Source: Aquabacterium sp. OR-4 (lineage in GTDB: Bacteria > Pseudomonadota > Gammaproteobacteria > Burkholderiales > Burkholderiaceae_C). From it: a stretch of 64,000 nucleotides of DNA. The translations under genes and the position numbers were made by a program. The DNA lies in the NCBI RefSeq assembly GCF_025290835.2, contig NZ_JAOCQD020000001.1, positions 1,364,001-1,428,000 of the forward strand. Direction: 5' to 3'. The notes beneath the pieces were generated by a model. The model saw only the letters and a list, made by a program, of their open reading frames with translations, did no database searches and was not told the DNA's origin. This document shows positions 1 to 64,000 of the stretch, one piece after another. How positions within the stretch are numbered: the first letter of the stretch is position 1; each line of letters opens with the position of its first letter.

Positions 1-2
1 AT

Positions 3-3000
3 CAACGGTCGTTTACCTGGACTGGACCGTTCGGCGGTGGCAAATCGTCGCTGGCTGTGGCCATCGCGAGCGCGCTGCATCCCGACAAGAATCTTCGCGC
101 CCAGGCCCGCAACGCCCTCAAGCTCGGCTCAATGCCCGCGTTCGACAAGGCGTTCCCGGTCCGTAAGGGCTGGCTAGTCGTTCCTGTGGTGGGCAAGCGT
201 GGCAGCGTCATTGCCGAGCTCAATGCCGCGCTCCGCAAAGCCAAGGGCAAAGGCACCGACAACCGCAAGGTGTCGCCGACCAACTTGATCAACGAGCTGG
301 TCCAAACCGCCGAAGATCGCTCGCAAGACGGCGTGCTGGTCATCCTCGACGAAATGGGCAAGTTCCTCGAAGCCTCGGCGCTGGGCCATGGCGACGATGT
401 CTATTTCTTCCAAGAGCTCGCAGAGGCTGCCGCCCGCGCGCATGGCAAGCTGGTGGTAGTCGGCGTGCTGCATCAATCGTTCGCCCAATACGGCGCGCGG
501 CTAGGCACGGACACCCGCGACGAGTGGGCCAAGGTTCAAGGCCGCTACATTGACTTGCCCTTTGTCGCCGCGAGCGACGAGGTCGTGGAGCTCATTGGCC
601 GCGCCATCGAGGCTGAGCGGCGCCCTGATTGGATGCTCGACGCGTCGAGTACCATCGCCGAATCCATCCGGTCGCGCCGCCCTGCCGTGGGCGCGAAATT
701 CGCCGAAGCGCTGGCCACTTGCTGGCCCCTGCATCCGGCCATGGCCGCGCTGCTCGGTCCGATCTCCAAGCGACAGTTCGGCCAGAACGAGCGAAGCACG
801 TTCGGCTTTCTGGCGTCAGTCGAGCCGCATGGATTCCATTCGTATCTCCAAGCGACCCCGATCAAGTCCGCGACCTGGTATCGGCCGGACAACTATTGGG
901 ACTACCTGCGCTCGAACCTCGAGCCCGCGATCCTCGCCTCTCCCGACGGACATCGCTGGTCGCAAGCGGTTGAGGCCATTGAGCGCACCGAAGCCAAGAC
1001 AGGCAACGCGTTTTTGGTCGAGCTGATCAAGAACATCGCCGTCATCGACTTGTTCCGCAATGGCTCTGGTCTGGCTGCCGACACGGCGGTCCTGGGCGCG
1101 ATCTTCTACAAGCGGCCCATCGCGGAAATCGAGAAGGGGCTCGAAGAGCTCGCGCGCATGCGCGTGGCTCTCTTCAAGAAGCACATTGGCGCCTGGTCTG
1201 TTTTCGAGGGCAGCGACTTCGACATTGACGCGGCCATCGCCAAGACCCTGGCCGCCTCGCCTGGCGTTGACTACAACCACCTCGCCCAACTGATGGGCTT
1301 GCATCCGGTCGTGGCCAAGCGCCACTATCACGAGACCGGCACCATGCGCTGGATGAATCTCTCGCTGAGCAAGCTCGACGAAGCCGAGCGCCTGGCAGAG
1401 AAGTACAAGCCATCGAAGGGCGAGTTTGGGCTCTTCGCCCTCGCCCTCCCCGGCCGAGGCGTGGGCATCAAGTCGGCCCATCGCCGGGCCGACGACGCCT
1501 CGCGGCTAGCTCCCTGGCCGGTGCTGGTTGGCATCCCGCGTAACCACGCCCGCATCGAGGAGCTCGGTGCCGAGTTGGTGGCTCTCGAAGCCGTAAAGGA
1601 CCGACACGAGCTGCAAGGCGACGCCGTCGCGCGGCGCGAAGTCCATGCACGCCTGGCAGCGGTCAAGGCCAACCTTGAAGAGCAGCTTCAAGCCGCCGTG
1701 ACCAACTCGCAGTGGTTCGATGGCAGCGAAGATTCCATTGAGGCCGGCGCGCGCCTCTCTCCCATCGCATCCAACCTCGCCGACGATCTCTATGGAAGCT
1801 CGCCGCTAGTGTGGAGCGAATTGGTCAATCGCGACAGCGTGTCGAGCAATAGCGTCAAGGCGCGCCGCGACCTGCTGCACCGTATGCTGTCCCACGAAGG
1901 TGCTGAGCACCTGGGCATCGAGGGATTCCCCGCCGAGCGAGGCCTCTACGAGACGCTTCTGCGCAGCACTGGCCTTCACCGCGAAGTCAACGAAGGCCAG
2001 TGGCGCTTTGTGCCGCCCGATCCCAAGGGCGAGATGCGATTCGCAGACATCTGGCAAGCGACTCGCGACATGTTCGTGGACTCGTCTTCTCGGGTGAAAG
2101 CCTCCGACATCCTTGAACGCTGGTCAGCCCCGCCCTTTGGCGTGAAAGCAGGCATTCAGCCGGTCATCCTCGCGGCATTCCTTTTGGCCCATCAATCGAA
2201 TGTGGCCGTCTACAAGGAAGGAATGTTCATCCCGCGCCTGACTGACGCGGACATCGACGAATATCTACAAGACCCTGCCCGCTTCTCGCTGCGCTGGGTA
2301 GTCATCGACGAAGAGAAGACTCGCATTCTGGGCGGCATCGCCAACATCCTGGCCGAGGTCGGACACGCCTCCGAGGCGCGCGACCCGCTGGAAGCTGCGC
2401 GCGGGCTCGTGGCCCTGGTCTTCAACCTCCCAGTCTGGGCGCAGCGCACCCATCAACTCAGCGATAGCGCTCGAGCCATTCGAGACACGCTACTTAAAGC
2501 AAGCGACCCCCACAAGGTCTTGTTTGTCGATCTGGTGGCGTTGCTGGATACCAGCGATGGTGACGCCTATGTGGAGGCATTGCGCGGCCCCATTGCCGAG
2601 TTGGCAGGGGCTTATGAGGCGATGCTGCGAAGCGTGGACGCGGCCATGCTCGAGGCCCTCGACGCTCCGCCGGACAAGCTTGACCGTCTGCGCGCTCGCG
2701 CTGAAGCCGTCGCCGGCATTACGGGCGACCTCCGCCAAGACTCGTTCGCGACCCGCCTGGCCAAACACGACGGCAGCACGGTCAGCATTGAGGGCATCCT
2801 GAGCTTGGCGGCCAACAAGCCGCCGCGCGACTGGACCGACCGAGACATCGACGCGGCGACGCTCGAGATCTCCAAGGTTGCGTTGCGGTTCAGGCAGGCT
2901 GAGGCCTTTGTCTCCGTCAAGGGCCGCAAGCCCAACAGCGAGGCTTTCGCCGTCATCATCGGCGCGGGGACCGGGGCGAAGATGATTTCGCGCTCGTTTG

Positions 3001-3155
3001 ACATCACTGACCGGCACCGCCAGGCCGTGGAGTCAAAGGCCGACGAAATCGCCGCCCAATTGAAGAAGCAAGGTTTGGGGACTGATGTCCTGTTGGCGAT
3101 TCTCGCCAAGGCGGGCATGAGGTTGACGGCCGATGAGGAGGGAAACCATGGCTGA
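3..3155 (+). CDS. BrxC-like P-loop ATPase of a defence system (5' end missing)
   Basis: The reading frame is open from base 3, so the start lies left of the window. About 1,050 residues are visible. A Walker A motif (GPFGGGKSS) sits at fragment residues 8-16, and a Walker B-like strand (VLVILDEMGKF) near residue 116. The annotated GTG at 57 falls inside the Walker region and cannot be the real start. The G-x-F-G-x-GKS loop plus the DE-x-G-x-F strand resembles BrxC/PglY ATPases of BREX systems; the remaining ~900 residues match nothing I recognise. It overlaps the next gene, a PAPS-reductase-like protein, by 8 bp, so the two are co-transcribed. That pairing recalls BREX type 4 (BrxC with BrxP). 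The ATPase class is fairly secure; the BREX assignment is inference. Confidence 0.65.
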   Translation, partial: QRSFTWTGPFGGGKSSLAVAIASALHPDKNLRAQARNALKLGSMPAFDKAFPVRKGWLVVPVVGKRGSVIAELNAALRKAKGKGTDNRKVSPTNLINELVQTAEDRSQDGVLVILDEMGKFLEASALGHGDDVYFFQELAEAAARAHGKLVVVGVLHQSFAQYGARLGTDTRDEWAKVQGRYIDLPFVAASDEVVELIGRAIEAERRPDWMLDASSTIAESIRSRRPAVGAKFAEALATCWPLHPAMAALLGPISKRQFGQNERSTFGFLASVEPHGFHSYLQATPIKSATWYRPDNYWDYLRSNLEPAILASPDGHRWSQAVEAIERTEAKTGNAFLVELIKNIAVIDLFRNGSGLAADTAVLGAIFYKRPIAEIEKGLEELARMRVALFKKHIGAWSVFEGSDFDIDAAIAKTLAASPGVDYNHLAQLMGLHPVVAKRHYHETGTMRWMNLSLSKLDEAERLAEKYKPSKGEFGLFALALPGRGVGIKSAHRRADDASRLAPWPVLVGIPRNHARIEELGAELVALEAVKDRHELQGDAVARREVHARLAAVKANLEEQLQAAVTNSQWFDGSEDSIEAGARLSPIASNLADDLYGSSPLVWSELVNRDSVSSNSVKARRDLLHRMLSHEGAEHLGIEGFPAERGLYETLLRSTGLHREVNEGQWRFVPPDPKGEMRFADIWQATRDMFVDSSSRVKASDILERWSAPPFGVKAGIQPVILAAFLLAHQSNVAVYKEGMFIPRLTDADIDEYLQDPARFSLRWVVIDEEKTRILGGIANILAEVGHASEARDPLEAARGLVALVFNLPVWAQRTHQLSDSARAIRDTLLKASDPHKVLFVDLVALLDTSDGDAYVEALRGPIAELAGAYEAMLRSVDAAMLEALDAPPDKLDRLRARAEAVAGITGDLRQDSFATRLAKHDGSTVSIEGILSLAANKPPRDWTDRDIDAATLEISKVALRFRQAEAFVSVKGRKPNSEAFAVIIGAGTGAKMISRSFDITDRHRQAVESKADEIAAQLKKQGLGTDVLLAILAKAGMRLTADEEGNHG

Positions 3156-3990
3156 GCGCCACGTTCTCGGAATCTCGGGAGGCAAGGACAGCGCCGCCCT
3201 GGCCGTTCACATGCGGCAAGCCCATCCCGAGCTCAACATCGAATACTTCTTCACCGACACGGGCGAAGAGCTGCCTGAGGTGTATGAGTTCCTGGGCCGC
3301 CTCGAGGGCTACCTCGGCAAGCCCATCGAGCGACTCAACCCCCGCCGCGATTTCGATTTCTGGCTGCGCGAATACAACCACTTCTTGCCTTCGCCGCAGA
3401 CGCGCTGGTGCACCCGCAAGCTCAAGCTGACGCCCTTCGAACAATGGGTCAAACCCATGATGGCCTCGGGCGACAAAGTCACAACCTATGTGGCCATCCG
3501 AGCCGACGAGGACTATCGCGAGGGCTACTCGTCCAAGCAAGACGGCTTGAGCGTATGCCTGCCCTTCCGCACGGCCGGCATCGACAAGGCCGGCGTGATG
3601 GACATCCTTGAATCGTCGGGGGTGGGCTACCCGAAGTATTACGAGTGGCGCTCGCGAAGCGGCTGCACGTTCTGCTTCTTCCAGCAGAAGATCGAGTGGG
3701 TGCGCCTCAAAGAGCGCCATCCCGACAAGTTCGAAGAGGCCAAGGCATTGGAAAAAGATGCCTTGGAGCACGGCTCCCCGTTCACCTGGTCATCAGGCGA
3801 GTCGCTTTCCGAGTTGGAGCAGCCTGAGCGCGTCGCCCAAATCGTTGCCGATTTTGAGAAGCGCAGGGCGCGCGCGCGCGCGGTAATCCCGATCAACCCG
3901 CTTCGCCCAGTTCGCTCTTGCCCCGAGGACATCGACGATGTCTATGGTGAGGATGAAGGCAACGGCTCCTGCGTGATTTGCCACAAATAG
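3148..3990 (+). CDS. PAPS reductase / PP-loop family protein (BrxP- or DndC-like)
   Basis: A 280-aa protein with the PP-loop SGGKDS at residues 10-15, which activates a substrate with ATP in PAPS reductases, thiouridine synthases and DndC. Cysteines that could hold a metal or Fe-S centre are C88 (WCTRK), C173/C176 (GCTFC) and C275/C278 (CVICH at the end). It is shorter than DndC (about 500 aa). I chose ATG 3148 over ATG 3133 because GAGGAGGG lies just upstream of it; this start overlaps the ATPase gene by 8 bp. In Dnd, Ssp and BREX-4 loci such proteins are linked to DNA sulfur modification, and I infer that role here. It might instead modify RNA or a nucleotide. It converges on the kinase gene, with 16 bp between the stops. 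Confidence 0.72.
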   Translation: MAERHVLGISGGKDSAALAVHMRQAHPELNIEYFFTDTGEELPEVYEFLGRLEGYLGKPIERLNPRRDFDFWLREYNHFLPSPQTRWCTRKLKLTPFEQWVKPMMASGDKVTTYVAIRADEDYREGYSSKQDGLSVCLPFRTAGIDKAGVMDILESSGVGYPKYYEWRSRSGCTFCFFQQKIEWVRLKERHPDKFEEAKALEKDALEHGSPFTWSSGESLSELEQPERVAQIVADFEKRRARARAVIPINPLRPVRSCPEDIDDVYGEDEGNGSCVICHK

Positions 3991-4006
3991 CGTTGAGCTG
4001 TCGGCG

Positions 4007-4882
4007 CTACAAGCTGATTGCGTTGACCACCGCCGCTCCGAACTGATTTGCCGTAGCGTATCGGCGGCTCTGAGAGTGCTGCAGGGCCGTCGAGATCGGG
4101 CCATACAAACTGTCCAGGCCAGCCCAATCCTCTCGAATGAGGATTCCGCTTGGGTGCCTGCGGTTGACCACCCACCAGAACACCGCTGCCAACTGGAACA
4201 CGTCGGAAGCGAAGTTGATTTCATCGTCAAGTCCAACGTGCCTGTTGTTCGCCTCGGGCGACATCCAGAAACGCGGGCCTGGTATTTGCCATTGAAGCGT
4301 CAAGTCTTCGCCGTCGGCTTTCTCTAGCGGTGCGCACAACCCCAGATCGCTGATCACCCATCGCTCGCCGACCACCAAAATGTTGTCTGGCTTGATGTCT
4401 CGATGTATGGCGTGTTGATGCAGCAGCTCCAACGCGCTCACTAGCCCCCGAAACTGAGCGGCATATATCTCAGGAGTGATCAGTTCGGAAGAGTCTCGAA
4501 CATATTCCCTCAACGAGCAAGCAGCGCGCTCCATGATCACGAAAGGCACCTCAATTCGATGCTTCTTTTTGAACCGATCCACCACCTCGCCCTCGCATGA
4601 GCCACTGGTGACAAAGTGAATGAGGTGATCGTGATTCAGCGCGGCAAGCTTTTCAAGCAAGGCCGCCTCCAATTCAAAACGCTCTTTGCGAGACGCCCCT
4701 CGTGAGTTAGTGAGAAATTTTACGGCGTAGATCGCGCCGTCTGCCTCGGCTGCGCACTCGCAAACTATGGCATTCCCACCTTCGCCCAACTGCTCTTGAA
4801 TGGTGTAAGCCCTGCCGTCTGCGCCAATAATGCGTTGCGACACCGCCAGGCTGTTTCGATCCGATATGAGCTGAAAAAACAT
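4007..4882 (-). CDS. Ser/Thr protein kinase, defence-operon accessory
   Basis: A 291-aa single-domain Hanks-type kinase with no membrane segment. Visible motifs are the glycine loop GEGGNA near residue 33, the ATP-anchoring lysine in YAVKF (K55), the catalytic loop HRDIKPDN at 160-167, the metal-binding DLG at 179-181 (a variant of DFG) and SPEA in place of APE. ATG 4882 gives a compact kinase; the open frame further upstream lies inside the DUF262 gene and reads as unrelated sequence. It is the last gene of the leftward operon, 19 bp after the DUF262 gene. Kinases occur in several phage-defence loci (for example PglW in BREX type 2), so a signalling or autoregulatory role is plausible, but the substrate is unknown. 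Confidence 0.8.
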   Translation of the reverse strand: MFFQLISDRNSLAVSQRIIGADGRAYTIQEQLGEGGNAIVCECAAEADGAIYAVKFLTNSRGASRKERFELEAALLEKLAALNHDHLIHFVTSGSCEGEVVDRFKKKHRIEVPFVIMERAACSLREYVRDSSELITPEIYAAQFRGLVSALELLHQHAIHRDIKPDNILVVGERWVISDLGLCAPLEKADGEDLTLQWQIPGPRFWMSPEANNRHVGLDDEINFASDVFQLAAVFWWVVNRRHPSGILIREDWAGLDSLYGPISTALQHSQSRRYATANQFGAAVVNAISL

Positions 4883-4901
4883 AGGATTTTCGCTCGGCCC
4901 G

Positions 4902-6212
4902 TCAAACCAATGGCAATTGCTTGTCGGCGGAAAAAGTGAGGTCTGCCTTCGCTCCGTCGTCAGACAAGATGATCCATCTCTCAGCGTCAATGCACTTTTG
5001 ATGCAAATGAATGGCGTTGTCCATCTGAAATACGCTCGAATCCTTTCTCCACCCCACAACTTCAATTTCATTGGTGGGAATGTCCTCCCCGCAACTGTCG
5101 CAACCGTAAGTCGGAGGCGGGCACATAGGGTCGCCGTGATCAGTCAACATCCGATAGAACAGGACGGCCGCGTCCCCTGTCGGGGGCTTTCTCAAGTAGG
5201 TCCCAGCCAAAAAGCTTCGCAAGAAGCCGACTCTCCATCGGCGACTGGACTGCGAATTGGCCTGAGACACACACTTGATGGCGTAGTCGCGACAGTCCCG
5301 AACGTCAGATTCCGGCGCGATGACATGATCCAAACATCTCAGGTCTTCGCGCAGCGGAGACAAATCCGCTCCTTCAAGAACTCCTCCGGCAGTGCGCAGT
5401 TCGTCAATGGCCAAGAGCATCGAATAGAAGTCGGCCTTCTGACGGAAACGCGTTTTGTCAATTGAAAAGTTTCCAGAAAATATCGCCGCCATGTCTGCAA
5501 CGACATTCAAGAATCGAGTTTCGACACCCTTCCGATCCTCATCATCCCAAGCTGAATACTGCAAGTAAAAAGAATCAAGGGCATCGCGCTTGTCCTGCGG
5601 ACCCGCAATCAACGCCGCCAGCAACTCGGAAACGTATTCGACATCTGCGAGGCGCCTGCGGTTGGCGACCGTGAAGATTCGAGCGTTGTCCAAGTAGTCG
5701 TGATTGGCAAGCTCCTCTGCCATCTTCAAGAATGCGCCGGGATAGTCTGCTCTACGCAACTCTTGCTTGGTCAAGGCCACCGAATACTTATTTAACCGGG
5801 AGTAAGTCTCCCTCAGCTCCTCTTCCGAGAACTCCATCGCCTCATTGAAGTCGATCCGATACTGAAGAAAAGCACTCCGAACGCCCTCAGGCAACTGCGA
5901 AAAATACAGGCCTTTGAACTCACCGGTATATGGCTTTTCAAGCGAGAACTTGTCAGCCATGAAGGCAAGAATTGCGCTGATGCGTTGCTGCCCGTCAATA
6001 ACCGTCCTATGCACTTGATCATTCTTGATTACTGAAGAGACAAATATCTTCGGCATCGGAATGCCGCGCAAGATGGTGTCCATCAACATCACTTTTGCCG
6101 CGTCACTCCACACTTCGAGCCGTTGGAAGTCAGGCTTTATCTCCAGCCGCTCCAACTGCTTCCAATCGCGAATGTCAGAAATAGGATGAGGGCTTGAATT
6201 CCAGCTTTTCAT
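4902..6212 (-). CDS. DUF262 (GmrS/SspE N-domain type) protein with DGQQR motif
   Basis: A 436-aa protein with an N-terminal DUF262/ParB-like fold. The family signature IDGQQR lies at residues 72-77, preceded by FQRLEVW. In GmrSD and SspE this domain is an NTP-dependent sensor or nuclease module, and in SspE it responds to phosphorothioate DNA. The C-terminus lacks a recognisable DUF1524/HNH nuclease and instead carries a small zinc-ribbon-like element (CDSCGED, later HLHQKC). It starts 21 bp after the FtsK-like gene and ends 19 bp before the kinase, so it belongs to the same operon. A role as sensor or effector of modified or unmodified DNA is inferred from context. Confidence 0.7.
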   Translation of the reverse strand: MKSWNSSPHPISDIRDWKQLERLEIKPDFQRLEVWSDAAKVMLMDTILRGIPMPKIFVSSVIKNDQVHRTVIDGQQRISAILAFMADKFSLEKPYTGEFKGLYFSQLPEGVRSAFLQYRIDFNEAMEFSEEELRETYSRLNKYSVALTKQELRRADYPGAFLKMAEELANHDYLDNARIFTVANRRRLADVEYVSELLAALIAGPQDKRDALDSFYLQYSAWDDEDRKGVETRFLNVVADMAAIFSGNFSIDKTRFRQKADFYSMLLAIDELRTAGGVLEGADLSPLREDLRCLDHVIAPESDVRDCRDYAIKCVSQANSQSSRRWRVGFLRSFLAGTYLRKPPTGDAAVLFYRMLTDHGDPMCPPPTYGCDSCGEDIPTNEIEVVGWRKDSSVFQMDNAIHLHQKCIDAERWIILSDDGAKADLTFSADKQLPLV

Positions 6213-6233
6213 TGCAATTCCTTGAGGCTATTT

Positions 6234-9200
6234 CTAATTATCTGCATTGATGGCTTGGACCGCCAAACTGATCTCATCGTCTGACAGGAACGGAGCCTGC
6301 GCAAAGACGAGTCCCTGCTCTCCATTGAGCTTCGCTGCCATGTGCCCCCGCCCGAGGAGCATTTCTGCTCCAGGACGGTCAAGCGCAATCTTTGAGGTCG
6401 CCTCACTGGCGACCTTCAGAATCAAGCGATTGCCCAGGTTCTCTCGCAACTGCATCGGCATCACATCCTTGTCCGGCCGCTGGGCCGCGAAGATCAGGTG
6501 GATGCCTGCGGCCCGAGCCTTGACGCCGAGTCGCTGCACAGCCGCGCCCACCGCGCCCTTATAGGCGTCATCGAGCATCCAATCGGCGAACTCGTCATGG
6601 ATCAGGAACACCATGGGCAGGCGAGCGTCTGGGGCTGCTTTGGCGTTGAAGGTCGCCAGGTCGCGCGCTCGGGCTTGGGCAAAGGCCCGGTATCGGCTTT
6701 CCATCTCCTCGACCAAGGCTTCCAGCACTTCATTCGAGCGCTCCTTGGTGGTGATGATGGCCTCGCGCATGTGGGGCAAGTCCTCCAACGCGGCGTAGTC
6801 CACGCCCATCTTGGGATCGATGAGGATGATCTGGGCCAGCTCTTTCGGGTTGGTTGCCGCGATGTCCAGAAGGATCGCCTGAATCAGCACTGACTTGCCG
6901 CTGCCAGTGGCGCCAGCCACCAGGGAATGCGGTTCATGCGAGGACAGGCCGCCGAACTCGCCGCCGAGGTTCAGATAGAGCAGCGAGCCATTGATCTCTT
7001 GAAGGCCCAGCACGAACGAGGTGTTGATCCCCGCCACGTTGCGATTGAGCTGCCGCTTCGCCCACAAGTCCCACAGCGACACGGCTTGGCGCTTGACGCC
7101 AGCAATCGTCACCACGATCTCGCCAGGCTTGGGCTGCACCGTCACCAGGTTGATGGCGTGCGTGGTCAGCAACTGCGTGCGCTTGGCCTCGATGTCCTCG
7201 ACCCTGAGCCGGTCCGAGCCCGCCAGCCGCACCAAGCAGCCATTGGGCGTCATTCGCGTGCCCAGGACAGCCGCCTGCAAACCGTAGCTGTTCAATGCCG
7301 TCTTGAGCTTCTTGGTCGTTTCCTGCGCCCATGCTTCGCGCTCGTCGTCCGCCACGGCGAGGCCGGCTTGCTTTGTGGCAATCAAGACCGACAAATGCTC
7401 GCCCACCGCCGCTGCGACAGGCGTTGGCGCAGCGGCGACTTCATATTCTTGAACCGAAGGAGCCACGGGCTTGGTTTCTGACGGAGCGGTCGCCGGCTGA
7501 GCCTCCGGCGCCGGGGGCGCCGATTCGGCCGTGGCCGCGCCATCCTGCACCGCCGCATCCTGCTGGCCAAGCTGCTCCATCATCGCGTGCCAAGCCACGC
7601 GCGCGGCGGGCCGGGTGAACGATGCTGATTTCCAAGGCTCTGAGCCGCCGAGTTGCCCGCGAACGCCAGTCGCGCCAGTTGCAGCCGAATAGGCCTCAAC
7701 CAGTTTGCGCAGCTCCGGCCGGTCGAATACTTCCTGCCAGGCCTGGACGCCGTCAGTGTTGTCGATCTCAAGCTGCTCGGACGCCGACCGGGATTGGCCC
7801 GCTTCGGCCGAATGGACGAAGACGTGCGAGTACCCGCGCAGCGCGATGTCCACATCGCCTTCGCGCAACTTCGAGCGCGCACGCGCAAGCAAACCGGAAA
7901 GGCCTGGCGGAATCTCAGCGTCGATCAGCAAATCGGCCAGACGCGAGAGCCACACGTCGCGGTCGAGGCGCCCAGGATCGCCAAACAACGCGGCCCGGAA
8001 CGTTGTCAGCGTCGCCATGAGCTGGGCTTTCGAAGAGCGCTTGGCCTCGGCGGAGCCTTCGGCGGCGACGTATTTGGACTCGACCACGGCGATGCGCAGT
8101 CGAATCCCATCATCGACCTCTTCAACACAGAGGGCCAAGATGTCAGCGATGCGGCTTTCGCGCTGAGCCAGCCAATCGGCGTAGTCGTCGAGCAGGAAGA
8201 ACACGCTGAAAGACTGACCTGCCTTGGCCTGGGCGGCAAACTCCTCTACAACCAAGTGGCGGCTCAGGACCAGCCCAAGCATTTCGCCAGCGGACACGCC
8301 GCGCTTGGCGGCGCGCAGGACGATGTCGCCGGAGACCGACAGCGCATCCTTCTTCATGCGGGCGGCCACCCCGTCAAGTTCGTCGCTGCCCAGAGAGAGG
8401 CCCAACTCGCCGAGCCGTCGGCGAATGAGCACGCCGAGCAGGCGCAGCTCTGAGGTCGAGCTCACGATCATGTTGCGGCCGTTGGTGGACGCTCGGCGAT
8501 ACCGGACGACCGTGATTCCGTTGTGCTGCAACTGCCGCTTGTCGAGCAGCTCGTCATAGGTAGCAACCCACTCGGCCAACGCGTGCGCGTCGTTCATGGT
8601 CGAAGCCAACGCCTCATGCTGCAACGAAATGCGACGGGCAGGCAGATACCGAGCTCCGACGGGCGCATCGGTTTGGCGATGCACAGCGGCAACCGCCCCG
8701 ACATAGGCCCATCCCGAAGCGGTCTGCCACGGGCACGTCAGGAAGGTGGTGGATTTGAGCTCGTTCTCGCCAGAGACGCTGCGATAGGACCAGCGCGACG
8801 GGGCGTGCTCCAAGCTCGGCCGGTCGTTGGTCCAGTCCACCGGAAGCCACTCTTCGACCGCCGTGCGCGACACCACGTCGTGCAGGAATGCCACGTCGAA
8901 GGGCTTGAAGCCGCCCTCGCCTTGCCCCGGCGTGGCCGAGGCCGGCGTCACCGCGATGCGCAGCTTGGAGATGAAGTTGTCCGAGGTTTCGCTGACCACC
9001 GGCAGGTCGGGATCGTCTCCCGCCTTGTTGACCAATTCGGCGTAGACGCGGCGCAGCTTGGCCGGATCGCTGTGCCTGACCGACACGCTGCACTGGAAAT
9101 CATCCTCGGCTTGCAGGCCCGCGAGCTCGCGCACGGTCGCCAGGGGCAACTCCGCCGCGTCAGCGTTGTAGAGCAAGACGCTCAGATTGGCTGCCTCGTG

Positions 9201-11630
9201 GGGCTGCAGGCCGATGTAGCGCTCCAACAGCTCGCGCGCCTGTTTGGCTGCGGAGGTCGGATCGACATCGGTCATGGAGTCCTCTTCGCCCCGGACCGGC
9301 CGCTCAAAAAGGCTGTATCCGTTGATGGTGCTGCTCTCGGCGACCAGCAGCGGCTCGCTGCCGCGCTGCATGACCGCGATCTCGGGGTAGAACGGATGCG
9401 CGAGCTCCTCGGAAAACTCCCGGAAGAAGATGTCGCGGTGCCCGAACAGCACGCTGTCGCTGGTGAGCAAGTGGGTCGCCAAGCCCGCAACGCGGCGGGT
9501 CTTGACCGCCAGCGCCTTCATCCGCTCTGGATGCCATGGCGGGATGATGAGCGAGGGCTGCTCGCCTGAAATGCGGGCCGTGCCAATCGAGAGCACTTCG
9601 GCCACCAAGCGGGCACGGCACACGTCGCCGCGAGCATGGACCATCAGAGCACTCAGCAGCGCCGAGAACGACTCGGCCTGCCGCAGGACGGATTCGCCTT
9701 GCAGGCCCGTGTCGATGAAGTCCTTCATGGCCAAGATGTAGTCGGCCTCGAAAGCATCCCACGCCGCGCGCAGCTCGTCGCGCTGCTCCTTGGTCAGGCG
9801 GCCCTCATTGGCAAGCTCTTTGATCCGGTCCTTGATTTCGGCGCGCAAGCTGCGCAGCTTGTTGGCCGGCGGAATCAGCGAGCCGGCGTCGCGGGAGAAC
9901 GTGGCCTCCAGCGTACCGGTGTCGAGCAGCGAGACGCTTTGCACGCCGCCCTTCTTGCTGACCAAGCGGCGCGGAACCTCTGTGCAGCCGACCGCGCCCT
10001 TTTCCAGCAGTCGGCGCATGTCGGAGACCAACGCCAATCCGATGGACTCGGGGCGATAGCTCCACACAAGCTGCGTCTTGTCGATGACGGTCTCGCGGTC
10101 GCCGATGCGCTGCACGAGCGCCACGTCAAACTTGATCTGGACCGCGTTTCGAGCCAACGACGAAACGGGCTTTAGCGTAGCGCCGCGAAGCTCCTTCTCC
10201 TTGGCGAAAAACTTTTCGTAGTGGAAGAGCGGGTCGGGAAGGTTGCCCGCGCCCATGCCCTTGACCTCCCACTTCACCCGCGAGCCCATGAGCTCCTGGA
10301 TGCCCCGATACATCGCCGAGAAGTAGCACCCCACGTCGTGGTTGAAGCGAGTGCGCCATTCGGTCCGGCCCTTGTTGACCGTGAACCGCAAGAAACGCTC
10401 GCCGGCCATGTCGTCGGCGCCGGCCAACAGGTGGTGAGTCACGCTCGCAAAGCCGTCGAGAAAATCATTGCACTCGATGGCCTTGCCGAAGATCGCCTTC
10501 TCCCAACGAGCGTGAAGCTGCCGCGACGGCTCCATGAAGCGCCGGTGCAGCTCGAAAAAGACCTTGTCGTCGTCATTCCACTCGGAGCGCTTCTCGCGCG
10601 CCTTGAGATCTTCAAGGTGGCGCTTCCACTTTTCGTCGAGGGCTTCCGCGTCGTCGCAGTCGTGCTCGAAGAATTTCAACGTGTGCTCGGCCAGACCTTG
10701 GAGCTTCTCCTTGGGCTTGTCGAAGATGTGGCACACGCCATCGGTTTCCCATTCGAGCTCGGCAACGTCGGCTGCAGGCTGGTTCTCGCCCATGGGGGCA
10801 TTGATGAACGCCTCCAAGGCGACGCGCGCCGCATCGGTGATGCTCGCAGCGTTGTCGTCCAAGCGCTGGCGCATTTCATCGGGGTCCAGCGGCTGCCCGT
10901 TGGGTCGCAGGCGCAGCAGCAGCGGAGCGCGGTGGGCGAAGAGCTTCTCAAACGCCTTTTTCCAAGGCTTATAGGACGCGCCGTAGGTCTTCGCGCTGGC
11001 GAAGAATGAGGTGTCTCGGGGCAAGCCCACCTTCGGCAACGACCAGCCAATGGCGTCGCGAATGGGCAGGCCGCGCGTCGCCGACATGGCTTCGGTCACG
11101 TGGGCGCAGAAGTCGCCAAGCTGCACCAAGGACAGGTCATAGGCGGAGATCAGGCCCTTGAGGGCCGAGCGGAACACCTGGCGGTCATCGGGAACCGGCG
11201 CCATGCCAGCGACATGGCATGTGGCATCGACCCATGCCTCTTCGTTCGCGCGCAGCTCTTTGGCGCCCAAGGCTGTGACGTGCCCAAGGGTGTCGGCCAG
11301 GTTGTGCTCGTTGCCGTTGGCCGTGAGGATCGCCTCTTTGCTTGTTTGGGCGTTGTTGCGCACGAAGCCGGCGTTGTGTTGGATCAGGGCCTCGGGCGGC
11401 AAGCCCTGGCCCTCGACCAGCGCCTCGGGGATCATGAGATCGACGCGCGCGGCCAAGTCGTGATTGGCAAGCACCGCGCGGGCCACCGAGGCGACTTGGG
11501 AAGAAGACAGCTTGTCGAGGCGGAACAGCGCCGCCGAGTCCTGCGCCGAGCCGTCGGCCTGGCGAGCGTCATTGATGCGCTTGGCCAGGATGTCGGCGCC
11601 GACGCGCCCAATGATCCGATCGGTCAGCAA
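6234..11630 (-). CDS. DptH-like giant FtsK/HerA-type translocase
   Basis: A 1,798-aa protein. The last ~260 residues form an FtsK/SpoIIIE-type ATPase: Walker A GATGSGKS near residue 1575, IILIDPKMG, Walker B FLIHDEFADW near 1680, then an arginine-finger region (AAQRPDKDV) and IALDRPGAEMLLG. The first ~1,450 residues show no domain I can name, apart from a low-complexity Pro/Ala/Glu linker near 1,390-1,450. Size, C-terminal FtsK domain and position after F- and G-like genes fit DptH of phosphorothioation-dependent restriction (DptFGH). The start overlaps the upstream gene by 7 bp, implying translational coupling. It probably moves along or processes DNA as the motor of the restriction arm. The DptH assignment rests on architecture and order, not on alignment. 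Confidence 0.68.
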   Translation of the reverse strand: MLTDRIIGRVGADILAKRINDARQADGSAQDSAALFRLDKLSSSQVASVARAVLANHDLAARVDLMIPEALVEGQGLPPEALIQHNAGFVRNNAQTSKEAILTANGNEHNLADTLGHVTALGAKELRANEEAWVDATCHVAGMAPVPDDRQVFRSALKGLISAYDLSLVQLGDFCAHVTEAMSATRGLPIRDAIGWSLPKVGLPRDTSFFASAKTYGASYKPWKKAFEKLFAHRAPLLLRLRPNGQPLDPDEMRQRLDDNAASITDAARVALEAFINAPMGENQPAADVAELEWETDGVCHIFDKPKEKLQGLAEHTLKFFEHDCDDAEALDEKWKRHLEDLKAREKRSEWNDDDKVFFELHRRFMEPSRQLHARWEKAIFGKAIECNDFLDGFASVTHHLLAGADDMAGERFLRFTVNKGRTEWRTRFNHDVGCYFSAMYRGIQELMGSRVKWEVKGMGAGNLPDPLFHYEKFFAKEKELRGATLKPVSSLARNAVQIKFDVALVQRIGDRETVIDKTQLVWSYRPESIGLALVSDMRRLLEKGAVGCTEVPRRLVSKKGGVQSVSLLDTGTLEATFSRDAGSLIPPANKLRSLRAEIKDRIKELANEGRLTKEQRDELRAAWDAFEADYILAMKDFIDTGLQGESVLRQAESFSALLSALMVHARGDVCRARLVAEVLSIGTARISGEQPSLIIPPWHPERMKALAVKTRRVAGLATHLLTSDSVLFGHRDIFFREFSEELAHPFYPEIAVMQRGSEPLLVAESSTINGYSLFERPVRGEEDSMTDVDPTSAAKQARELLERYIGLQPHEAANLSVLLYNADAAELPLATVRELAGLQAEDDFQCSVSVRHSDPAKLRRVYAELVNKAGDDPDLPVVSETSDNFISKLRIAVTPASATPGQGEGGFKPFDVAFLHDVVSRTAVEEWLPVDWTNDRPSLEHAPSRWSYRSVSGENELKSTTFLTCPWQTASGWAYVGAVAAVHRQTDAPVGARYLPARRISLQHEALASTMNDAHALAEWVATYDELLDKRQLQHNGITVVRYRRASTNGRNMIVSSTSELRLLGVLIRRRLGELGLSLGSDELDGVAARMKKDALSVSGDIVLRAAKRGVSAGEMLGLVLSRHLVVEEFAAQAKAGQSFSVFFLLDDYADWLAQRESRIADILALCVEEVDDGIRLRIAVVESKYVAAEGSAEAKRSSKAQLMATLTTFRAALFGDPGRLDRDVWLSRLADLLIDAEIPPGLSGLLARARSKLREGDVDIALRGYSHVFVHSAEAGQSRSASEQLEIDNTDGVQAWQEVFDRPELRKLVEAYSAATGATGVRGQLGGSEPWKSASFTRPAARVAWHAMMEQLGQQDAAVQDGAATAESAPPAPEAQPATAPSETKPVAPSVQEYEVAAAPTPVAAAVGEHLSVLIATKQAGLAVADDEREAWAQETTKKLKTALNSYGLQAAVLGTRMTPNGCLVRLAGSDRLRVEDIEAKRTQLLTTHAINLVTVQPKPGEIVVTIAGVKRQAVSLWDLWAKRQLNRNVAGINTSFVLGLQEINGSLLYLNLGGEFGGLSSHEPHSLVAGATGSGKSVLIQAILLDIAATNPKELAQIILIDPKMGVDYAALEDLPHMREAIITTKERSNEVLEALVEEMESRYRAFAQARARDLATFNAKAAPDARLPMVFLIHDEFADWMLDDAYKGAVGAAVQRLGVKARAAGIHLIFAAQRPDKDVMPMQLRENLGNRLILKVASEATSKIALDRPGAEMLLGRGHMAAKLNGEQGLVFAQAPFLSDDEISLAVQAINADN

Positions 11631-13159
11631 TTTTCTTCTCCCTTGAATCCAAACGGGTTCTCCACAAACGAGCAGGAGTCGGAGAGCCGACGCACAAGCC
11701 CAAGCCCAACCAGCCGCGCTTCGAGATTGGCGCGGTTCTCGCTGAGCACTTCCTGGTCCACCTTCTTCTCGGCGACAAGGCGTGAGCCTTCCGCGTCGCC
11801 AATGACGAGCCCATAGCGCCTCTTGGCCTCTGCCAAGAACTCGTCGAACTGCATGCGGTCATCGACGATGGCCACCACCAGAGTCTTAATGAGCCGGTCG
11901 TTTGGGGCATATCGCGTGCGCCGCGCGAGGCGCCGGGAGCTGAGCCCGATGGCGCGCGACCACGAAGCATGAATCTTCCCGACGTGCTGCTCATGGCGCG
12001 AGATGGCCATGTCCACCAGCCTCTCGATCAGCTTGTCGCCAGACATGCGCGTGTAGTCGGCGTCGTCGTCCGAATCGGCCGATGGCCACTGGAACAACTC
12101 GCGCATGACGCTGGCCTGCGCCGCGTCGGGGTAGTCCGATTTGGAGGCGGCTTCCCATTCGGGCAGCAAGCGGGCTTGCTCGATGGAGGCGCGGACCGCC
12201 TTGACCGAAAGGCCTTGGTTGAGCTGGTAGCTATCCCCCGACAGGGCGCGAACCTTTGTGCGCTCCTTGGACACGATCTCACAGACAAACTCGACCGGCT
12301 CGGCGTCACCGGCCTGCGTCTTGGCCTGCTCGAGGAAATACAGCAGGAGGTTGAGGCCCGCCGAGGCGATCAGGTGCTCCAAGGCGTCGTAGATCGGCAT
12401 GTCCTTGGCCAGGATCGCGAGCCAGTCATCGCAGAGCTGGTCAAAGCGAGGATGGGACGCGTGGGGCAGATAGCCCACGTCGCGCGAATTCGACGCGAGC
12501 TGGGGCTCACCTTGCAGCGCGCGCACCAAGCGATTCATCGGCGCCGCCCGATTGAAGAGGCGCTGTGAAAGCTGGGCACCAAGTTCTGGGCCGCGAGCCG
12601 CGCGGCTGAGCATGAGATACAGCAGCTCGCCCGTGCGGGCGAAGAATCGCCGGTCGTTGCTCGCGCCGCCCGAGTCGATCCGCAAGTCCTCGAACAAAGC
12701 GTCGGGGCCAAAGGGAAAGACGAACTTGGAGCTCCAACGCTTGTTGCTGCGGGCCTCGAACGCGGACGAACGCAGCAGCTCGATAGCCTTGGCGAAGTCG
12801 TCAAAGCTCGAAAACGCCTTGCGCAGATAGCCCATGTCCTCGTCGCCAAGCTTGGTCGCGTCTTGGGCAAACAAGGCGCTCCACTCGCGCCACTTCTCGT
12901 CGTCGGTGATCGACCGCTCGCGGATGGCTTCGACAAAAGGGTTGTTGAACAGCAGGCCGCGCAGGCGGATTTGATGCTGCGGCCGATATCGCACTTTGTC
13001 GGTCGGCGTGGCGACCAGCGGGCTGTCAAGGTTTGACCCCAGCACGCCCAGGAATTCGAGCACGGTCAAATGCGGCAACTGCTCGTCGTAGAGGCGGTGG
13101 CCCCAGATGTGCTCATCGACGGCGAAGTCGACCCGGTCAATGTCAATGCGTTGCCTCAT
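11624..13159 (-). CDS. DptG-position protein of the defence operon
   Basis: A 511-aa mostly charged, helical protein with no motif I recognise and no signal peptide or membrane segment. The start overlaps the stop of the DptF-like gene by ATGA, and its 3' end overlaps the FtsK-like gene by 7 bp, so it is the middle of a tightly coupled trio. Order and size (E. coli and Salmonella DptG are around 440 aa) suggest a DptG counterpart, but DptG has no clear catalytic motif to check. The name is therefore a positional inference. The coding frame itself is secure from its length, overlaps and codon use. Confidence 0.55.
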   Translation of the reverse strand: MRQRIDIDRVDFAVDEHIWGHRLYDEQLPHLTVLEFLGVLGSNLDSPLVATPTDKVRYRPQHQIRLRGLLFNNPFVEAIRERSITDDEKWREWSALFAQDATKLGDEDMGYLRKAFSSFDDFAKAIELLRSSAFEARSNKRWSSKFVFPFGPDALFEDLRIDSGGASNDRRFFARTGELLYLMLSRAARGPELGAQLSQRLFNRAAPMNRLVRALQGEPQLASNSRDVGYLPHASHPRFDQLCDDWLAILAKDMPIYDALEHLIASAGLNLLLYFLEQAKTQAGDAEPVEFVCEIVSKERTKVRALSGDSYQLNQGLSVKAVRASIEQARLLPEWEAASKSDYPDAAQASVMRELFQWPSADSDDDADYTRMSGDKLIERLVDMAISRHEQHVGKIHASWSRAIGLSSRRLARRTRYAPNDRLIKTLVVAIVDDRMQFDEFLAEAKRRYGLVIGDAEGSRLVAEKKVDQEVLSENRANLEARLVGLGLVRRLSDSCSFVENPFGFKGEENC

Positions 13160-15051
13160 TCGGAAATCCTCACGGTGATGGGCCGAGAGAACCCGTGGCC
13201 GCCCTGCTCAATGTCGATGAAATTCAGCGTCAGCGATCCACTGTCGGCGCCCGCCTCATCGTCATCGTCCTGCTGGCTGCGGCCCCGGATGAGCTCGGCC
13301 TTGCGCAGCAGCTTGGCCTTGAACGCAAGCATGTCTTCCAAGCACTCGCTGGAGAAGCTGCCTGGCAGCGCGCCTTCGGCCACCCGCGAGAGAAACTCAA
13401 AGCGCACAGGCGTAAGGTCGAAGGCCACGAAATTTCCAGCGCCCTGTGCAAGCGACACGTCTAGACAGGGGCGGCCCGTCTTCGCCTCGAGCTTGACCGC
13501 CATGCCAACACCATTGAGCCGGCGCGATGGGGCCTCGGTGTCGCACAGCACGCTCACGCGCGACTGCGTGAAGCCACCAGAGCTGGCGACAAAGATGCGG
13601 TCCACGTTGTCGATCAAGAGGCCCGTCATCACGCGATTGAGGCCGCGCACCAGCCGGCCGCGCACGGTCTCGGCGACGGGCTTCTTGTCGAGCAAGGCCG
13701 CGCGCATCTCCATGTATTCGCCCGCGAAGCGAAACACGGTCATCGACCAGAAGGGGTAGCCCTCCTCGCCCGGAGGCAGCGTGAAGAAGAGGCGGCGGCG
13801 CTGCTCTTGCAGCAGGTCCATGAAGCCGGCGGCTCCGCCGTCGATGCGGGCGGCCTCCTCGCCTTCAAGATACTTGTCCTGGGCGCTCAGCAGCCGTGGC
13901 GTGGCCCCATAGACGGGGTCGCTCGCAATCAAGCGGGCGAACGCCGGCGCGAGCTTCACGTCGTCTTTCCCGTAGACCAACAAGCCGTCCGCGCCATTGG
14001 TGGTCTCGTCGCCCACGCCAAAGGCCGCCATCGCCTTGAAGACCGGCCGGTCGGCGAGGCGCCGCTTGGGAAGATTCGCGCCGAAAGCGTTGCCGTAGAC
14101 GCTCCCGCGATCCACCGCCCCTTGCTCCTGAATCCACGCGACCTCGGCACAGGACATCAAGCCGTCCTTGGCGTCGCGGTGGCCCAAGATCATGTTGGCG
14201 CACAGAGCGAGCAAGTCTCGAACCGGCAAATGCTGCCCGTTGAGCCTGGCGATCTCCACCAAGTCGCCCAGCCGGCGTCCGAGTTGCGCGCCATCGCCAG
14301 TTCCAAGAAGCCGTTGACGGTTCTCATAGATCGGGCACACCTTATCGCCCGATTTCAGCGAGCACCGGCGGCAGTTGTCCCATTCGGCGTGCTTGGCAAC
14401 GGCGGCAACCACCTCCTCGAGCGCCATGCGGCCCACGCTGCGGCTGAGGTCGAAAACGGCTAGGCGATCTGGCTCTTTGCCCGCCTGCAAGAAGAATTCC
14501 TGCAGCGGCTTGCGCAGCGGGTGGCTGCGCCCTTGCCTGCGCCCAAGGTCGCGAAGCCTGTCGAGCACTTGGCCGTGGTTGGCCGCCAGGATGACGATCT
14601 CGCTGTCGTCGCGTTCAAGCACCGATTTTTCGAGCCGTGCCAGGGGAGCATCGCTTTCCTCGCCATTGAACTCGCTGAGGTCTTTGATGAAGACTGCCAA
14701 GCGGCCGTCAGCCAGGCGATGTTCTTTGATGTTGCCCTTGGCGGCCCACGCGCGCGGGTCGCCGCCCATGGAGGTCCAAAGCGCGCGGCAGTGGTAGGTC
14801 TTGCCGTCGCCAGCCGTGCCCGCGATCAGTATGGAGCCAGGCTTTCCAGACGCCACATGCGCCTTCATCGGCTCGAGCATCGGCGTGCTCAGCGCGATGG
14901 GCTGCACCTTAGCCCGGCCGACGGCTCCGGCCACGTATTCATCGAACATCGTCAGGTTGTTCGGCGTCGGACCGTAGGTGCGCAGGAAACGCACCCACGC
15001 GCTCGACGGCGGCGCGCCTGGCTCATGGGCAATCGTGTTTTGTTCTGTCAA
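13156..15051 (-). CDS. DptF-like P-loop ATPase
   Basis: A 631-aa protein. The P-loop GTAGDGKT lies at residues 78-85, followed by a Walker B-like ILAANHGQV segment near 155 and a cysteine cluster CRRC-x8-C (C227, C230, C239) that may bind zinc. I chose a TTG start at 15051 because GGGAG lies about 8 bp upstream and no ATG with a good ribosome site gives the full N-terminus; the next in-frame ATG would remove 34 residues. DptF of phosphorothioation-dependent restriction is likewise a ~550-aa ATPase encoded first in dptFGH. The ATGA overlap with the next gene supports one operon. ATPase function is clear; DptF identity is likely but not proven. Confidence 0.62.
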   Translation of the reverse strand: MTEQNTIAHEPGAPPSSAWVRFLRTYGPTPNNLTMFDEYVAGAVGRAKVQPIALSTPMLEPMKAHVASGKPGSILIAGTAGDGKTYHCRALWTSMGGDPRAWAAKGNIKEHRLADGRLAVFIKDLSEFNGEESDAPLARLEKSVLERDDSEIVILAANHGQVLDRLRDLGRRQGRSHPLRKPLQEFFLQAGKEPDRLAVFDLSRSVGRMALEEVVAAVAKHAEWDNCRRCSLKSGDKVCPIYENRQRLLGTGDGAQLGRRLGDLVEIARLNGQHLPVRDLLALCANMILGHRDAKDGLMSCAEVAWIQEQGAVDRGSVYGNAFGANLPKRRLADRPVFKAMAAFGVGDETTNGADGLLVYGKDDVKLAPAFARLIASDPVYGATPRLLSAQDKYLEGEEAARIDGGAAGFMDLLQEQRRRLFFTLPPGEEGYPFWSMTVFRFAGEYMEMRAALLDKKPVAETVRGRLVRGLNRVMTGLLIDNVDRIFVASSGGFTQSRVSVLCDTEAPSRRLNGVGMAVKLEAKTGRPCLDVSLAQGAGNFVAFDLTPVRFEFLSRVAEGALPGSFSSECLEDMLAFKAKLLRKAELIRGRSQQDDDDEAGADSGSLTLNFIDIEQGGHGFSRPITVRISE

Positions 15052-15112
15052 TTGCTCGCTCCCGTATGAATGTTGTCTATCTCGTTGCGGATTGGGCTTG
15101 AACGCAGCAACG

Positions 15113-15994
15113 TCACGCGGGGCTCCCCGACGACGAAGCGCCTGGCGCGAGCATCGCGCTCTCCACGCCATAGAGGGTGGGCGTGTTGCGAAGCCATAGG
15201 TGGTGGGACGCAGGGTCGAGCCGGTGGTCGGGGCTCGCGTCGATGGACCATCGCCGAAGCACATAGCCGGCAAGCGCGGCCCGCGTCTTGATCTTCAACA
15301 CGCCGCCGTCCATGCCATAGTCGGCCTCAATCGCTTTGGGTTGCTTGACGCCGGGATGGGGAACGACCTCCAAGTCCACGATCCGCGCCCACTGCTCGTC
15401 GGCACCCAACAGCTCATGCTCCTCGACTGAGCCGGCTACCTCTGTGGCTTTCGTAATGCGCGATAGGACGAAGTCGCCAAACCGTGACTTACTTCTGTCG
15501 AATGCACGAACGTGCCATCGCAACCCGTTGTCTGCCACCGCAACCGGAACCAGTTCGCGCAAAGCCGCCCCCGATGACAACGACAGATAGGTCACCTTGA
15601 GCGCTCTTTTGGCGCACATTGCCCGCGTCACAGTAGCAAGAGTTTTCAGGTCAGGGCGAACCAAATTGCCAGGCCCTTCGCAAGGTACGGCCTTGCGAAG
15701 CTTCAGATCCAGACCGTCACCGAACCCGAGCAGCAGCCAGGCCAGTACGCGATCTGGCGAAAACTCAAATACAGGCTTGAATGCGTCCGCCGGCCTGTAG
15801 CAACGGGCAAGCACGTCGTATGAGAGGTTTGCCGGGGCCAATTGACGATAAGCGGTCAGGTCTCGAGTGGCCGCAGCAGGCTTCACTCCAAACCGCTCTT
15901 CGATATCAGCCCGCCGCAACTCGCCTGCGAAAAACGCTTTCAGCTCAAGGTATGCAACCCGCTCCCGTTGCGACTGCGACAGGTCAGCAACCAT
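15113..15994 (-). CDS. WYL-domain transcriptional regulator (BrxR/CapW type)
   Basis: A 293-aa protein with an N-terminal winged-helix segment (LELKAFFAGELRRADIEERFGV, about residues 13-35), then a WYL-type beta-barrel domain (LKVTYLSLSSG; RELVPVAV; WHVRAFD) and a C-terminal extension. This layout matches BrxR/CapW, WYL repressors found as first genes of defence operons. ATG 15994 places the helix-turn-helix at the usual distance from the N-terminus and has AGGGG upstream; ATG 16087 would add 31 unrelated residues. It lies 61 bp upstream of the DptF-like gene in the same direction and probably controls that operon, perhaps responding to a ligand released by infection. Confidence 0.75.
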   Translation of the reverse strand: MVADLSQSQRERVAYLELKAFFAGELRRADIEERFGVKPAAATRDLTAYRQLAPANLSYDVLARCYRPADAFKPVFEFSPDRVLAWLLLGFGDGLDLKLRKAVPCEGPGNLVRPDLKTLATVTRAMCAKRALKVTYLSLSSGAALRELVPVAVADNGLRWHVRAFDRSKSRFGDFVLSRITKATEVAGSVEEHELLGADEQWARIVDLEVVPHPGVKQPKAIEADYGMDGGVLKIKTRAALAGYVLRRWSIDASPDHRLDPASHHLWLRNTPTLYGVESAMLAPGASSSGSPA

Positions 15995-16129
15995 CGCTTG
16001 ATGGCCCCTGGGCTTGGGTCGAGACGAAAATGATGGGCAGGTGCATTCTGAGCATCTTACCCTGATCAGTTTGATGACCATGCGCACCGATAACTGTGTT
16101 TTTATCCACCACCCACATTCACGCCTTGA

Positions 16130-17101
16130 TCAAGGGCGATGTTGTGACCGTGGTGGCTTGCGGCGATCAGACTGCTGAATCGAAAGTTCACCACCCCTAC
16201 GAACCACCGTCACTGATCTCCGCGAACTTGGCAGCGCCTCCTTGGGGCGACGCCACGGCGACAAATCGGACGCCGGTCCCTCGACGTTTGGCGCCACACG
16301 CTGTGGGTCCGGCCTTGGCTCGGTCCGCTCAGCCAGGCGCGCCTTCATGCGCAACAACTTGCACATCTGCTCCTCAACGGCCGAAACGCGCGCGTTACGC
16401 CGTCGCAGCCGCGCGTTGAGGCTGGCGCGTCCCCGGGCCGCAGCACCGTTGACGCCAACGTGCACGGTGGGCAACCGTCCAATCCCTCGATCCTTGAAAC
16501 TCCTGTGATCAACGCGCTCGGCAGATCCCTTGCGGGCAAGCGCAGCATTCACCGAAAGCTCCCAACGTGGCCGCAGCCACGACACGGAATCCGCTGCGCC
16601 ATGTCGCTTGCACGCGATGGGGTCGAGTCGTTCTGCTTTTTTACCGAGCACACCGTCGGCATCGACCGTACATGCGGTCAGGAGCAAGTGTGCGTGATGA
16701 TTCCGATCATCACCGCCGCGGGATGGCGCGTGCAAGGCGCAGTCCACGCCGACACCAAACTCGGTGGCGATGTCTCGGGAGAAGCCGAAAGCCAACGCGG
16801 CGCGCTCGTCGGCATCCAGCTCGTTGGGAAGCGCGAGCACAACTTCGCGCGCGAGCACGGCATCACGCCGGCGGTGGTGCAGCTCCAGGTCGTTCCAGAA
16901 TTTTTCGCGATCCCGCACAAGCCGGCCACCCGGCAGGTGGATGCGCGCGTCAAGCACGCCCTTGCGGCGGCGGTAGTCAAAGACCTGACCGGTGCGTTGA
17001 TCGGTGATCAATGCGCCGGCGCGATACGCCGCCGCAGCTGTAGCGGATCGGCCGCTGGCGCGAGCAATGGGCGGGCGAGCGCTCAAATGGAAAATTGCCA
17101 C
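16130..17101 (-). CDS. mobA: MobA/MobL-family (MOBQ) relaxase
   Basis: A 323-aa relaxase that nicks oriT and carries the strand into the recipient. The N-terminus MAIFHL, the likely nucleophile Y26 in AAAAYRAG, and the histidine cluster NHHAHLLL at residues 134-141 (with H124 upstream) match MobA/MobL. The nuclease domain looks intact to about residue 220; the tail is Arg/Pro-rich and there is no helicase or primase extension, so it is a short member of the family. It starts with GTG preceded by GGAGG. The oriT lies 42-79 bp upstream, divergent from the TraD/MobC-like gene, as in small mobilisable plasmids. The gene ends 136 bp from the WYL regulator start and is separate from the defence operon. 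Confidence 0.85.
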   Translation of the reverse strand: MAIFHLSARPPIARASGRSATAAAAYRAGALITDQRTGQVFDYRRRKGVLDARIHLPGGRLVRDREKFWNDLELHHRRRDAVLAREVVLALPNELDADERAALAFGFSRDIATEFGVGVDCALHAPSRGGDDRNHHAHLLLTACTVDADGVLGKKAERLDPIACKRHGAADSVSWLRPRWELSVNAALARKGSAERVDHRSFKDRGIGRLPTVHVGVNGAAARGRASLNARLRRRNARVSAVEEQMCKLLRMKARLAERTEPRPDPQRVAPNVEGPASDLSPWRRPKEALPSSRRSVTVVRRGGELSIQQSDRRKPPRSQHRP

Positions 17102-17142
17102 TGTAGTTCCTCCGGGGTGTCGGGGCGCAGCCCTGACCGCAC

Positions 17143-17180
17143 GTAATCTTGCGAAGCGGGATTACTCTAAGTGCGCCCTT
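17143..17180. other. oriT: oriT with MOBQ-type nic site
   Basis: An inverted repeat (GTAATCTTGC at 17143-17152, GCGGGATTAC at 17156-17165, loop GAA, two G-T wobbles) is followed two bases later by TAAGTGCGCCCTT (17168-17180). TAA(G/A)TGCG^CCCT beside a hairpin is the nic region of RSF1010/R1162-type MOBQ plasmids, so cleavage is expected between 17175 and 17176. It lies between the divergent relaxase and accessory genes, exactly where an oriT belongs. Confidence 0.85.
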
Positions 17181-17319
17181 CGGGGAGGTCGTCAGCGACT
17201 CCCATCCAATAGCCATTCGCAATATGGGCGAAATGATCGGGGGTAATCAGGACCGCACAGCCCCACAGCTGTCTTGCCAATAAATACACTGTACTCAGCA
17301 AACGTATCCAGGTGCGGCC

Positions 17320-17634
17320 ATGACACCCAACAACATCCAGTCGATTGACATCAAACTGCAGCAGCTCAAAAACCGACGCGCCCTGTTGCTCGCGCAGCAT
17401 GGTGCCACTGAGCGAAAACGCATCACGCGCCAGGCCGTGATCATTGGCAAATGGGTCATGGCCAAGCGGCCGGAACTCGTGACCGAGATCGCCGGCATGT
17501 TGGAGCGCGACCAGGATCGCGCCGTGTTCAAAATGCCACTCGTGGCAGCTGCAGGCCAGGTGGCTCCCGGCATTTCCCATGTGGACATCCAACTGCCTTT
17601 GGATGACGACGCCGAGCCCACCACCATTTGCTGA
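17320..17634 (+). CDS. TraD/MobC-like relaxosome accessory protein
   Basis: A 104-aa protein with an N-terminal helical, coiled-coil-like segment (IDIKLQQLKNRRALLLA) and a central stretch RKRITRQAVIIGKWVMAKRP followed by LERDQDRAVFKMP. This pattern resembles the small TraD (PF06412)/MobC-type proteins next to MOBQ relaxases, which help load the relaxase on oriT. It is divergent from the relaxase with oriT between them, and converges on the AAA+ gene across a perfect GC-rich hairpin. The mobilisation role rests mostly on position and weak similarity. Confidence 0.6.
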   Translation: MTPNNIQSIDIKLQQLKNRRALLLAQHGATERKRITRQAVIIGKWVMAKRPELVTEIAGMLERDQDRAVFKMPLVAAAGQVAPGISHVDIQLPLDDDAEPTTIC

Positions 17635-17676
17635 CCAGCAGCGGTGCCGTGTCCACAGCCTGGGCGCAACTGCAAG

Positions 17677-17695
17677 GGCGCCGGGTCCCGGCGCC
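17677..17695. terminator. Perfect 9-bp palindromic hairpin between convergent genes
   Basis: GGCGCCGGG-T-CCCGGCGCC is a perfect inverted repeat in the 68-bp gap between the stops of the TraD/MobC-like gene and the AAA+ gene. There is no T tract, so it is at best a bidirectional stabilising or Rho-assisted terminator. Confidence 0.45.
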
Positions 17696-17702
17696 TGGCG
17701 CA

Positions 17703-19124
17703 TCAGCTGTGCACAAATCCCATCGCTGCGCGTCGGGCCGGCTGGCGTTCATCCATGCGCAGCGCCGGCCAGTCTTCTTCGACGAGATGGCTGCGTCCTG
17801 CCATCACGGCACGCGCGAACGCGATTTCCGCAGCGTGCTTGATGGCCCGCGGGCTCATGTCTCCGATCTGCCCGCTCAACGCTGCGGGCAGATCGGCTGA
17901 AAACGGCACTCGCATCTTGCGGATCAGCTCCGCCAGAATCTGCCGGGCGACGTTCATCAGTTGCCCTGCGGACGGCGGCGAGATCTGGAAAACCAACATG
18001 CGCGAGCGCAGCGCCGCAGGGATCTCATCGGCATTGTTGGCCGTCGCGATGAGCCTGAGGTGACTGGCATCGAAGATCAAATCGGGCAGCGATTGGTCAA
18101 CGAAAAACTTCGACGTGTGCTCCTCCAGAAGCGAATAAAGCGGCCCGAGCCCGCTGTACCCGGTCGTGTGGGCTTTGTCGATTTCATCGAGCACGACAAG
18201 TCCATTGGCCACCGGGTCGTGCCCGGCACGTCCCCAGGCGATGAACTCGAAAAGCTGACCTGGCGAGGAGTTCGACCAGAAGGTACTCGATCCTGAAATC
18301 GAGCTGCCATTTGTTTCGGCCGCCATCGAAACGAACAGCGGCGGCGGCGTGCCCAGCAAGGCCGCCAATGCATTGGCGAAGGTGGTTTTGCCAATCCCGG
18401 GTCCACCCGCGAGCAGGATGGGCGCAAGCCGGTGCGGCAACCCCTGCGCGCACAGTGTGATGTGCGGGCGGATGGCCGTCTCGATCACCTGCTCGAAGCT
18501 GGGGAAGCTCTCCACCAGTGCGTCCAGGCGCTGCAGCCAATCAGCGGGCGGTGGCGCCATTGGCCGGCTGATGCCGCTGAGCGCCAAGCGCTCCAGTGTC
18601 TGCGCAATTCGTCGGCCGGCTTCGCCATCGCGGCCTTTGATGCGCTGCTCGAGCTGTTCTGCGCTCTCGGCGAACTTGAAGACGTCGATCGGCTCAAGTG
18701 CGTGCGGGCCGGTGACCAGCCCCAGCAGGTCGAGGCCGCCGTCCACGTCAGGCAGGTCGAATTCCGGGACATCACTCCTGGCCGGCTGAGTGTGGTCGCG
18801 CAGTTCGGCTGCCAGGCGACGGTTGTGCAGTTCCTGCAGGGACTCGGCCAAACTGCTGAGGGTTGCGTGCTCAAGATCGCCGCGTCGCGGAGAGAAGTCG
18901 AACATCACATGCAGGACACCGTCCACGCTCACGCAGCTGACGGCTGCCCGACGGGGCTGCCTGCGCCCCAAGATCAGGGCAAACGTGCGCAGGAAGATTT
19001 CGCTAAGGCGACGGCCATCACGCGACAGCTCAGGATCGAGCCGAACGCTCATCCAGTCGGGGCATTGAAACAGCGGCAGCAGCTCGGCCACGCCGACGGT
19101 AGTTTCAAACAGATTTTCAGTCAT
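17703..19124 (-). CDS. AAA+ ATPase, Lon/ClpX-like ATPase core without protease domain
   Basis: A 473-aa protein. The N-terminal ~225 residues are unrecognised. The AAA+ module begins with Walker A GGPGIGKT at 240-247, then Walker B VVLDEIDKA near 315, sensor 1 IATANNADE and a Lon-like LRSRMLVFQI segment, with a C-terminal lid domain to residue 473. No Ser-Lys protease domain follows, so it is an ATPase only, such as a chaperone or remodeller. It stands alone and leftward; a base-paired leader begins 8 bp upstream of its start codon. Function within the element is unknown. Confidence 0.8.
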   Translation of the reverse strand: MTENLFETTVGVAELLPLFQCPDWMSVRLDPELSRDGRRLSEIFLRTFALILGRRQPRRAAVSCVSVDGVLHVMFDFSPRRGDLEHATLSSLAESLQELHNRRLAAELRDHTQPARSDVPEFDLPDVDGGLDLLGLVTGPHALEPIDVFKFAESAEQLEQRIKGRDGEAGRRIAQTLERLALSGISRPMAPPPADWLQRLDALVESFPSFEQVIETAIRPHITLCAQGLPHRLAPILLAGGPGIGKTTFANALAALLGTPPPLFVSMAAETNGSSISGSSTFWSNSSPGQLFEFIAWGRAGHDPVANGLVVLDEIDKAHTTGYSGLGPLYSLLEEHTSKFFVDQSLPDLIFDASHLRLIATANNADEIPAALRSRMLVFQISPPSAGQLMNVARQILAELIRKMRVPFSADLPAALSGQIGDMSPRAIKHAAEIAFARAVMAGRSHLVEEDWPALRMDERQPARRAAMGFVHS

Positions 19125-19132
19125 ACATAACG

Positions 19133-19190
19133 CTCAGTTGGGACGGACGAAGTCCGCGATGACGCCGACAAGTGCGGCGCGCCAACTGAG
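19133..19190 (-). promoter_or_regulatory. Possible three-way-junction leader of the AAA+ gene
   Basis: A 9-bp perfect outer stem (CTCAGTTGG 19133-19141 with CCAACTGAG 19182-19190) encloses two perfect inner hairpins: CGGAC-GAA-GTCCG (19144-19156) and CGCCG-N7-CGGCG (19163-19179). The AAA+ start codon is 8 bp away and the only GAG-like ribosome-binding candidate sits in the outer stem, so folding could mask initiation. It could equally act as a DNA cruciform or operator. No homologue was compared. Confidence 0.4.
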
Positions 19191-19443
19191 GAATGGGTGA
19201 CCTATCGTCTCGCTATGCCAACGAGATCTGGCCGGCCACGCTCACGCACCACCTGCTGAGGCGATGAAGTTCGTGCGTCGAAGAATTGGGGCATGTGGTG
19301 TGGAAGGCAGAAAACGCAGGGTGCCGCTGAATCGGGTGCGAGCCATGACGGCAAACACTGTCACTGTAGCTGCACCCCCATCGTCCATACAAGAAAAACC
19401 TGGCCGGCTGGCCGGTCGATGAAAGCGGCAATGCGACCTCCGG
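19191..19443. other. Intergenic stretch, nothing recognised
   Basis: Between the AAA+ leader and the XRE regulator stop I see no convincing reading frame, RNA gene or repeat. Short open frames here lack ribosome sites. Confidence 0.4.
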
Positions 19444-19770
19444 TCACCTGGCCGGCTCGTCACCCTCAGTGCCTTGGAGGAGCCCCTTGTAGGCTCGCTC
19501 GAACTCTCGAGACAACACGGGCAGGCTGCATCCCAGTGCAGCGGCAATCTTGACCACGCCGACAAGGTTTGGAACCGTCCGCCCGTTCTCGATAGACGAC
19601 ATGTTCGAGCGGCCGATGGCGGCCGCCAATCCAACAGATTCTTGCGACAAACCCTTGGATGTCCGCAACATGACGACCGCCTGGCCGAAGGCCTTTGCAA
19701 TCGTCGGGTCGGTCGATTTGGAGCCGACGGGCCGGCCCCTGGGGATGACTTTTTTGCTTGCTATTGCCAT
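19444..19770 (-). CDS. XRE-family helix-turn-helix regulator
   Basis: A 108-aa cytoplasmic protein with a lambda-repressor-like HTH over roughly residues 28-85: LRTSKGLSQESVGLAAAIGR, then the recognition-helix region SNMSSIENGRTVPNL and IAAALGCSL. The basic N-terminal tail (KKVIPRGRPVGSKS) may contact DNA. It is divergent from a small exported protein across a 138-bp AT-richer gap containing palindromic AT motifs (TTAATTAA near 19810), where both promoters probably lie. Likely a regulator of element genes; target not visible. Confidence 0.85.
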   Translation of the reverse strand: MAIASKKVIPRGRPVGSKSTDPTIAKAFGQAVVMLRTSKGLSQESVGLAAAIGRSNMSSIENGRTVPNLVGVVKIAAALGCSLPVLSREFERAYKGLLQGTEGDEPAR

Positions 19771-19908
19771 CCCACAAGGGTTGCTTTACGTATGCATAAA
19801 AACCACACTTAATTAAATACATAGATGATAGAGTCGGTGCAAATACTGGCCGGCCGGAGATTCAGTCACCGGGACCGCTGCGGAAACTTCCCTCACCACC
19901 CATCACTG

Positions 19909-20181
19909 ATGACCCCATCCATCTGGACTGACCTGAAAATCTCTGTGGCCCTTCTGTTGATGGGCTTGCTGATGAATGGCGCCGCACTGGCGCAGGCCGC
20001 TCAGATGCCGCACAAGACGTCCGCACGCTTCGCAACACCTCACCACGTCGCGGCCGCCGTGTCGGCAGGCGCGTCCCAGCGCGACCTCGAGGCCCGAGCG
20101 GCAGCAGCCGCACAGAAGGACACGGACCCGCACCTCAACGGATCGGTCCGGGACGCTCCGCTGGTCAGTTCAACGAAATAG
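19909..20181 (+). CDS. Small exported or membrane-anchored hypothetical protein
   Basis: A 90-aa protein. From ATG 19909 it begins with a typical signal peptide or anchor (LKISVALLLMGLLMNGAALAQA, cleavage likely after AQA), then a polar Ala-rich tail. A longer frame from 19825 would put an unrelated basic segment before the signal, so I prefer 19909. It ends 46 bp before a membrane protein in the same direction, with which it probably forms an operon. Function unknown. Confidence 0.5.
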   Translation: MTPSIWTDLKISVALLLMGLLMNGAALAQAAQMPHKTSARFATPHHVAAAVSAGASQRDLEARAAAAAQKDTDPHLNGSVRDAPLVSSTK

Positions 20182-20227
20182 TTCGCCACCCCGCCCCCAC
20201 TTGTTCAACCACTGTGGGAGCACGTCC

Positions 20228-21346
20228 GTGATCGCATCGATTCTTCTCATCGCCTACGCCGCCGCGTCCGTCGCGCTGGCCTTCTGGATCCGCCGCGCGG
20301 TCAAACTGCGGCTGGACTGGTCCGACCCGCGCATGCGGTCGCCCGTCTTTTCGGGGCATGTGCGCAGCACCGGTGGCGCAGGGGCCCTCGGGGCCGCTGA
20401 CGCAGCCAGCACGGCGGTGCTGAGTTCCGCCTCTCCGAACGCGGTCATGCTGTTCGTGATCGTCGTCGCTGGCCTCATCGGCGGCGTCGTCGGCGCTGGT
20501 GTGTTGCCCGCCCTGGTGGGCGGCATCGGGCAGCCCGGGTGGGCGGGCATGGTGGCGTTGGTCGTCGCGATGCTCGCATGGACCTGGATCGGCGGCTGCC
20601 TTGCGCTGCCCGTGTTGGCCCTGGTCTTCAGCTTGGCGCCCATCCTGGCCGGCCTGGCGGTGATCGGGTTCATCGGCCTGATGCTCGGACAGACGTTCGG
20701 CTCCGGGCACCCCGGCCTTCTCTCGGCCACAGGAACCTGGCAAACGGGCTTCGGAGCGCGGATGGAATACAACCTGTGCGCAGCGGGGACCTCGCTCATC
20801 GTGCTGGGCAATCCGCGGGAAATCGCGCAGCGGTGCAAACAGAAAGTCGTCGGCCCTCACCCTGTTGAAGGCCGATTCGCCGGCGTCTACAGTTGCCGGC
20901 CGGGTCAGCGCGTGGCCGCCATCGTGGATGTTCGCCCCTTCGGCCCCTTCAAGGACGGACTGAAGGATGCCGAGTTCAGTTTCGGTGATCGGCCGGAGGC
21001 CGCGTTTCCGAACGGATCGTTCGCGGGCTTCGTCCGCCCCAGCGGTGCGACAGGCGAGTTTCGATCCGACGAACTTAAGTGGACGCAGAAGCCCACGCAA
21101 GGCTGGGGAAAGCCGGATGAACTGGCCATTACTGCGCTGCCGTCTGGCGGCATCAGCGTGCGGCTGATGAACACGCCCTGCGCCGTGCTACAGGCCAAGC
21201 GCTGCGAGCCCGCCGAGCCGGGCCGCGTGCCCACCTGCGAGCGAGAATTCGCGCAGCTGGCCATCAAGCTCTACAAGCCCGGCACGTTCAAGGAACTGAG
21301 CCAGATGATCGCCGACCAGGAAGCCCGGCAGACGGCCGGCCGCTGA
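20228..21346 (+). CDS. Membrane protein with about four N-terminal helices and a soluble C-domain
   Basis: A 372-aa protein. I chose a GTG start at 20228 because GGGAG lies about 8 bp upstream and the protein then opens with a membrane helix (IASILLIAYAAASVALAFWI). Three further hydrophobic segments lie near residues 75-100, 108-130 and 131-155. The C-terminal ~210 residues are soluble and contain several Cys. No family is recognised. It follows the small exported protein and may work with it at the envelope. A long open frame upstream (from 19976) is an overlap artefact. Confidence 0.6.
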   Translation: MIASILLIAYAAASVALAFWIRRAVKLRLDWSDPRMRSPVFSGHVRSTGGAGALGAADAASTAVLSSASPNAVMLFVIVVAGLIGGVVGAGVLPALVGGIGQPGWAGMVALVVAMLAWTWIGGCLALPVLALVFSLAPILAGLAVIGFIGLMLGQTFGSGHPGLLSATGTWQTGFGARMEYNLCAAGTSLIVLGNPREIAQRCKQKVVGPHPVEGRFAGVYSCRPGQRVAAIVDVRPFGPFKDGLKDAEFSFGDRPEAAFPNGSFAGFVRPSGATGEFRSDELKWTQKPTQGWGKPDELAITALPSGGISVRLMNTPCAVLQAKRCEPAEPGRVPTCEREFAQLAIKLYKPGTFKELSQMIADQEARQTAGR

Positions 21347-21460
21347 ATCGCTCGGCTCGCGGGCAGAAGCCAGCCTCTTCCCGGTACCGCACCGCGATGG
21401 TGGCAACGGCATCCGGGCCAGGTCGGTGACACACTGACCAGCGCGGATCGCCGCCCGATG

Positions 21461-22429
21461 TCAGACGGTGCCGCGCGGTTCGCGCGGTGTGGGGGCAACC
21501 TCTTCACCGTCACGGTCACTGGCGTGCTCATCGTCTTTGGCAACGGCCTTGCGCGCGGCCTCCCGCAGTTGTGCGATCTCGGACAGCTGGACCAGGCAAC
21601 GCGCTTCCAGGGCTGACCCCGCGGTGGACAGCTTCAAGATATCCTGCTGCAGCGCGCGCTCCGTGGCCAGCGCCTTCTCCTGTTGTTCCTGCAGACGCTG
21701 CAACTGGGCTTCGAGCTTGGTCTCACGCAAAGCGGCCTGGCACGCCCGGTCGAAATGTGCCTCGGCCCGCTCTTCTGCCACGGCGGCGATCTGCCTGGCC
21801 TCGGCCACCTGGTGGGCACTGCTCTTCGCCGTTTGCCGGGCTGCCTCCAGCTCTTCCTTCAGACCCGGCACCTGCGCCAGGTCAATCGACTTCCGCACCA
21901 GCTCCTGACGAAGCTCTTCCGCCTGGGCTCGTTCGGACGCGGCACGTTTATTGGCCTCATCGATCGCCGCAGCGTACTCCGCTTTCAGCTTTTCCAGCGC
22001 CCCGGCCCGCTCCGCCAGCTGCCCCTGCTGCTGCTGCACTTGGGTCTGCGCCGTGCTCAGCTCACCCTCTCGTTCGGCCAGCCGATCTGCCATCCCCTCG
22101 AGTTCGGCGGCCAGTTGAGCCACTGTTTCTTCCGCATCTGCAGCGCGCATGTTGGCGTCATTGGACGCCTGATTCGAGATCGCCACGTACTGGGCGCGGA
22201 ACCGCTGGATGATGACGGGGTCGAGGGGGATATCGTCAGCAGCGCACGCCGCGCAAAGCTCCCTCCAATGCTGCACCCCCCGCAACACGGTGGTGTAGGA
22301 GCCGCCGCCCATCCGCTCGCGAACGGAACGGGTGGAGGGCTTCAGCCCCTCCTTCACCATGGCATCGCAGACGGCAGCAACGGCCGCGTCAGCTGCAGCG
22401 ACCGCGTCGGTCAGGTCAAGTTTCATCAT
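21461..22429 (-). CDS. kfrA: KfrA-like DNA-binding coiled-coil protein
   Basis: A 322-aa protein with an N-terminal KfrA-type DNA-binding domain (PF11740; about residues 8-115, including VKEGLKPSTRSVRERMGGGS) and a long alpha-helical coiled coil (about 120-300) rich in Ala, Glu, Gln and Arg. The C-terminus is acidic and polar. KfrA proteins are plasmid-borne, autoregulated and implicated in partition or maintenance. AAGGA lies 8 bp before ATG 22429. Its presence suggests the element derives from a plasmid. Confidence 0.8.
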   Translation of the reverse strand: MMKLDLTDAVAAADAAVAAVCDAMVKEGLKPSTRSVRERMGGGSYTTVLRGVQHWRELCAACAADDIPLDPVIIQRFRAQYVAISNQASNDANMRAADAEETVAQLAAELEGMADRLAEREGELSTAQTQVQQQQGQLAERAGALEKLKAEYAAAIDEANKRAASERAQAEELRQELVRKSIDLAQVPGLKEELEAARQTAKSSAHQVAEARQIAAVAEERAEAHFDRACQAALRETKLEAQLQRLQEQQEKALATERALQQDILKLSTAGSALEARCLVQLSEIAQLREAARKAVAKDDEHASDRDGEEVAPTPREPRGTV

Positions 22430-22507
22430 GATTTCATTCCTTCATTTCTTCGGTTGGTAACAGGTAGCGTTACGGTGCGTTATCGCGCGTAGCGTTACGC
22501 AGCGTTA

Positions 22508-23257
22508 TCAGGTGGGTGTTACGGGCAGCGCCGATGGCGACGGCTCGGTGCCCCACCATGTCGGGGTGATGTGCACAGGTGGCCCGGGTGGCACAGCCAT
22601 GTGCTCGGGGCCCAGATGCGCCGGCCAGGCTTGCAGGTGTTGCCCGGGCAATAGCTCGACCTGGGGATGCAGGATGTTGATGCCGGAGAAGCAGGCTGCA
22701 CCCCCCTTCGCACCGTGCCGGTAGACCTCCAGCGCGCGTTCCCGGTGTCCGATCAGGACCGCATTGACACCGTTGAACCCACCCAGCCCAGCCGGGTAGC
22801 CGATCGACGGGCGATGGTCCTCAAAGGCCTTCATGAAATCGCGTCGAGCGAATGAGACGCTGCCTGGATCTCGGACCAGCCGAATCACCGAATGCCACCC
22901 CCCGATGACCTCGATGGAAAAGTGGATGGCGGCGTGCTCGAAGACAACAAAGAAGTTGCGGCCCGCACACGCCAGGGCTGCCTCCCTGACCATCAACCAC
23001 GCACCCGAGATGCCGCCGAATCGAGAGCGGTCCAGCTCCTGGCGAATGGCGGCCATGCTGGGCGCGAAGGGCGAGGTCAAGGCATGGTTGTCGAACGCCT
23101 CACGGAGCTCGAAGGGCTGACAGACAGCGAAGGCCTCGTACCACTTCGCCATCTCCAGAGCACCGACCTCCTTCCCGGTGCGCTCCGCAACCTCGCACAG
23201 GCATTCGGTCACCACACGCACGACCGATGGCGACGGTTTGACGGTCACGCGGTTCAT
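22508..23257 (-). CDS. Plasmid/ICE hypothetical protein (DUF6475-like)
   Basis: A 249-aa soluble protein. It resembles proteins encoded beside replication genes of plasmids and integrative elements (EVAERTGKEVGALEMAKWY, DRSRFGGISGAWLMVREA); the DUF6475 link is from memory of such sequences and not certain. The start overlaps the stop of the upstream DUF1376-like gene by ATGA, so the two are translationally coupled. The C-terminal ~55 residues are Pro-rich and probably disordered. Function unknown, likely element replication or maintenance. Confidence 0.55.
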   Translation of the reverse strand: MNRVTVKPSPSVVRVVTECLCEVAERTGKEVGALEMAKWYEAFAVCQPFELREAFDNHALTSPFAPSMAAIRQELDRSRFGGISGAWLMVREAALACAGRNFFVVFEHAAIHFSIEVIGGWHSVIRLVRDPGSVSFARRDFMKAFEDHRPSIGYPAGLGGFNGVNAVLIGHRERALEVYRHGAKGGAACFSGINILHPQVELLPGQHLQAWPAHLGPEHMAVPPGPPVHITPTWWGTEPSPSALPVTPT

Positions 23258-24354
23258 GCTGCGCTCCCTTCGATCGTCAGCACCAATGGCGCTTCGGCAT
23301 CGATCACGTCGGCGTCGTACCGTGCTGCCACGGCCGCTGCGACTTCTGCTGTGCGCTGGGCCGCAGGCTTGAGCATGCTGATCTGCGGAGCACCGCCTGT
23401 GCGAGCCCCGCTGGCCAAAGCAAGGACGCGGTCGGCACTGCAGCAGATGACCGCGATCGTGTCCTGCCTGCGGGTGCTCTTGGCGGTGCGACCTTGATAG
23501 AAGTCATCCTGCGCGGCGAAGTCAATGGCCTTGCACATCGACGCCGGGCTAACGCCTTCATCCAGTCTGGCTTGGATGACACGTTTGCGGGACTCAATAA
23601 GAAGCTCATCGGGCCGCCTGGTTGCCTGCTTCCAATGCTCGAAGATCATCACCACAGGATCCACGTCGCCTACCGATTGCTTGTCCTCCTTTGTGCCTGT
23701 GCCCTGATTGACATGAGACGAAGAAGCATCTGCAACAGAGGGGAGCAGAGAGCGATCTGACGATGTGCTTCTGTCCCTCTCCCTCTCATATGTGTGTTCA
23801 TCTAACTTATGTTTTGATTCTTCGGTACTCTCATATGGCTGAGCCGTGGCCGAGCCATGGCTCACCGCCGACGGGACGCCAACATTGGCGGCGGCCTGCC
23901 TGCGGGCAACGCCGACCAGCGCGCGCTCGCGTTGCTTCTCCGAACTGCGGTCGGTCTTCTGTTTGCTGTCCCAAGCCTGCAGAGCCCACCCGCCGAACTC
24001 AAGGTGGTGCCAGCGGCCATCGCTGGCCAGATACCAGTCGCCCTCCAAGACTTCGGGGCGAATGAGCACCCAGCCCGCGACGTCTCGACCAAAGCCCGCC
24101 ATCGCCGCCAACTGGGTGTCGTTATCAGGCAGCGTCATGGCGGGCTGTTGCCGCCAGGCCTGGGCCATCAGCAGCACCAGGGCCCGGAACGGCTCCGGGT
24201 TGGCGGCCAGCGCGAGCAGGTGCCCGGTGAAGTAGTCCATGCGGACAGGCGCCCATGGGTACGTGGCCAGATTGACTTGCGCAGGAACCAGCGGCTCGTC
24301 TTGCTCCGCGGCCGGCCCGCTTGCCGCGCTTGTTTCTGATTTACTCAGTCTCAT
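23254..24354 (-). CDS. Replication-type protein with DUF1376-like N-domain
   Basis: A 366-aa protein. The N-terminal ~130 residues (YPWAPVRMDYFTGHLLALAA, then DNDTQLAAMAGFG and WYLASDGRWHHLEF) resemble DUF1376/YdaU proteins of phages and plasmids, which resemble DnaT or helicase loaders. Residues about 140-235 are polar, low-complexity and likely a linker; the C-terminal ~130 residues are helical. It overlaps the next gene by 4 bp. A role in element replication or helicase loading is plausible but inferred. Confidence 0.55.
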   Translation of the reverse strand: MRLSKSETSAASGPAAEQDEPLVPAQVNLATYPWAPVRMDYFTGHLLALAANPEPFRALVLLMAQAWRQQPAMTLPDNDTQLAAMAGFGRDVAGWVLIRPEVLEGDWYLASDGRWHHLEFGGWALQAWDSKQKTDRSSEKQRERALVGVARRQAAANVGVPSAVSHGSATAQPYESTEESKHKLDEHTYERERDRSTSSDRSLLPSVADASSSHVNQGTGTKEDKQSVGDVDPVVMIFEHWKQATRRPDELLIESRKRVIQARLDEGVSPASMCKAIDFAAQDDFYQGRTAKSTRRQDTIAVICCSADRVLALASGARTGGAPQISMLKPAAQRTAEVAAAVAARYDADVIDAEAPLVLTIEGSAA

Positions 24355-24407
24355 CGGTTCCCAAATATGTGTTGGCCTGAATCGGCCGTAACTTTGATGG
24401 GAATGAA

Positions 24408-24692
24408 ATGGGTACTCTGGTTCAGGGCGCCCATTTCAAATCCCGCGAAAGAGACGAATGGCAGGAACCCCGGGCCACCGAAAACAACGGCAAACCCCAC
24501 GATGGTGAGGAACACGGATTTCAAACATTCGCCATCGAAACGCCTTCTTCTTCGGCGATCGATGGAGAAAGTTTGCCGGATATGACGCCAATTGGCACGC
24601 CGGCCAATTTGGCGAAAGTTACATCTGAAAATTCAGGCTCGGCAATAGTTTTTGAACCACTCGATAAACCATCGATTCACATCATGACGTGA
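24408..24692 (+). CDS. Possible small hypothetical protein
   Basis: A 94-aa polar frame starting with ATG 24408, with GGGA about 7 bp upstream, ending at 24692. Codon use and polar composition look acceptable, but the region is lower in GC than its surroundings and no family is recognised. It may be non-coding. It lies between the DUF1376-like gene start and the structured segment. Confidence 0.3.
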   Translation: MGTLVQGAHFKSRERDEWQEPRATENNGKPHDGEEHGFQTFAIETPSSSAIDGESLPDMTPIGTPANLAKVTSENSGSAIVFEPLDKPSIHIMT

Positions 24693-24982
24693 ATAACATG
24701 TCAAATCAAACGTCTAAACGTTTAATAACTTGCCCGCCAAATAAGCCGCTTGGCGCCTTGCAACAAATGAAACAAAATGCAACCAAAGAAAAAGAAGCAA
24801 AACGGCCGCAAGACGTTTGTTGATGAGCGAAGCGCCCGCCCGTCCCTCGGCCCACAGCGTCGCGGCACGCCGTCTGACCGAGCGGCGCAGCGTCGCCACG
24901 ACTCCTGCCGGCGGTCGACTCAGCGCCTCCGGCACGCGTTGCATAAAAACATCAACTCAGCGGAAGCTGGCACGCGGATTTC
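24693..24982. other. Intergenic, AT-richer stretch
   Basis: Contains A-rich sequence (about 24768-24800) and a palindromic AAACGTCTAAACGTTT-like stretch near 24707-24722. No convincing gene. A replication origin is conceivable here given the flanking plasmid-type genes, but I see no iterons. Confidence 0.3.
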
Positions 24983-25012
24983 TTGACCCAAGGTGCGATG
25001 TATCCAGATACT
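24983..25012 (+). promoter_or_regulatory. Candidate sigma-70 promoter before the structured segment
   Basis: TTGACC at 24983-24988 and GATACT at 25007-25012 are 18 bp apart. Transcription would begin near 25019 and run into the hairpin-rich segment. Match to consensus is moderate. Confidence 0.35.
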
Positions 25013-25054
25013 GACGACGTCCCTGAGCGAAAAAGAGTCTGATGCGGCGTATGG

Positions 25055-25292
25055 GTGCACGGGATCGCAGCAGGCAGTGAAGGGACTTCATAAAGTGCAC
25101 TGACGACATCAGAGGTAGCCCTCTGATCCACGACGGAGCCCAAGAACAAGTTCTCTTGGGGCGGTGGACGGTCGGACATCAGTAGATCCGGTTCGTATCC
25201 CCCAATTCTGGGTAAGGGGATCAGGAGCGCAAAGTTGCGACGAACGGTGACCCGGTTCTTTCCCCCTCGGGGAAATCGAACCTTGGATCACC
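25055..25292 (+). ncRNA. Candidate structured RNA or leader with consecutive hairpins
   Basis: No coding sequence. Consecutive hairpins: perfect ATCAGAGG-TAGC-CCTCTGAT (25108-25127); CCCAAGAAC/GTTCTCTTGGG (25139-25160), itself inside CCAC/GTGG; ATCC-CCCA / TGGG-GGAT (25197-25221); CGCAA/TTGCG (25228-25239); and a long three-part stem GGTGA..GGTTC..TTTCCCC / GGGGAAA..GAACC..TCACC (25246-25292) that ends exactly before ATG 25293. Two GTGCAC hexamers at 25055 and 25095 precede it. A promoter candidate lies upstream. It may be an RNA leader, a free ncRNA, or a single-strand replication or recombination site. I cannot match it to a known family. Confidence 0.45.
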
Positions 25293-25682
25293 ATGCACGA
25301 TTGCCAGAAATCCGGCAGCCTCACCGGCTATGCCCTCACCGTCCTACAGTTCCCCGTCTGCGAATCGTGCGACAACTCGGTGCCCGAGTCACCTCGCCAG
25401 GGTTTCATCGCGCCTGAGAAAACACGTGCTGAAAACCTTCAGGCCGAGGTGGAGCGTCGCCTCGAATGGACGCTGAGCCAGCTGCTCGACCATACAGCCG
25501 GTGGCGTCGATCACAACACCGAGGCCCAGTTCAACCTGCTCGCACAGTTCCACGGTCAACTTCTGCTGCTGGACGAAAAGGCGCGCGAAGTCGGGGGCCC
25601 TGACCACCAGGAAAAGCTGTTCGCACGCGCAGCCGTCACCTTCACGCTGATGAACGCAGCGCTGCCGGAGGTGGCACTGTGA
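25293..25682 (+). CDS. Hypothetical protein upstream of prtN-like gene
   Basis: A 129-aa acidic helical protein of unknown family (AEVERRLEWTLSQLLDHT, FHGQLLLLDEKAREV). An N-terminal CQKSG and CESC could form a metal site. The ATG 25293 abuts a long hairpin, leaving no room for a ribosome site, so translation may start downstream or be controlled by the structure. Its stop overlaps the GTG start of the PrtN-family gene, so the two are coupled. Confidence 0.5.
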   Translation: MHDCQKSGSLTGYALTVLQFPVCESCDNSVPESPRQGFIAPEKTRAENLQAEVERRLEWTLSQLLDHTAGGVDHNTEAQFNLLAQFHGQLLLLDEKAREVGGPDHQEKLFARAAVTFTLMNAALPEVAL

Positions 25683-25933
25683 ACACCGCATTCGCACTCA
25701 TGGCCGTCTTTGATGGCCCCACCGTGTCGCTGGATCGCATCTGCGTCGACTACCTCGGGCTCAGCCGGCAGGAGGCCATGCGGCAGGCGGCACAAGGCGA
25801 ATTGCCCCTTCCGGTATTCCGGCTCAACAAGTCCCAGAAGGCGCCCTACGTCATCCATGTCGGCGACCTGGCGAAGCTGATCGACAAGGCTCGGGAACAG
25901 GCTGAGGATACGTGGAAACGATGCCAGGTGTGA
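25679..25933 (+). CDS. PrtN-family transcription activator
   Basis: An 84-aa protein starting with GTG. MNTAFALMAVFDGPTVSLDR, then LPLPVFRLNKSQKAPYVIHV and DLAKLIDKAREQAE closely follow the pattern of pyocin activator PrtN (PF11112), a small DNA-binding activator; relatives are common on phages and mobile elements. It overlaps the upstream gene by 4 bp. No pyocin genes are in view, so its target is unknown; it may control element genes. It ends 45 bp from the convergent CBASS operon. Confidence 0.75.
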   Translation: MNTAFALMAVFDGPTVSLDRICVDYLGLSRQEAMRQAAQGELPLPVFRLNKSQKAPYVIHVGDLAKLIDKAREQAEDTWKRCQV

Positions 25934-25978
25934 GTGGGGCGATGGCTGTCCATAGTGGTGCCGCGCTAATGGCTATGC

Positions 25979-26488
25979 CTACAAACCGAGTGTCCATCGG
26001 TATACACGCTCTGGCGCCACCGTGAACAACGCGAGGCCAGCTACGGTTTCCTCGCGGCCGACGATAAGCATTAACAGCGCGTTGCTGTTCAGTTGAGATC
26101 GCGCCAGAAGCAATTGCATCGCATCGTCGTCCAATCCCGACGCGCCAGGTAGGTCCTCGGCATGCGTGTGCCATTCGCCGAGGTACAGCAGGCCTGCCTG
26201 CGACTGTTCTTGGATGGCGCGCTGTGCTGCAGCGGGACCTGATCGGTATCGATAGCGCGAGCGTTCATCGCCGGCGTATGGGCCAGTTGCCTTGGTGACG
26301 TCTATGAGTTCCGCCGTTATGGTGCCGAACAGCTGACCGCCTGCTTCGGTCGCCCTCGATGAAAGCTGCCGAAGCCCACGCACGTGCGACAAGACTTCGG
26401 AGCACAGCCGAACTCGCTGATCGACGTCCGCAATGTGCCCGATTGCCGGAGGTACCACGACGCGCGCGCGGCGAAACAAGTTCACCAC
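25979..26488 (-). CDS. cap3: CBASS Cap3 JAMM isopeptidase
   Basis: A 169-aa protein with the JAB/JAMM zinc-protease signature: E48, then H107-T-H109, S117 and D120 (HTH-x7-S-x2-D). Cap3 removes the CD-NTase from the partners to which Cap2 attaches it, tuning CBASS activity. It is the last gene of the leftward CBASS operon, overlapping cap2 by 7 bp. All metal ligands are present, so it should be active. Confidence 0.88.
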   Translation of the reverse strand: MVNLFRRARVVVPPAIGHIADVDQRVRLCSEVLSHVRGLRQLSSRATEAGGQLFGTITAELIDVTKATGPYAGDERSRYRYRSGPAAAQRAIQEQSQAGLLYLGEWHTHAEDLPGASGLDDDAMQLLLARSQLNSNALLMLIVGREETVAGLALFTVAPERVYRWTLGL

Positions 26489-28176
26489 GAAAACTGCCGC
26501 ATGGCGTTGACTTCAGTGAAGCCTTCGCGGGCGAAGCCGCCGTGCGCTACCACTGCCTCCCTATCGCCGAACCAGACGCGCCGGCATGACATAGGAACCC
26601 GGCCCAGAAGCGCGTCTAAGGCGAGCTTCGCGGCCATGGCAATCGACGTCTGAAGGTCGACCGCGCCGTGAGGTTGGAACACATTGCCGCAACCTGCTTC
26701 GACGATCAAGCCGCCGGTGCCGGAGGGCCAATCCGTCAGCCGAAATGCGGGCCTTTCGCCATCGAACCGAGTCATCAAATCATCCTTCCCGAACAACAGC
26801 ACCGCATGACCGACGAGCGCGTATGCCTCCACCCAAGTGCTGAGATATGCCGGAGGGTGCGCAAGTGTTTGCCGCCAGGCGTTGACAGCAGCCTCTCCCT
26901 CGATGTCGAGCCCTGCCGTCACGATCACGTCCATTCCAGCGAGCCGATCCAGCTCCGCAGGTTGGAGACGCTCGAACTTCGACGTGAACGTCGACCCAAT
27001 CTTCAGGTGCGGCAGCCGCCGCCGCAGCTCGGTCGCCACGCCCTTGGCCTTGTTCCAACCGAGGTAGGAAATTCCAAGTAGGTGGCGGCCCACGTTGGCG
27101 GACATCAGGTCATCGCTATCGACTAAGCTCAGCTCGCCGACACCGGCCTTGGCGAGTAACTCAGCGACCTCAGAGCCGACAGAGCCGCAGCCAATCACCG
27201 CCACCTTGCAGGCCTGCAGTGGAGCCTGCTCGGTGGAATGGCCTCGGCCGTGGATCCACGGAGCATCAACCCGGCTGACCACCACGCGCTCAACGCGCTG
27301 TTGCGCCATGGCACGCTTGATGTGCTCGAGGGGCACCTGGTTCCAACTGCGGAAGCCGTTCTTGATCTTGTCGCTCTTGGCCCCGGCGGCCAGCACCGCC
27401 GCGAAAACGGGCCCAGTGACCGTCGTGGCCTCGAACAGGAACAACGACCTTCGTCCGGGCAGCAGTGTTGCGCGCACGGCGTCCTCGGGCAGGCCCTTGA
27501 CGGTATCGCCGACGGTCTTTGGAAACTCGGCTGGAGCCCAAGGCTTCTTGAGCCGCACGAGCAGACCCGGCAGGAGGTCACGGTCGCCAATCGGCGAACC
27601 CGCGCTGTTGAGCCATACCTTGACTTCTGCCTTGGTGTCTGCGACCACCAGCCTCGACAACCGGTTGTCCAGATGAAAGAAGACTTGGCGGGATTTGCCA
27701 CCTGGCTTGACAAGGCTGACCACGCGCAGGCTGTCTTGCGACCGAGTCGCCTGCTGTGCCCAGTACGCGCCGAACTCCCGTTCGAACTCCGCCGAGCACT
27801 TGTGCTCGGGATAATTCAGTAGTTCCAGCGCGTCGCCGAGGTGGAGACGAATACGATCGGCAGCAGGTGCTGCCACCGACGTTGGCCGCAGGCACAAAAG
27901 ACCTTTGGGCTCGACATGAGGCCACCGAAAGTCGCTGCCCATGCCCGGCGCAAGTATCCGCGGCTGGGAATTTGGGAACGCTGCATCGATGACCACGAGG
28001 AAGTGATCCACCCCCGCCGGTCGGATCTCGCCTTCCGCGACCTCCACGCGCCAACCGCTATCAAAAGCATGGGGCGACTGCTGATGCAACTCCTCGGTGG
28101 TCAGGCGCCGCCATCGACCGGCACGCTGGCTTTGTATCTCAGCCTCGATGGCGGTGATTACCTCATGCGATGCCAT
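26482..28176 (-). CDS. cap2: CBASS Cap2 E1-E2 fusion (ubiquitin-transfer-like)
   Basis: A 564-aa protein. The N-terminal E2-like domain carries its likely catalytic cysteine C95 in KGLLCLRP. A linker domain follows (about 145-310), then an E1/ThiF adenylation domain with the nucleotide loop VIGCGSVG at 327-334 and the acidic strand LVDSDD. A C-terminal region with GCGNVFQ could hold the E1 cysteine. Cap2 conjugates the C-terminus of the CD-NTase to targets and primes it. Its ATG shares a base with the stop of the cyclase gene (TGATG), indicating coupling. Confidence 0.9.
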   Translation of the reverse strand: MASHEVITAIEAEIQSQRAGRWRRLTTEELHQQSPHAFDSGWRVEVAEGEIRPAGVDHFLVVIDAAFPNSQPRILAPGMGSDFRWPHVEPKGLLCLRPTSVAAPAADRIRLHLGDALELLNYPEHKCSAEFEREFGAYWAQQATRSQDSLRVVSLVKPGGKSRQVFFHLDNRLSRLVVADTKAEVKVWLNSAGSPIGDRDLLPGLLVRLKKPWAPAEFPKTVGDTVKGLPEDAVRATLLPGRRSLFLFEATTVTGPVFAAVLAAGAKSDKIKNGFRSWNQVPLEHIKRAMAQQRVERVVVSRVDAPWIHGRGHSTEQAPLQACKVAVIGCGSVGSEVAELLAKAGVGELSLVDSDDLMSANVGRHLLGISYLGWNKAKGVATELRRRLPHLKIGSTFTSKFERLQPAELDRLAGMDVIVTAGLDIEGEAAVNAWRQTLAHPPAYLSTWVEAYALVGHAVLLFGKDDLMTRFDGERPAFRLTDWPSGTGGLIVEAGCGNVFQPHGAVDLQTSIAMAAKLALDALLGRVPMSCRRVWFGDREAVVAHGGFAREGFTEVNAMRQFSW

Positions 28177-29243
28177 CAGCCGAAGCGCCCCCCACCATCG
28201 TCGCGCCGCGCGGTTTCGACCTTCGTCACCTCCATAACCGAGCCGCCGGCAGCCGCCTTCTTGGACGCATCCGGATCAGGCTGGTCGGAGAAGAACGTCG
28301 TGTCAAAGACGTCATCCCATGCCTGGCGAGCCTGAGCGCGGGTGCAATCGTCCTTGTCGAGCGCTGCGAGCGTGTCCAGCGCCGCCTTCAAGCAGGTACG
28401 GAAGTGCGTCACCTGCTCATCACCACTCTCCGCCAGGTTCTTGTCCACGACGGGGTGGGCGACCTGCGTGGACCAGACCAGCGCAGCGTTGATCTTCTTC
28501 CAGGTCTCGCGCAGCGACGTGTCATCGCGGTCGGCGCTGGCCACGAAATGGTCAACGACCAGCTTGGTGATGGTGATGCCGCTGGTGGTCTTCGCCTTCC
28601 AGTCAGCGCGTCGCGCAAATTTCTTGGTCAGCTTGGTGACGCGTCGCAGCTGGCTGCCGTCCGCTTGGCCTTCGTTCAGTTCGCTGTCGTTCTCGTTGAG
28701 CTCCTTGACCTTGTTGTTGAACCAACGCGTCACGGCTCGAGCGTCCGAGATGACCCACGCATCGCCGCTGGCCAGTTCGTACCGCTCGGTTTCGTTACCC
28801 TGCCAGTCCTTTACGATCATGACCCGGTACACGGGCACGTCAATGTGATAGCCCGCGGCGTACGCTTGGCGAACGCAGTTGCTTTTCACCTCGGCCTCCT
28901 GTTTGAAGCGGCCGTCCCACTTGAGGGCGTCACACACCCGCTGGCGGGCGACCAGCGGCGACAGGTCCAGGCCGTCGTCGTCCTTCAGATCGTCATGTCG
29001 GAAATACGCCCCGTCGTCGATGTCGTAGTCGTTCTCTGGGTCTTGCACCATGGTGCGCATTTGATAGGAACCCTGCGAACGGACCTCCCGGGGCTGAGGC
29101 TTCTCGGCGGTGTCGAGCCCGTTCTCGAGCCTAGTGCGGCCTGCATCGCGGCGCGTACGCATGTCCCGCTGTTGATTCAGGGATAGGGTGACCTCGTCAC
29201 GGTGGTACGCCGTCATCTCGGCGTTGCAGTTGATGTCAGCCAT
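28176..29243 (-). CDS. dncV: CBASS CD-NTase, DncV (clade A) type cyclase
   Basis: A 355-aa cytoplasmic nucleotidyltransferase that makes a cyclic dinucleotide on phage infection. GSYQMRTM (residues 58-65) and YDIDDGAYF carry the metal-binding D74/D76; the third acid is D135 in HIDVPVY. These align with DncV, whose product is 3',3'-cGAMP, so cGAMP is the likely but unproven product. ATG 29243 follows a strong AGGAGG site; the longer frame overlaps capV. The protein ends in GGGRFG; a terminal glycine is what Cap2 uses for conjugation. Second gene of the operon, 13 bp after capV. Confidence 0.9.
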   Translation of the reverse strand: MADINCNAEMTAYHRDEVTLSLNQQRDMRTRRDAGRTRLENGLDTAEKPQPREVRSQGSYQMRTMVQDPENDYDIDDGAYFRHDDLKDDDGLDLSPLVARQRVCDALKWDGRFKQEAEVKSNCVRQAYAAGYHIDVPVYRVMIVKDWQGNETERYELASGDAWVISDARAVTRWFNNKVKELNENDSELNEGQADGSQLRRVTKLTKKFARRADWKAKTTSGITITKLVVDHFVASADRDDTSLRETWKKINAALVWSTQVAHPVVDKNLAESGDEQVTHFRTCLKAALDTLAALDKDDCTRAQARQAWDDVFDTTFFSDQPDPDASKKAAAGGSVMEVTKVETARRDDGGGRFG

Positions 29244-29256
29244 AGCTCCTCCTTTT

Positions 29257-30366
29257 CTATATGTGTGGCTGGGACTCGGAAAGCGCGGCTCGGAAGGCCA
29301 GCAAGTGCGGGTTATGCGCTTGGCCTGCCCATGCGTAGTCGACGTCGGAAATGGCCTGACGCGCGAGCGCGTTGAGTAGCTTCGGGCGAGCGTCGTCCAT
29401 GTTGGACAACAGCTCTTGCAACGCCTTGGACGGGCATTGGGCAGGGAGGCGATACGCGAAGCTGCCATCGTGACGCAGCTCTGCAACCTTGTTAGTGAGG
29501 TAGCCGTAGCCCACGGCTTGAGCGTTCATACCCGCTTCGATAGCCTTCAGGCCGAACTTCCAGCCTGGCGCGGCCCGGTAGCGACCTCTGGCGGTGACTT
29601 CTTCGCCGCCTTGGGCAGGCAGGGTGCCAAGCATGAAGAGCTGGATCGGGCGTTCCTCCTTGCGGTCATGGAGGATCTCGACCGCTTCCATCATGCCGAC
29701 TAAGCCAGGGTTGTTAGCCCAGAGACCACCGTCAACGTAGGTGGCCGTAGTTGCGCCATCGCCGCCCGGTTCGTCCAGTTGAGCCATCGAGCGCAGGATG
29801 GGAGCTGCCGTACTGGCCATGCAGACATCGACCAGCGTGCGGGTGTCGTCGCGGCCATTCAAACGATTCAGGTGCTTGGTTTTGAAGACCACCGCCGCGT
29901 GGCGGTTGAGGTCGAGGGTCGGGATAGCCAAGGCAATCTTGCGGGTCTCGTATACCTCACCGACGGTAGTAGTACCCAACTTAGTGCGGAGCGCCTCGCG
30001 CAAGGCAACTTCACCCTTGCGCAGTCCGAAACCGAAATTGCGAATCACGAAGTTCCCGATGACGGGCGTCGACCGTAGCTTCTGATAGGGAAAGATCTTT
30101 CCACCGTATTCGGCGTAAAGGTCCTGCACCGCCTGCAGTGGGATGCCTTTGGCCAGGGCGCTGGCGACAATGCCGCCGGTGCTAGTACCAACAATCAGGT
30201 CGAACGCCTTGCCGATGTCCAGCGAAGCATTTGCGCACCCGGCCTGCTTGGCCACACGCCCCGCAAAGGTTGCAAGGTACGCTGCCTGATAGACCCCACG
30301 CATGCCGCCGCCGTCCAGGCATAGTACCCGGAAGGGTTTAGTTGATTTACTTGCCGATATCTCCAT
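29257..30366 (-). CDS. capV: CBASS CapV patatin-like phospholipase effector
   Basis: A 369-aa patatin-family phospholipase. The oxyanion loop GGGMRG lies at residues 19-24, the nucleophile S62 in GTSTGG at 60-65, and the Asp of the dyad in [10 protein letters not shown]. In CBASS, CapV is switched on by cGAMP and degrades membrane phospholipids, killing the infected cell. It is the first gene of the operon. I give ATG 30366; a TTG at 30393 would add 9 residues, and neither has a strong ribosome site. Confidence 0.9.
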
Positions 30367-30393
30367 CTGGAGACTATTGGGGCGGCCAAACAA

Positions 30394-30638
30394 ATTTCAA
30401 GTGCAACGGGCGCAACGGCCAACCATGCGGACGGCGACTATTGCCGCAGACTGGTCGCTACTCATCCGGAAGGATTGAAAAGATTCATTGAGGCCACCCT
30501 CCCAACCGACACCACATGACAGCCATCGTTGAGTGCCAGCATTGACGCCGGCATACAGCCACCAGCGACTGCGCCAAACGGCGATTTGCAGACCGCAGAA
30601 AGAAGCTCGGTTCCGCCCGAGGACTCAGCTTGTGACGC
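30394..30638. other. CBASS upstream region
   Basis: The CBASS promoter should be here, but I see no clear -35/-10 pair, gene or repeat. Confidence 0.3.
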
Positions 30639-30812
30639 CTACATAGCGATCTCGGCGCTCAGTCCGGTCAGGTAATCTAACTTGCTCGTTCGGTGCCATT
30701 CGATGCAGAACCCGGCGCGATGACACAACTCGGTGTGGACCACCAGCATGGTACGGCCATTGCCATCCAGAAACGGATGGCCATAGTCGACGTCTGGAAA
30801 TCCTTGAACGGA
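30639..30812 (-). pseudogene. Fic-family protein remnant
   Basis: Directly after the DUF6088 stop codon and in the same frame, 57 codons read YGHPFLDGNGRTMLVVHTEL and on to a TAG at 30639. HPFLDGNGR is the catalytic Fic motif (HPFx(D/E)GNGR). No start codon, inhibitory helix or N-terminal half is present, so it is the C-terminal stub of a Fic AMP-transferase gene, probably lost by deletion. Confidence 0.75.
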
Positions 30813-31478
30813 TCAAACACCCTGCTTTCGCTCCCGCAGGTAGTTCACGAGCAACGTCGCCATGTCGTCCTTGGTCAGCTTGCCGGCACGCTTGAGGGCG
30901 ACCAGCAGATCCTGCACCGGGCCGGAACGCACGTCGTCTCCGGCCAAGCTGGTTACGGTCTCGGCCCATTGATCGGCGGCCGTCGGCTCATACCGGACCC
31001 CGTGAAAGGCCGCAAGCCCTCGCACATAGCTGCCCACATCGGCGGTCGGGAAAGGGGCTGTGTCACTCAGCTTCTTTCTGGTTGCCGTGAAGGCCCTGCG
31101 ATTGCGATCATTGACGTAATGCACGGCGCCATGGCCCAGAGCCAGCTTGCGCGAAACACGACGGTCGCCCGTATCCAGCACCAGCGTGCCATCACCGCCG
31201 TCGATCACCTTTGCCTTGAGCTTGTGCGCCACCTCGCGCCCCAGTGTCTCGGCATCCACCACCGGCGTTACCTCGTGCGTGGATTCGTCCCGACGGGCCT
31301 TGGCATAGACGCCTGCGCCCAGGCGAAGCAACTCCCCGTCGCGCTGAAGCGTCTTCAGGGCTCGCGAAACCTGCGATGCGCTGCCCAGGGGCGCGAGCTC
31401 GGCGCGCAGCACGACATGACCAGATCGACGTCGAATCGACTGACGCATGCGGTCGGCGAGCCTCATCGTGGAACCCAT
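30813..31478 (-). CDS. DUF6088 (AbiEi-like antitoxin) protein
   Basis: A 221-aa protein with an N-terminal winged-helix segment (MRQSIRRRSGHVVLRAELAP, SRALKTLQRDGELLRLGAGV) and a C-terminal domain, as in DUF6088/AbiEi-type type IV antitoxins. ATG 31478 is chosen with AGG about 5 bp upstream; ATG 31466 is possible. The usual AbiEii nucleotidyltransferase toxin is absent; instead the stop codon runs into a Fic remnant. It is thus probably an orphan regulator or half of a decayed toxin-antitoxin pair. Confidence 0.65.
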   Translation of the reverse strand: MGSTMRLADRMRQSIRRRSGHVVLRAELAPLGSASQVSRALKTLQRDGELLRLGAGVYAKARRDESTHEVTPVVDAETLGREVAHKLKAKVIDGGDGTLVLDTGDRRVSRKLALGHGAVHYVNDRNRRAFTATRKKLSDTAPFPTADVGSYVRGLAAFHGVRYEPTAADQWAETVTSLAGDDVRSGPVQDLLVALKRAGKLTKDDMATLLVNYLRERKQGV

Positions 31479-31576
31479 GCACCTGTCTTGTTGGTTGAGT
31501 GGCCTCGGTCTGACCCGACGAATGCCCACGCTCGCGGCTGGCAATCAAGGGATCGATGCCCTGTAGCCAGCCTGAC

Positions 31577-32086
31577 TCAGGGAATCGCCGACATGGGCAG
31601 AAACATCGGCGAAGGCGCCGGGCTCTTGTCGCCCTCCAGCGGCACAAAGCCCAGCTTCTGATAGAAACCGAACGCCCCCGCGTCGGCATCCAGGTACAAG
31701 CCGTAACTCCCTATGCTCTGCGCCCCCACCTTCACGATGTCCAGCGCATGGTTCATGAGCTGCAAGCCAAGACCCTGGCCTGCATCGGCATGGTGAACCC
31801 CGAGCATGATCAAGCGGACACAGGGAATGGTTTTGGGGAGACCGCCACGCTGCAGGGCGCCCAGCGCCGACAGTGCAATGGTGTGGCTGGCGATCGTGAA
31901 GAAGCCGGCGAATCGCTGCGTGGCCCCATCCTCCTCCAGCAGCGCGTAGGCCACGCTCAAGCCCTGTTTGACCTGCTTCTTGAGCGAGTCCTTGACGAAC
32001 TTGTTGATGACGGCGTGCTGGCAATCGAACTGGTTGTAGCCCCCATACTTCGCCCCCGGATCGAAGCGAGTGATGAAAAAACTCAT
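31577..32086 (-). CDS. GNAT toxin (TacT/AtaT-like)
   Basis: A 169-aa GNAT acetyltransferase. The acetyl-CoA-binding loop is in HHADAGQGLGLQLM (about 100-113), and LGFVPLE near the end is typical of TacT-type toxins, which acetylate the amino acid on charged tRNA and stop translation. The start overlaps the DUF1778 antitoxin by 4 bp (ATGA). Together they form a complete type II toxin-antitoxin module that probably stabilises the island. Confidence 0.88.
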   Translation of the reverse strand: MSFFITRFDPGAKYGGYNQFDCQHAVINKFVKDSLKKQVKQGLSVAYALLEEDGATQRFAGFFTIASHTIALSALGALQRGGLPKTIPCVRLIMLGVHHADAGQGLGLQLMNHALDIVKVGAQSIGSYGLYLDADAGAFGFYQKLGFVPLEGDKSPAPSPMFLPMSAIP

Positions 32087-32364
32087 TCACGCACTTTCAA
32101 GCGGGGCGTGCGGCGCAGTTCCTTCATGGCCTCGGTCGGAGCAACCGGCGTCTGCAGCACGCTGGCCAACTGCGCCTGCCCCTGCACCGAGAGCTGGATG
32201 GAGGTGTGGTCGAGCAAGATCGCACGAGCCTTTTCCATGGCGGTCGACAGCATGAAGGACGACAGGTCCATGCCGCCCAGGACGGCGGCCTTGCTCAGCA
32301 GCTCCTTGGCTTCCTTGGTGGTCTTGAGCTCCATGCGAGCATCTTTGAGTGCGAGCGCGCCCAT
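32083..32364 (-). CDS. DUF1778 antitoxin (TacA-like)
   Basis: A 93-aa ribbon-helix-helix antitoxin. MELKTTKEAKELLSKAAVLG and MDLSSFMLSTAMEKA are the DUF1778 signature; the C-terminal tail (about 60-93) would wrap and inhibit the GNAT toxin. It likely represses its own promoter just upstream. It is the last recognisable island gene before the core chromosome. Confidence 0.88.
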   Translation of the reverse strand: MGALALKDARMELKTTKEAKELLSKAAVLGGMDLSSFMLSTAMEKARAILLDHTSIQLSVQGQAQLASVLQTPVAPTEAMKELRRTPRLKVRE

Positions 32365-32776
32365 GTCGGTTCTCCTAGTACAAGCCTCAAATCATACGGA
32401 TATAAGCCGTACAGTCAAGTCAGCCATGGGCATGCTGGACTGGCATCCCCGCCGACGCCTCAGGCGCTGACGACGTTCTGGAAAGTGCAACTCGGCCCCG
32501 AACTCAAGCGCTTTCCCGCACTTACAGTGCAACGAAAATGCAACGACCCCAAAACAATCGCTGCAACACGTTGATTCAACGATGATTTTTTAAGACACCG
32601 TCCAATCCATCATCGGCGCGACCGACAGGCGCCAGGGGCTCAGTGGCACGGATTGGGCAGCAGGCGGGTTCAAGGGCAGGCAGCAAATGCGGCGCCAGTC
32701 CGGCGGCAGGCGCCGGCAGGCACATCGGGACAGGATGAAACGGACCAGGGCCGCGCCCTGGCGGGGGGCGAGCGAC
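32365..32776. other. Probable right junction of the accessory region
   Basis: No gene seen. The GC content rises sharply toward 32.65 kb. It holds repeated TGCAAC words (32528-32565), a perfect palindrome CGTTGA-T-TCAACG (32569-32581) and a TTTTTTAA run. An attachment site could be here, but I see no matching direct repeat inside the window and no tRNA. Confidence 0.35.
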
Positions 32777-33130
32777 TCAGCGCATGGCCCGCAGCGCGGC
32801 GGCCTGGGCCGCGGCAGCGCGGGCTTCGGGCTCGCGGCCTTGGGCTCGGTGCAACTCGGCCAGCTCGTCCAACACGTACGGGTCGGGCGTGCCGGCGGCC
32901 GTATTGTCTGCTGCCAGACGCTGCTGCAGCTGCAAGGCCTCGTCCAGCCGGCCCAGGCTGCGCAGCGGCTGGCGAAAGTCCCACAGGGCGTTCAGGTCGA
33001 CGGCATGCGACAGCGTGCCGGTCAGCAACAGGCCGGCCAAGGCCAGGCTTGCCGCAGCCGCTGCCGGCACCCGTCTGCCGGGCCTTGCCACGCGGGCCTC
33101 AGGCCGCGGCGCGCTCGGCATTGGTGGCAA
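32777..33130 (-). CDS. Small exported TPR-like protein
   Basis: A 117-aa protein with an N-terminal hydrophobic segment (about 21-44, ending near SHA-VD) acting as a signal peptide or anchor, then helical repeats LGRLDEALQLQQRLAADN and DELAELHRAQGREPEARAAA that resemble TPR units. It overlaps the 3' end of the hydrolase gene by 32 bp in the same direction, so it is probably co-transcribed. Function unknown. Confidence 0.5.
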   Translation of the reverse strand: MPPMPSAPRPEARVARPGRRVPAAAAASLALAGLLLTGTLSHAVDLNALWDFRQPLRSLGRLDEALQLQQRLAADNTAAGTPDPYVLDELAELHRAQGREPEARAAAAQAAALRAMR

Positions 33131-33986
33131 TCAGCGCAGCGATGCGCGGCAGCAGCGCCAGTGGCAGGTCGTGGCCCATGCCGTCGATCAGCTCGAGCCG
33201 CGCGCCGTGGATCTTGCGCGCCAGATCGTGCCCGCCCGCCGGTGGCACCAGCGGATCGGCAGCGCCGTGGATCACCTGGGTCGGCTGGTGGATCTGGCCC
33301 AGCAGCGGCGAGCGGTCGCCATCGGCGGCCACGGCCACCAGCTGGCGGGCGGTGCCGGCGGGGTGCCAGGCGCGTTGCACCGCGGCTTGCATGCGCTCGC
33401 GCACGCGGGCCGGATCGTCGCGCCAGTCGGGGCTGCCAATCAGCCCGAACAGGCTGCTGAGGTGCGCCACCACGTCGGGCAGGCTGTTGCTGCGCGGCCG
33501 GCGCAGCAGGGCCTGGCGCACCGTCCAGCCCGGCTGCGGCAGGCGCCAGTGGCCGCTGGTGGTCATGATCAGTGCCAGGCTCTTCACCCGCGCGGGGTGC
33601 CGCGCCGCCACATGCTGGGCGATCATGCCGCCCATCGAGGCGCCGCACACATGCGCCCGCTCGATGCCCAGCGCGTCGAGCACGCCCACGCTGTCGTCGG
33701 CCATGTCGCGCAGCCGGTAGGGCGACGGCACATGCAGCTGCAGCGTGTGGCGCAGCGCGGCACGCCACAGGCTGGGCATGCCGGCCTCGTCAAAGCGCTG
33801 GCTGAGGCCGGCGTCGCGGTTGTCGAAGCGGATCACGCGGTAGCCGCGCCCCGCCAGATCGGCCACCAGCTCGTCGGGCCAGCCGGTGAGCTGCATGCCC
33901 AGGCCCATGATCAACAGCAGCGGCTCGCCGCCGGGCGGGCCCTGGATGTCGACTTCGATGGCGATGCCGTTGGCGCTGATCCTCAT
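33099..33986 (-). CDS. Alpha/beta hydrolase
   Basis: A 295-aa alpha/beta-hydrolase-fold protein. The nucleophile Ser is in GASMGG (near residue 117), the acid is probably in HGAADPLVP and the His in DGMGHDLP, so the triad is complete. FDNRDAGLSQRFD near residue 55-68 is common in this family of esterases. No signal peptide. It lies downstream of the wax-ester synthase in the same direction, suggesting a role in lipid or ester turnover; the substrate cannot be told. Confidence 0.85.
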   Translation of the reverse strand: MRISANGIAIEVDIQGPPGGEPLLLIMGLGMQLTGWPDELVADLAGRGYRVIRFDNRDAGLSQRFDEAGMPSLWRAALRHTLQLHVPSPYRLRDMADDSVGVLDALGIERAHVCGASMGGMIAQHVAARHPARVKSLALIMTTSGHWRLPQPGWTVRQALLRRPRSNSLPDVVAHLSSLFGLIGSPDWRDDPARVRERMQAAVQRAWHPAGTARQLVAVAADGDRSPLLGQIHQPTQVIHGAADPLVPPAGGHDLARKIHGARLELIDGMGHDLPLALLPRIAALIATNAERAAA

Positions 33987-34025
33987 GCCCTGCCCTGCGA
34001 TGGTTTGCCTGCGATGCAGGCGCCA

Positions 34026-35792
34026 TCATCGCAGGCCGGCCGGCTTGGCCCGCTTGCGTGCTGCCACGGCCTTGGGGGCCGGGCCCGGCGGCGGTGTCGC
34101 AGCAGCCTTGGGCCGCCGCGCTGCCGCCACACCTTGCAGGGCGCCACGCACCGCGCCCTGGGTCACCGCCCCCACCGCCGACTTGACCACGCCGCCCACG
34201 CGCTGCATCACGCCGTCGGCCACGCTGCCCACCATCTGGCTGGCCACCTGACTGACCACCTGGCCGGCCATCTTGCGGCCGCTGCGGGCCAGCTCGGGCA
34301 GGCTGGCGGCGGCACCGCTGGCGCGGCGGCGAGGGGCCAGCAGCGGAAGCTCGTCAAAGGCCGACTGGATGGCTTCGGCCAGCCGGCGCAGATCGGGTGC
34401 GGCCGCGGCATCGGCCACCAGGCCGAAATCCATCTGCGTGTCGTAGCTCTCGACCGTGATGTTCAGCGCCAGGCCATGGGCCACGATCGACGTGGGCCAG
34501 TTGCTGAGCATGCGCGCGCCCGCCAGGTACAGCGGCACCGGCGGGCCGGGCACGTTGCTGATCACCACATTGGCCAGCTGGGGCAACCGCTCGGCCACCC
34601 GCGCCTTGCCGTACAGCGCGGTCAGGGCCTCCATCAGCCAGGGCACGCCGATCGACGGAAAGTCGGTCGGAAGAACGCTCTTCAGGCTGCCCATGGTGGC
34701 CTTCATGGCGGTGGTGGCGGCCTTGATGTGGGCCAGGCGGCGGCGCGGGTCGGACAGGTGCGTGCCCAGGCTCACCTGGCTCATCGAGGCCTGGTTGTCG
34801 GGCGAGGCGTCGCCCTTCTCGCGCAGCGTGACCGGCACCGCGGCGATCAGGCTCTTGCGCGGCAGCGCATCGTGCTGGGCCAGGTAGCGCCGCAGCGCGG
34901 TGCTGCACAGGTACAGCACCAGGTCGTTGAGCGTGACGCCCTGGGCGTGCGCCACCTCCTTGAGCGTGGACAGCGGCAGGCTCAGGCCGGCAAAGCTGCG
35001 GCCGGTGCCCACGTTGACGTTGAACAGCGTGCGCGGCGCCAGCGACAGGTTGCCGATGGCGCTGCCGCGGCCATCGCCCAGCAAGGCCGTGTGCCGCAGC
35101 GCGTCGCCGGCCGCGCCGGCCAGGGTGCCCACGGTGCCGGGCAGGCCCTTGACGATGCGCAGCACCTGCGCCGCCTCGTTGGCCAGCGCACTGCGCAGCA
35201 TGGTGGCCGAGCCCAGCTCGAACACCTTGCGGCGCTGGCTGGGCCGCAGCTCGAGCTTGCGCCCCTCGGGATGCAGGTCCATCAGGACACCGGCCAGCGC
35301 CACCGCGGCCTGGCCGTCCACCGCCGCGTGGTGCAGCTGGGTGTAGACGCCGACGCGGCGCTCGCCCCGCGGACCGGGCGGCAGCCCCTCGATGACATGC
35401 ATGCGCCACAGCGGGCGGGTGCGGTCCAGCCGCAGCGCATGCAGCTCGCCCACCCGTTTCTCGAAGGCGGCCATCGTGGCGGCCGGGTCGGTGCTGCGGG
35501 CCTGGCCGCGCGCACGTGCCTCGGGCAGCTTCAGCTCGACGACATGCCAGCTCAGGTCGGGCTCGGCATCCACCCAGGCGGGATTGGCCAGGTTCAGCGG
35601 CATCCACCACAGGCGCCGGCGCAGCACCGGGGCCAGCGGCAGGCGCTCGGCCAGGTGCTGACGCAAGCGCGTGACGTACTTGCCCCGCGTGCCCGGCGGC
35701 AGCTCGAACACATGGGCCGAGCCCACATGCATCGGCATGGCCTCGGTTTCAAGGAACAGAAAGGTCGCGTCCAGGCCGCTGAGCTGTTTCAT
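34026..35792 (-). CDS. Wax ester synthase / diacylglycerol acyltransferase
   Basis: A 588-aa WS/DGAT that joins acyl-CoA to long-chain alcohols or diacylglycerol to make storage wax esters or triacylglycerol. The catalytic HHAAVDG lies at 154-160, after the conserved N-terminus LSGLDATFLFLET; later motifs include PLSTLKEVAH and VISNVPGP. It is longer than typical (about 460 aa) because of an Ala/Pro/Lys-rich C-terminal tail (about 500-588) that is likely disordered. It is followed by the alpha/beta hydrolase in the same orientation. Confidence 0.9.
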   Translation of the reverse strand: MKQLSGLDATFLFLETEAMPMHVGSAHVFELPPGTRGKYVTRLRQHLAERLPLAPVLRRRLWWMPLNLANPAWVDAEPDLSWHVVELKLPEARARGQARSTDPAATMAAFEKRVGELHALRLDRTRPLWRMHVIEGLPPGPRGERRVGVYTQLHHAAVDGQAAVALAGVLMDLHPEGRKLELRPSQRRKVFELGSATMLRSALANEAAQVLRIVKGLPGTVGTLAGAAGDALRHTALLGDGRGSAIGNLSLAPRTLFNVNVGTGRSFAGLSLPLSTLKEVAHAQGVTLNDLVLYLCSTALRRYLAQHDALPRKSLIAAVPVTLREKGDASPDNQASMSQVSLGTHLSDPRRRLAHIKAATTAMKATMGSLKSVLPTDFPSIGVPWLMEALTALYGKARVAERLPQLANVVISNVPGPPVPLYLAGARMLSNWPTSIVAHGLALNITVESYDTQMDFGLVADAAAAPDLRRLAEAIQSAFDELPLLAPRRRASGAAASLPELARSGRKMAGQVVSQVASQMVGSVADGVMQRVGGVVKSAVGAVTQGAVRGALQGVAAARRPKAAATPPPGPAPKAVAARKRAKPAGLR

Positions 35793-36046
35793 GCCGGCAT
35801 CCTAGGTTGCGGGCCGGCCGCGTCGGCACGGTGTTGTCCCGGAGCCAGCGGCCGCGCTTGATGTGCGTCAGGCGATCCGCCGCACCAGGCGCCTGCGCTG
35901 ACGCCTGCCTCAGCCCCCCCTCCGGGGCGGTGGTGGCGCATCACGACAGGCCTGTCACATGGCGTCATGCAGCGACACGGCGGCCGCGCGGGGCGCAGAC
36001 CACAATGCCCTGGCCCCCCACCTTCCACCCCCACCTTCGACCCCGC

Positions 36047-37123
36047 ATGACCACCCTGCCCTTGCCCCAGCAGCGCCGCCTTGCCACCTGGTGGCACCGT
36101 GCAAGGGGGTGGCTGCGGCGGGGCAACGCGCCGCGGCTGAGGCTCGGCCTGCGATTCCTGGGCCTGCTGTGCCTGGGCCTGCCCGGCGCCCCAGCGCTGG
36201 CCGCCAACCCGTCGCAGGCGGCGGCTGCCAACCCGGCGCAAGCGGCGGGTGCCGACTCCGCGTTCAGCGCCGGCCCGGGCAGCCACCGCGCCAGCCTGCC
36301 CCATGGCGGCACCACCCGCCTGTACCGCGTGCATGTGCCGGCCAGCTACGACCCGCAGCGGCCGCTGCCGCTGGTGGTGTCGATGCACGGCGGCGGCGGC
36401 AGCATGGACATCCAGGCCGATGAGCGCTACTACGGCTGGATCAGCGCCGCCGAGCGGCACGGCTTCATCGTGGTGTTTCCCAATGGCTACAGCCGCTTTC
36501 GGGGCGGTCACCTGGCCACCTGGAACGCCGGGCGCTGCTGCGGCGCTGCGCGCGACCAGGGCAGCGACGACGTGGGCTTCATCGCCGCGCTGATCGACAG
36601 CCTGCGCGGCCAGTGGGCGATCGACGAGCGCCGCGTGTTCGCCACCGGCATGTCCAACGGCGGCATGATGGCCTACCGCCTGGCCTGCGAGCTGCCGCAG
36701 CGCTTTCTGGCCATCGCCGCAGTGGCCGGCACCGACAACACGCACCAGTGCACGCCGGCGCAGGCGGTGTCGGTGCTGCACATCCACGCCCGCGACGACG
36801 AGCGCGTGCTGTACGACGGCGGCGCCGGCAAGCCCTCGCGCCAGGAAACCGACTACAGCTCGGTGGCCGACACGGTGGCGCGCTGGTCACAGCGCAACGG
36901 CTGCCCGGCCGCGGCGCCCCAGACCGTGCTGAAAACCGATGGCGCGCTGTGCGAGCAGCGCGCGCCCTGCCGCGACGGCAGCGCCGTGCAATGGTGCAGC
37001 ACCGACGGCGGCGGCCACTCCTGGCCCGGCGGCACCAAGCCGCGCGGCCGCAGCACGAACGCCACCGCGCTGGATGCCACCGAGGAGATCTGGCGCTTCT
37101 TTGCGCGCCAGGCGCCGCGCTGA
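36047..37123 (+). CDS. Secreted PHB-depolymerase / feruloyl-esterase-like (LpqC family)
   Basis: A 358-aa protein with an N-terminal signal sequence (basic region, then LGLRFLGLLCLGLPGAPALA). Residues about 70-358 form an alpha/beta-hydrolase of the LpqC/PHB-depolymerase family: GGGGSMDIQADERYYG, the nucleophile Ser in GMSNGG and the His in GGHSWPG. Several Cys may form disulfides, fitting export. It probably cleaves polyesters or aryl esters outside the cytoplasm; substrate undetermined. ATG 36047 gives a clean signal peptide. The open frame back to 35807 is not supported. Confidence 0.82.
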   Translation: MTTLPLPQQRRLATWWHRARGWLRRGNAPRLRLGLRFLGLLCLGLPGAPALAANPSQAAAANPAQAAGADSAFSAGPGSHRASLPHGGTTRLYRVHVPASYDPQRPLPLVVSMHGGGGSMDIQADERYYGWISAAERHGFIVVFPNGYSRFRGGHLATWNAGRCCGAARDQGSDDVGFIAALIDSLRGQWAIDERRVFATGMSNGGMMAYRLACELPQRFLAIAAVAGTDNTHQCTPAQAVSVLHIHARDDERVLYDGGAGKPSRQETDYSSVADTVARWSQRNGCPAAAPQTVLKTDGALCEQRAPCRDGSAVQWCSTDGGGHSWPGGTKPRGRSTNATALDATEEIWRFFARQAPR

Positions 37124-37136
37124 AGCGGCGGGTGGT

Positions 37137-37196
37137 CAGCAAACAGCAGACAGCAAACAGCAGACAGCAGACAGCAAACAGCAAACAGCAGGCAGC
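37137..37196. repeat. Heptanucleotide tandem repeat
   Basis: Eight tandem units of CAGCARR (CAGCAAA or CAGCAGA/G) plus a partial ninth, starting 13 bp after the esterase stop codon. Non-coding on the + strand. Unit number is likely to vary between strains. Confidence 0.85.
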
Positions 37197-37257
37197 CGTC
37201 AGCAGCCCTGGGTGCCCCCTGGGTGGAGGCCGGGGCGAAGCGCCGGGGGCGCACCTT

Positions 37258-37749
37258 TCAACCGGCCGGCTGGATCAAGTCCCAGCGGTTGCCCCAGGGG
37301 TCTTCGAACACAGCCACCGTGCCATAGGGCTCATGGCGGGGCGGCTCGGCAAAGCGCGCGCCATGGGCCTGCAGGCGCGCGGCGTCGCGCGCAAAGTCGT
37401 CGGTGTGCAAGAACAGCCACACCCGGCCGGCACCCTGGCGGCCGATGCCGGCCTGCTGCTCGGCGCCGCTGGCCCGCGCCAGCAGCAAGGCCGTTCCCTG
37501 CCCGCCCGCGGGCGCCACCACCACCCAGCGCTTGCCAGCGCCCATGTCGCGGTCCTCGCGCAGGGTGAAGCCCAGCGCCTGGGTGAAAAACGCGATGGCC
37601 GGCGCGTACTCGGGCACCAGCAGGGCCACCAGGGCCAACTGCGGGCCGCCTGGTGCCGAGCCGCTTGGTGCCGGCCCGCCTGGTGCCGGGCCGGAGGCTG
37701 CCAGGCCCGACGGAGCCTGACCACCGGCCGGGTTGAGCGGCGCGCTCAT
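37258..37749 (-). CDS. VOC-family (glyoxalase/bleomycin-resistance fold) protein
   Basis: A 163-aa protein. After a Gly/Pro/Ala-rich N-terminal tail (about 1-36), the VOC fold follows: VPEYAPAIAFFTQALGF, WLFLHTDDF, and VFEDPWGNRWDL near the end. The metal site is partial, so substrate and activity cannot be told. The gene overlaps the GT9 gene: its stop lies downstream and the start of VOC is 4 bp beyond the GT9 stop. The tail is low-complexity and its start could be shorter. Confidence 0.8.
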   Translation of the reverse strand: MSAPLNPAGGQAPSGLAASGPAPGGPAPSGSAPGGPQLALVALLVPEYAPAIAFFTQALGFTLREDRDMGAGKRWVVVAPAGGQGTALLLARASGAEQQAGIGRQGAGRVWLFLHTDDFARDAARLQAHGARFAEPPRHEPYGTVAVFEDPWGNRWDLIQPAG

Positions 37750-38843
37750 TGGACGGCCCTGCGCGCCGGCAGGCTGCGCCAGGCGGCCAACACGGCCTCG
37801 GGGCTCAGGTCCATCAACCGCGCACCCGAGGTGGGCGCTTCGGGGCCCAGCGCGATCACCGTGCTGTGCGGCGCGCGGGCCTTCCAGCGGCCCCAGCCGG
37901 CCTGGCCGTACAAGGCCACCAGCGGGCAGTCCATCGCGCCGGCCACATGGGCCGGGCCGGTGTCCACCGACACCATGCTGTGTGCGCGCGCGGCCAGCGC
38001 CGCCAGGCGCGACAAGGGCGTGTCTTCACGCGCCAGGTTCACCAGGCGGTGGGGCCCGGCCGGCGCGTCCACGGCGTCGATGATGTCCTGCACCAGCGCC
38101 GCCTCGCGGGGCGCGCCATTGAGCAGCACCGCTGCCTGCGGCAGGCTTTGCAGCATGCCGCGGATCACCGCCGCCCAGTGCTCGGCGGGCCAGTGCTTGT
38201 CGTGCGTGGTGGTGCCCACCTTGCCGCGCTTGTAGGTCTTCTTGTGCCCGGGCTGCACCAGCACCAGCGGCCGGCCCAGCAGGCCCTGGGCCGCCAGCCA
38301 GGCTTCAGCCTGCGCATGCCACTCGGGCGGCACGGCCAGGCGCGGATGCGCCGGCACGCTGACGGGCTGCGCCGGGCCGGGCACGGCCGGGGCATCCAGC
38401 GCGGCAATCTGCAGCCACCAGTCAACCCAGTGGATGCCGTCGCCCGGCCAGTGCTGCCAGGCCCGCACCAGGCGTGACTCGGGCACGCCGGCACCGTCGA
38501 TCACGCGCTGGGCGTAGATGTCGGGGTCGCACAGGTACACCGGGCCGCGGTGCGCGCGGATGTAGCGCCGCGCCGCCCATTGCGAGGGCGTGAGCCAGTA
38601 CGGCGCGCGGCGGCTGCTCAGCAGGCGCAGCTCGGCCACGGCGGGGTCGTGGCCCAGCAGCACCGGCGTCCAGGCGCCCGAGGACAGCAGGTGCACCGGC
38701 CGGCCATAGCGCTGGGCCAGTGCGGCCAGCAGCGCGGTGAGCAGCACCACATCGCCGACGGCGGCAAAGCGCAGCACCAGCGGGGCATCGGGGTCGGCAG
38801 TGTGGGGCGAGTTCCAGTCGGCAAGCGGGCGGTGGATCGGCAT
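37746..38843 (-). CDS. Glycosyltransferase family 9 (heptosyltransferase-like)
   Basis: A 365-aa GT-B enzyme of the ADP-heptose:LPS heptosyltransferase family. LRFAAVGDVVLLTALLAAL at the N-terminus, HLLSSGAW, VLVQPGHKK at the sugar-nucleotide site, and DTGPAHVAGA near residue 300 match GT9. The role is likely LPS core or another glycan transfer at the inner membrane. ATG 38843 is chosen because further upstream frame is non-homologous (ATG 38876 is possible). It ends overlapping the VOC gene by 4 bp and follows the glucokinase-family gene by about 47 bp. Confidence 0.85.
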   Translation of the reverse strand: MPIHRPLADWNSPHTADPDAPLVLRFAAVGDVVLLTALLAALAQRYGRPVHLLSSGAWTPVLLGHDPAVAELRLLSSRRAPYWLTPSQWAARRYIRAHRGPVYLCDPDIYAQRVIDGAGVPESRLVRAWQHWPGDGIHWVDWWLQIAALDAPAVPGPAQPVSVPAHPRLAVPPEWHAQAEAWLAAQGLLGRPLVLVQPGHKKTYKRGKVGTTTHDKHWPAEHWAAVIRGMLQSLPQAAVLLNGAPREAALVQDIIDAVDAPAGPHRLVNLAREDTPLSRLAALAARAHSMVSVDTGPAHVAGAMDCPLVALYGQAGWGRWKARAPHSTVIALGPEAPTSGARLMDLSPEAVLAAWRSLPARRAVQ

Positions 38844-38890
38844 GGTGTCGGTCGGGTCGTGCAGCGGGCGCGGCATGCGCCGGCAAAGAT

Positions 38891-40021
38891 TCAATCCTGG
38901 GCCGGCAAGGCGGGAAGCCCCGCTTCGGCCGGCGCGGCCAGCGGCGGCAAGGTTTGCAGCACCGTGGCCGTGGCGCGCCGGCTGCCACGCGGGCCACGCC
39001 GTGCGGCGCCGGCGGTGGTCAACGGCGAGGCCGGGCTCAGCAGCGTGAGCGCCCGCGCCGCGCCCATCAGGCCCGGCAGCGGCCCGGGGGACAGCACCCA
39101 GGTGGGAATGGCGCGCAGGTAGGCGCGCAGCCGGCCCTTGCCCTCGAAGCGCTCGCGAAACAGCGATCGGTCGAGCCAGCGGCCCAGGCGTGGCACCAGC
39201 GGCCCGCCCAGGTAGACCCCGCCGCGCGCGCCCAGTGTGAGCGCCAGGTTGCCGGCGGTGCTGCCCAGCAGGCTGGCAAACAGCTGCAAGGCCTGTAGGC
39301 ACACCGCATCGTTGCCGGCCAGGCCGGCCTGCAGCACCTCGTCAGGCTGATCGGCGGCGCAGGGCTCGCCACGCAGCTGGGCCACGGCCTGGGCCAGGTT
39401 CAGCAGCCCGGGCACCGACAGCGCCCGCTCGGCCGACACATGGCCAAAGCGGCGCTGCAACAGGGCCAGCACCGCGGCCTCGTCGGCGTCCTGGGCCGAC
39501 AGCGAGGCATGCCCGCCTTCGCCGCCCAGCGGCACCGGCAGGCGCCCGTCCAGCGAGGGCAGCAGGCCCGACACGCCCAGGCCGGTGCATGGCCCGATCA
39601 AGGCCACCGGCGCGCCGGGCACGCCAGCGCCCACGCCCACCGCGCGCAGCGCCGACGGCTGCAGCAGCGGCAGCGCCAGCGCCAGGGCCGAAAAGTCGTT
39701 GATGACCAGCAACTCGTCGAGCGCGAGCGCACGCCGCAGCTCGCGGGTCGAGAAGGCCCAGCCATGGTTCGTCATGCGCACCCGGTCGCCGGTGACGGCG
39801 GTGGCCAGGCCCAGCGCGGCGGCACGCGGCGGCGGCCCGCTCAGCGTGGCCAGGTAGGCCTGCACCGCGTCGTCCAGCGTGGCATGGGCGGCGCAGGCCA
39901 GGCGGGCCACGGCCTCGAGTGGCTGGCCTTCGGCGGGCACCAGCGCAAAGTGCGCCTCGCTGCCATCCACATGGCCCACCAGCCGCGGGTAGGGCAAATC
40001 GGTTCGGGCGCGGCGCGGCAT
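38891..40021 (-). CDS. glk: Glucokinase-family protein with altered phosphate loop
   Basis: A 376-aa protein of the Glk (non-ROK) family, which phosphorylates glucose with ATP. Conserved features are VINDFSALALALP (catalytic Asp), IGPCTGLGVS, GGEGGHASL and YLGGPLVPRL. The N-terminal phosphate motif, normally DIGGTNARF, reads HVDGSEAHF here, losing the usual Asp-Gly-Gly-Thr. This could reduce ATP use or mark a divergent function. Length is above the usual ~320 aa because of a C-terminal tail. ATG 40021 is chosen; an upstream ATG at 40096 adds unrelated residues. Confidence 0.75.
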   Translation of the reverse strand: MPRRARTDLPYPRLVGHVDGSEAHFALVPAEGQPLEAVARLACAAHATLDDAVQAYLATLSGPPPRAAALGLATAVTGDRVRMTNHGWAFSTRELRRALALDELLVINDFSALALALPLLQPSALRAVGVGAGVPGAPVALIGPCTGLGVSGLLPSLDGRLPVPLGGEGGHASLSAQDADEAAVLALLQRRFGHVSAERALSVPGLLNLAQAVAQLRGEPCAADQPDEVLQAGLAGNDAVCLQALQLFASLLGSTAGNLALTLGARGGVYLGGPLVPRLGRWLDRSLFRERFEGKGRLRAYLRAIPTWVLSPGPLPGLMGAARALTLLSPASPLTTAGAARRGPRGSRRATATVLQTLPPLAAPAEAGLPALPAQD

Positions 40022-40141
40022 GGCCTCATTGTGACCGCTGGGCAGCGTGCTCAGCGCGGGCGCAGGTCGGCTTGCCGGGATGATCTGCCGCAGCACGTCA
40101 TGCTGGGCCGCGGCAAGCGGCCGCAGCGCCGGTGCGCAGTG

Positions 40142-41074
40142 TCAGGCCGTGGGTACCGGCTGCGCGGCCAGGCGGCGGCCACGCAGGGCCACGGCCTCGT
40201 TGGCCAGCAGGGCGCCGATCACCAGCGCCCCGCCCTGCAGCGCAGTGGCGCCGGGCGCCTCGCCGGCCCCCAGCCAGGCCCACAGCACGCCGAAGATCAC
40301 CTCCAGCAGGCCCAGCAGCGAGATCTCGGGCGCCGGCAGCACCTTGGCCACGCGCACCACCAGCAGGCAGGGAATGGCCAGCTGCACCAGGCCCAGCATG
40401 GCCAGCAGCGACAGGTCGTGCCCAGTGGCCTGAAACGGCAGGGCCATCGGAAGCGTGAGCAGCGCCGACAGCAGCGCGCCGATCAGCACCGCCGGCAGCA
40501 TCTCGGGCTCGGCCACGGCAGGATCGGCGGCATGGCGCTGGTGCAGCCACTGCAGCAGCGTGAAGTTGCTGGCGCCGGCAATCGGCACGCCCAGCGCCAC
40601 CAGCGCACCGGCCATCGAGCCGCCGCCGGCGTTTTGCGCCAGCGCCTGGCTGCCGAACATCCAGGCGATGCCGGCACCGGCCACGGCAATCGCCAGCCAG
40701 GTGCGCAGCGGCATTGCGTGGCGCAGAAACACGCGCGAGAACAAGGCAGTGAGCAGCGGCGCGATCGACATCGTGATCAGCACCGTGGCCACGGTGGTCA
40801 TGGTGATGGCCAACATGAAGTTGGTGTACATCACCATCCAACACAGGCCCGAGGCCCACAGCGGCCAGCCGCCGTGGCGCAGGTCGCGCCACAGCGCGCG
40901 CCCGCGCAAGGCGCCCAGCACCACCACCAGCGCCAGCACATTGAAGGCGCTGCGCCAGAAGGTCACCTCGAAGCCGCGCGCGGCCTCGAAATGCCGCGAC
41001 ACCACGCCCGCGATGCTCCACATCAGCGTGATCAGCAGCATCAGCGCCACGGCGCGCGAGTGGTTCAGCGTCAT
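40142..41074 (-). CDS. DMT (EamA) family transporter
   Basis: A 310-aa inner-membrane protein with about ten hydrophobic helices in two EamA halves (roughly 8-140 and 155-290), the drug/metabolite transporter layout. Conserved Pro/Gly turns are present (RSAFNVLALVVVLG; LLGLLEVIFGVLWAWLG). It is divergent to nothing nearby and stands upstream of typA in the same orientation, separated by a 49-bp gap with a perfect hairpin. Substrate unknown. Confidence 0.85.
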   Translation of the reverse strand: MTLNHSRAVALMLLITLMWSIAGVVSRHFEAARGFEVTFWRSAFNVLALVVVLGALRGRALWRDLRHGGWPLWASGLCWMVMYTNFMLAITMTTVATVLITMSIAPLLTALFSRVFLRHAMPLRTWLAIAVAGAGIAWMFGSQALAQNAGGGSMAGALVALGVPIAGASNFTLLQWLHQRHAADPAVAEPEMLPAVLIGALLSALLTLPMALPFQATGHDLSLLAMLGLVQLAIPCLLVVRVAKVLPAPEISLLGLLEVIFGVLWAWLGAGEAPGATALQGGALVIGALLANEAVALRGRRLAAQPVPTA

Positions 41075-41090
41075 GGGGTCGTGTCAGCCC

Positions 41091-41111
41091 GCGGGCCGCC
41101 GGGCGGCCCGC
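41091..41111 (-). terminator. Perfect 10-bp hairpin after typA
   Basis: GCGGGCCGCC (41091-41100) and GGCGGCCCGC (41102-41111) form a perfect palindrome 13 bp after the typA stop codon. There is no T tract. Likely a transcript-end or stabilising hairpin. Confidence 0.5.
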
Positions 41112-41123
41112 ACCATCGCCCGC

Positions 41124-42953
<1,830 letters not shown>

Positions 42954-42986
42954 GGGGTCGGTCTCGAAGGATTCAGAAATCTCGTG

Positions 42987-44042
42987 TCAGGCGGCGTGCG
43001 CCACGGCCGGCCGCGGGGCCGGCGCGCTGCGGGCTGCCGCCAGCGCCGCCACCTCGGGCGGGCTGAGCAGGCGGTCGGCAATCAGCTCGCCGGCCGTGAT
43101 GTGGGCGCTGCCCAGCAAGGCCAGGTCGGGGCCCAGCACACGCACACAGGGCGCATCGGGCAAGGCCACGCGGCGGCGCATGCCGGCCAGCAGCCGCGCC
43201 GCCTCGTCGGCGCCCAGGTTCACCACCGGCCAGTCGGCCAGCAGTGCGTCGGGTGATTGCAGGCAGGCCAGGCGCTCGTCGTCGCTCATGGCCTGCAGCT
43301 GCTCGAGCGTGAGGGCGCTGTCCAGGCGCAGCGCGCCACTGGCCGTGCGGCGCAGCCCGGCCAGGTGGGCACCGCAGCCAAGTGCCGCGCCGATGTCTTC
43401 GGCCAGGGTGCGGATGTAGGTGCCCTTGCTGCAGCGCACGTCGATCACCAGCGTGTGCGCGGCATCATCCCAGCTCACCATGTCGATGGCGTGAATGGTC
43501 ACGCGGCGCGGCGTGCGCTCGACCTCGATGCCGGCACGGGCGTATTCATACAGCGCCTTGCCGTCCTTCTTGAGCGCCGAATGCATGGGCGGCAGCTGGT
43601 CGATCGCGCCGGTGTGGCGCGCGATGGCGGCGGCGATCAGGGCCGGATCCACCTGCACCGGCGCCTCGGCCACCACCTCGCCTTCCAGATCACCGGTGCT
43701 GGTGCGCTGGCCCAGGCGCAGCGTGGCGCGGTAGCTCTTGTCGGCGTCCAGGCTGACCTGGCTGAACTTGGTGGCGGCACCAAAACACAGCGGCAGCAAA
43801 CCGGTGGCCAGCGGATCGAGCGTGCCGGTGTGGCCGGCCTTCTCGGCACGCAGCATGCCCTTGGCCTTTTGCAGCGCATCATTGCTCGACCAGCCACGCG
43901 GCTTGTCGAGCAGCAGCACGCCGTGCACGGCGCGCCGCGGCGCACGCACCAGACCAGACGGCCGCCGCCGATCCGGCCTTGCCTGACCGCTGGCGGCGCC
44001 CCCCTGGGCGGGCGGCAGCGAGGCTGCTTCGGAGGCGGTCAT
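42987..44042 (-). CDS. truB: tRNA pseudouridine(55) synthase TruB
   Basis: A 351-aa enzyme that makes pseudouridine-55 in the tRNA T-loop. After a ~35-residue basic N-terminal tail, [18 protein letters not shown] and the catalytic Asp in [16 protein letters not shown] are clear, as is [10 protein letters not shown]. The start (44042) overlaps the rbfA stop by 4 bp (ATGA); an open frame to 44210 lies inside rbfA and is not used. The C-terminus carries a PUA-like end with variable sequence. Confidence 0.95.
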
Positions 44043-44404
44043 TCTTTCGCCCGCGTGGCGTTGGCCTGACGGATCAGGGCATTCAGTTCGGCCGCGTTCT
44101 CGGTGGTCTTGTCGAACTGGAAATGCAGCGTTGGCACGGTGTGGATCTGCAAGCGCTTGAACAGGCCGTTGCGCAGAAAGCCGGCGGCCTCGTTCAGGCC
44201 GGCCTCGCACTCGACCGGATCACCCACCAGCAGCGAGAAAAACACCTTGGCATGCGCGTAGTCGGGCGTGACCTCGACCGAATTGATCGTGACCATGCCC
44301 ACGCGCGGGTCCTTCAGCGTGCGGATCAGCTCGGCCAGATCGCGCTGGATCTGGTCGGCCACGCGAAAGCTGCGGTTGGGGATGGAGCGTTGCTTGTGGC
44401 GCAT
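44039..44404 (-). CDS. rbfA: 30S ribosome-binding factor RbfA
   Basis: A 121-aa KH-fold protein needed for 16S rRNA 5'-end maturation and 30S assembly. [20 protein letters not shown], then [20 protein letters not shown] and [19 protein letters not shown] are the family signature. It overlaps truB by 4 bp and lies 85 bp after infB, in the classic order; a strong hairpin sits in that gap. Confidence 0.95.
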
Positions 44405-44438
44405 GGTGGGCTTTCCTGCGGTGGCAGCCCCTCAAGCA

Positions 44439-44468
44439 CAAACCCCGCCTGGGGTCAGGCGGGGTTTG
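44439..44468 (-). terminator. Perfect 13-bp hairpin between infB and rbfA
   Basis: CAAACCCCGCCTG and CAGGCGGGGTTTG (44439-44451 and 44456-44468, loop 4 bases) form a perfect 13-bp stem. On the transcribed strand the stem ends in GGGGTTTG then TGCTTG, a weak U-rich tail. This looks like a leaky intrinsic terminator that would lower rbfA-truB-typA relative to infB. Confidence 0.6.
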
Positions 44469-44489
44469 CTGCAGTGGGCTGGGGCCGAC

Positions 44490-47450
44490 TTACAGCGTTC
44501 TGGCGATTTCCTTGATCTCGAAGAGTTCGAGCTGATCGCCTTCTTTGATGTCGTTGAAGTTTTTCAGCTTGATACCGCACTCGAAGCCTTCCTTCACCTC
44601 GCGCACATCGTCCTTCATGCGCTTGAGCGAATCGAGCTCGCCGGTGTAGATCACCACGTTGTCGCGCAGCAGGCGGAACTTGGCGTCGCGCTTGACCAGA
44701 CCCGAGGTGACCATGCAACCGGCCACCGTGCCGATCTTGCTGGCCACGAACACGGTGCGGATCTCGGCCGTGCCCAGCACTTCCTCGCGCTGCTCGGGCG
44801 CCAGCATGCCGGCCATCGCCGCCTTCACCTCATCCACCGCGTCGTAGATGATGTTGTAGTAGCGCAGGTCGACCGCATTGCCCTCGGCCAGCTTGCGGGC
44901 ACCGGCGTCGGCGCGCACATTGAAGCCGATGACCACGGCCTTCGAGGCGATGGCCAGGTTGATGTCGCTCTCGCTGATGCCGCCCACCGCGGCGTGCACG
45001 ATCTGCACCTTGACCTCGTCGGTGCTGAGCTTGAGCAGCGAGGTGGCCAGCGCTTCCTGCGAGCCCTGCACGTCGGCCTTGATGATCAGCGGCAGAGCCT
45101 GCGCGGCGCCGCTGCCCATGTTGTCGAACATGTTCTCCAGCTTGGCGGCCTGCTGCTTGGCCAGCTTCACGTCGCGGTACTTGCCCTGACGGAAGGTGGC
45201 GATCTCGCGCGCACGGCGCTCGTCGGTCAGCACCATGAACTCGTCGCCGGCACCCGGCACCTCGGTCAGGCCCTGGATCTCGACCGGGATCGACGGGCCG
45301 GCTTCCTGCGTGGCCTTGCCGTCCTCGTCGATCATGGCGCGCACGCGGCCAAAGCTCGAACCGGCCAGCACCACGTCGCCACGCTTGAGCGTGCCGCTGG
45401 TCACCAGCACCGTGGCCACCGGGCCGCGGCCCTTGTCGAGGCGGGCTTCGATCACCAGGCCCTTGGCGGCAGCTTCCTTCGGTGCGGTGAGTTCCAGCAC
45501 CTCGGCCTGCAGCAGCACCTGCTCGAGCAGCGTGTCGACGCCCTCGCCGGTCTTGGCCGACACCGGCACAAAGGGCGAGTCGCCGCCGAAGTCTTCAGGC
45601 ACCACCTGCTCGGCCACCAGCTCGCCCTTCAGGCGTTCGAGGTTGGCACCGGGCTTGTCGATCTTGTTCATGGCCACGACGATGGGCACGCCCGCCGCCT
45701 TGGCATGGTGGATGGCTTCGCGCGTCTGCGGCATCACGCCGTCGTCGGCGGCCACCACCAGGATCACGATGTCGGTGGCCTTGGCGCCACGGGCACGCAT
45801 GGCCGTGAAGGCCTCGTGACCCGGGGTGTCGAGGAAGGTGATCACGCCACGTGGCGTCTCGACGTGGTAAGCGCCGATGTGCTGGGTGATGCCACCGGCC
45901 TCGCCAGCGGCCACGCGGGCCCGGCGGATGTAGTCGAGCAGCGAGGTCTTGCCGTGGTCGACGTGGCCCATCACCGTGACCACCGGCGGACGCGGCAGCA
46001 TCTCGGTGTCGGTGGTGGCGTGCTCTTCCTCGAGGAAGGCTTCCGGGTCGTCGAGCTTGGCGGCCAGCGCCTTGTGGCCCATTTCCTCGACGAGGATCAT
46101 GGCCGTTTCCTGGTCGAGCTGCTGGTTGATGGTGACCATCTGGCCCAGCTTCATCATGTGCTTGATCAGCTCGGCAGCCTTGACCGACATCTTGTGCGCC
46201 AGGTCGGCCACGCTGATTGTCTCGGGCACGTGCACTTCCTGCGACACGAACTCGGCCGGCGCCTGGAAGCCACCCGACGAGCCATCACGCTCGCCGCCAC
46301 GGCGGCCACCACGCGGTGCACGCCAGCCCGGGCGGTTGCCGCCGGGGCCGTCGGTGCGGCCCTTGCCGGCCGCGGCGCGCTTCTTGGCCGCGTCGTCGGC
46401 CCAGCTCGACGAGAGCTTCTCGCTCTTGACCGACTTCTTGTCGCCCGGCTTGGCAGCGGCACTGCCCGGCGCCGCAGCACCCGGCGCACCCGGTGCCGCC
46501 TTGGGCTTGTGGATGGTGCCGGAAATGCCGGCCTTGTCGGCCGCGGCAGCCGCCGGCTTGACCTCTTCGGGCTTCTTGGCCGTGAGCACGCCACGGCGGG
46601 CGTTCATCATGTTGCGGATGGCCAGCGCCTCGGCCTCGGCAGCCTTGCGGCGCTTTTCGAGGTCGGCCATGCGCTGCTTCTCGGCCGCCTCGGTGTCGGC
46701 GGCCTTCACCACGCGCAGCGCGGGCTTGGGCGGCTCGACCGGCTTGGCGGCTTCAACAACGGGCGCGGGCGCAGGCGCCGGTGCCGGCGCGGCAACCGGT
46801 GCCGGCGCTGCGGCCGGCGCAGCCTTGGGTGCAGAACCGTCGGTCGGCGCGGCGGCCTTCTCGATGGCGGCTGCAGCCGCGGCCTTGGCGGCCGCTTCAG
46901 CGGCGTCGGCCGCCGCCTTGGCCTCGGCCGCAGCCTTGGCTTCGGCCTCGGCGCGGGCGCTTGCCTCGGCGGCTTCGCGCTGGGCACGTTCGCGCTCGGC
47001 GCGCTGGCGGGCCTGCTCGGCCAGCTCGGCCTCCTGCTGGCGCAACACCTCGGCCTGGGCGCGGGCTTCTTCCTCGCGGCGCTGCAGCTCGGCGGACTCG
47101 ATGGCCGCCGCGGCCGCGGCCGCCTGCGCCGGCGTTTCACCCGGCGTTTCGTCGCGCTTGACGAAGGTGCGCTTCTTCACCACCTGCACCTGGATCGTGC
47201 GGGCCTTGCCGGAGGCATCGGCCTGCTTGATCTCGCTGGTGCTCTTGCGGGTCAGCGTGATCTTGTTGCGCGCGGCGGCAGCAGTGCCGTGCGAGGTGCG
47301 CAGGTAGTCGAGCAGACGCTCCTTGTCAGTCTCGGTGAGCTGATCGTCAGGAGACTTCTTCGCGACACCGGCAGACTGCAGCTGCTCGAGCAGCGTCCCC
47401 GCGGGACGGTTGAGCTCGGCTGCGAACTGGGCGACGGTGGTCACGGCCAT
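44490..47450 (-). CDS. infB: Translation initiation factor IF-2
   Basis: A 986-aa IF-2 that brings fMet-tRNA to the 30S subunit. The N-terminal IF2_N domain ([19 protein letters not shown]), a long Ala/Glu/Lys-rich linker (about 110-420), then the GTPase core ([19 protein letters not shown] near 490; [18 protein letters not shown]) and C-terminal domains ending in [11 protein letters not shown]. Length is within the betaproteobacterial range. It follows nusA by 56 bp in the same operon. Confidence 0.98.
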
Positions 47451-47506
47451 GGGCGGTTTTCCTTGCGTAACTTCTCTGGCGTTTCGGGAGGGGTTCAGTG
47501 CGGCTT

Positions 47507-48997
47507 TCAGGCCGTGAACCAGTGCTCCCGCGCCTTCATGATCAGGGCCTTGGCCTCGGCGTCGGCCAGACCGGTCAGTTCGACCAGTTCGTCGACGGCC
47601 AGATCGGCCAGGTCGTCGCGGCTGTGCACGCCGCCGGTAGCGAGCTTGTCGATCAGCTCCGAGTTCAGGCCCTGGCCCTGGAATTCCAGGTCGCGCAAGT
47701 CCTGCGACACCTCTTCCACCGATTCCTCGCGGGCGATTTCCATCGTCAGCAAGGCATCCTTGGCGCGGTTGCGCAGCTCATGCACGGTGTCCTCGTCGAA
47801 GGATTCGATCTCCAGCATCTCCTGAATCGGCACGTAGGCCACTTCTTCGAGGCTGCCGAAACCTTCGGCGATCAGGATGTCGGCGACTTCCTCGTCGACA
47901 TCAAGCTTCTCGACGAACAGCTTGCGCACCGACTCGGACTCCTGGGCCTGCTTGGCCTGGGATTCTTCGGCGGTCATGATGTTGATGCGCCAGCCGGTCA
48001 GCTCGGACGCGAGGCGCACGTTCTGGCCGCCACGGCCGATGGCGATGGCGAGGTTCTCCTCGTCGACCACCACATCCATGGCGTGCTTTTCTTCGTCGAC
48101 CACGATCGACACCACGTTCGCCGGCGCCAGCGCGCCGATCACGAACTGCGCCGGGTCTTCGCTCCACAGCACGATGTCGACACGCTCGCCGGCCAGCTCG
48201 TTGGTGACCGCGTTGACACGCGAACCACGCACGCCGACACAGGTGCCGATCGGGTCAACCCGGCGGTCGTGCGAGATCACGGCGATCTTGGCGCGGCTGC
48301 CCGAATCACGGGCGCAGCTCTTGATCTCGAGCAGGCCCTGCTCGATCTCGGGCACTTCCTGGCGGAACAGCTCGATCATGAAGCCGGGCGCCGAGCGCGA
48401 CAGCATGATCTGCGCGCCGCGGGCGGTGGGATCGACGCCGGTGATGAAGGCCCGCACACGGTCACCCGAGCGCAGGTTTTCCTTCGGGATCATCTCGCTG
48501 CGCTTCAGGCGCCCTTCGACACGACCGCTCTCGACGATGATGTCGCCCTTGTCGAGGCGCTTGACCGTGCCGACGAAGATCTGGTCACCGCGCGACATGA
48601 AGTCGTTGAGCAGCTGCTCGCGCTCGGCATCGCGGATCTTCTGCAGGATCACCTGCTTGGCCGCCATGGCGCCGATGCGGCCGATTGGCACCGACGGAAT
48701 CGGCTCTTCGATGTAGTCGCCCACCTCGATCTCGGCAATGCGGTCGATCGCATCGCTGAGCATCTCTTCGGCGTCGGGGTTCTGCAGGCCGGCCTCGTCG
48801 GGCACCACCAGCCAGCGACGGAAGGTCTCGTAGTCGCCGGATTCACGGTCGACCGCCACGCGAATGTCCACCTCGCCGCCATGCAGCTTCTTGGTGGCCT
48901 GCGCCAGCGCGGCCTCGACCGCGCCGAACACCACGTCGCGATCGACGTTCTTCTCGCGCGAGATGGCATCGACCAGCATCAACATTTCGCGGTTCAT
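47507..48997 (-). CDS. nusA: Transcription termination/antitermination factor NusA
   Basis: A 496-aa protein binding RNA polymerase and nascent RNA. N-terminal domain, S1, two KH domains ([38 protein letters not shown]) and two C-terminal acidic repeats are in the standard order. It overlaps rimP's stop by one base and continues into infB, the usual operon. Confidence 0.97.
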
Positions 48998-49674
48998 CAG
49001 TTCTGACCTCCGTCTTCCTTTTCGGCCTCGGCGCGGTGGGCGGCCGACTCTTCTTCGGCCGACGCGCCACCGCGCCGCCCCTTGAAGTCAACCACCGGCA
49101 CCAGGCGCGCCTCGCGCACTTCTTCCAGCGAAAAATCCAGCGCCTCGCGCACAGGCGCCACCGTGGCCGAGTCGCCCTTGGCCACCTTGGCAGTGCGCGC
49201 AGCGGTCTTCACCGCCGGCTTGCCACCCTTGCGCAAACGCGCCGGCTTGTCAGATTCGGCCGGCAGCTCGAGCCGCCAGGCGGTTTCACCCGCACCGGCC
49301 ACCTCGGGCGCCGCAGCCGCCAGAACGCCGCGCCACTTGCGGCGGTTCAAGAACGGTTCGCGCAGCGTGATCTCGACCTCGACGCCGACAAAGCGCTGCC
49401 AGTCGGCCGGCTTGTTCAACGGACGATCCAGACCGGGCGACGAGACCTCGAGCCGCGCGTATTCAACCGCCTCGACCTCCAGCAGGTACTGCAGCTGGCG
49501 CGTCACCAGCTCGCAATCCTCGACCAGCACGTAGTCGCTGAGGCCGGTCGGATAAACCTGGCCGGGAAGGCGATCAATCGTGACGCGCAGCAACCCACCC
49601 GTCGAACGCTCGACGTCCACGAGGTCGTACCCCATGCCGGTAACGGTGCGCTCCAGCGCTGCCTGCCAACTCAT
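48997..49674 (-). CDS. rimP: Ribosome maturation factor RimP
   Basis: A 225-aa protein for 30S maturation. The conserved N-terminus ([20 protein letters not shown]), [15 protein letters not shown], and [15 protein letters not shown] are clear. It is longer than the usual ~150-170 aa because of an Ala/Lys-rich insertion (about 133-180) and a charged tail. ATG 49674 is the family start; the open frame to 49794 covers the leader region and is not coding. First gene of the operon. Confidence 0.93.
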
Positions 49675-49764
49675 CTGCCTTGAACGATCCTGCCGCGGCT
49701 CAACCAGCACCCGAACCGACGGCGACGCCACCCCGGGTGTGAATAAAGTGAAATGCGTTCGAGC

Positions 49765-49792
49765 AAAAAAAATGGGCAGGAAGTCTCCGCCC
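49765..49792 (-). terminator. Putative leader attenuator of the rimP operon
   Basis: On the minus strand a hairpin (GGGCGGAGACTTCCTGCCC) is followed by a run of eight T, a good intrinsic terminator, about 90 bp before the rimP start and about 20-40 bp after the likely transcription start. Upstream bases 49795-49818 can pair with its left arm instead (CCGCC/GGCGG around a CTTTGCT/AGC-AAAG stem), giving a rival fold that would prevent termination. Confidence 0.5.
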
Positions 49793-49818
49793 AACTTTGC
49801 TCTTCAGCGAAAGGCGGG

Positions 49819-49847
49819 ATTGTAGCCTGCAAACGCCATGCCCTCAA
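49819..49847 (-). promoter_or_regulatory. Sigma-70 promoter of the rimP-nusA-infB operon
   Basis: On the minus strand TTGAGG (49847-49842) and TACAAT (49824-49819) are 17 bp apart, close to consensus. Transcription would start near 49812, giving a leader of about 140 bases before rimP that contains the attenuator-like hairpin. Confidence 0.6.
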
Positions 49848-49924
49848 GCTTGCCCCACTTGGCACACCCTCAGCATGCGAGAATCGCGGGCTTCGATCGA
49901 CTGCAGCCATCCACAGGAAACAGC

Positions 49925-50710
49925 ATGGGATTTCTCGCCGGCAAGCGCCTGCTGATCACGGGCGTCTTGAACAACCGCTCCATCGCCTACGGCATCGCCC
50001 GGGCCTGCCACCGCGAAGGCGCCGAACTGGCCTTCAGCTATGTGGGTGAGCGCTTCAAGGATCGCATCACCGAGTTTGCCGCCGATTTCGGCTCCAAACT
50101 GGTGTTCGATTGCGACGTCGGTGACGACGCGCAGATTGAAAAGCTGTTTGCCGACCTCGGCCAGCACTGGGATCAGTTCGACGGTTTCGTGCACGCCATC
50201 GCCTTTGCCCCGCGCGAGGCGATTGCCGGCGATTTTCTCGACGGCCTGAACCGCGAGAGCTTCCGCATTGCGCACGACATCTCGGCCTACAGCTTTCCGG
50301 CCATGGCCAAGGCGGCGCTTCCGCGCCTGCGCCCGGGCGCCGCGCTGCTGACGCTGAGCTACCTGGGCGCCGTGCGCTACGTGCCCAACTACAACACCAT
50401 GGGCCTGGCCAAGGCCAGCCTCGAGGCCAGCGTGCGATTCCTGGCGCAGAGCGTGGGCGCCAAGGGCGTTCGGGTGAACGGCATCTCGGCCGGCCCGATC
50501 AAGACCCTGGCCGCCTCGGGCATCAAGGACTTCGGCAAGCTGCTGAGCGAGTTTGCCGCCACCACCCCAATCCGCCGCGCGATCACCATCGACGATGTGG
50601 GCAACACCGCCGCGTTCTTGCTGAGCGACCTGTCGGCCGGCATCAGCGCCGAGATCGTCTACGTCGACGGCGGCTTCAGCCACGTGGCCATCGCCAATCC
50701 GGAAGCTTGA
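49925..50710 (+). CDS. fabI: Enoyl-[acyl-carrier-protein] reductase (NADH) FabI
   Basis: A 261-aa SDR-family reductase catalysing the last step of fatty-acid elongation, and the target of triclosan-type inhibitors. The cofactor site [15 protein letters not shown], the catalytic Y156 and K163 (YNTMGLAK, spacing Y-x6-K) and [17 protein letters not shown] match E. coli FabI with the same numbering. ATG 49925 is the family start; an earlier frame from 49838 is not used. It is divergent from rimP. Confidence 0.97.
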
Positions 50711-50722
50711 CTTCTGCCAACC

Positions 50723-50751
50723 CTCGCGACTGGCGCAATGGCCGTCGCGAG
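50723..50751. terminator. Hairpin between convergent fabI and decarboxylase
   Basis: CTCGCGAC (50723-50730) and GTCGCGAG (50744-50751) form a perfect 8-bp stem 13 bp after the fabI stop. No T tract. Probably marks transcript ends from one or both sides. Confidence 0.45.
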
Positions 50752-50767
50752 CGGGCCGAGGTCAGGT

Positions 50768-50807
50768 CGAGCAGCGCAGCCGTACACCCGTACGGCGAGC
50801 AGCGCAG
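50768..50807. repeat. Direct repeats flanking a small hairpin
   Basis: CGAGCAGCGCAG occurs twice (50768-50779 and 50796-50807), flanking the perfect hairpin CCGTAC-ACCC-GTACGG (50780-50795). The whole element may be a dispersed intergenic repeat of the genome; only one copy is in this window. Confidence 0.5.
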
Positions 50808-50840
50808 GCCTGAGATCGGCCGGCGCAGCAGGCCAGTGCG

Positions 50841-53099
50841 TCAGTCGCGCACGCAGTCGACGTAGTAGCGCTTGCCGCCCTTGCCATCGTCCTCGGCCAC
50901 CAGGCCGTGCACGTCGGCCGCAAAACCCGGGAAGCGGGCATTGAAGGCGCGCGTGAACTTCAGGTAGTCGCAGATCTTCTTGTTGAAGCGCTCGCCCGGG
51001 ATCAGCAGCGGGATGCCAGGCGGGTACGGCGTCAGCAGGCTGGTGGTGATGCGGCCTTCCAGCGCGTCGATGTCGACCCGCTGGGTTTCGCGCCGCGCGA
51101 TGTGGGCGTAGGCGTCGGTCGGGTTCATCGCCGGCTGCAGATCGCTGAGGTACATCTCGGTCGTCAGGCGCGCGATGTCGCCCTCGGCGTAGGCCTCGTG
51201 GATGGCCTGGCACAGGTCCTTCAGGCCCATGCGCTCGTACTGCGGGTGCGCCTGGCAGAACTCGGGCAGGATGCGCCACATCGGCGCGTTCTTGTCGTAG
51301 TCGTCCTTGAACTGCTGCAGCGCGGTGAGCATCGTGTTCCAGCGGCCCTTGGTGATGCCGATGGTGAACATGATGAAGAACGAGTAGAGGCCGGTCTTCT
51401 CGACCACCACGCCGTGCTCGGCCAGGAACTTGGTCACCACGCCGGCCGGAATGCCGGTGGACGCGAACTTGCCGTTCATGTCCAGGCCCGGGGTGATCAC
51501 CGTGCTCTTGATCGGGTCGAGCAGGTTGAAGCCTTCGGCCAGCGGGCCGAAGCCGTGCCACTCGTCATCGGCCTGCAGGGTCCAGTCGGCCGAGCGGCCG
51601 ATGCCTTCGTCCACCAGGGCGTCAGGGCCCCAGACCTTGAACCACCAGTCGTGGCCGTATTCCTCGTCGACCTTGCGCATGGCGCGGCGGAAGTCGAGCG
51701 ATTCACGGATGCTTTCTTCCACCAGCGCGGTGCCGCCAGGCGGCTCCATCATCGCCGCGGCCACATCGCAGCTGGCGATGATGGCGTACTGCGGGCTGGT
51801 GCTGGTGTGCATCAGGTAGGCCTCGTTGAAGAGGTGCCGGTCGAGTTTGACCGTGCGCGAGTCCTGCACCAGCACCTGCGAGGCCTGCGACAGACCGGCC
51901 AGCAGCTTGTGCGTGGACTGGGTGGCGTACACCACCGCGCGCTCGGGCCGCTCGCGCTTCTTGCCCATGGCGTGGAAGCTGCCGTAGAACGGGTGGAAGG
52001 CCGCGTGCGGCAGCCAGGCCTCGTCGAAGTGCAGCGTGTCGATGTAGCCGTCGAGCTCGCGCTTGATGGTCTCGGTGTTGTACAGCACGCCGTCGTAGGT
52101 GCTCTGGGTCAGCGTCAGGATACGCGGCTTGGCGGCATGCGGGTCGACGCCGGCCAGCAGCGGGTTGGCGGCGATCTTGCGCTCGATGGCCTCGCGGCTG
52201 AACTCGCTCTTGGGGATCGGGCCGATGATGCCGTAGTGGTTGCGCGTGGGCGTCAGGAACACGGGGATGGCCCCGGTCATGATGATCGAGTGCAGGATGC
52301 TCTTGTGGCAGTTTCGGTCGACCACCACGATGTCGCCCGGCGCCACCGTGTGGTGCCACACCATCTTGTTGCTGGTGCTGGTGCCGTTGGTGACGAAGAA
52401 GCAGTGGTCGGCATTGAAGATGCGTGCGGCGTTCTTCTCGCTCTCGTACACCGGGCCGGTGTGGTCGAGCAGCTGGCCCAGCTCTTCAACGGCATTGCAC
52501 ACGTCGGCGCGCAGCATGTTCTCGCCGAAGAACTGGTGGAACATCTGGCCCACGGGGCTCTTGAGAAACGCCACGCCGCCCGAATGGCCGGGGCAGTGCC
52601 AGCTGTACGAACCGTCCTGCGCATAGTCCATCAGCGCCTTGAAGAACGGCGGCGCCAGGCCGTCGAGGTAGCTCCTGGCCTCGCGGATGATGTGACGCGC
52701 CACGAACTCGGGCGTGTCCTCGAACATGTGGATGAAGCCGTGCAGCTCGCGCAGGATGTCGTTGGGGATGTGCTGGCTGGTGCGCGTCTCGCCGTAGATG
52801 TAGATCGGGATGTCGGCGTTCTTGCGCCGGATCTCCTCGATGAAGCTGCGCAGGTTCAGCACCGCCGGGTCGAGCTCGGGACCGGGCGTGAACTCCTCGT
52901 CGTCGATCGACAGGATGAAGGCCGAGGCGCGGCTTTGCTGCTGCGCAAACTGCGACAGGTCGCCGTAGCTGGTGACACCCAGCACCTCGAGCCCTTCCTT
53001 TTCGATCGCCGCGGCCAGCGCGCGAATGCCCAGGCCCGAGGTGTTCTCGGAGCGGAAGTCCTCGTCGATGATGACGATGGGAAAGTGAAAACGCAGCAT
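50841..53099 (-). CDS. Orn/Lys/Arg decarboxylase (PLP, fold type I)
   Basis: A 752-aa decarboxylase of the large Ldc/Adi/SpeF group: an N-terminal wing domain with PIVIIDEDFRSENT, a PLP domain with TNGTSTSNKMVWHH and the lysine in ATQSTHKLLAGLSQ, and a C-terminal domain. The HCPGHSGGVAF motif is present. It makes cadaverine, putrescine or agmatine; which of the three cannot be told from sequence. ATG 53099 is the family start. It converges on fabI. A role in acid tolerance or polyamine synthesis is likely. Confidence 0.88.
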   Translation of the reverse strand: MLRFHFPIVIIDEDFRSENTSGLGIRALAAAIEKEGLEVLGVTSYGDLSQFAQQQSRASAFILSIDDEEFTPGPELDPAVLNLRSFIEEIRRKNADIPIYIYGETRTSQHIPNDILRELHGFIHMFEDTPEFVARHIIREARSYLDGLAPPFFKALMDYAQDGSYSWHCPGHSGGVAFLKSPVGQMFHQFFGENMLRADVCNAVEELGQLLDHTGPVYESEKNAARIFNADHCFFVTNGTSTSNKMVWHHTVAPGDIVVVDRNCHKSILHSIIMTGAIPVFLTPTRNHYGIIGPIPKSEFSREAIERKIAANPLLAGVDPHAAKPRILTLTQSTYDGVLYNTETIKRELDGYIDTLHFDEAWLPHAAFHPFYGSFHAMGKKRERPERAVVYATQSTHKLLAGLSQASQVLVQDSRTVKLDRHLFNEAYLMHTSTSPQYAIIASCDVAAAMMEPPGGTALVEESIRESLDFRRAMRKVDEEYGHDWWFKVWGPDALVDEGIGRSADWTLQADDEWHGFGPLAEGFNLLDPIKSTVITPGLDMNGKFASTGIPAGVVTKFLAEHGVVVEKTGLYSFFIMFTIGITKGRWNTMLTALQQFKDDYDKNAPMWRILPEFCQAHPQYERMGLKDLCQAIHEAYAEGDIARLTTEMYLSDLQPAMNPTDAYAHIARRETQRVDIDALEGRITTSLLTPYPPGIPLLIPGERFNKKICDYLKFTRAFNARFPGFAADVHGLVAEDDGKGGKRYYVDCVRD

Positions 53100-53362
53100 C
53101 GGCGGCTCCAGCGGCCAAGGGGACAGACAACCCGAAAATTCGGCGAGGCGCGAAGTGTAGGGCCGTGCGATGGCCCCCGCGTGACGCACCGGCCACCGCC
53201 CATGCAGTGCCCAGCCACTGCCCGTGCACGGCCCCTGCACGGCCCCTGCTCGGCCGACTTGGCGCTGCAACCGGCGCGCCCGGCTGCAGCGCCATCACCG
53301 CGGCTGCGGCTTGCAACGCACAGTGGATCTGCCAGCCTGGGCTAGAATCCTGGGCTGGCCAC

Positions 53363-53453
53363 GGAGAGATGGATGAGTGGTTTAAGTCGCACGCCTGGAA
53401 AGCGTGTGTGGGTTAACAGCCCACCGCGGGTTCGAATCCCGCTCTCTCCGCCA
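53363..53453 (+). tRNA. serT: tRNA-Ser (anticodon GGA)
   Basis: A 91-base tRNA with encoded CCA. The acceptor stem GGAGAGA pairs with TCTCTCC; the anticodon loop CTGGAAA holds GGA; a long variable arm (GTGTGTGGGTTAACAGCCCAC) is typical of class II serine tRNAs; the T arm has GGTTCGAATCC. A TAGAAT -10 lies at 53343-53348. The symbol is tentative. Confidence 0.95.
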
Positions 53454-53644
53454 CCCTACAAAGGCTGATGCCGTACCGGATTGCCGGTGCCGCTGCAGCC
53501 GTAAAAAATCAGGTCCCGCGTGCGCTGCGTCGCCCCGGGGCCATTTTTTTTGCCCGCTCGCGCCGCAGGGCCCGCCCGCTGCGCTGCATTGGCGGCCGGC
53601 GCGGCCGATATGCCGGGGTCGAATCCCCGCCGCTCCCGCATGCC

Positions 53645-54709
53645 ATGTCGTCGTCTGCATTGCCACCTGACCCGCACCCTGCCCGGCCATCCGAGCCCGC
53701 CGACCTGGGCGCTGCCGAGGTGACGCCGCCCGCGGGCGCCCTGGACGACTGCCCGCGCTGCGGCGAGCACTGGGCCGCGGCCAGCCCCTACTGCACCAAT
53801 TGCGGCTGGCTGCCGCCGGCGCCGCAGGGCAACAGCCGCCCGCCGACTGCCCCGCTGAGCGCGGCCACCGGTGCCGGCCTGCCGCGCGCCGCGGTGGCCG
53901 GCCTGGCAGGCACCGTCGCCGCCGCGGCCGTGGTGGCCCTGTGGTTCAGCGTCGGCCGACCCGCGCAGCGCGGCGCCCCGCCGGCGAGCACCGGCGGCGC
54001 CAGTACCGCGGCAAGCCGGCAGGCCGGCACGGCAGCGCAGGCACCGGCTCCGGCGGGCATGGCCGCCGCGGCATCCCGCCCGACCGAAGCCGTGGCGCTG
54101 CCGAACCCCAACCCCGCAGCGGCCAGCGCGCCCGGCGCGGCGCCGACGGCACTGACCGAGGCACCGGCCGCGCCCGTTGCCCTGCCCTCACCTGCACCTG
54201 CACCTGCACCTGCACCTGCACCTGCACCCGCACCCGCACCCGCACCCGCACCTGCACCCGCACCCGCACCCGCCGTCGCTTCGCCGGCCACACCTGCACC
54301 AGAGCCCGCGGCCACCGACGCCGTCCCACGCCAGCAGGCCGAGCAGTTCGTTCGCCAGTGGCTGGCTGAAGAGGCCCAGGCCGATGCCGAGCGGCTGGCT
54401 GCCCTGCGCCCGCTCTACGCCGACCAGGTGCACTACCGCGGCCGTGCCAAGGCCGACTGGGCGCTGATTGCTGCCGACAAGATCGCCTTCATGCGCCGCT
54501 GGCCGCAGCGCAGCTATCAGTTGCTGTCGCTGAGCATGCAACCGGCCAGGACAGCGGCCACCCACGGTGACGACACCCTGCGCCTGGCGGTGCATGTGGC
54601 CTGGCGGCTGGAAAGCCAGGGCCGCTGGCGCCGCGGCGACTCGGTCACGCTGCTAAGCCTGCGCCGCATCGACGGCCAGTGGCGCATCGTCGGCGAATCA
54701 GGTCCCTGA
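53645..54709 (+). CDS. Zinc-ribbon single-pass membrane protein with Ala-Pro repeat and NTF2-like C-domain
   Basis: A 354-aa protein. An N-terminal zinc ribbon (CPRC-x10-CTNCGW, about 37-54) faces the cytoplasm; a transmembrane helix follows (VAGLAGTVAAAAVVALWFSV, about 82-101); then a disordered Ala/Pro-rich region with an (AP)n tract (about 183-209) and a C-terminal NTF2/DUF4440-like domain (about 230-354). ATG 53645 places the ribbon near the N-terminus; the frame from 53468 is not supported. The function is unknown; it is not obviously linked to neighbours. Confidence 0.65.
   Translation: MSSSALPPDPHPARPSEPADLGAAEVTPPAGALDDCPRCGEHWAAASPYCTNCGWLPPAPQGNSRPPTAPLSAATGAGLPRAAVAGLAGTVAAAAVVALWFSVGRPAQRGAPPASTGGASTAASRQAGTAAQAPAPAGMAAAASRPTEAVALPNPNPAAASAPGAAPTALTEAPAAPVALPSPAPAPAPAPAPAPAPAPAPAPAPAPAPAVASPATPAPEPAATDAVPRQQAEQFVRQWLAEEAQADAERLAALRPLYADQVHYRGRAKADWALIAADKIAFMRRWPQRSYQLLSLSMQPARTAATHGDDTLRLAVHVAWRLESQGRWRRGDSVTLLSLRRIDGQWRIVGESGP
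54189..54272 (+). repeat. Hexanucleotide tract encoding Ala-Pro repeats
   Basis: About 14 units of CACCTG/CACCCG in frame, encoding (Pro-Ala)n. Copy changes would keep frame, so spacer length may vary between strains. Confidence 0.85.
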
Positions 54710-54821
54710 GACAGAAGCCGCAGCGCACGCCTCAGGCGACAGGCCCCAGACGATAGGCGCCGGGCGGCACGCGACAGGCGGCGCAGCCGTGGCGGCCAGG
54801 CCAGACCTTGCCGCCGCCGGC

Positions 54822-56276
54822 TCAACCCAGCACGACGCGCGGTGCCGCGGCACGCGCGGCCATGGCGCGCTGGTACAGATCGAGGTACTGCCGCGCCGGG
54901 CCGGCCCACGACAGGTCTTGCGCCATGCCGGTGCCGGCCATGCGCCACCAGGCGGCCGCATCCTTGTGCAGCGCCGCGGCCCGCCGCACGGTGGCGGCCA
55001 GCGCAGTGGGCGTGGCCTCGTCAAAGACGAAGCCGGTCACGCCATCGGCCACGGTGTCGGCCAGGCCGCCCACCCGCCGCACGATGGGAAGGGTGCCGTA
55101 GCGCAGGCCGTACATCTGGGTCAGGCCGCAGGGTTCGAAGCGCGAGGGCACGGCAATCGCGTCGGCACCGGCGATCAGGCGGTGGGCCGAGGCCTCGTCA
55201 TAGCCGATGTGCACCGCCACCCGGCCCGGATGGGCGTCCACGGCCATGCGGAACGCGGCCTCGAAGGCCGGATCGCCAGTGCCCTGCACTGCAAACTGCA
55301 CGCCTTCGGCGACCAGCGCGGGCAGCGCGGCCAGCACCAGATCAAGGCCCTTTTGCGAGGTGAGCCGGCTGACCACGGTGACAAGCAGCGCCTTGTCGTC
55401 CGCGGCCAGCCCCATCTCGGCCTGCAGGGCACGGCGGCAGGCCCGCTTGCCGGCGGCCTGGTCGGCGTCGTAGCGGGTGGCAATGGCGGCGTCGGCGGCC
55501 GGGTTCCAGACCTGCGGATCGATGCCGTTGAGAATGCCCCAGACATCGCCACGCCGGCCCTGGATCACGCCCTCGAGGCCGCAGCCGAACTCGGGCGTGG
55601 CGATCTCGCGCGCATAGCTGGGGCTGACCGTGGTGATCGCGTCGGCGAACTTGAGCCCGGCCTTCATGAACGACAGCTGGCCATGGAACTCGAGCCCGGC
55701 CGGCGACATGAAGGCCGAGCGCAGGCCCAGCAGCGCCCAGTCGTCGTGCGCAAACAGGCCCTGGAAGGCCAGGTTGTGGATCGTGTACACCGAGGCGGCG
55801 GCGGTGGGCCGGTGCTCGGCCATGTAGGCGCAGGTCATGGCGGCGTGCCAGTCGTGGGCATGCACCACGTCGGGCGTCCAGTCGGGGTCGGCATCGCCGG
55901 CAGCCAGGTGCGCACCCACCCAGCCCAGCAGCGCAAATCGCTGCAGGTTGTCGGCCCACTCGCTGCCATCGGGTGCCTGGTAGGGGCTGCCGCCGCGGCG
56001 GTAGAGGTAGGGCGCGTCCACCAGGTACACCGGCAGCTGGGTGCCCGGCATGCGGCCCTTGAGCAGGCGCACCCGCATGGCACCAAAGGCCGCGCCCACA
56101 TCAAGCACCGTGCGCGGCGACTGCACCGCGTCCAGCACCGCCGGCAGGCCCGGCAGCAGCAGGCGCACATCGGCCCCTTCGGCGGCCAGTGCCGGCGGCA
56201 GCGCGGCCACCACATCGGCCAGGCCACCGGTCTTGACCAGCGGATAAATCTCCGCCGCCACATGCAGAACGCGCAT
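54822..56276 (-). CDS. glgA: Glycogen synthase (ADP-glucose) GlgA
   Basis: A 484-aa GT5 enzyme adding glucose from ADP-glucose to glycogen. [18 protein letters not shown] carries the ADP-glucose KTGGL motif; HAHDWHAAM and [19 protein letters not shown] near residue 380 are present. ATG 56276 shares a base with the glgC stop (TGATG), so the two genes are coupled. Length is normal. Confidence 0.97.
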
Positions 56277-57589
56277 CAGGCCGGCACCCCCGAGCCCTCC
56301 ACGCCGGCATTGGCGCCGGTGCCGTTGGCCAGCGCGGCCAGCATCGGCCGGGTGACCAGGGTGACGCCCTGCTCGCTGCGATGAAAGCGCCGCGCGTCCT
56401 CGAGCGCATCCTCGCCGATCACCATACCGTCGGGGATGCTGCAGCCGCGGTCGACCACCACCTTGGTCAGGCGCGCGCCGCGGCCCACCTGCACGCCGGG
56501 CATCAGCACGCTCCAGTTGACGCTGGCATAGGAGTGCACCCGCACGCTGGAGAACAGCACCGAGCGGAACACCGCGCCCGAGACGATGCAGCCACCCGAC
56601 ACCAGCGACTCGATGGCGTTGCCGCGGCGGTCGTCGGCGTTGTGCACGAACTTGGCCGGCGGCAGCTGCGGCTGGTAGGTCCAGATCGGCCAGCGGGTGT
56701 CGTAGAGGTTGAGCTCGGGGTCGGTGGCGGTGAGGTCGATGTTGGCGTCCCAGAACGCGTCGATGGTGCCCACGTCGCGCCAGTACGGTGCGCCACCATG
56801 CTTGCCGCCCACGCAGCTCATCTCGAACGGGTGCGCCACCGCCTGGCCGCGCTGCACGATGGCCGGGATGATGTCCTTGCCGAAGTCGTGGCTCGAGTTC
56901 GCGTCGGCCATGTCGCGCTCGAGCTCGCGGTACAGGAAGCGGGCATTGAAGATGTAGATGCCCATGCTGGCCAGCGCCCGGTCGGGCTTGCCCGGCATGG
57001 CCGGCGGATCGGCCGGCTTCTCGACAAAGTCGACGATGTTGCGCTGCTCGTCCACCGCCATCACGCCAAAGGCATGGGCCTCGCTGCGCGGCACCTCGAT
57101 GCAGCCCACCGTGCACTCGCGCCCGCGCGCCACGTGGTCGGCCAGCATCAGCGCGTAGTTCATCTTGTAGATGTGGTCGCCGGCCAGCACCACGATGTAG
57201 TCGGCGCGGTAGGCGGCCAGGATGTCCTGGTTCTGGTAAACCGCATCGGCGGTGCCGCGGTACCAGCTTTCTTCGTCCACCCGCTGCTGGGCCGGCAGCA
57301 GGTCGACAAACTCGTTCATCTCGCCCTTCAGAAAAGCCCAGCCGCGCTGCAGGTGGCGCAACAGGCTGTGGCTCTTGTACTGGGTGATCACGCCGATGCG
57401 GCGGATGCCCGAGTTGAGGCAGTTGCTCAGCGCAAAGTCGACGATGCGGAACTTGCCGCCGAAATACACCGCCGGCTTGGCGCGGTTGTCGGTGAGGTTC
57501 TTCAGGCGGCTGCCGCGGCCACCGGCCAGCACCAGCGCCACGGCGCGCTTGGGCAGGTCAAGACTGGACGCAAGATCGTGGTGATTCAT
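56276..57589 (-). CDS. glgC: Glucose-1-phosphate adenylyltransferase GlgC
   Basis: A 437-aa enzyme making ADP-glucose. The active-site region [15 protein letters not shown] with [17 protein letters not shown], the substrate loop [11 protein letters not shown] and [12 protein letters not shown], and EKP are typical. An ATG 9 bp upstream (57598) is possible; I chose 57589. It is divergent from glgP with a 188-bp promoter region and coupled to glgA. Confidence 0.96.
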
Positions 57590-57777
57590 CGATGGCATGG
57601 CGCGTACGGCATTGGCCGGCACACGACCGCAGACACCCTGCCTGCGCCCCTGCCGGCTTGCGTGCCATGGTGCCATGCCAAATCGGGCTTTCGCGCCGGA
57701 CGTGGCATCAATAATGCGAAACGCCTGCCCTGTGCGCCGGCCGCCCTGCCCGGCCTTGCGCCACCCCACCCCGCCCG

Positions 57778-60261
57778 ATGAGCCAGCCCACACCCCTGCC
57801 CGCCGCCCCCGCCACGCCCGCCACCCGCGAGGCCTGCACCGGCCTGGCCGCCCAGGTCGAGCATCACCTGCTGCACACCATGGCCACGGCCCCCGCCGCG
57901 GCCAGCCCGATCGACCTGCTGGGCGCCGTCTCGCAGGCCGTGCGGGGCGAGCTGTCGCGGCGCTGGGTGCAGGGCGACGCGGCCGACCGCGCGGCCCAGG
58001 CGCGGCGCGTGGTCTATCTCTCGATGGAGTTCCTGATCGGGCGCAGCCTGGGCAACGCGCTCGATGCGCTGGGGCTCGGCGCCGCCGCCGGCAACAGCGT
58101 GGCCGGCCACGCGCACACGCTCGAAGAAATTGAAGGCCAGGAGCGCGACGCGGCGCTGGGCAATGGCGGGCTGGGCCGGCTGGCGGCCTGCTTTCTCGAC
58201 GCCATGGCCACCCGCGGCCTGCCGTCCTTCGGCTATGGCATCCGCTACGAGTTCGGCATGTTCGCGCAGAGCATTGCCGGCGGCCGCCAGATCGAGCATC
58301 CCGACCCGTGGCTGGAAGACGGCACGCCGTGGGAGTTTCCGCGGCCGGACGTGGTGCACCCGGTGCGCTTTGGCGGCTGGGTCGAGCACCCTGAATCGCC
58401 CGACGTGCCGCCGATCTGGCGCCATGCCGGCACGGTGCAGGCCAAGGCCTACGACATGGTGGTGCCCGGCTACGGCACCGAGCGGGTGAGCACGCTGCGG
58501 CTGTGGAAGGCAGTGGCGCCGGCCCACATCGACCTGCACGCCTTCAACAGCGGCGACTATGCGCGCGCGGCCGAGTTCAAGAACGCCTTCGAGAACATCT
58601 CGTGGGTGCTGTACCCCAATGACAGCACGCCGGCCGGCCGCGAGCTGCGGCTGAAGCAGGAGTACTTCTTCACCTCGGCCTCGATCCAGGACGTGCTGGC
58701 CCGCCACCTGGCCGAGCATGGCCGGCTCACCAACCTGGCCGACAAGGTGGCCATCCACCTGAACGACACGCACCCGGCCATCGGCGTGGCCGAGTTGCTG
58801 CGCCTGCTGGTCGACGAACACGGCTTTGCCTGGACGCCGGCCTGGCGCATCACCCAGCGCGTGTTCAGCTACACCAACCACACGCTGATGCCCGAGGCGC
58901 TGGAGACCTGGCCGGTGAGCCTGTTTCAGCAGGTTCTGCCGCGGCACCTGGAGATCATCTTCCGCATCAACCACGAGCTGATGGTCGAGGCCCAGGCGGC
59001 ACGGCCGGGCGATCTCGACTTCATGCGCCGCTTGTCGCTGATCGACGAGAGCGGCGAGCGCCGCGTGCGCATGGCGCACCTGGCGGTGGCCGGCAGCCAC
59101 CAGGTCAATGGCGTCTCGGCCCTGCACTCGAAGCTGCTGGTGCAGACGATCTTTGCCGACTTTGCGCTGCTGTGGCCCGAGCGCTTCGGCAACGTCACCA
59201 ACGGCGTCACGCCGCGGCGCTGGCTGGCCCAGGCCAACCGGCCGCTGTCGGCCCTGATCGACCAGCGCATCGGCACCGGCTGGCGGCGCGACCTGGCGCA
59301 GCTCGCGCAGCTCGGGCCGCTGGCCGACGAGGCCACGTTCCGCGCCGAGTTCATGGCCGCCAAGCAGGCCAACAAGCGCCGCCTGGCGCGGCTGATCGCC
59401 AACAGCACCGGCACCGCGGTGGACCCCGACAGCCTGTTCGATGTGCAGGTCAAGCGCTTCCACGAATACAAGCGCCAGCTGCTCAACCTGCTGCATGTGG
59501 TGACCCGCTACCGCGCCATCCTGGCCCAGCCGCAAGGCCCCGATGGCCAGGGCTGGCAGCCGCGCACGGTGATCTTTGCCGGCAAGGCGGCCTCGGGCTA
59601 TGCCATGGCCAAGCAGATCATCCGGCTGATCCACGACGTGGGCCGCGTGGTCAACCACGACGCGCGCATCGGCGACCGGCTCAAGCTGGTGTTCGTGCCG
59701 AACTACGGCGTCTCGCTGGCCGAGGTGATCATGCCCGGCGCCGACCTGTCGCAGCAGATCAGCACCGCCGGCACCGAGGCCTCGGGCACCGGCAACATGA
59801 AGCTGGCCCTGAACGGCGCGCTGACCATCGGCACCGACGACGGTGCCAACATCGAGATCCGCCAGGCCGTGGGCGACGACAACATCTTCATCTTCGGCCG
59901 CCGCGCCAGCGAGGTCACGGCCATCCGCGCAGCGGGTTATCAGCCGATGCGCCTGTACGAGAGCCTGCCCCAGCTCAAGGCCGTGCTCGATGCCATCGCC
60001 TCGGGTGCCTTCAGCCCCGACGAGCCCGGCCGCTACCGCGGCCTTGTGGACGCGCTGCTGTGGGGCGGCGACCACTACCTGCTGCTGGCCGACTACGAAG
60101 ACTACCTGGCCACCCAACTGCAGGTGGATGCGCTGTACCGCGACCCCCAAGCCTGGGCCCGCAAGGCCATTGCCAACGTGGCCGCCATGGGCAGCTTCTC
60201 GGCCGACCGCGCCATCGGCGAATACGCCCGCCGCATCTGGCAGGTGGCGCCGGGCACCTGA
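57778..60261 (+). CDS. glgP: Glycogen phosphorylase GlgP
   Basis: An 827-aa GT35 phosphorylase releasing glucose-1-phosphate from glycogen. [16 protein letters not shown], the phosphorylase signature [14 protein letters not shown] (PLP lysine in NMK) and [13 protein letters not shown] are intact. It is divergent from glgC, pairing glycogen synthesis and breakdown around a shared control region. Confidence 0.97.
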
Positions 60262-60277
60262 CGCCCCAACGGACACG

Positions 60278-60309
60278 AAAAAAGGGCGCCTCGCGGCGCC
60301 CTTTTTTTT
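60278..60309. terminator. Strong bidirectional intrinsic terminator
   Basis: AAAAAAGGGCGCC-TCGC-GGCGCCCTTTTTTTT is a perfect hairpin with A and T tracts on both sides, between convergent glgP and livK-like genes. Confidence 0.95.
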
Positions 60310-60329
60310 ATCGTGGCCTGAACCGTGGA

Positions 60330-61460
60330 TCAGTTCAGCGGGACCTTCTTGCCGTCCTTGTAGACGTACAGGGTCATGGCGGGGTTCTTCAGCTCGCCAT
60401 CGGGCTCGAAGCCGACCTTGGTGGTCACGCCCTGGTAGTTGCTCTCGAACAGCTTGGCGGTGTAGACCTTGGGGTCGGCCGAGCCGGCGCGCACCATGGC
60501 GTCGACCAGCACATGCACCGCGTCGTAGGTGTAGGGCGAGTACACCTGGAACTGCTTCGGGTACTTGGCTTCGTACTTGGCCATCCAGGCCTTGCCGCCG
60601 GGCATCTTGTCGAGCGAGGCGCCGCCTTCGGCGCAGATCACGCCACCCAGGGCCTTGGCACCACCCGACAGCTCGGCCAGCTTGGCCGTGCAGATGCCGT
60701 CGCCGCCGAACATCTTGACGTTGCTCATGCCCAGCTGGTCCATCTGGCGCAGCATCGGGCCGGCCTGCGGGTCCATGCCGCCGTAGAACACGGCGTCGGG
60801 CGCCTTGCTCTTGATGGCGGTGAGGATGGCCATGAAGTCGGTGGCCTTGTCGTTGGTGAACTGCTCGTCCACCACCTGGATGCCACGGGCCAGCGCGGTC
60901 TTCTTGAACACCTCGGCCACGCCCTGGCCGTAGGCGGTGCGGTCGTCGATGATCGCAACCTTCTTCAGCTTCAGGTTGTTGGCCGCGTGAAGGGCCAGGC
61001 CGGCGCCCAGCGCGTTGTCATTGGCCAGCAGGCGGAAGGTGGTCTTGTAGCCCTGCTGCGTGAGCTTGGGGTTGGTGGCCGAGGGCGTCACGTGGGGGAT
61101 GCCGCACTGGTTGTACACCGTCGAAGCCGGGATCGTGGTGCCCGAGTTCAGGTGACCGACCACGCCGTTGACCTTGGCATCGCACAGCTTCTGCGCGGCG
61201 GCCGTGCCCTGCTTCGGGTCAGCGGCATCGTCTTCGGCCACGAGCTCGAGCTTGACCTTCTTGCCACCGATCGTCACGCCCTTGGCGTTGAGTTCCTCGA
61301 CGGCCATGCGGGCGCCGTTCTCGTTGTCCTTGCCATAGTGCGCCTGCGCACCCGACACCGGACCGACGTGACCGATCTTGACGACCATGTCTTGGGCCAT
61401 GGCGGTGCCAGCCAACACCGTGGCGGCAGCAGCGACGATCAGATTGAGCTTGTGTTGCAT
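60330..61460 (-). CDS. ABC transporter branched-chain amino-acid-binding protein (LivK type)
   Basis: A 376-aa periplasmic protein with a signal peptide (LNLIVAAAATVLAGTAMA). The mature part is a type I periplasmic binding fold (KIGHVGPVSGAQAHYGKDNENG; GVVGHLNSGTTIPAS; TPSATNPKLTQQGY), typical of LivJ/LivK-like proteins. GGAGG lies before ATG 61460. The permease genes are not in the window, so it may be a solitary binding protein; ligand unproven. Confidence 0.9.
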   Translation of the reverse strand: MQHKLNLIVAAAATVLAGTAMAQDMVVKIGHVGPVSGAQAHYGKDNENGARMAVEELNAKGVTIGGKKVKLELVAEDDAADPKQGTAAAQKLCDAKVNGVVGHLNSGTTIPASTVYNQCGIPHVTPSATNPKLTQQGYKTTFRLLANDNALGAGLALHAANNLKLKKVAIIDDRTAYGQGVAEVFKKTALARGIQVVDEQFTNDKATDFMAILTAIKSKAPDAVFYGGMDPQAGPMLRQMDQLGMSNVKMFGGDGICTAKLAELSGGAKALGGVICAEGGASLDKMPGGKAWMAKYEAKYPKQFQVYSPYTYDAVHVLVDAMVRAGSADPKVYTAKLFESNYQGVTTKVGFEPDGELKNPAMTLYVYKDGKKVPLN

Positions 61461-61502
61461 TCAAAAACCTCCGGATGGAAGAAGGATGAGGTCACCTGCG
61501 AG

Positions 61503-61541
61503 ACAGGTGTGTTTTCTCAACGGGCGGAACGATACACCTGT
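61503..61541. promoter_or_regulatory. Inverted repeat upstream of the livK-like gene
   Basis: ACAGGTGT (61503-61510) and ACACCTGT (61534-61541) are perfect inverted repeats, and a third CACCTG lies at 61493-61498. This fits an operator for the livK-like gene; the protein is unknown. Confidence 0.35.
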
Positions 61542-61680
61542 TGACAGGGCCCTCCCGGATGCCCCGCATCGGGGCTTGCCCCTAGTCAACCGGCACCCAG
61601 CCGCCAAGGGCACGCAAGCCGCATGCCCAGGCCTTGGCGCGGTGCCTTGGCCCAGTGCGTTGGCCCGGTGCCTTGGGGCC

Positions 61681-62139
61681 TCAGGCCGCCGGGGCGGGCC
61701 GCTGGCTGTGGTTGCGTGGGTTCAGGCCGGCGGCCTTGTACTGGCGCCAGCGTTCGCGCCCGGCCTCGGCCTCGTCGGGCTCGTCGGCCACGATCTCGAT
61801 CACGCGCGGACAGCTGGCGCTGCCCGTGGCTGCGGTGGCCAGGGCCTGCGGGCCCAGGTTCACCAGCACGTCGCGCGGGCCGGCATCGGCCGGCGACTCG
61901 GCCAGCCAGATCGGTGTGCGGGCCAGCCGCGGCTCGATGGCCTGGCCGGCGCGCAGCCGCGCGTGCGGGATGAACTCGCCGGGCTCGAAAGTCCAGAGCA
62001 GCTGGTCGAGCCGGTTCAGCGCAGCCGGCGGCCCGGTGACCACCACCTGCTTGCCCGAGCGCCAGGCCTTGCGCAGCAGGCGGCAGGTGTAGCCGAGCTT
62101 GTCGGCCACACCGGTGTGGAAGTCGACCTCCAGCGTCAT
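61681..62139 (-). CDS. holC: DNA polymerase III chi subunit HolC
   Basis: A 152-aa clamp-loader subunit that links the polymerase to SSB. EVDFHTGVADKLGYTCRLLR, WTFEPGEFIPHARL, and VLVNLGPQA match HolC. It ends in a short Pro/Ala tail. It lies 28 bp downstream of pepA in the usual pepA-holC order. Confidence 0.92.
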   Translation of the reverse strand: MTLEVDFHTGVADKLGYTCRLLRKAWRSGKQVVVTGPPAALNRLDQLLWTFEPGEFIPHARLRAGQAIEPRLARTPIWLAESPADAGPRDVLVNLGPQALATAATGSASCPRVIEIVADEPDEAEAGRERWRQYKAAGLNPRNHSQRPAPAA

Positions 62140-62167
62140 GCGCAGCGCATCCCGCCCGGCGCCGGCG

Positions 62168-63631
62168 TCACTTGGCCTGCGCCAGCAGCCAGTGGGTCAG
62201 CAAGGCCACCGGGCGGCCGGTGCCGCCCTTGGCCGCACCCGACTTCCAGGCGGTGCCGGCGATGTCGAGGTGGGCCCAGCGCAGCTTGGCCGTGAAGCGC
62301 TGCAGGAACTTGGCCGCCGTGATGGCACCACCTGCGCGCGGCCCCACATTGGCCATGTCGGCAAAGTTGCTCTTCAGCGCCTCGTCGTACTCGTCGTCGG
62401 TGGGCATGCGCCAGCAGGGGTCGAGCGCGCTCTCGCCGGCGGCCAGCAGGGCCGCGGCCAGCTCGTCGTCGGGGCTGAACAGACCCGAGCGCACACCGCC
62501 CAGCGCGATCATGCAGGCGCCGGTGAGCGTGGCGATGTCCACCACGGCCGCGGGCTTGAAGCGCTCGGCATAGGTCAGCGCATCGCACAGGATCAGCCGG
62601 CCCTCGGCGTCGGTGTTGAGGATCTCGATGGTCTGGCCCGACAGGCTCTTGACCACGTCGCCCGGCTTCACCGCGCGGCCGCCCGGCATGTTCTCGGTGG
62701 CCGGCACCACGGCCACCAGGTTGAGCTTGGGCTTGAGCTCGGCAATGGCGCGCAGCGTGCCGAACACGCTGGCCGCGCCACCCATGTCGAACTTCATCTC
62801 GTCCATCTCGCCGGCGGTCTTGAGCGAAATGCCGCCAGTGTCGAAGGTGATGCCCTTGCCCACCAGCACCAGCGGCGCCTGGGTCTTGGCCGCGCCCTGG
62901 TAGTGCATGACGATGAACTTGGGCGGCTCGGCCGAGCCTTGCGCCACCGACAGGAAGCTGCCCATGCCCAGCGCCTCGCAGTGCCGGCGCTCGAGCACCT
63001 CCACGCGCAGGCCGTGGCTGCGGCCGAGCTTGCGCGCCTGCGCCGCCAGCACGCTGGGCGTGCAGTGGTTGCCGGGCAGGTTGGCCAGCTCACGCGCCAG
63101 GGTCACGCCCTCGGCAATGGCCAGGCCGCGCACCAGGCCGATGGTGGCCGTGGCCGCCTCGGCCTTGCTGCCCACCAGCAGCGTGAGCTTGGCCAGCACC
63201 GGCGCGGCCGGCGCGCTGGGCTTGGTGGCGCGGTACAGGTAGACCGCGTCGGTGACCGCCTGCACCAGGGCCTCGGCCTGCGCCGCAGTGGCCTCGCCCG
63301 CACCAGCGATCTGCACCGCCAGGTGCTTGATCGCCAGGCCCTTGAGCAGCGCCAGGCCGCTGACCGCGGCCGCCTTGAGCGCCTTGGGGCTGCCATCCTT
63401 GGCCACCACCACGGCCAGGCGCGGCGCCTTCAGGCCGGGCACGCGGCCCAGGTAGGCCTGCTTGCCGGGCTTGAGCACCAGATCGCCCTGGGCCTGCGCC
63501 TCGGCCACGGCCTGGCCGATCACGGCATCCACCGCCGGCGGCAGCGATTCGCCCACCACCAACAGCAGAACAGCATCTGCGCTCAGACGGCTTGTGGCCT
63601 CGGGCGCGATCACGAGAGATCTGCAATCCAT
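62168..63631 (-). CDS. pepA: Leucyl aminopeptidase PepA
   Basis: A 487-aa M17 zinc aminopeptidase, also a DNA-binding regulator in E. coli. [30 protein letters not shown] and the metal ligands in this region are intact. Length is typical (about 500). Only 27 bp separate it from the divergent lptF start, so their promoters must reach into each other's coding ends. Confidence 0.96.
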
Positions 63632-63658
63632 AATTCGCTCGGGTTAGAAGAGCCAAAG

Positions 63659-64000
63659 ATGTTATTCGATTCGACTGTTCGTCGTGAACTGGCAAGAAGC
63701 TTCGGGGCCACCCTGGTGGTGATCCTGACCATCGTCATCACCATGATGCTGATCCGCACGCTGGGCATGGCGGCCGGCGGCAACGTCGCGCCCGAGGATG
63801 TGGTGCTGGTGCTGGGCTACTACGCACTGGGCCACCTGCCGACGATGCTGTCGCTGTCGATGTTCATCGCGGTGGTGGTGACGCTCGGGCGCATGTACCG
63901 CGACAGCGAGATGGTGATCTGGTTTGCCAGTGGCGTGGGCCTGGGCCGCTTTGTGCGGCCGGTGCTGCGCATGGCCTGGCCGGTGCTGCTGGCGGTGGGC
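63659..64000 (+). CDS. lptF: LPS export permease LptF (3' end outside)
   Basis: The first 114 codons: LFDSTVRRELARSFGATLVV, the first membrane helix (about 15-35), and LGHLPTMLSLSMFIAVVVTL (second helix) with RMYRDSEMVIWFASGVGL, a YjgP/YjgQ-family signature. LptF is an inner-membrane subunit of the LptB2FG exporter. The gene runs past the window end. Confidence 0.93.
   Translation, partial: MLFDSTVRRELARSFGATLVVILTIVITMMLIRTLGMAAGGNVAPEDVVLVLGYYALGHLPTMLSLSMFIAVVVTLGRMYRDSEMVIWFASGVGLGRFVRPVLRMAWPVLLAVG

Follow-up and report, generated by a model that had tools for sequence, protein, structure and literature searches.

A DUF262 protein and a Ser/Thr kinase in a variable slot of an SspBCD-SspFGH phosphorothioate defense locus of Aquabacterium sp. 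OR-4

Introduction

The SspABCD-SspFGH phosphorothioate (PT) defense of Vibrio anguillarum FF-93 was published in 2021 (PMC8092258). IscS can replace SspA in this system, and SspFGH attacks unmarked DNA. According to the available text of that paper, neither sspE nor sspFGH accompanies 2,211 of 2,678 sspBCD loci, and further restriction partners are asked about; the word "kinase" is absent from its main text. In Acinetobacter baumannii, sspE was absent beside 5,518 of 5,530 Ssp systems. To account for this, the available text of that study suggests either an epigenetic function or a novel variant, and it mentions that a histidine kinase is encoded in the region (PMC12421847). The related PT reader DndI is cotranscribed with the restriction module dndFGH, yet functions without it (PMC13251355, PMC11662687). 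Work on BREX (PMC12839542) and Dnd (PMC10853773) neighborhoods has put forward backup effectors around a modification core, an idea shared by the reading proposed here. SspFGH is not named in the main texts of these two papers, and no description of a fixed slot in Ssp loci was found in their available text.

Results

The locus is an SspBCD-SspFGH system

The window, that is the whole stretch of 64,000 nt analyzed, covers positions 1,364,001 to 1,428,000 of NZ_JAOCQD020000001.1 from Aquabacterium sp. OR-4, read on the forward strand. A preliminary description of this DNA had listed eight genes, all of which are present with open reading frames and in the layout claimed, with a plus-strand ATPase and a PAPS-reductase-type gene facing a minus-strand series of WYL regulator, ATPase, 511-aa protein, 1,798-aa FtsK protein, DUF262 protein and kinase (Table 1). 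It had also asked that the left flank be read. This flank contains sspB (genome C1:1362907-1363833, equivalent to L005:6907-7833; PADLOC SspB E 6.2e-115), so it does not consist solely of unrelated genes, and the full sspC ORF (1,109 aa) starts there, 175 bases left of the window. The sspB, sspC and sspD genes are contiguous on the plus strand and form an SspBCD module by PADLOC models, while sspF, sspG and sspH lie in one run adjoining them and form an SspFGH module. The core of the locus is therefore the SspBCD-SspFGH PT defense already published (PMC8092258), with all six of these genes in common, and is not new. The WYL regulator and the DUF262-kinase pair are additional to that system, and the pair between sspH and sspD is what is new at this locus.

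Table 1. Features of the Ssp locus, with positions in the window.
Feature	Position	Strand	Basis
sspC, P-loop ATPase, BrxC-like	3-3155	+	1,050 codons inside the window; PADLOC SspC PDLC02780 E 0, 1382 bits
sspD, PAPS-reductase-type sulfurtransferase, 285 aa	3133-3990	+	PADLOC SspD E 3.2e-139; Pfam PAPS_reduct E 1.1e-6
Variable cargo slot, between convergent sspH and sspD stops	3991-6233		Junction counts in related loci
Ser/Thr protein kinase, 291 aa	4007-4882	-	Pfam Pkinase E 4.2e-22; long ORF 4007-5071
DUF262 protein, 436 aa	4902-6212	-	ParB-fold NTPase domain, no nuclease domain found
sspH, FtsK/HerA-type translocase at C terminus, 1,798 aa	6234-11630	-	PADLOC SspH E 0, 2501 bits; Pfam FtsK_SpoIIIE E 8e-34
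sspG, 511 aa	11624-13159	-	PADLOC SspG E 8.3e-220
sspF, ATPase	13156-14997 (start approximate), ORF to 15273	-	PADLOC SspF E 2.6e-246, residues 94-702 of long ORF
WYL-domain regulator	15113-16087	-	Pfam WYL E 6.7e-9

On the minus strand, sspF and sspG overlap by 4 bases and sspG and sspH by 7. The sspF start at 15273 is too far upstream, since homology starts near 14994 (the PADLOC match begins at residue 94). Translation of the kinase very probably starts at the ATG at 4882, which leaves 19 bases between the DUF262 stop and this codon: a frame opened at 5071 would share 170 bases with DUF262, and in the long ORF the kinase domain is reached only at residue 89. The kinase and sspD genes converge, with 16 bases between their stops.

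No cysteine desulfurase gene (SspA/IscS) was found among the ORFs read beside sspB; three NifS-type matches occur elsewhere in this genome, all below the NifS cut-off. Beyond sspB, a tyrosine integrase is followed by an intact dusA, and the search of the window for an attachment repeat of this integrase returned only scattered 14-mers. A WYL homologue lies directly upstream of sspF in one of 71 loci (L013, 71%), and distant matches occur elsewhere in two others, L061 and L075 (E<=1e-8 throughout). The WYL regulator is an optional part of the locus. Among viral contigs, a single SspH relative was found (L090).

The sspH/sspD junction is a variable slot

The suspicion in the preliminary description that a kinase had been added, giving a set that matches no published system, is consistent with searches of listings and article passages in open-licence PMC, in which no such addition was found. 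Following it led to a variable slot. In related loci, 45 of 50 measurable convergent sspH/sspD junctions carry 1.1-7.7 kb, all above 400 bp, and inserts above 400 bp occur at none of the other four junctions (0/63, 0/67, 0/47 and 0/54). Contents vary among close relatives, with about ten interchangeable cassettes at the same site, their ORFs called by a simple longest-ORF script. They include DUF262 with kinase, DUF262 with SIR2 (with or without Mrr), a double-GHKL ATPase, a helicase with GHKL and nuclease, GIY-YIG with a DndB-like protein, SspE, and others; general defense genes (TIR with DEDDh, STAND-like) and an IS66 element are also found. Within slots, DUF262 is paired either with the kinase or with SIR2. 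One slot of 6,889 bp (L045) holds both the kinase and the GHKL cassettes; its limits were set by hand, since a 57-residue fragment had misplaced the sspH end. Labels on the tree were hand-assigned for 53 of 66 rows, at one per locus, so that L045 is labeled kinase only and L012 methyltransferase only.

In the helicase-GHKL cassette, which is found in relatives and not in the window, the nuclease gene matches the PADLOC model "Effector, Endonuclease" and, judged by eye, its product looks like a PD-(D/E)XK nuclease. Pfam PLD proteins replace it in L087, L091 and L096, and one is annotated as PLD in L092; the L087 helicase matches PbeA (E 1.3e-18). PLD and type III Res/helicase domains are likewise features of PbeABCD, the archaeal PT restriction system, which differs, as far as its available description goes, in having a Dnd partner, a single protein that combines PLD with helicase, and the SMC-like PbeC instead of a GHKL ATPase (PMC6459918).

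Four cassettes (kinase, SIR2, double-GHKL and helicase) also adjoin SspBCD on records without SspG, whose absence was assessed by a search run with positive controls. These cases span Pseudomonadota, Bacteroidota and Cyanobacteriota. They include DUF262-kinase pairs on two plasmid records and in one whole genome, and one co-directional run of sspB-C-D-DUF262-SIR2. A double-GHKL ATPase pair adjoins sspBCD in an A. baumannii record, and we would guess that it is the histidine kinase gene meant in PMC12421847. The linkage of the cassettes to SspBCD is well supported, and their occurrence on records without SspG gives them the look of alternative PT effectors.

The DUF262 protein resembles SspE, but no nuclease domain was found in it

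In the DUF262 protein, the ParB-fold NTPase domain bears the motifs DGQQR and P-D-F-Q-R; a helical middle and a CxxC...HxxC finger complete it. It has in common with SspE of SspABCD-SspE and DndI of DndBCDE-DndI the DUF262/ParB-fold domain, DGQQR, P-x-aromatic-Q and a genetic link to PT, as far as can be told from the available text of PMC13251355 and PMC11662687. It differs in that no HNH nuclease was found, so that a separate kinase (or SIR2) would be the effector, and in having Phe where SspE and DndI carry the PT-sensing Tyr. It is not SspE itself: PADLOC SspE models of 714-797 positions describe DUF262 and a C-terminal HNH in one long protein, whereas this protein has 436 aa, matches no SspE model and contains no GmrSD_C/HNH (DUF1524) in Pfam. 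A GmrSD type IV nuclease was rejected too, as GmrSD_N alone was found, without GmrSD_C (Pfam, E<=0.1). The PADLOC model NsnA is matched at E 6.2e-37; no paper was traced for that name in open-licence PMC. HNH-type matches to the C terminus are absent among the VIA matches listed, which by itself proves nothing.

A profile searched against solved-structure sequences gave two chance matches only (E 0.43 and 0.44). The structural model from a 17-row alignment had a pLDDT of 73.6 and a poor N-domain, making a fold search on it meaningless. The N-domain improved with 103 rows (the window protein, 97 of the best 120 of 797 matches, and five SIR2-type loci). Foldseek returned nothing at E<=0.001, BrxU being best at 2.0e-3.

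This family is rare, with members in 3 of 398 sampled genomes at E<=1e-50 (the present one, G060 and G175) and, at E<=1e-80, in a single genome from each of two further samples, one of 78 genomes (once more G060) and one of 369 (the present one). The G175 match (33%) is a different DUF262 protein with no ssp genes within 20 kb. No relative was found in the viral contigs searched, and none of 94 phage records with a match reached 80% query coverage. The protein is best read as an SspE-like ParB-fold NTPase without nuclease that would sense PT and gate a kinase. The kinase retains the catalytic motifs YAVKF, HRDIKPDN and DLG.

Discussion

The locus is probably an SspBCD-SspFGH PT defense whose cargo slot acquired the DUF262-kinase pair as a second effector. 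This explanation draws on the slot, its changing contents, the DUF262 pairings, the close packing of genes behind sspFGH, and the cassettes beside SspBCD without SspG. We are fairly confident that the pair is a PT-linked effector cassette; a role of DUF262 as a PT sensor that controls the kinase is a more tentative proposal. SspBCD, together with a host cysteine desulfurase, would write PT marks, expected at CPSCA, and SspFGH would attack unmarked DNA as its Vibrio counterpart does. The ParB-fold NTPase domain of DUF262, with an aromatic residue at the position of the PT-sensing Tyr, might read PT or the infection state of the DNA. Because DUF262 has no nuclease, it would hand the signal to the kinase, and phosphorylation of cell or phage proteins would stop the infection. 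A sensor of this type may, in the sister cassette, drive a SIR2-type, NAD-consuming effector.

It is unlikely that the pair is instead a regulator of SspFGH, with the kinase phosphorylating SspF, SspG or SspH and so switching restriction. The DUF262 gene does follow sspH on its strand after a gap of 21 bases, and MADS, a system known from model names alone (no paper was found in open-licence PMC), likewise combines a kinase, MAD6, with SspG- and SspH-like proteins, MAD7 and MAD8. The kinase matches MAD6 (E 3.2e-27), and similarity is weak but significant between SspG and MAD7 (E 2.8e-8, C-terminal residues 409-496 only) and between SspH and MAD8 (E 7.2e-23). By its name, MADS is methylation-based; the similarities to it are partial and, for MAD6 and MAD7, below NCBIfam curated cut-offs. 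However, a regulator of SspFGH accords poorly with DUF262-kinase pairs beside SspBCD where SspG is missing, or with SIR2 or GHKL cassettes in the same position in other loci.

Rather improbable, too, is a slot that does no more than tolerate insertions where two convergent genes meet, filled with passenger defense genes that have no functional tie to PT. The TIR with DEDDh, STAND-like and IS66 cargo would fit such a site, but four cassettes recur with SspBCD in other arrangements and in three phyla where no SspG was found, and the occupants include SspE, a known PT reader, and a DndB-like protein. The preliminary description was right in proposing a sulfur-type modification and a three-gene restriction with an FtsK protein, with DUF262 and a kinase on top; its assignment to a combination of BREX type 4-like modification with DptFGH-like restriction is scarcely credible, since although SspC and SspD also match BrxC (E 2.8e-105) and BrxP (E 4.2e-10), Ssp models score far higher, searches of the whole genome found neither PglZ nor BrxL (each exceeding its cut-off in 2 of the 14 genomes used as controls), DndD has no match there either (matched in 9 of 14 controls, never over cut-off, and so without a true positive control), and comparison by PADLOC sequence models found no DndF, DndG or DndH at E<=0.1.

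Returning to the DUF262-kinase pair as a second effector, we lean, on balance, towards a wider model in which SspBCD serves as a common platform for PT writing into which effectors plug, about ten effector cassettes being swapped at the sspH/sspD junction or partnering SspBCD without SspFGH. Among these would be PT-gated signaling pairs, in which a DUF262 sensor is joined by a kinase or by SIR2. The slot cassettes, including the double-GHKL pair of A. baumannii, are concrete candidate partners for sspBCD loci that lack sspE and sspFGH. If true, the platform model would add several new classes of PT-dependent defense and explain many "orphan" sspBCD loci. A kinase or a SIR2-type NADase, in place of a nuclease, behind a PT sensor would extend PT defense from DNA cutting to cell signaling and abortive infection.

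Identity and setting of the locus

Two groups of genes converge within the leftmost 16 kb of the window. One, on the + strand, consists of sspC and sspD, with sspB as the next gene to the left of sspC; the other, on the - strand, comprises a WYL regulator gene, sspF, sspG and sspH, then the genes of a DUF262 protein and a Ser/Thr kinase. The preliminary description proposed that this may be BREX type 4-like modification joined to DptFGH-like restriction. That reading fails because the Ssp models give much better matches, because neither PglZ and BrxL nor DndD (the latter in a search with no control above the cut-off) gave a match in the whole host genome, and because SspF, SspG and SspH matched no DndF, DndG or DndH model in the PADLOC search. 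The core is the known SspBCD-SspFGH phosphorothioate (PT) defence, already published for Vibrio anguillarum FF-93 (PMC8092258), where, according to excerpts of that paper, SspBCD with IscS writes one-strand PT at CPSCA and SspFGH damages DNA lacking the mark. No cysteine desulfurase was seen among the ORFs adjoining sspB; three NifS-type matches lie elsewhere in the host genome.

The defence genes are probably carried by a mobile element, since a MobA/MobL relaxase gene adjoins the WYL gene and a KfrA_N plasmid-type protein is also encoded. Integration of this island beside dusA is likely, as the starts of a tyrosine integrase ORF and of an intact dusA are only some 80 bases apart. Its other end was not found in the window.

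Features of the locus, its surroundings and compared loci (L005, host genome including sequence left of the window)
Feature	Position	Strand	Match
sspB	L005:6907-7833		PADLOC SspB, E 6.2e-115
sspC	starts 175 bases left of window	+	PADLOC SspC, E 0
sspD		+	PADLOC SspD, E 3.2e-139
sspF		-	PADLOC SspF, E 2.6e-246
sspG		-	PADLOC SspG, E 8.3e-220
sspH		-	PADLOC SspH, E 0
Tyrosine integrase ORF	L005:5215-6431, left of window
MobA/MobL relaxase	16130-17101	-	Pfam E 5.1e-50
473-aa AAA+ ATPase	17703-19124	-	Lon-like similarity
KfrA_N protein	21461-22429
Type II-like CBASS set	26482-30393	-	three PADLOC matches
CBASS E1-E2 protein	26482-28176	-	PADLOC E 4e-157
CBASS CD-NTase ORF	28176-29486	-	PADLOC E 1.1e-143
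CBASS patatin phospholipase effector	29257-30393	-	PADLOC E 3.1e-90
~310-aa family member	L043:20138-21067
DUF262 and IS1380-like element	L082:14001-16459 (DUF262 CDS 14001-15035)
~775-aa proteins annotated DndB	L079:22721-25048; L080:22701-25028; L092:5007-7343

A variable slot between sspH and sspD

Nine window proteins were placed in each of 71 SspH loci from GTDB species genomes. Eight loci were left out for truncated sspH, 12 slots ran past the contig end and 51 were closed; one of these (L047), with sspBCD on the same strand, was excluded from the 50 convergent H/D junctions. Inserts longer than 400 bp occupied 45 of the 50 (1.1-7.7 kb; the other five are near-empty, 64-199 bp), and none of the F/G (0/63), G/H (0/67), B/C (0/47) or C/D (0/54) junctions.

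Contents of the 51 closed slots; stacked cassettes enter every class they contain, and each family name was taken from the scan of a single protein of its blastp cluster
Content	Slots
Double-GHKL ATPase + ~670-aa protein	10 (5 per strand)
Helicase + GHKL ATPase + nuclease	7
DUF262 + kinase	6
DUF262 + SIR2	6 (4 with Mrr-type nuclease)
GIY-YIG + DndB-like	6
~130-aa deoxyribosyltransferase-like + ~230 aa	6
Empty	5
SspE	3
Methyltransferase pair	2
STAND-like ATPase (under Pfam cut-offs)	2
TIR + DEDDh exonuclease	1
IS66 + two unassigned ORFs	1

No closed slot held a kinase or SIR2 protein without DUF262. A ~310-aa family adjoins sspD in L043, L019, L027, L039 and L073 (the ORFs being short in the last two); the member scanned, from L043, matched nothing in Pfam or PADLOC. 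On a Sphingopyxis plasmid (L082), a shorter DUF262 gene behind sspH is followed by an IS1380-like element in the kinase's expected place. The complete DUF262-kinase pair lies behind SspH once more on a plasmid of Pseudanabaena (Cyanobacteriota).

Slot content is partly inherited, with exchange almost as frequent as under random labels: on an SspF+SspG tree of 53 labelled rows the label changes at least 32 times, against 37.75 ± 1.67 (minimum 33) in 300 shuffles. Among the four rows closest to the window, a kinase cassette is present in three and the GHKL cassette in the remaining one, L008. Locus L028 shares 91-94% identity with the window in SspF, SspG and SspH and only 74% in SspB and 66% in SspC; the halves of the locus therefore recombine too. 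Two cassettes are stacked in L045. Between them, behind the kinase, lies a 57-residue C-terminal remnant of another SspH (L045:17647-17817), likely a recombination scar.

Function of the cassettes

The kinase (Pfam Pkinase, E 4.2e-22; motifs YAVKF, HRDIKPDN and DLG) most likely starts at 4882 rather than 5071; 16 bases separate its stop from that of sspD. It has a short C-lobe, as the Pkinase match reaches no further than position 197 of 263, and its top PADLOC matches are the PD-T4-6 and MAD6 kinases.

The main rival explanation is that the DUF262-kinase pair regulates SspFGH. On two Asticcacaulis plasmids and in genome G060 the pair adjoins sspBCD together with a cysteine desulfurase, and in G060 helicase-GHKL-PLD is a further neighbour; these three cases, in which SspG was not found, weaken the rival. 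Most likely, the DUF262 NTPase would read PT marks together with a phage-derived change and release the kinase, which would phosphorylate proteins and so block the infection or the cell.

Other cassettes keep similar company. A Hymenobacter plasmid carries sspBCD and then DUF262-SIR2 in a single run, helicase-GHKL-PLD is found with sspBCD in Mesorhizobium and Pleomorphomonas and with an SspD-type protein in Geminocystis, and in an A. baumannii plasmid record the GHKL pair faces sspDCB. For A. baumannii, excerpts of PMC12421847 report that sspE is missing and that a histidine kinase is encoded nearby. An SspG profile was searched against 13 whole records or genomes, for plasmids the plasmid record alone. 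It matched the five known SspFGH carriers (four of them had contributed to the profile, unlike the Sinorhizobium record) and none of the eight with a cassette beside ssp modification genes. Three PT loci without SspG encode the ~775-aa protein annotated DndB, of which the copy scanned (L079) had no PADLOC match.

The part of the open-licence PMC literature covered yielded no description of the DUF262-kinase cassette or the slot, and sspBCD loci without partners are a question left open in the excerpts of PMC8092258. The presence of the kinase, SIR2, GHKL and helicase cassettes beside ssp modification genes on records where SspG is not found suggests that these four may be effectors in their own right.
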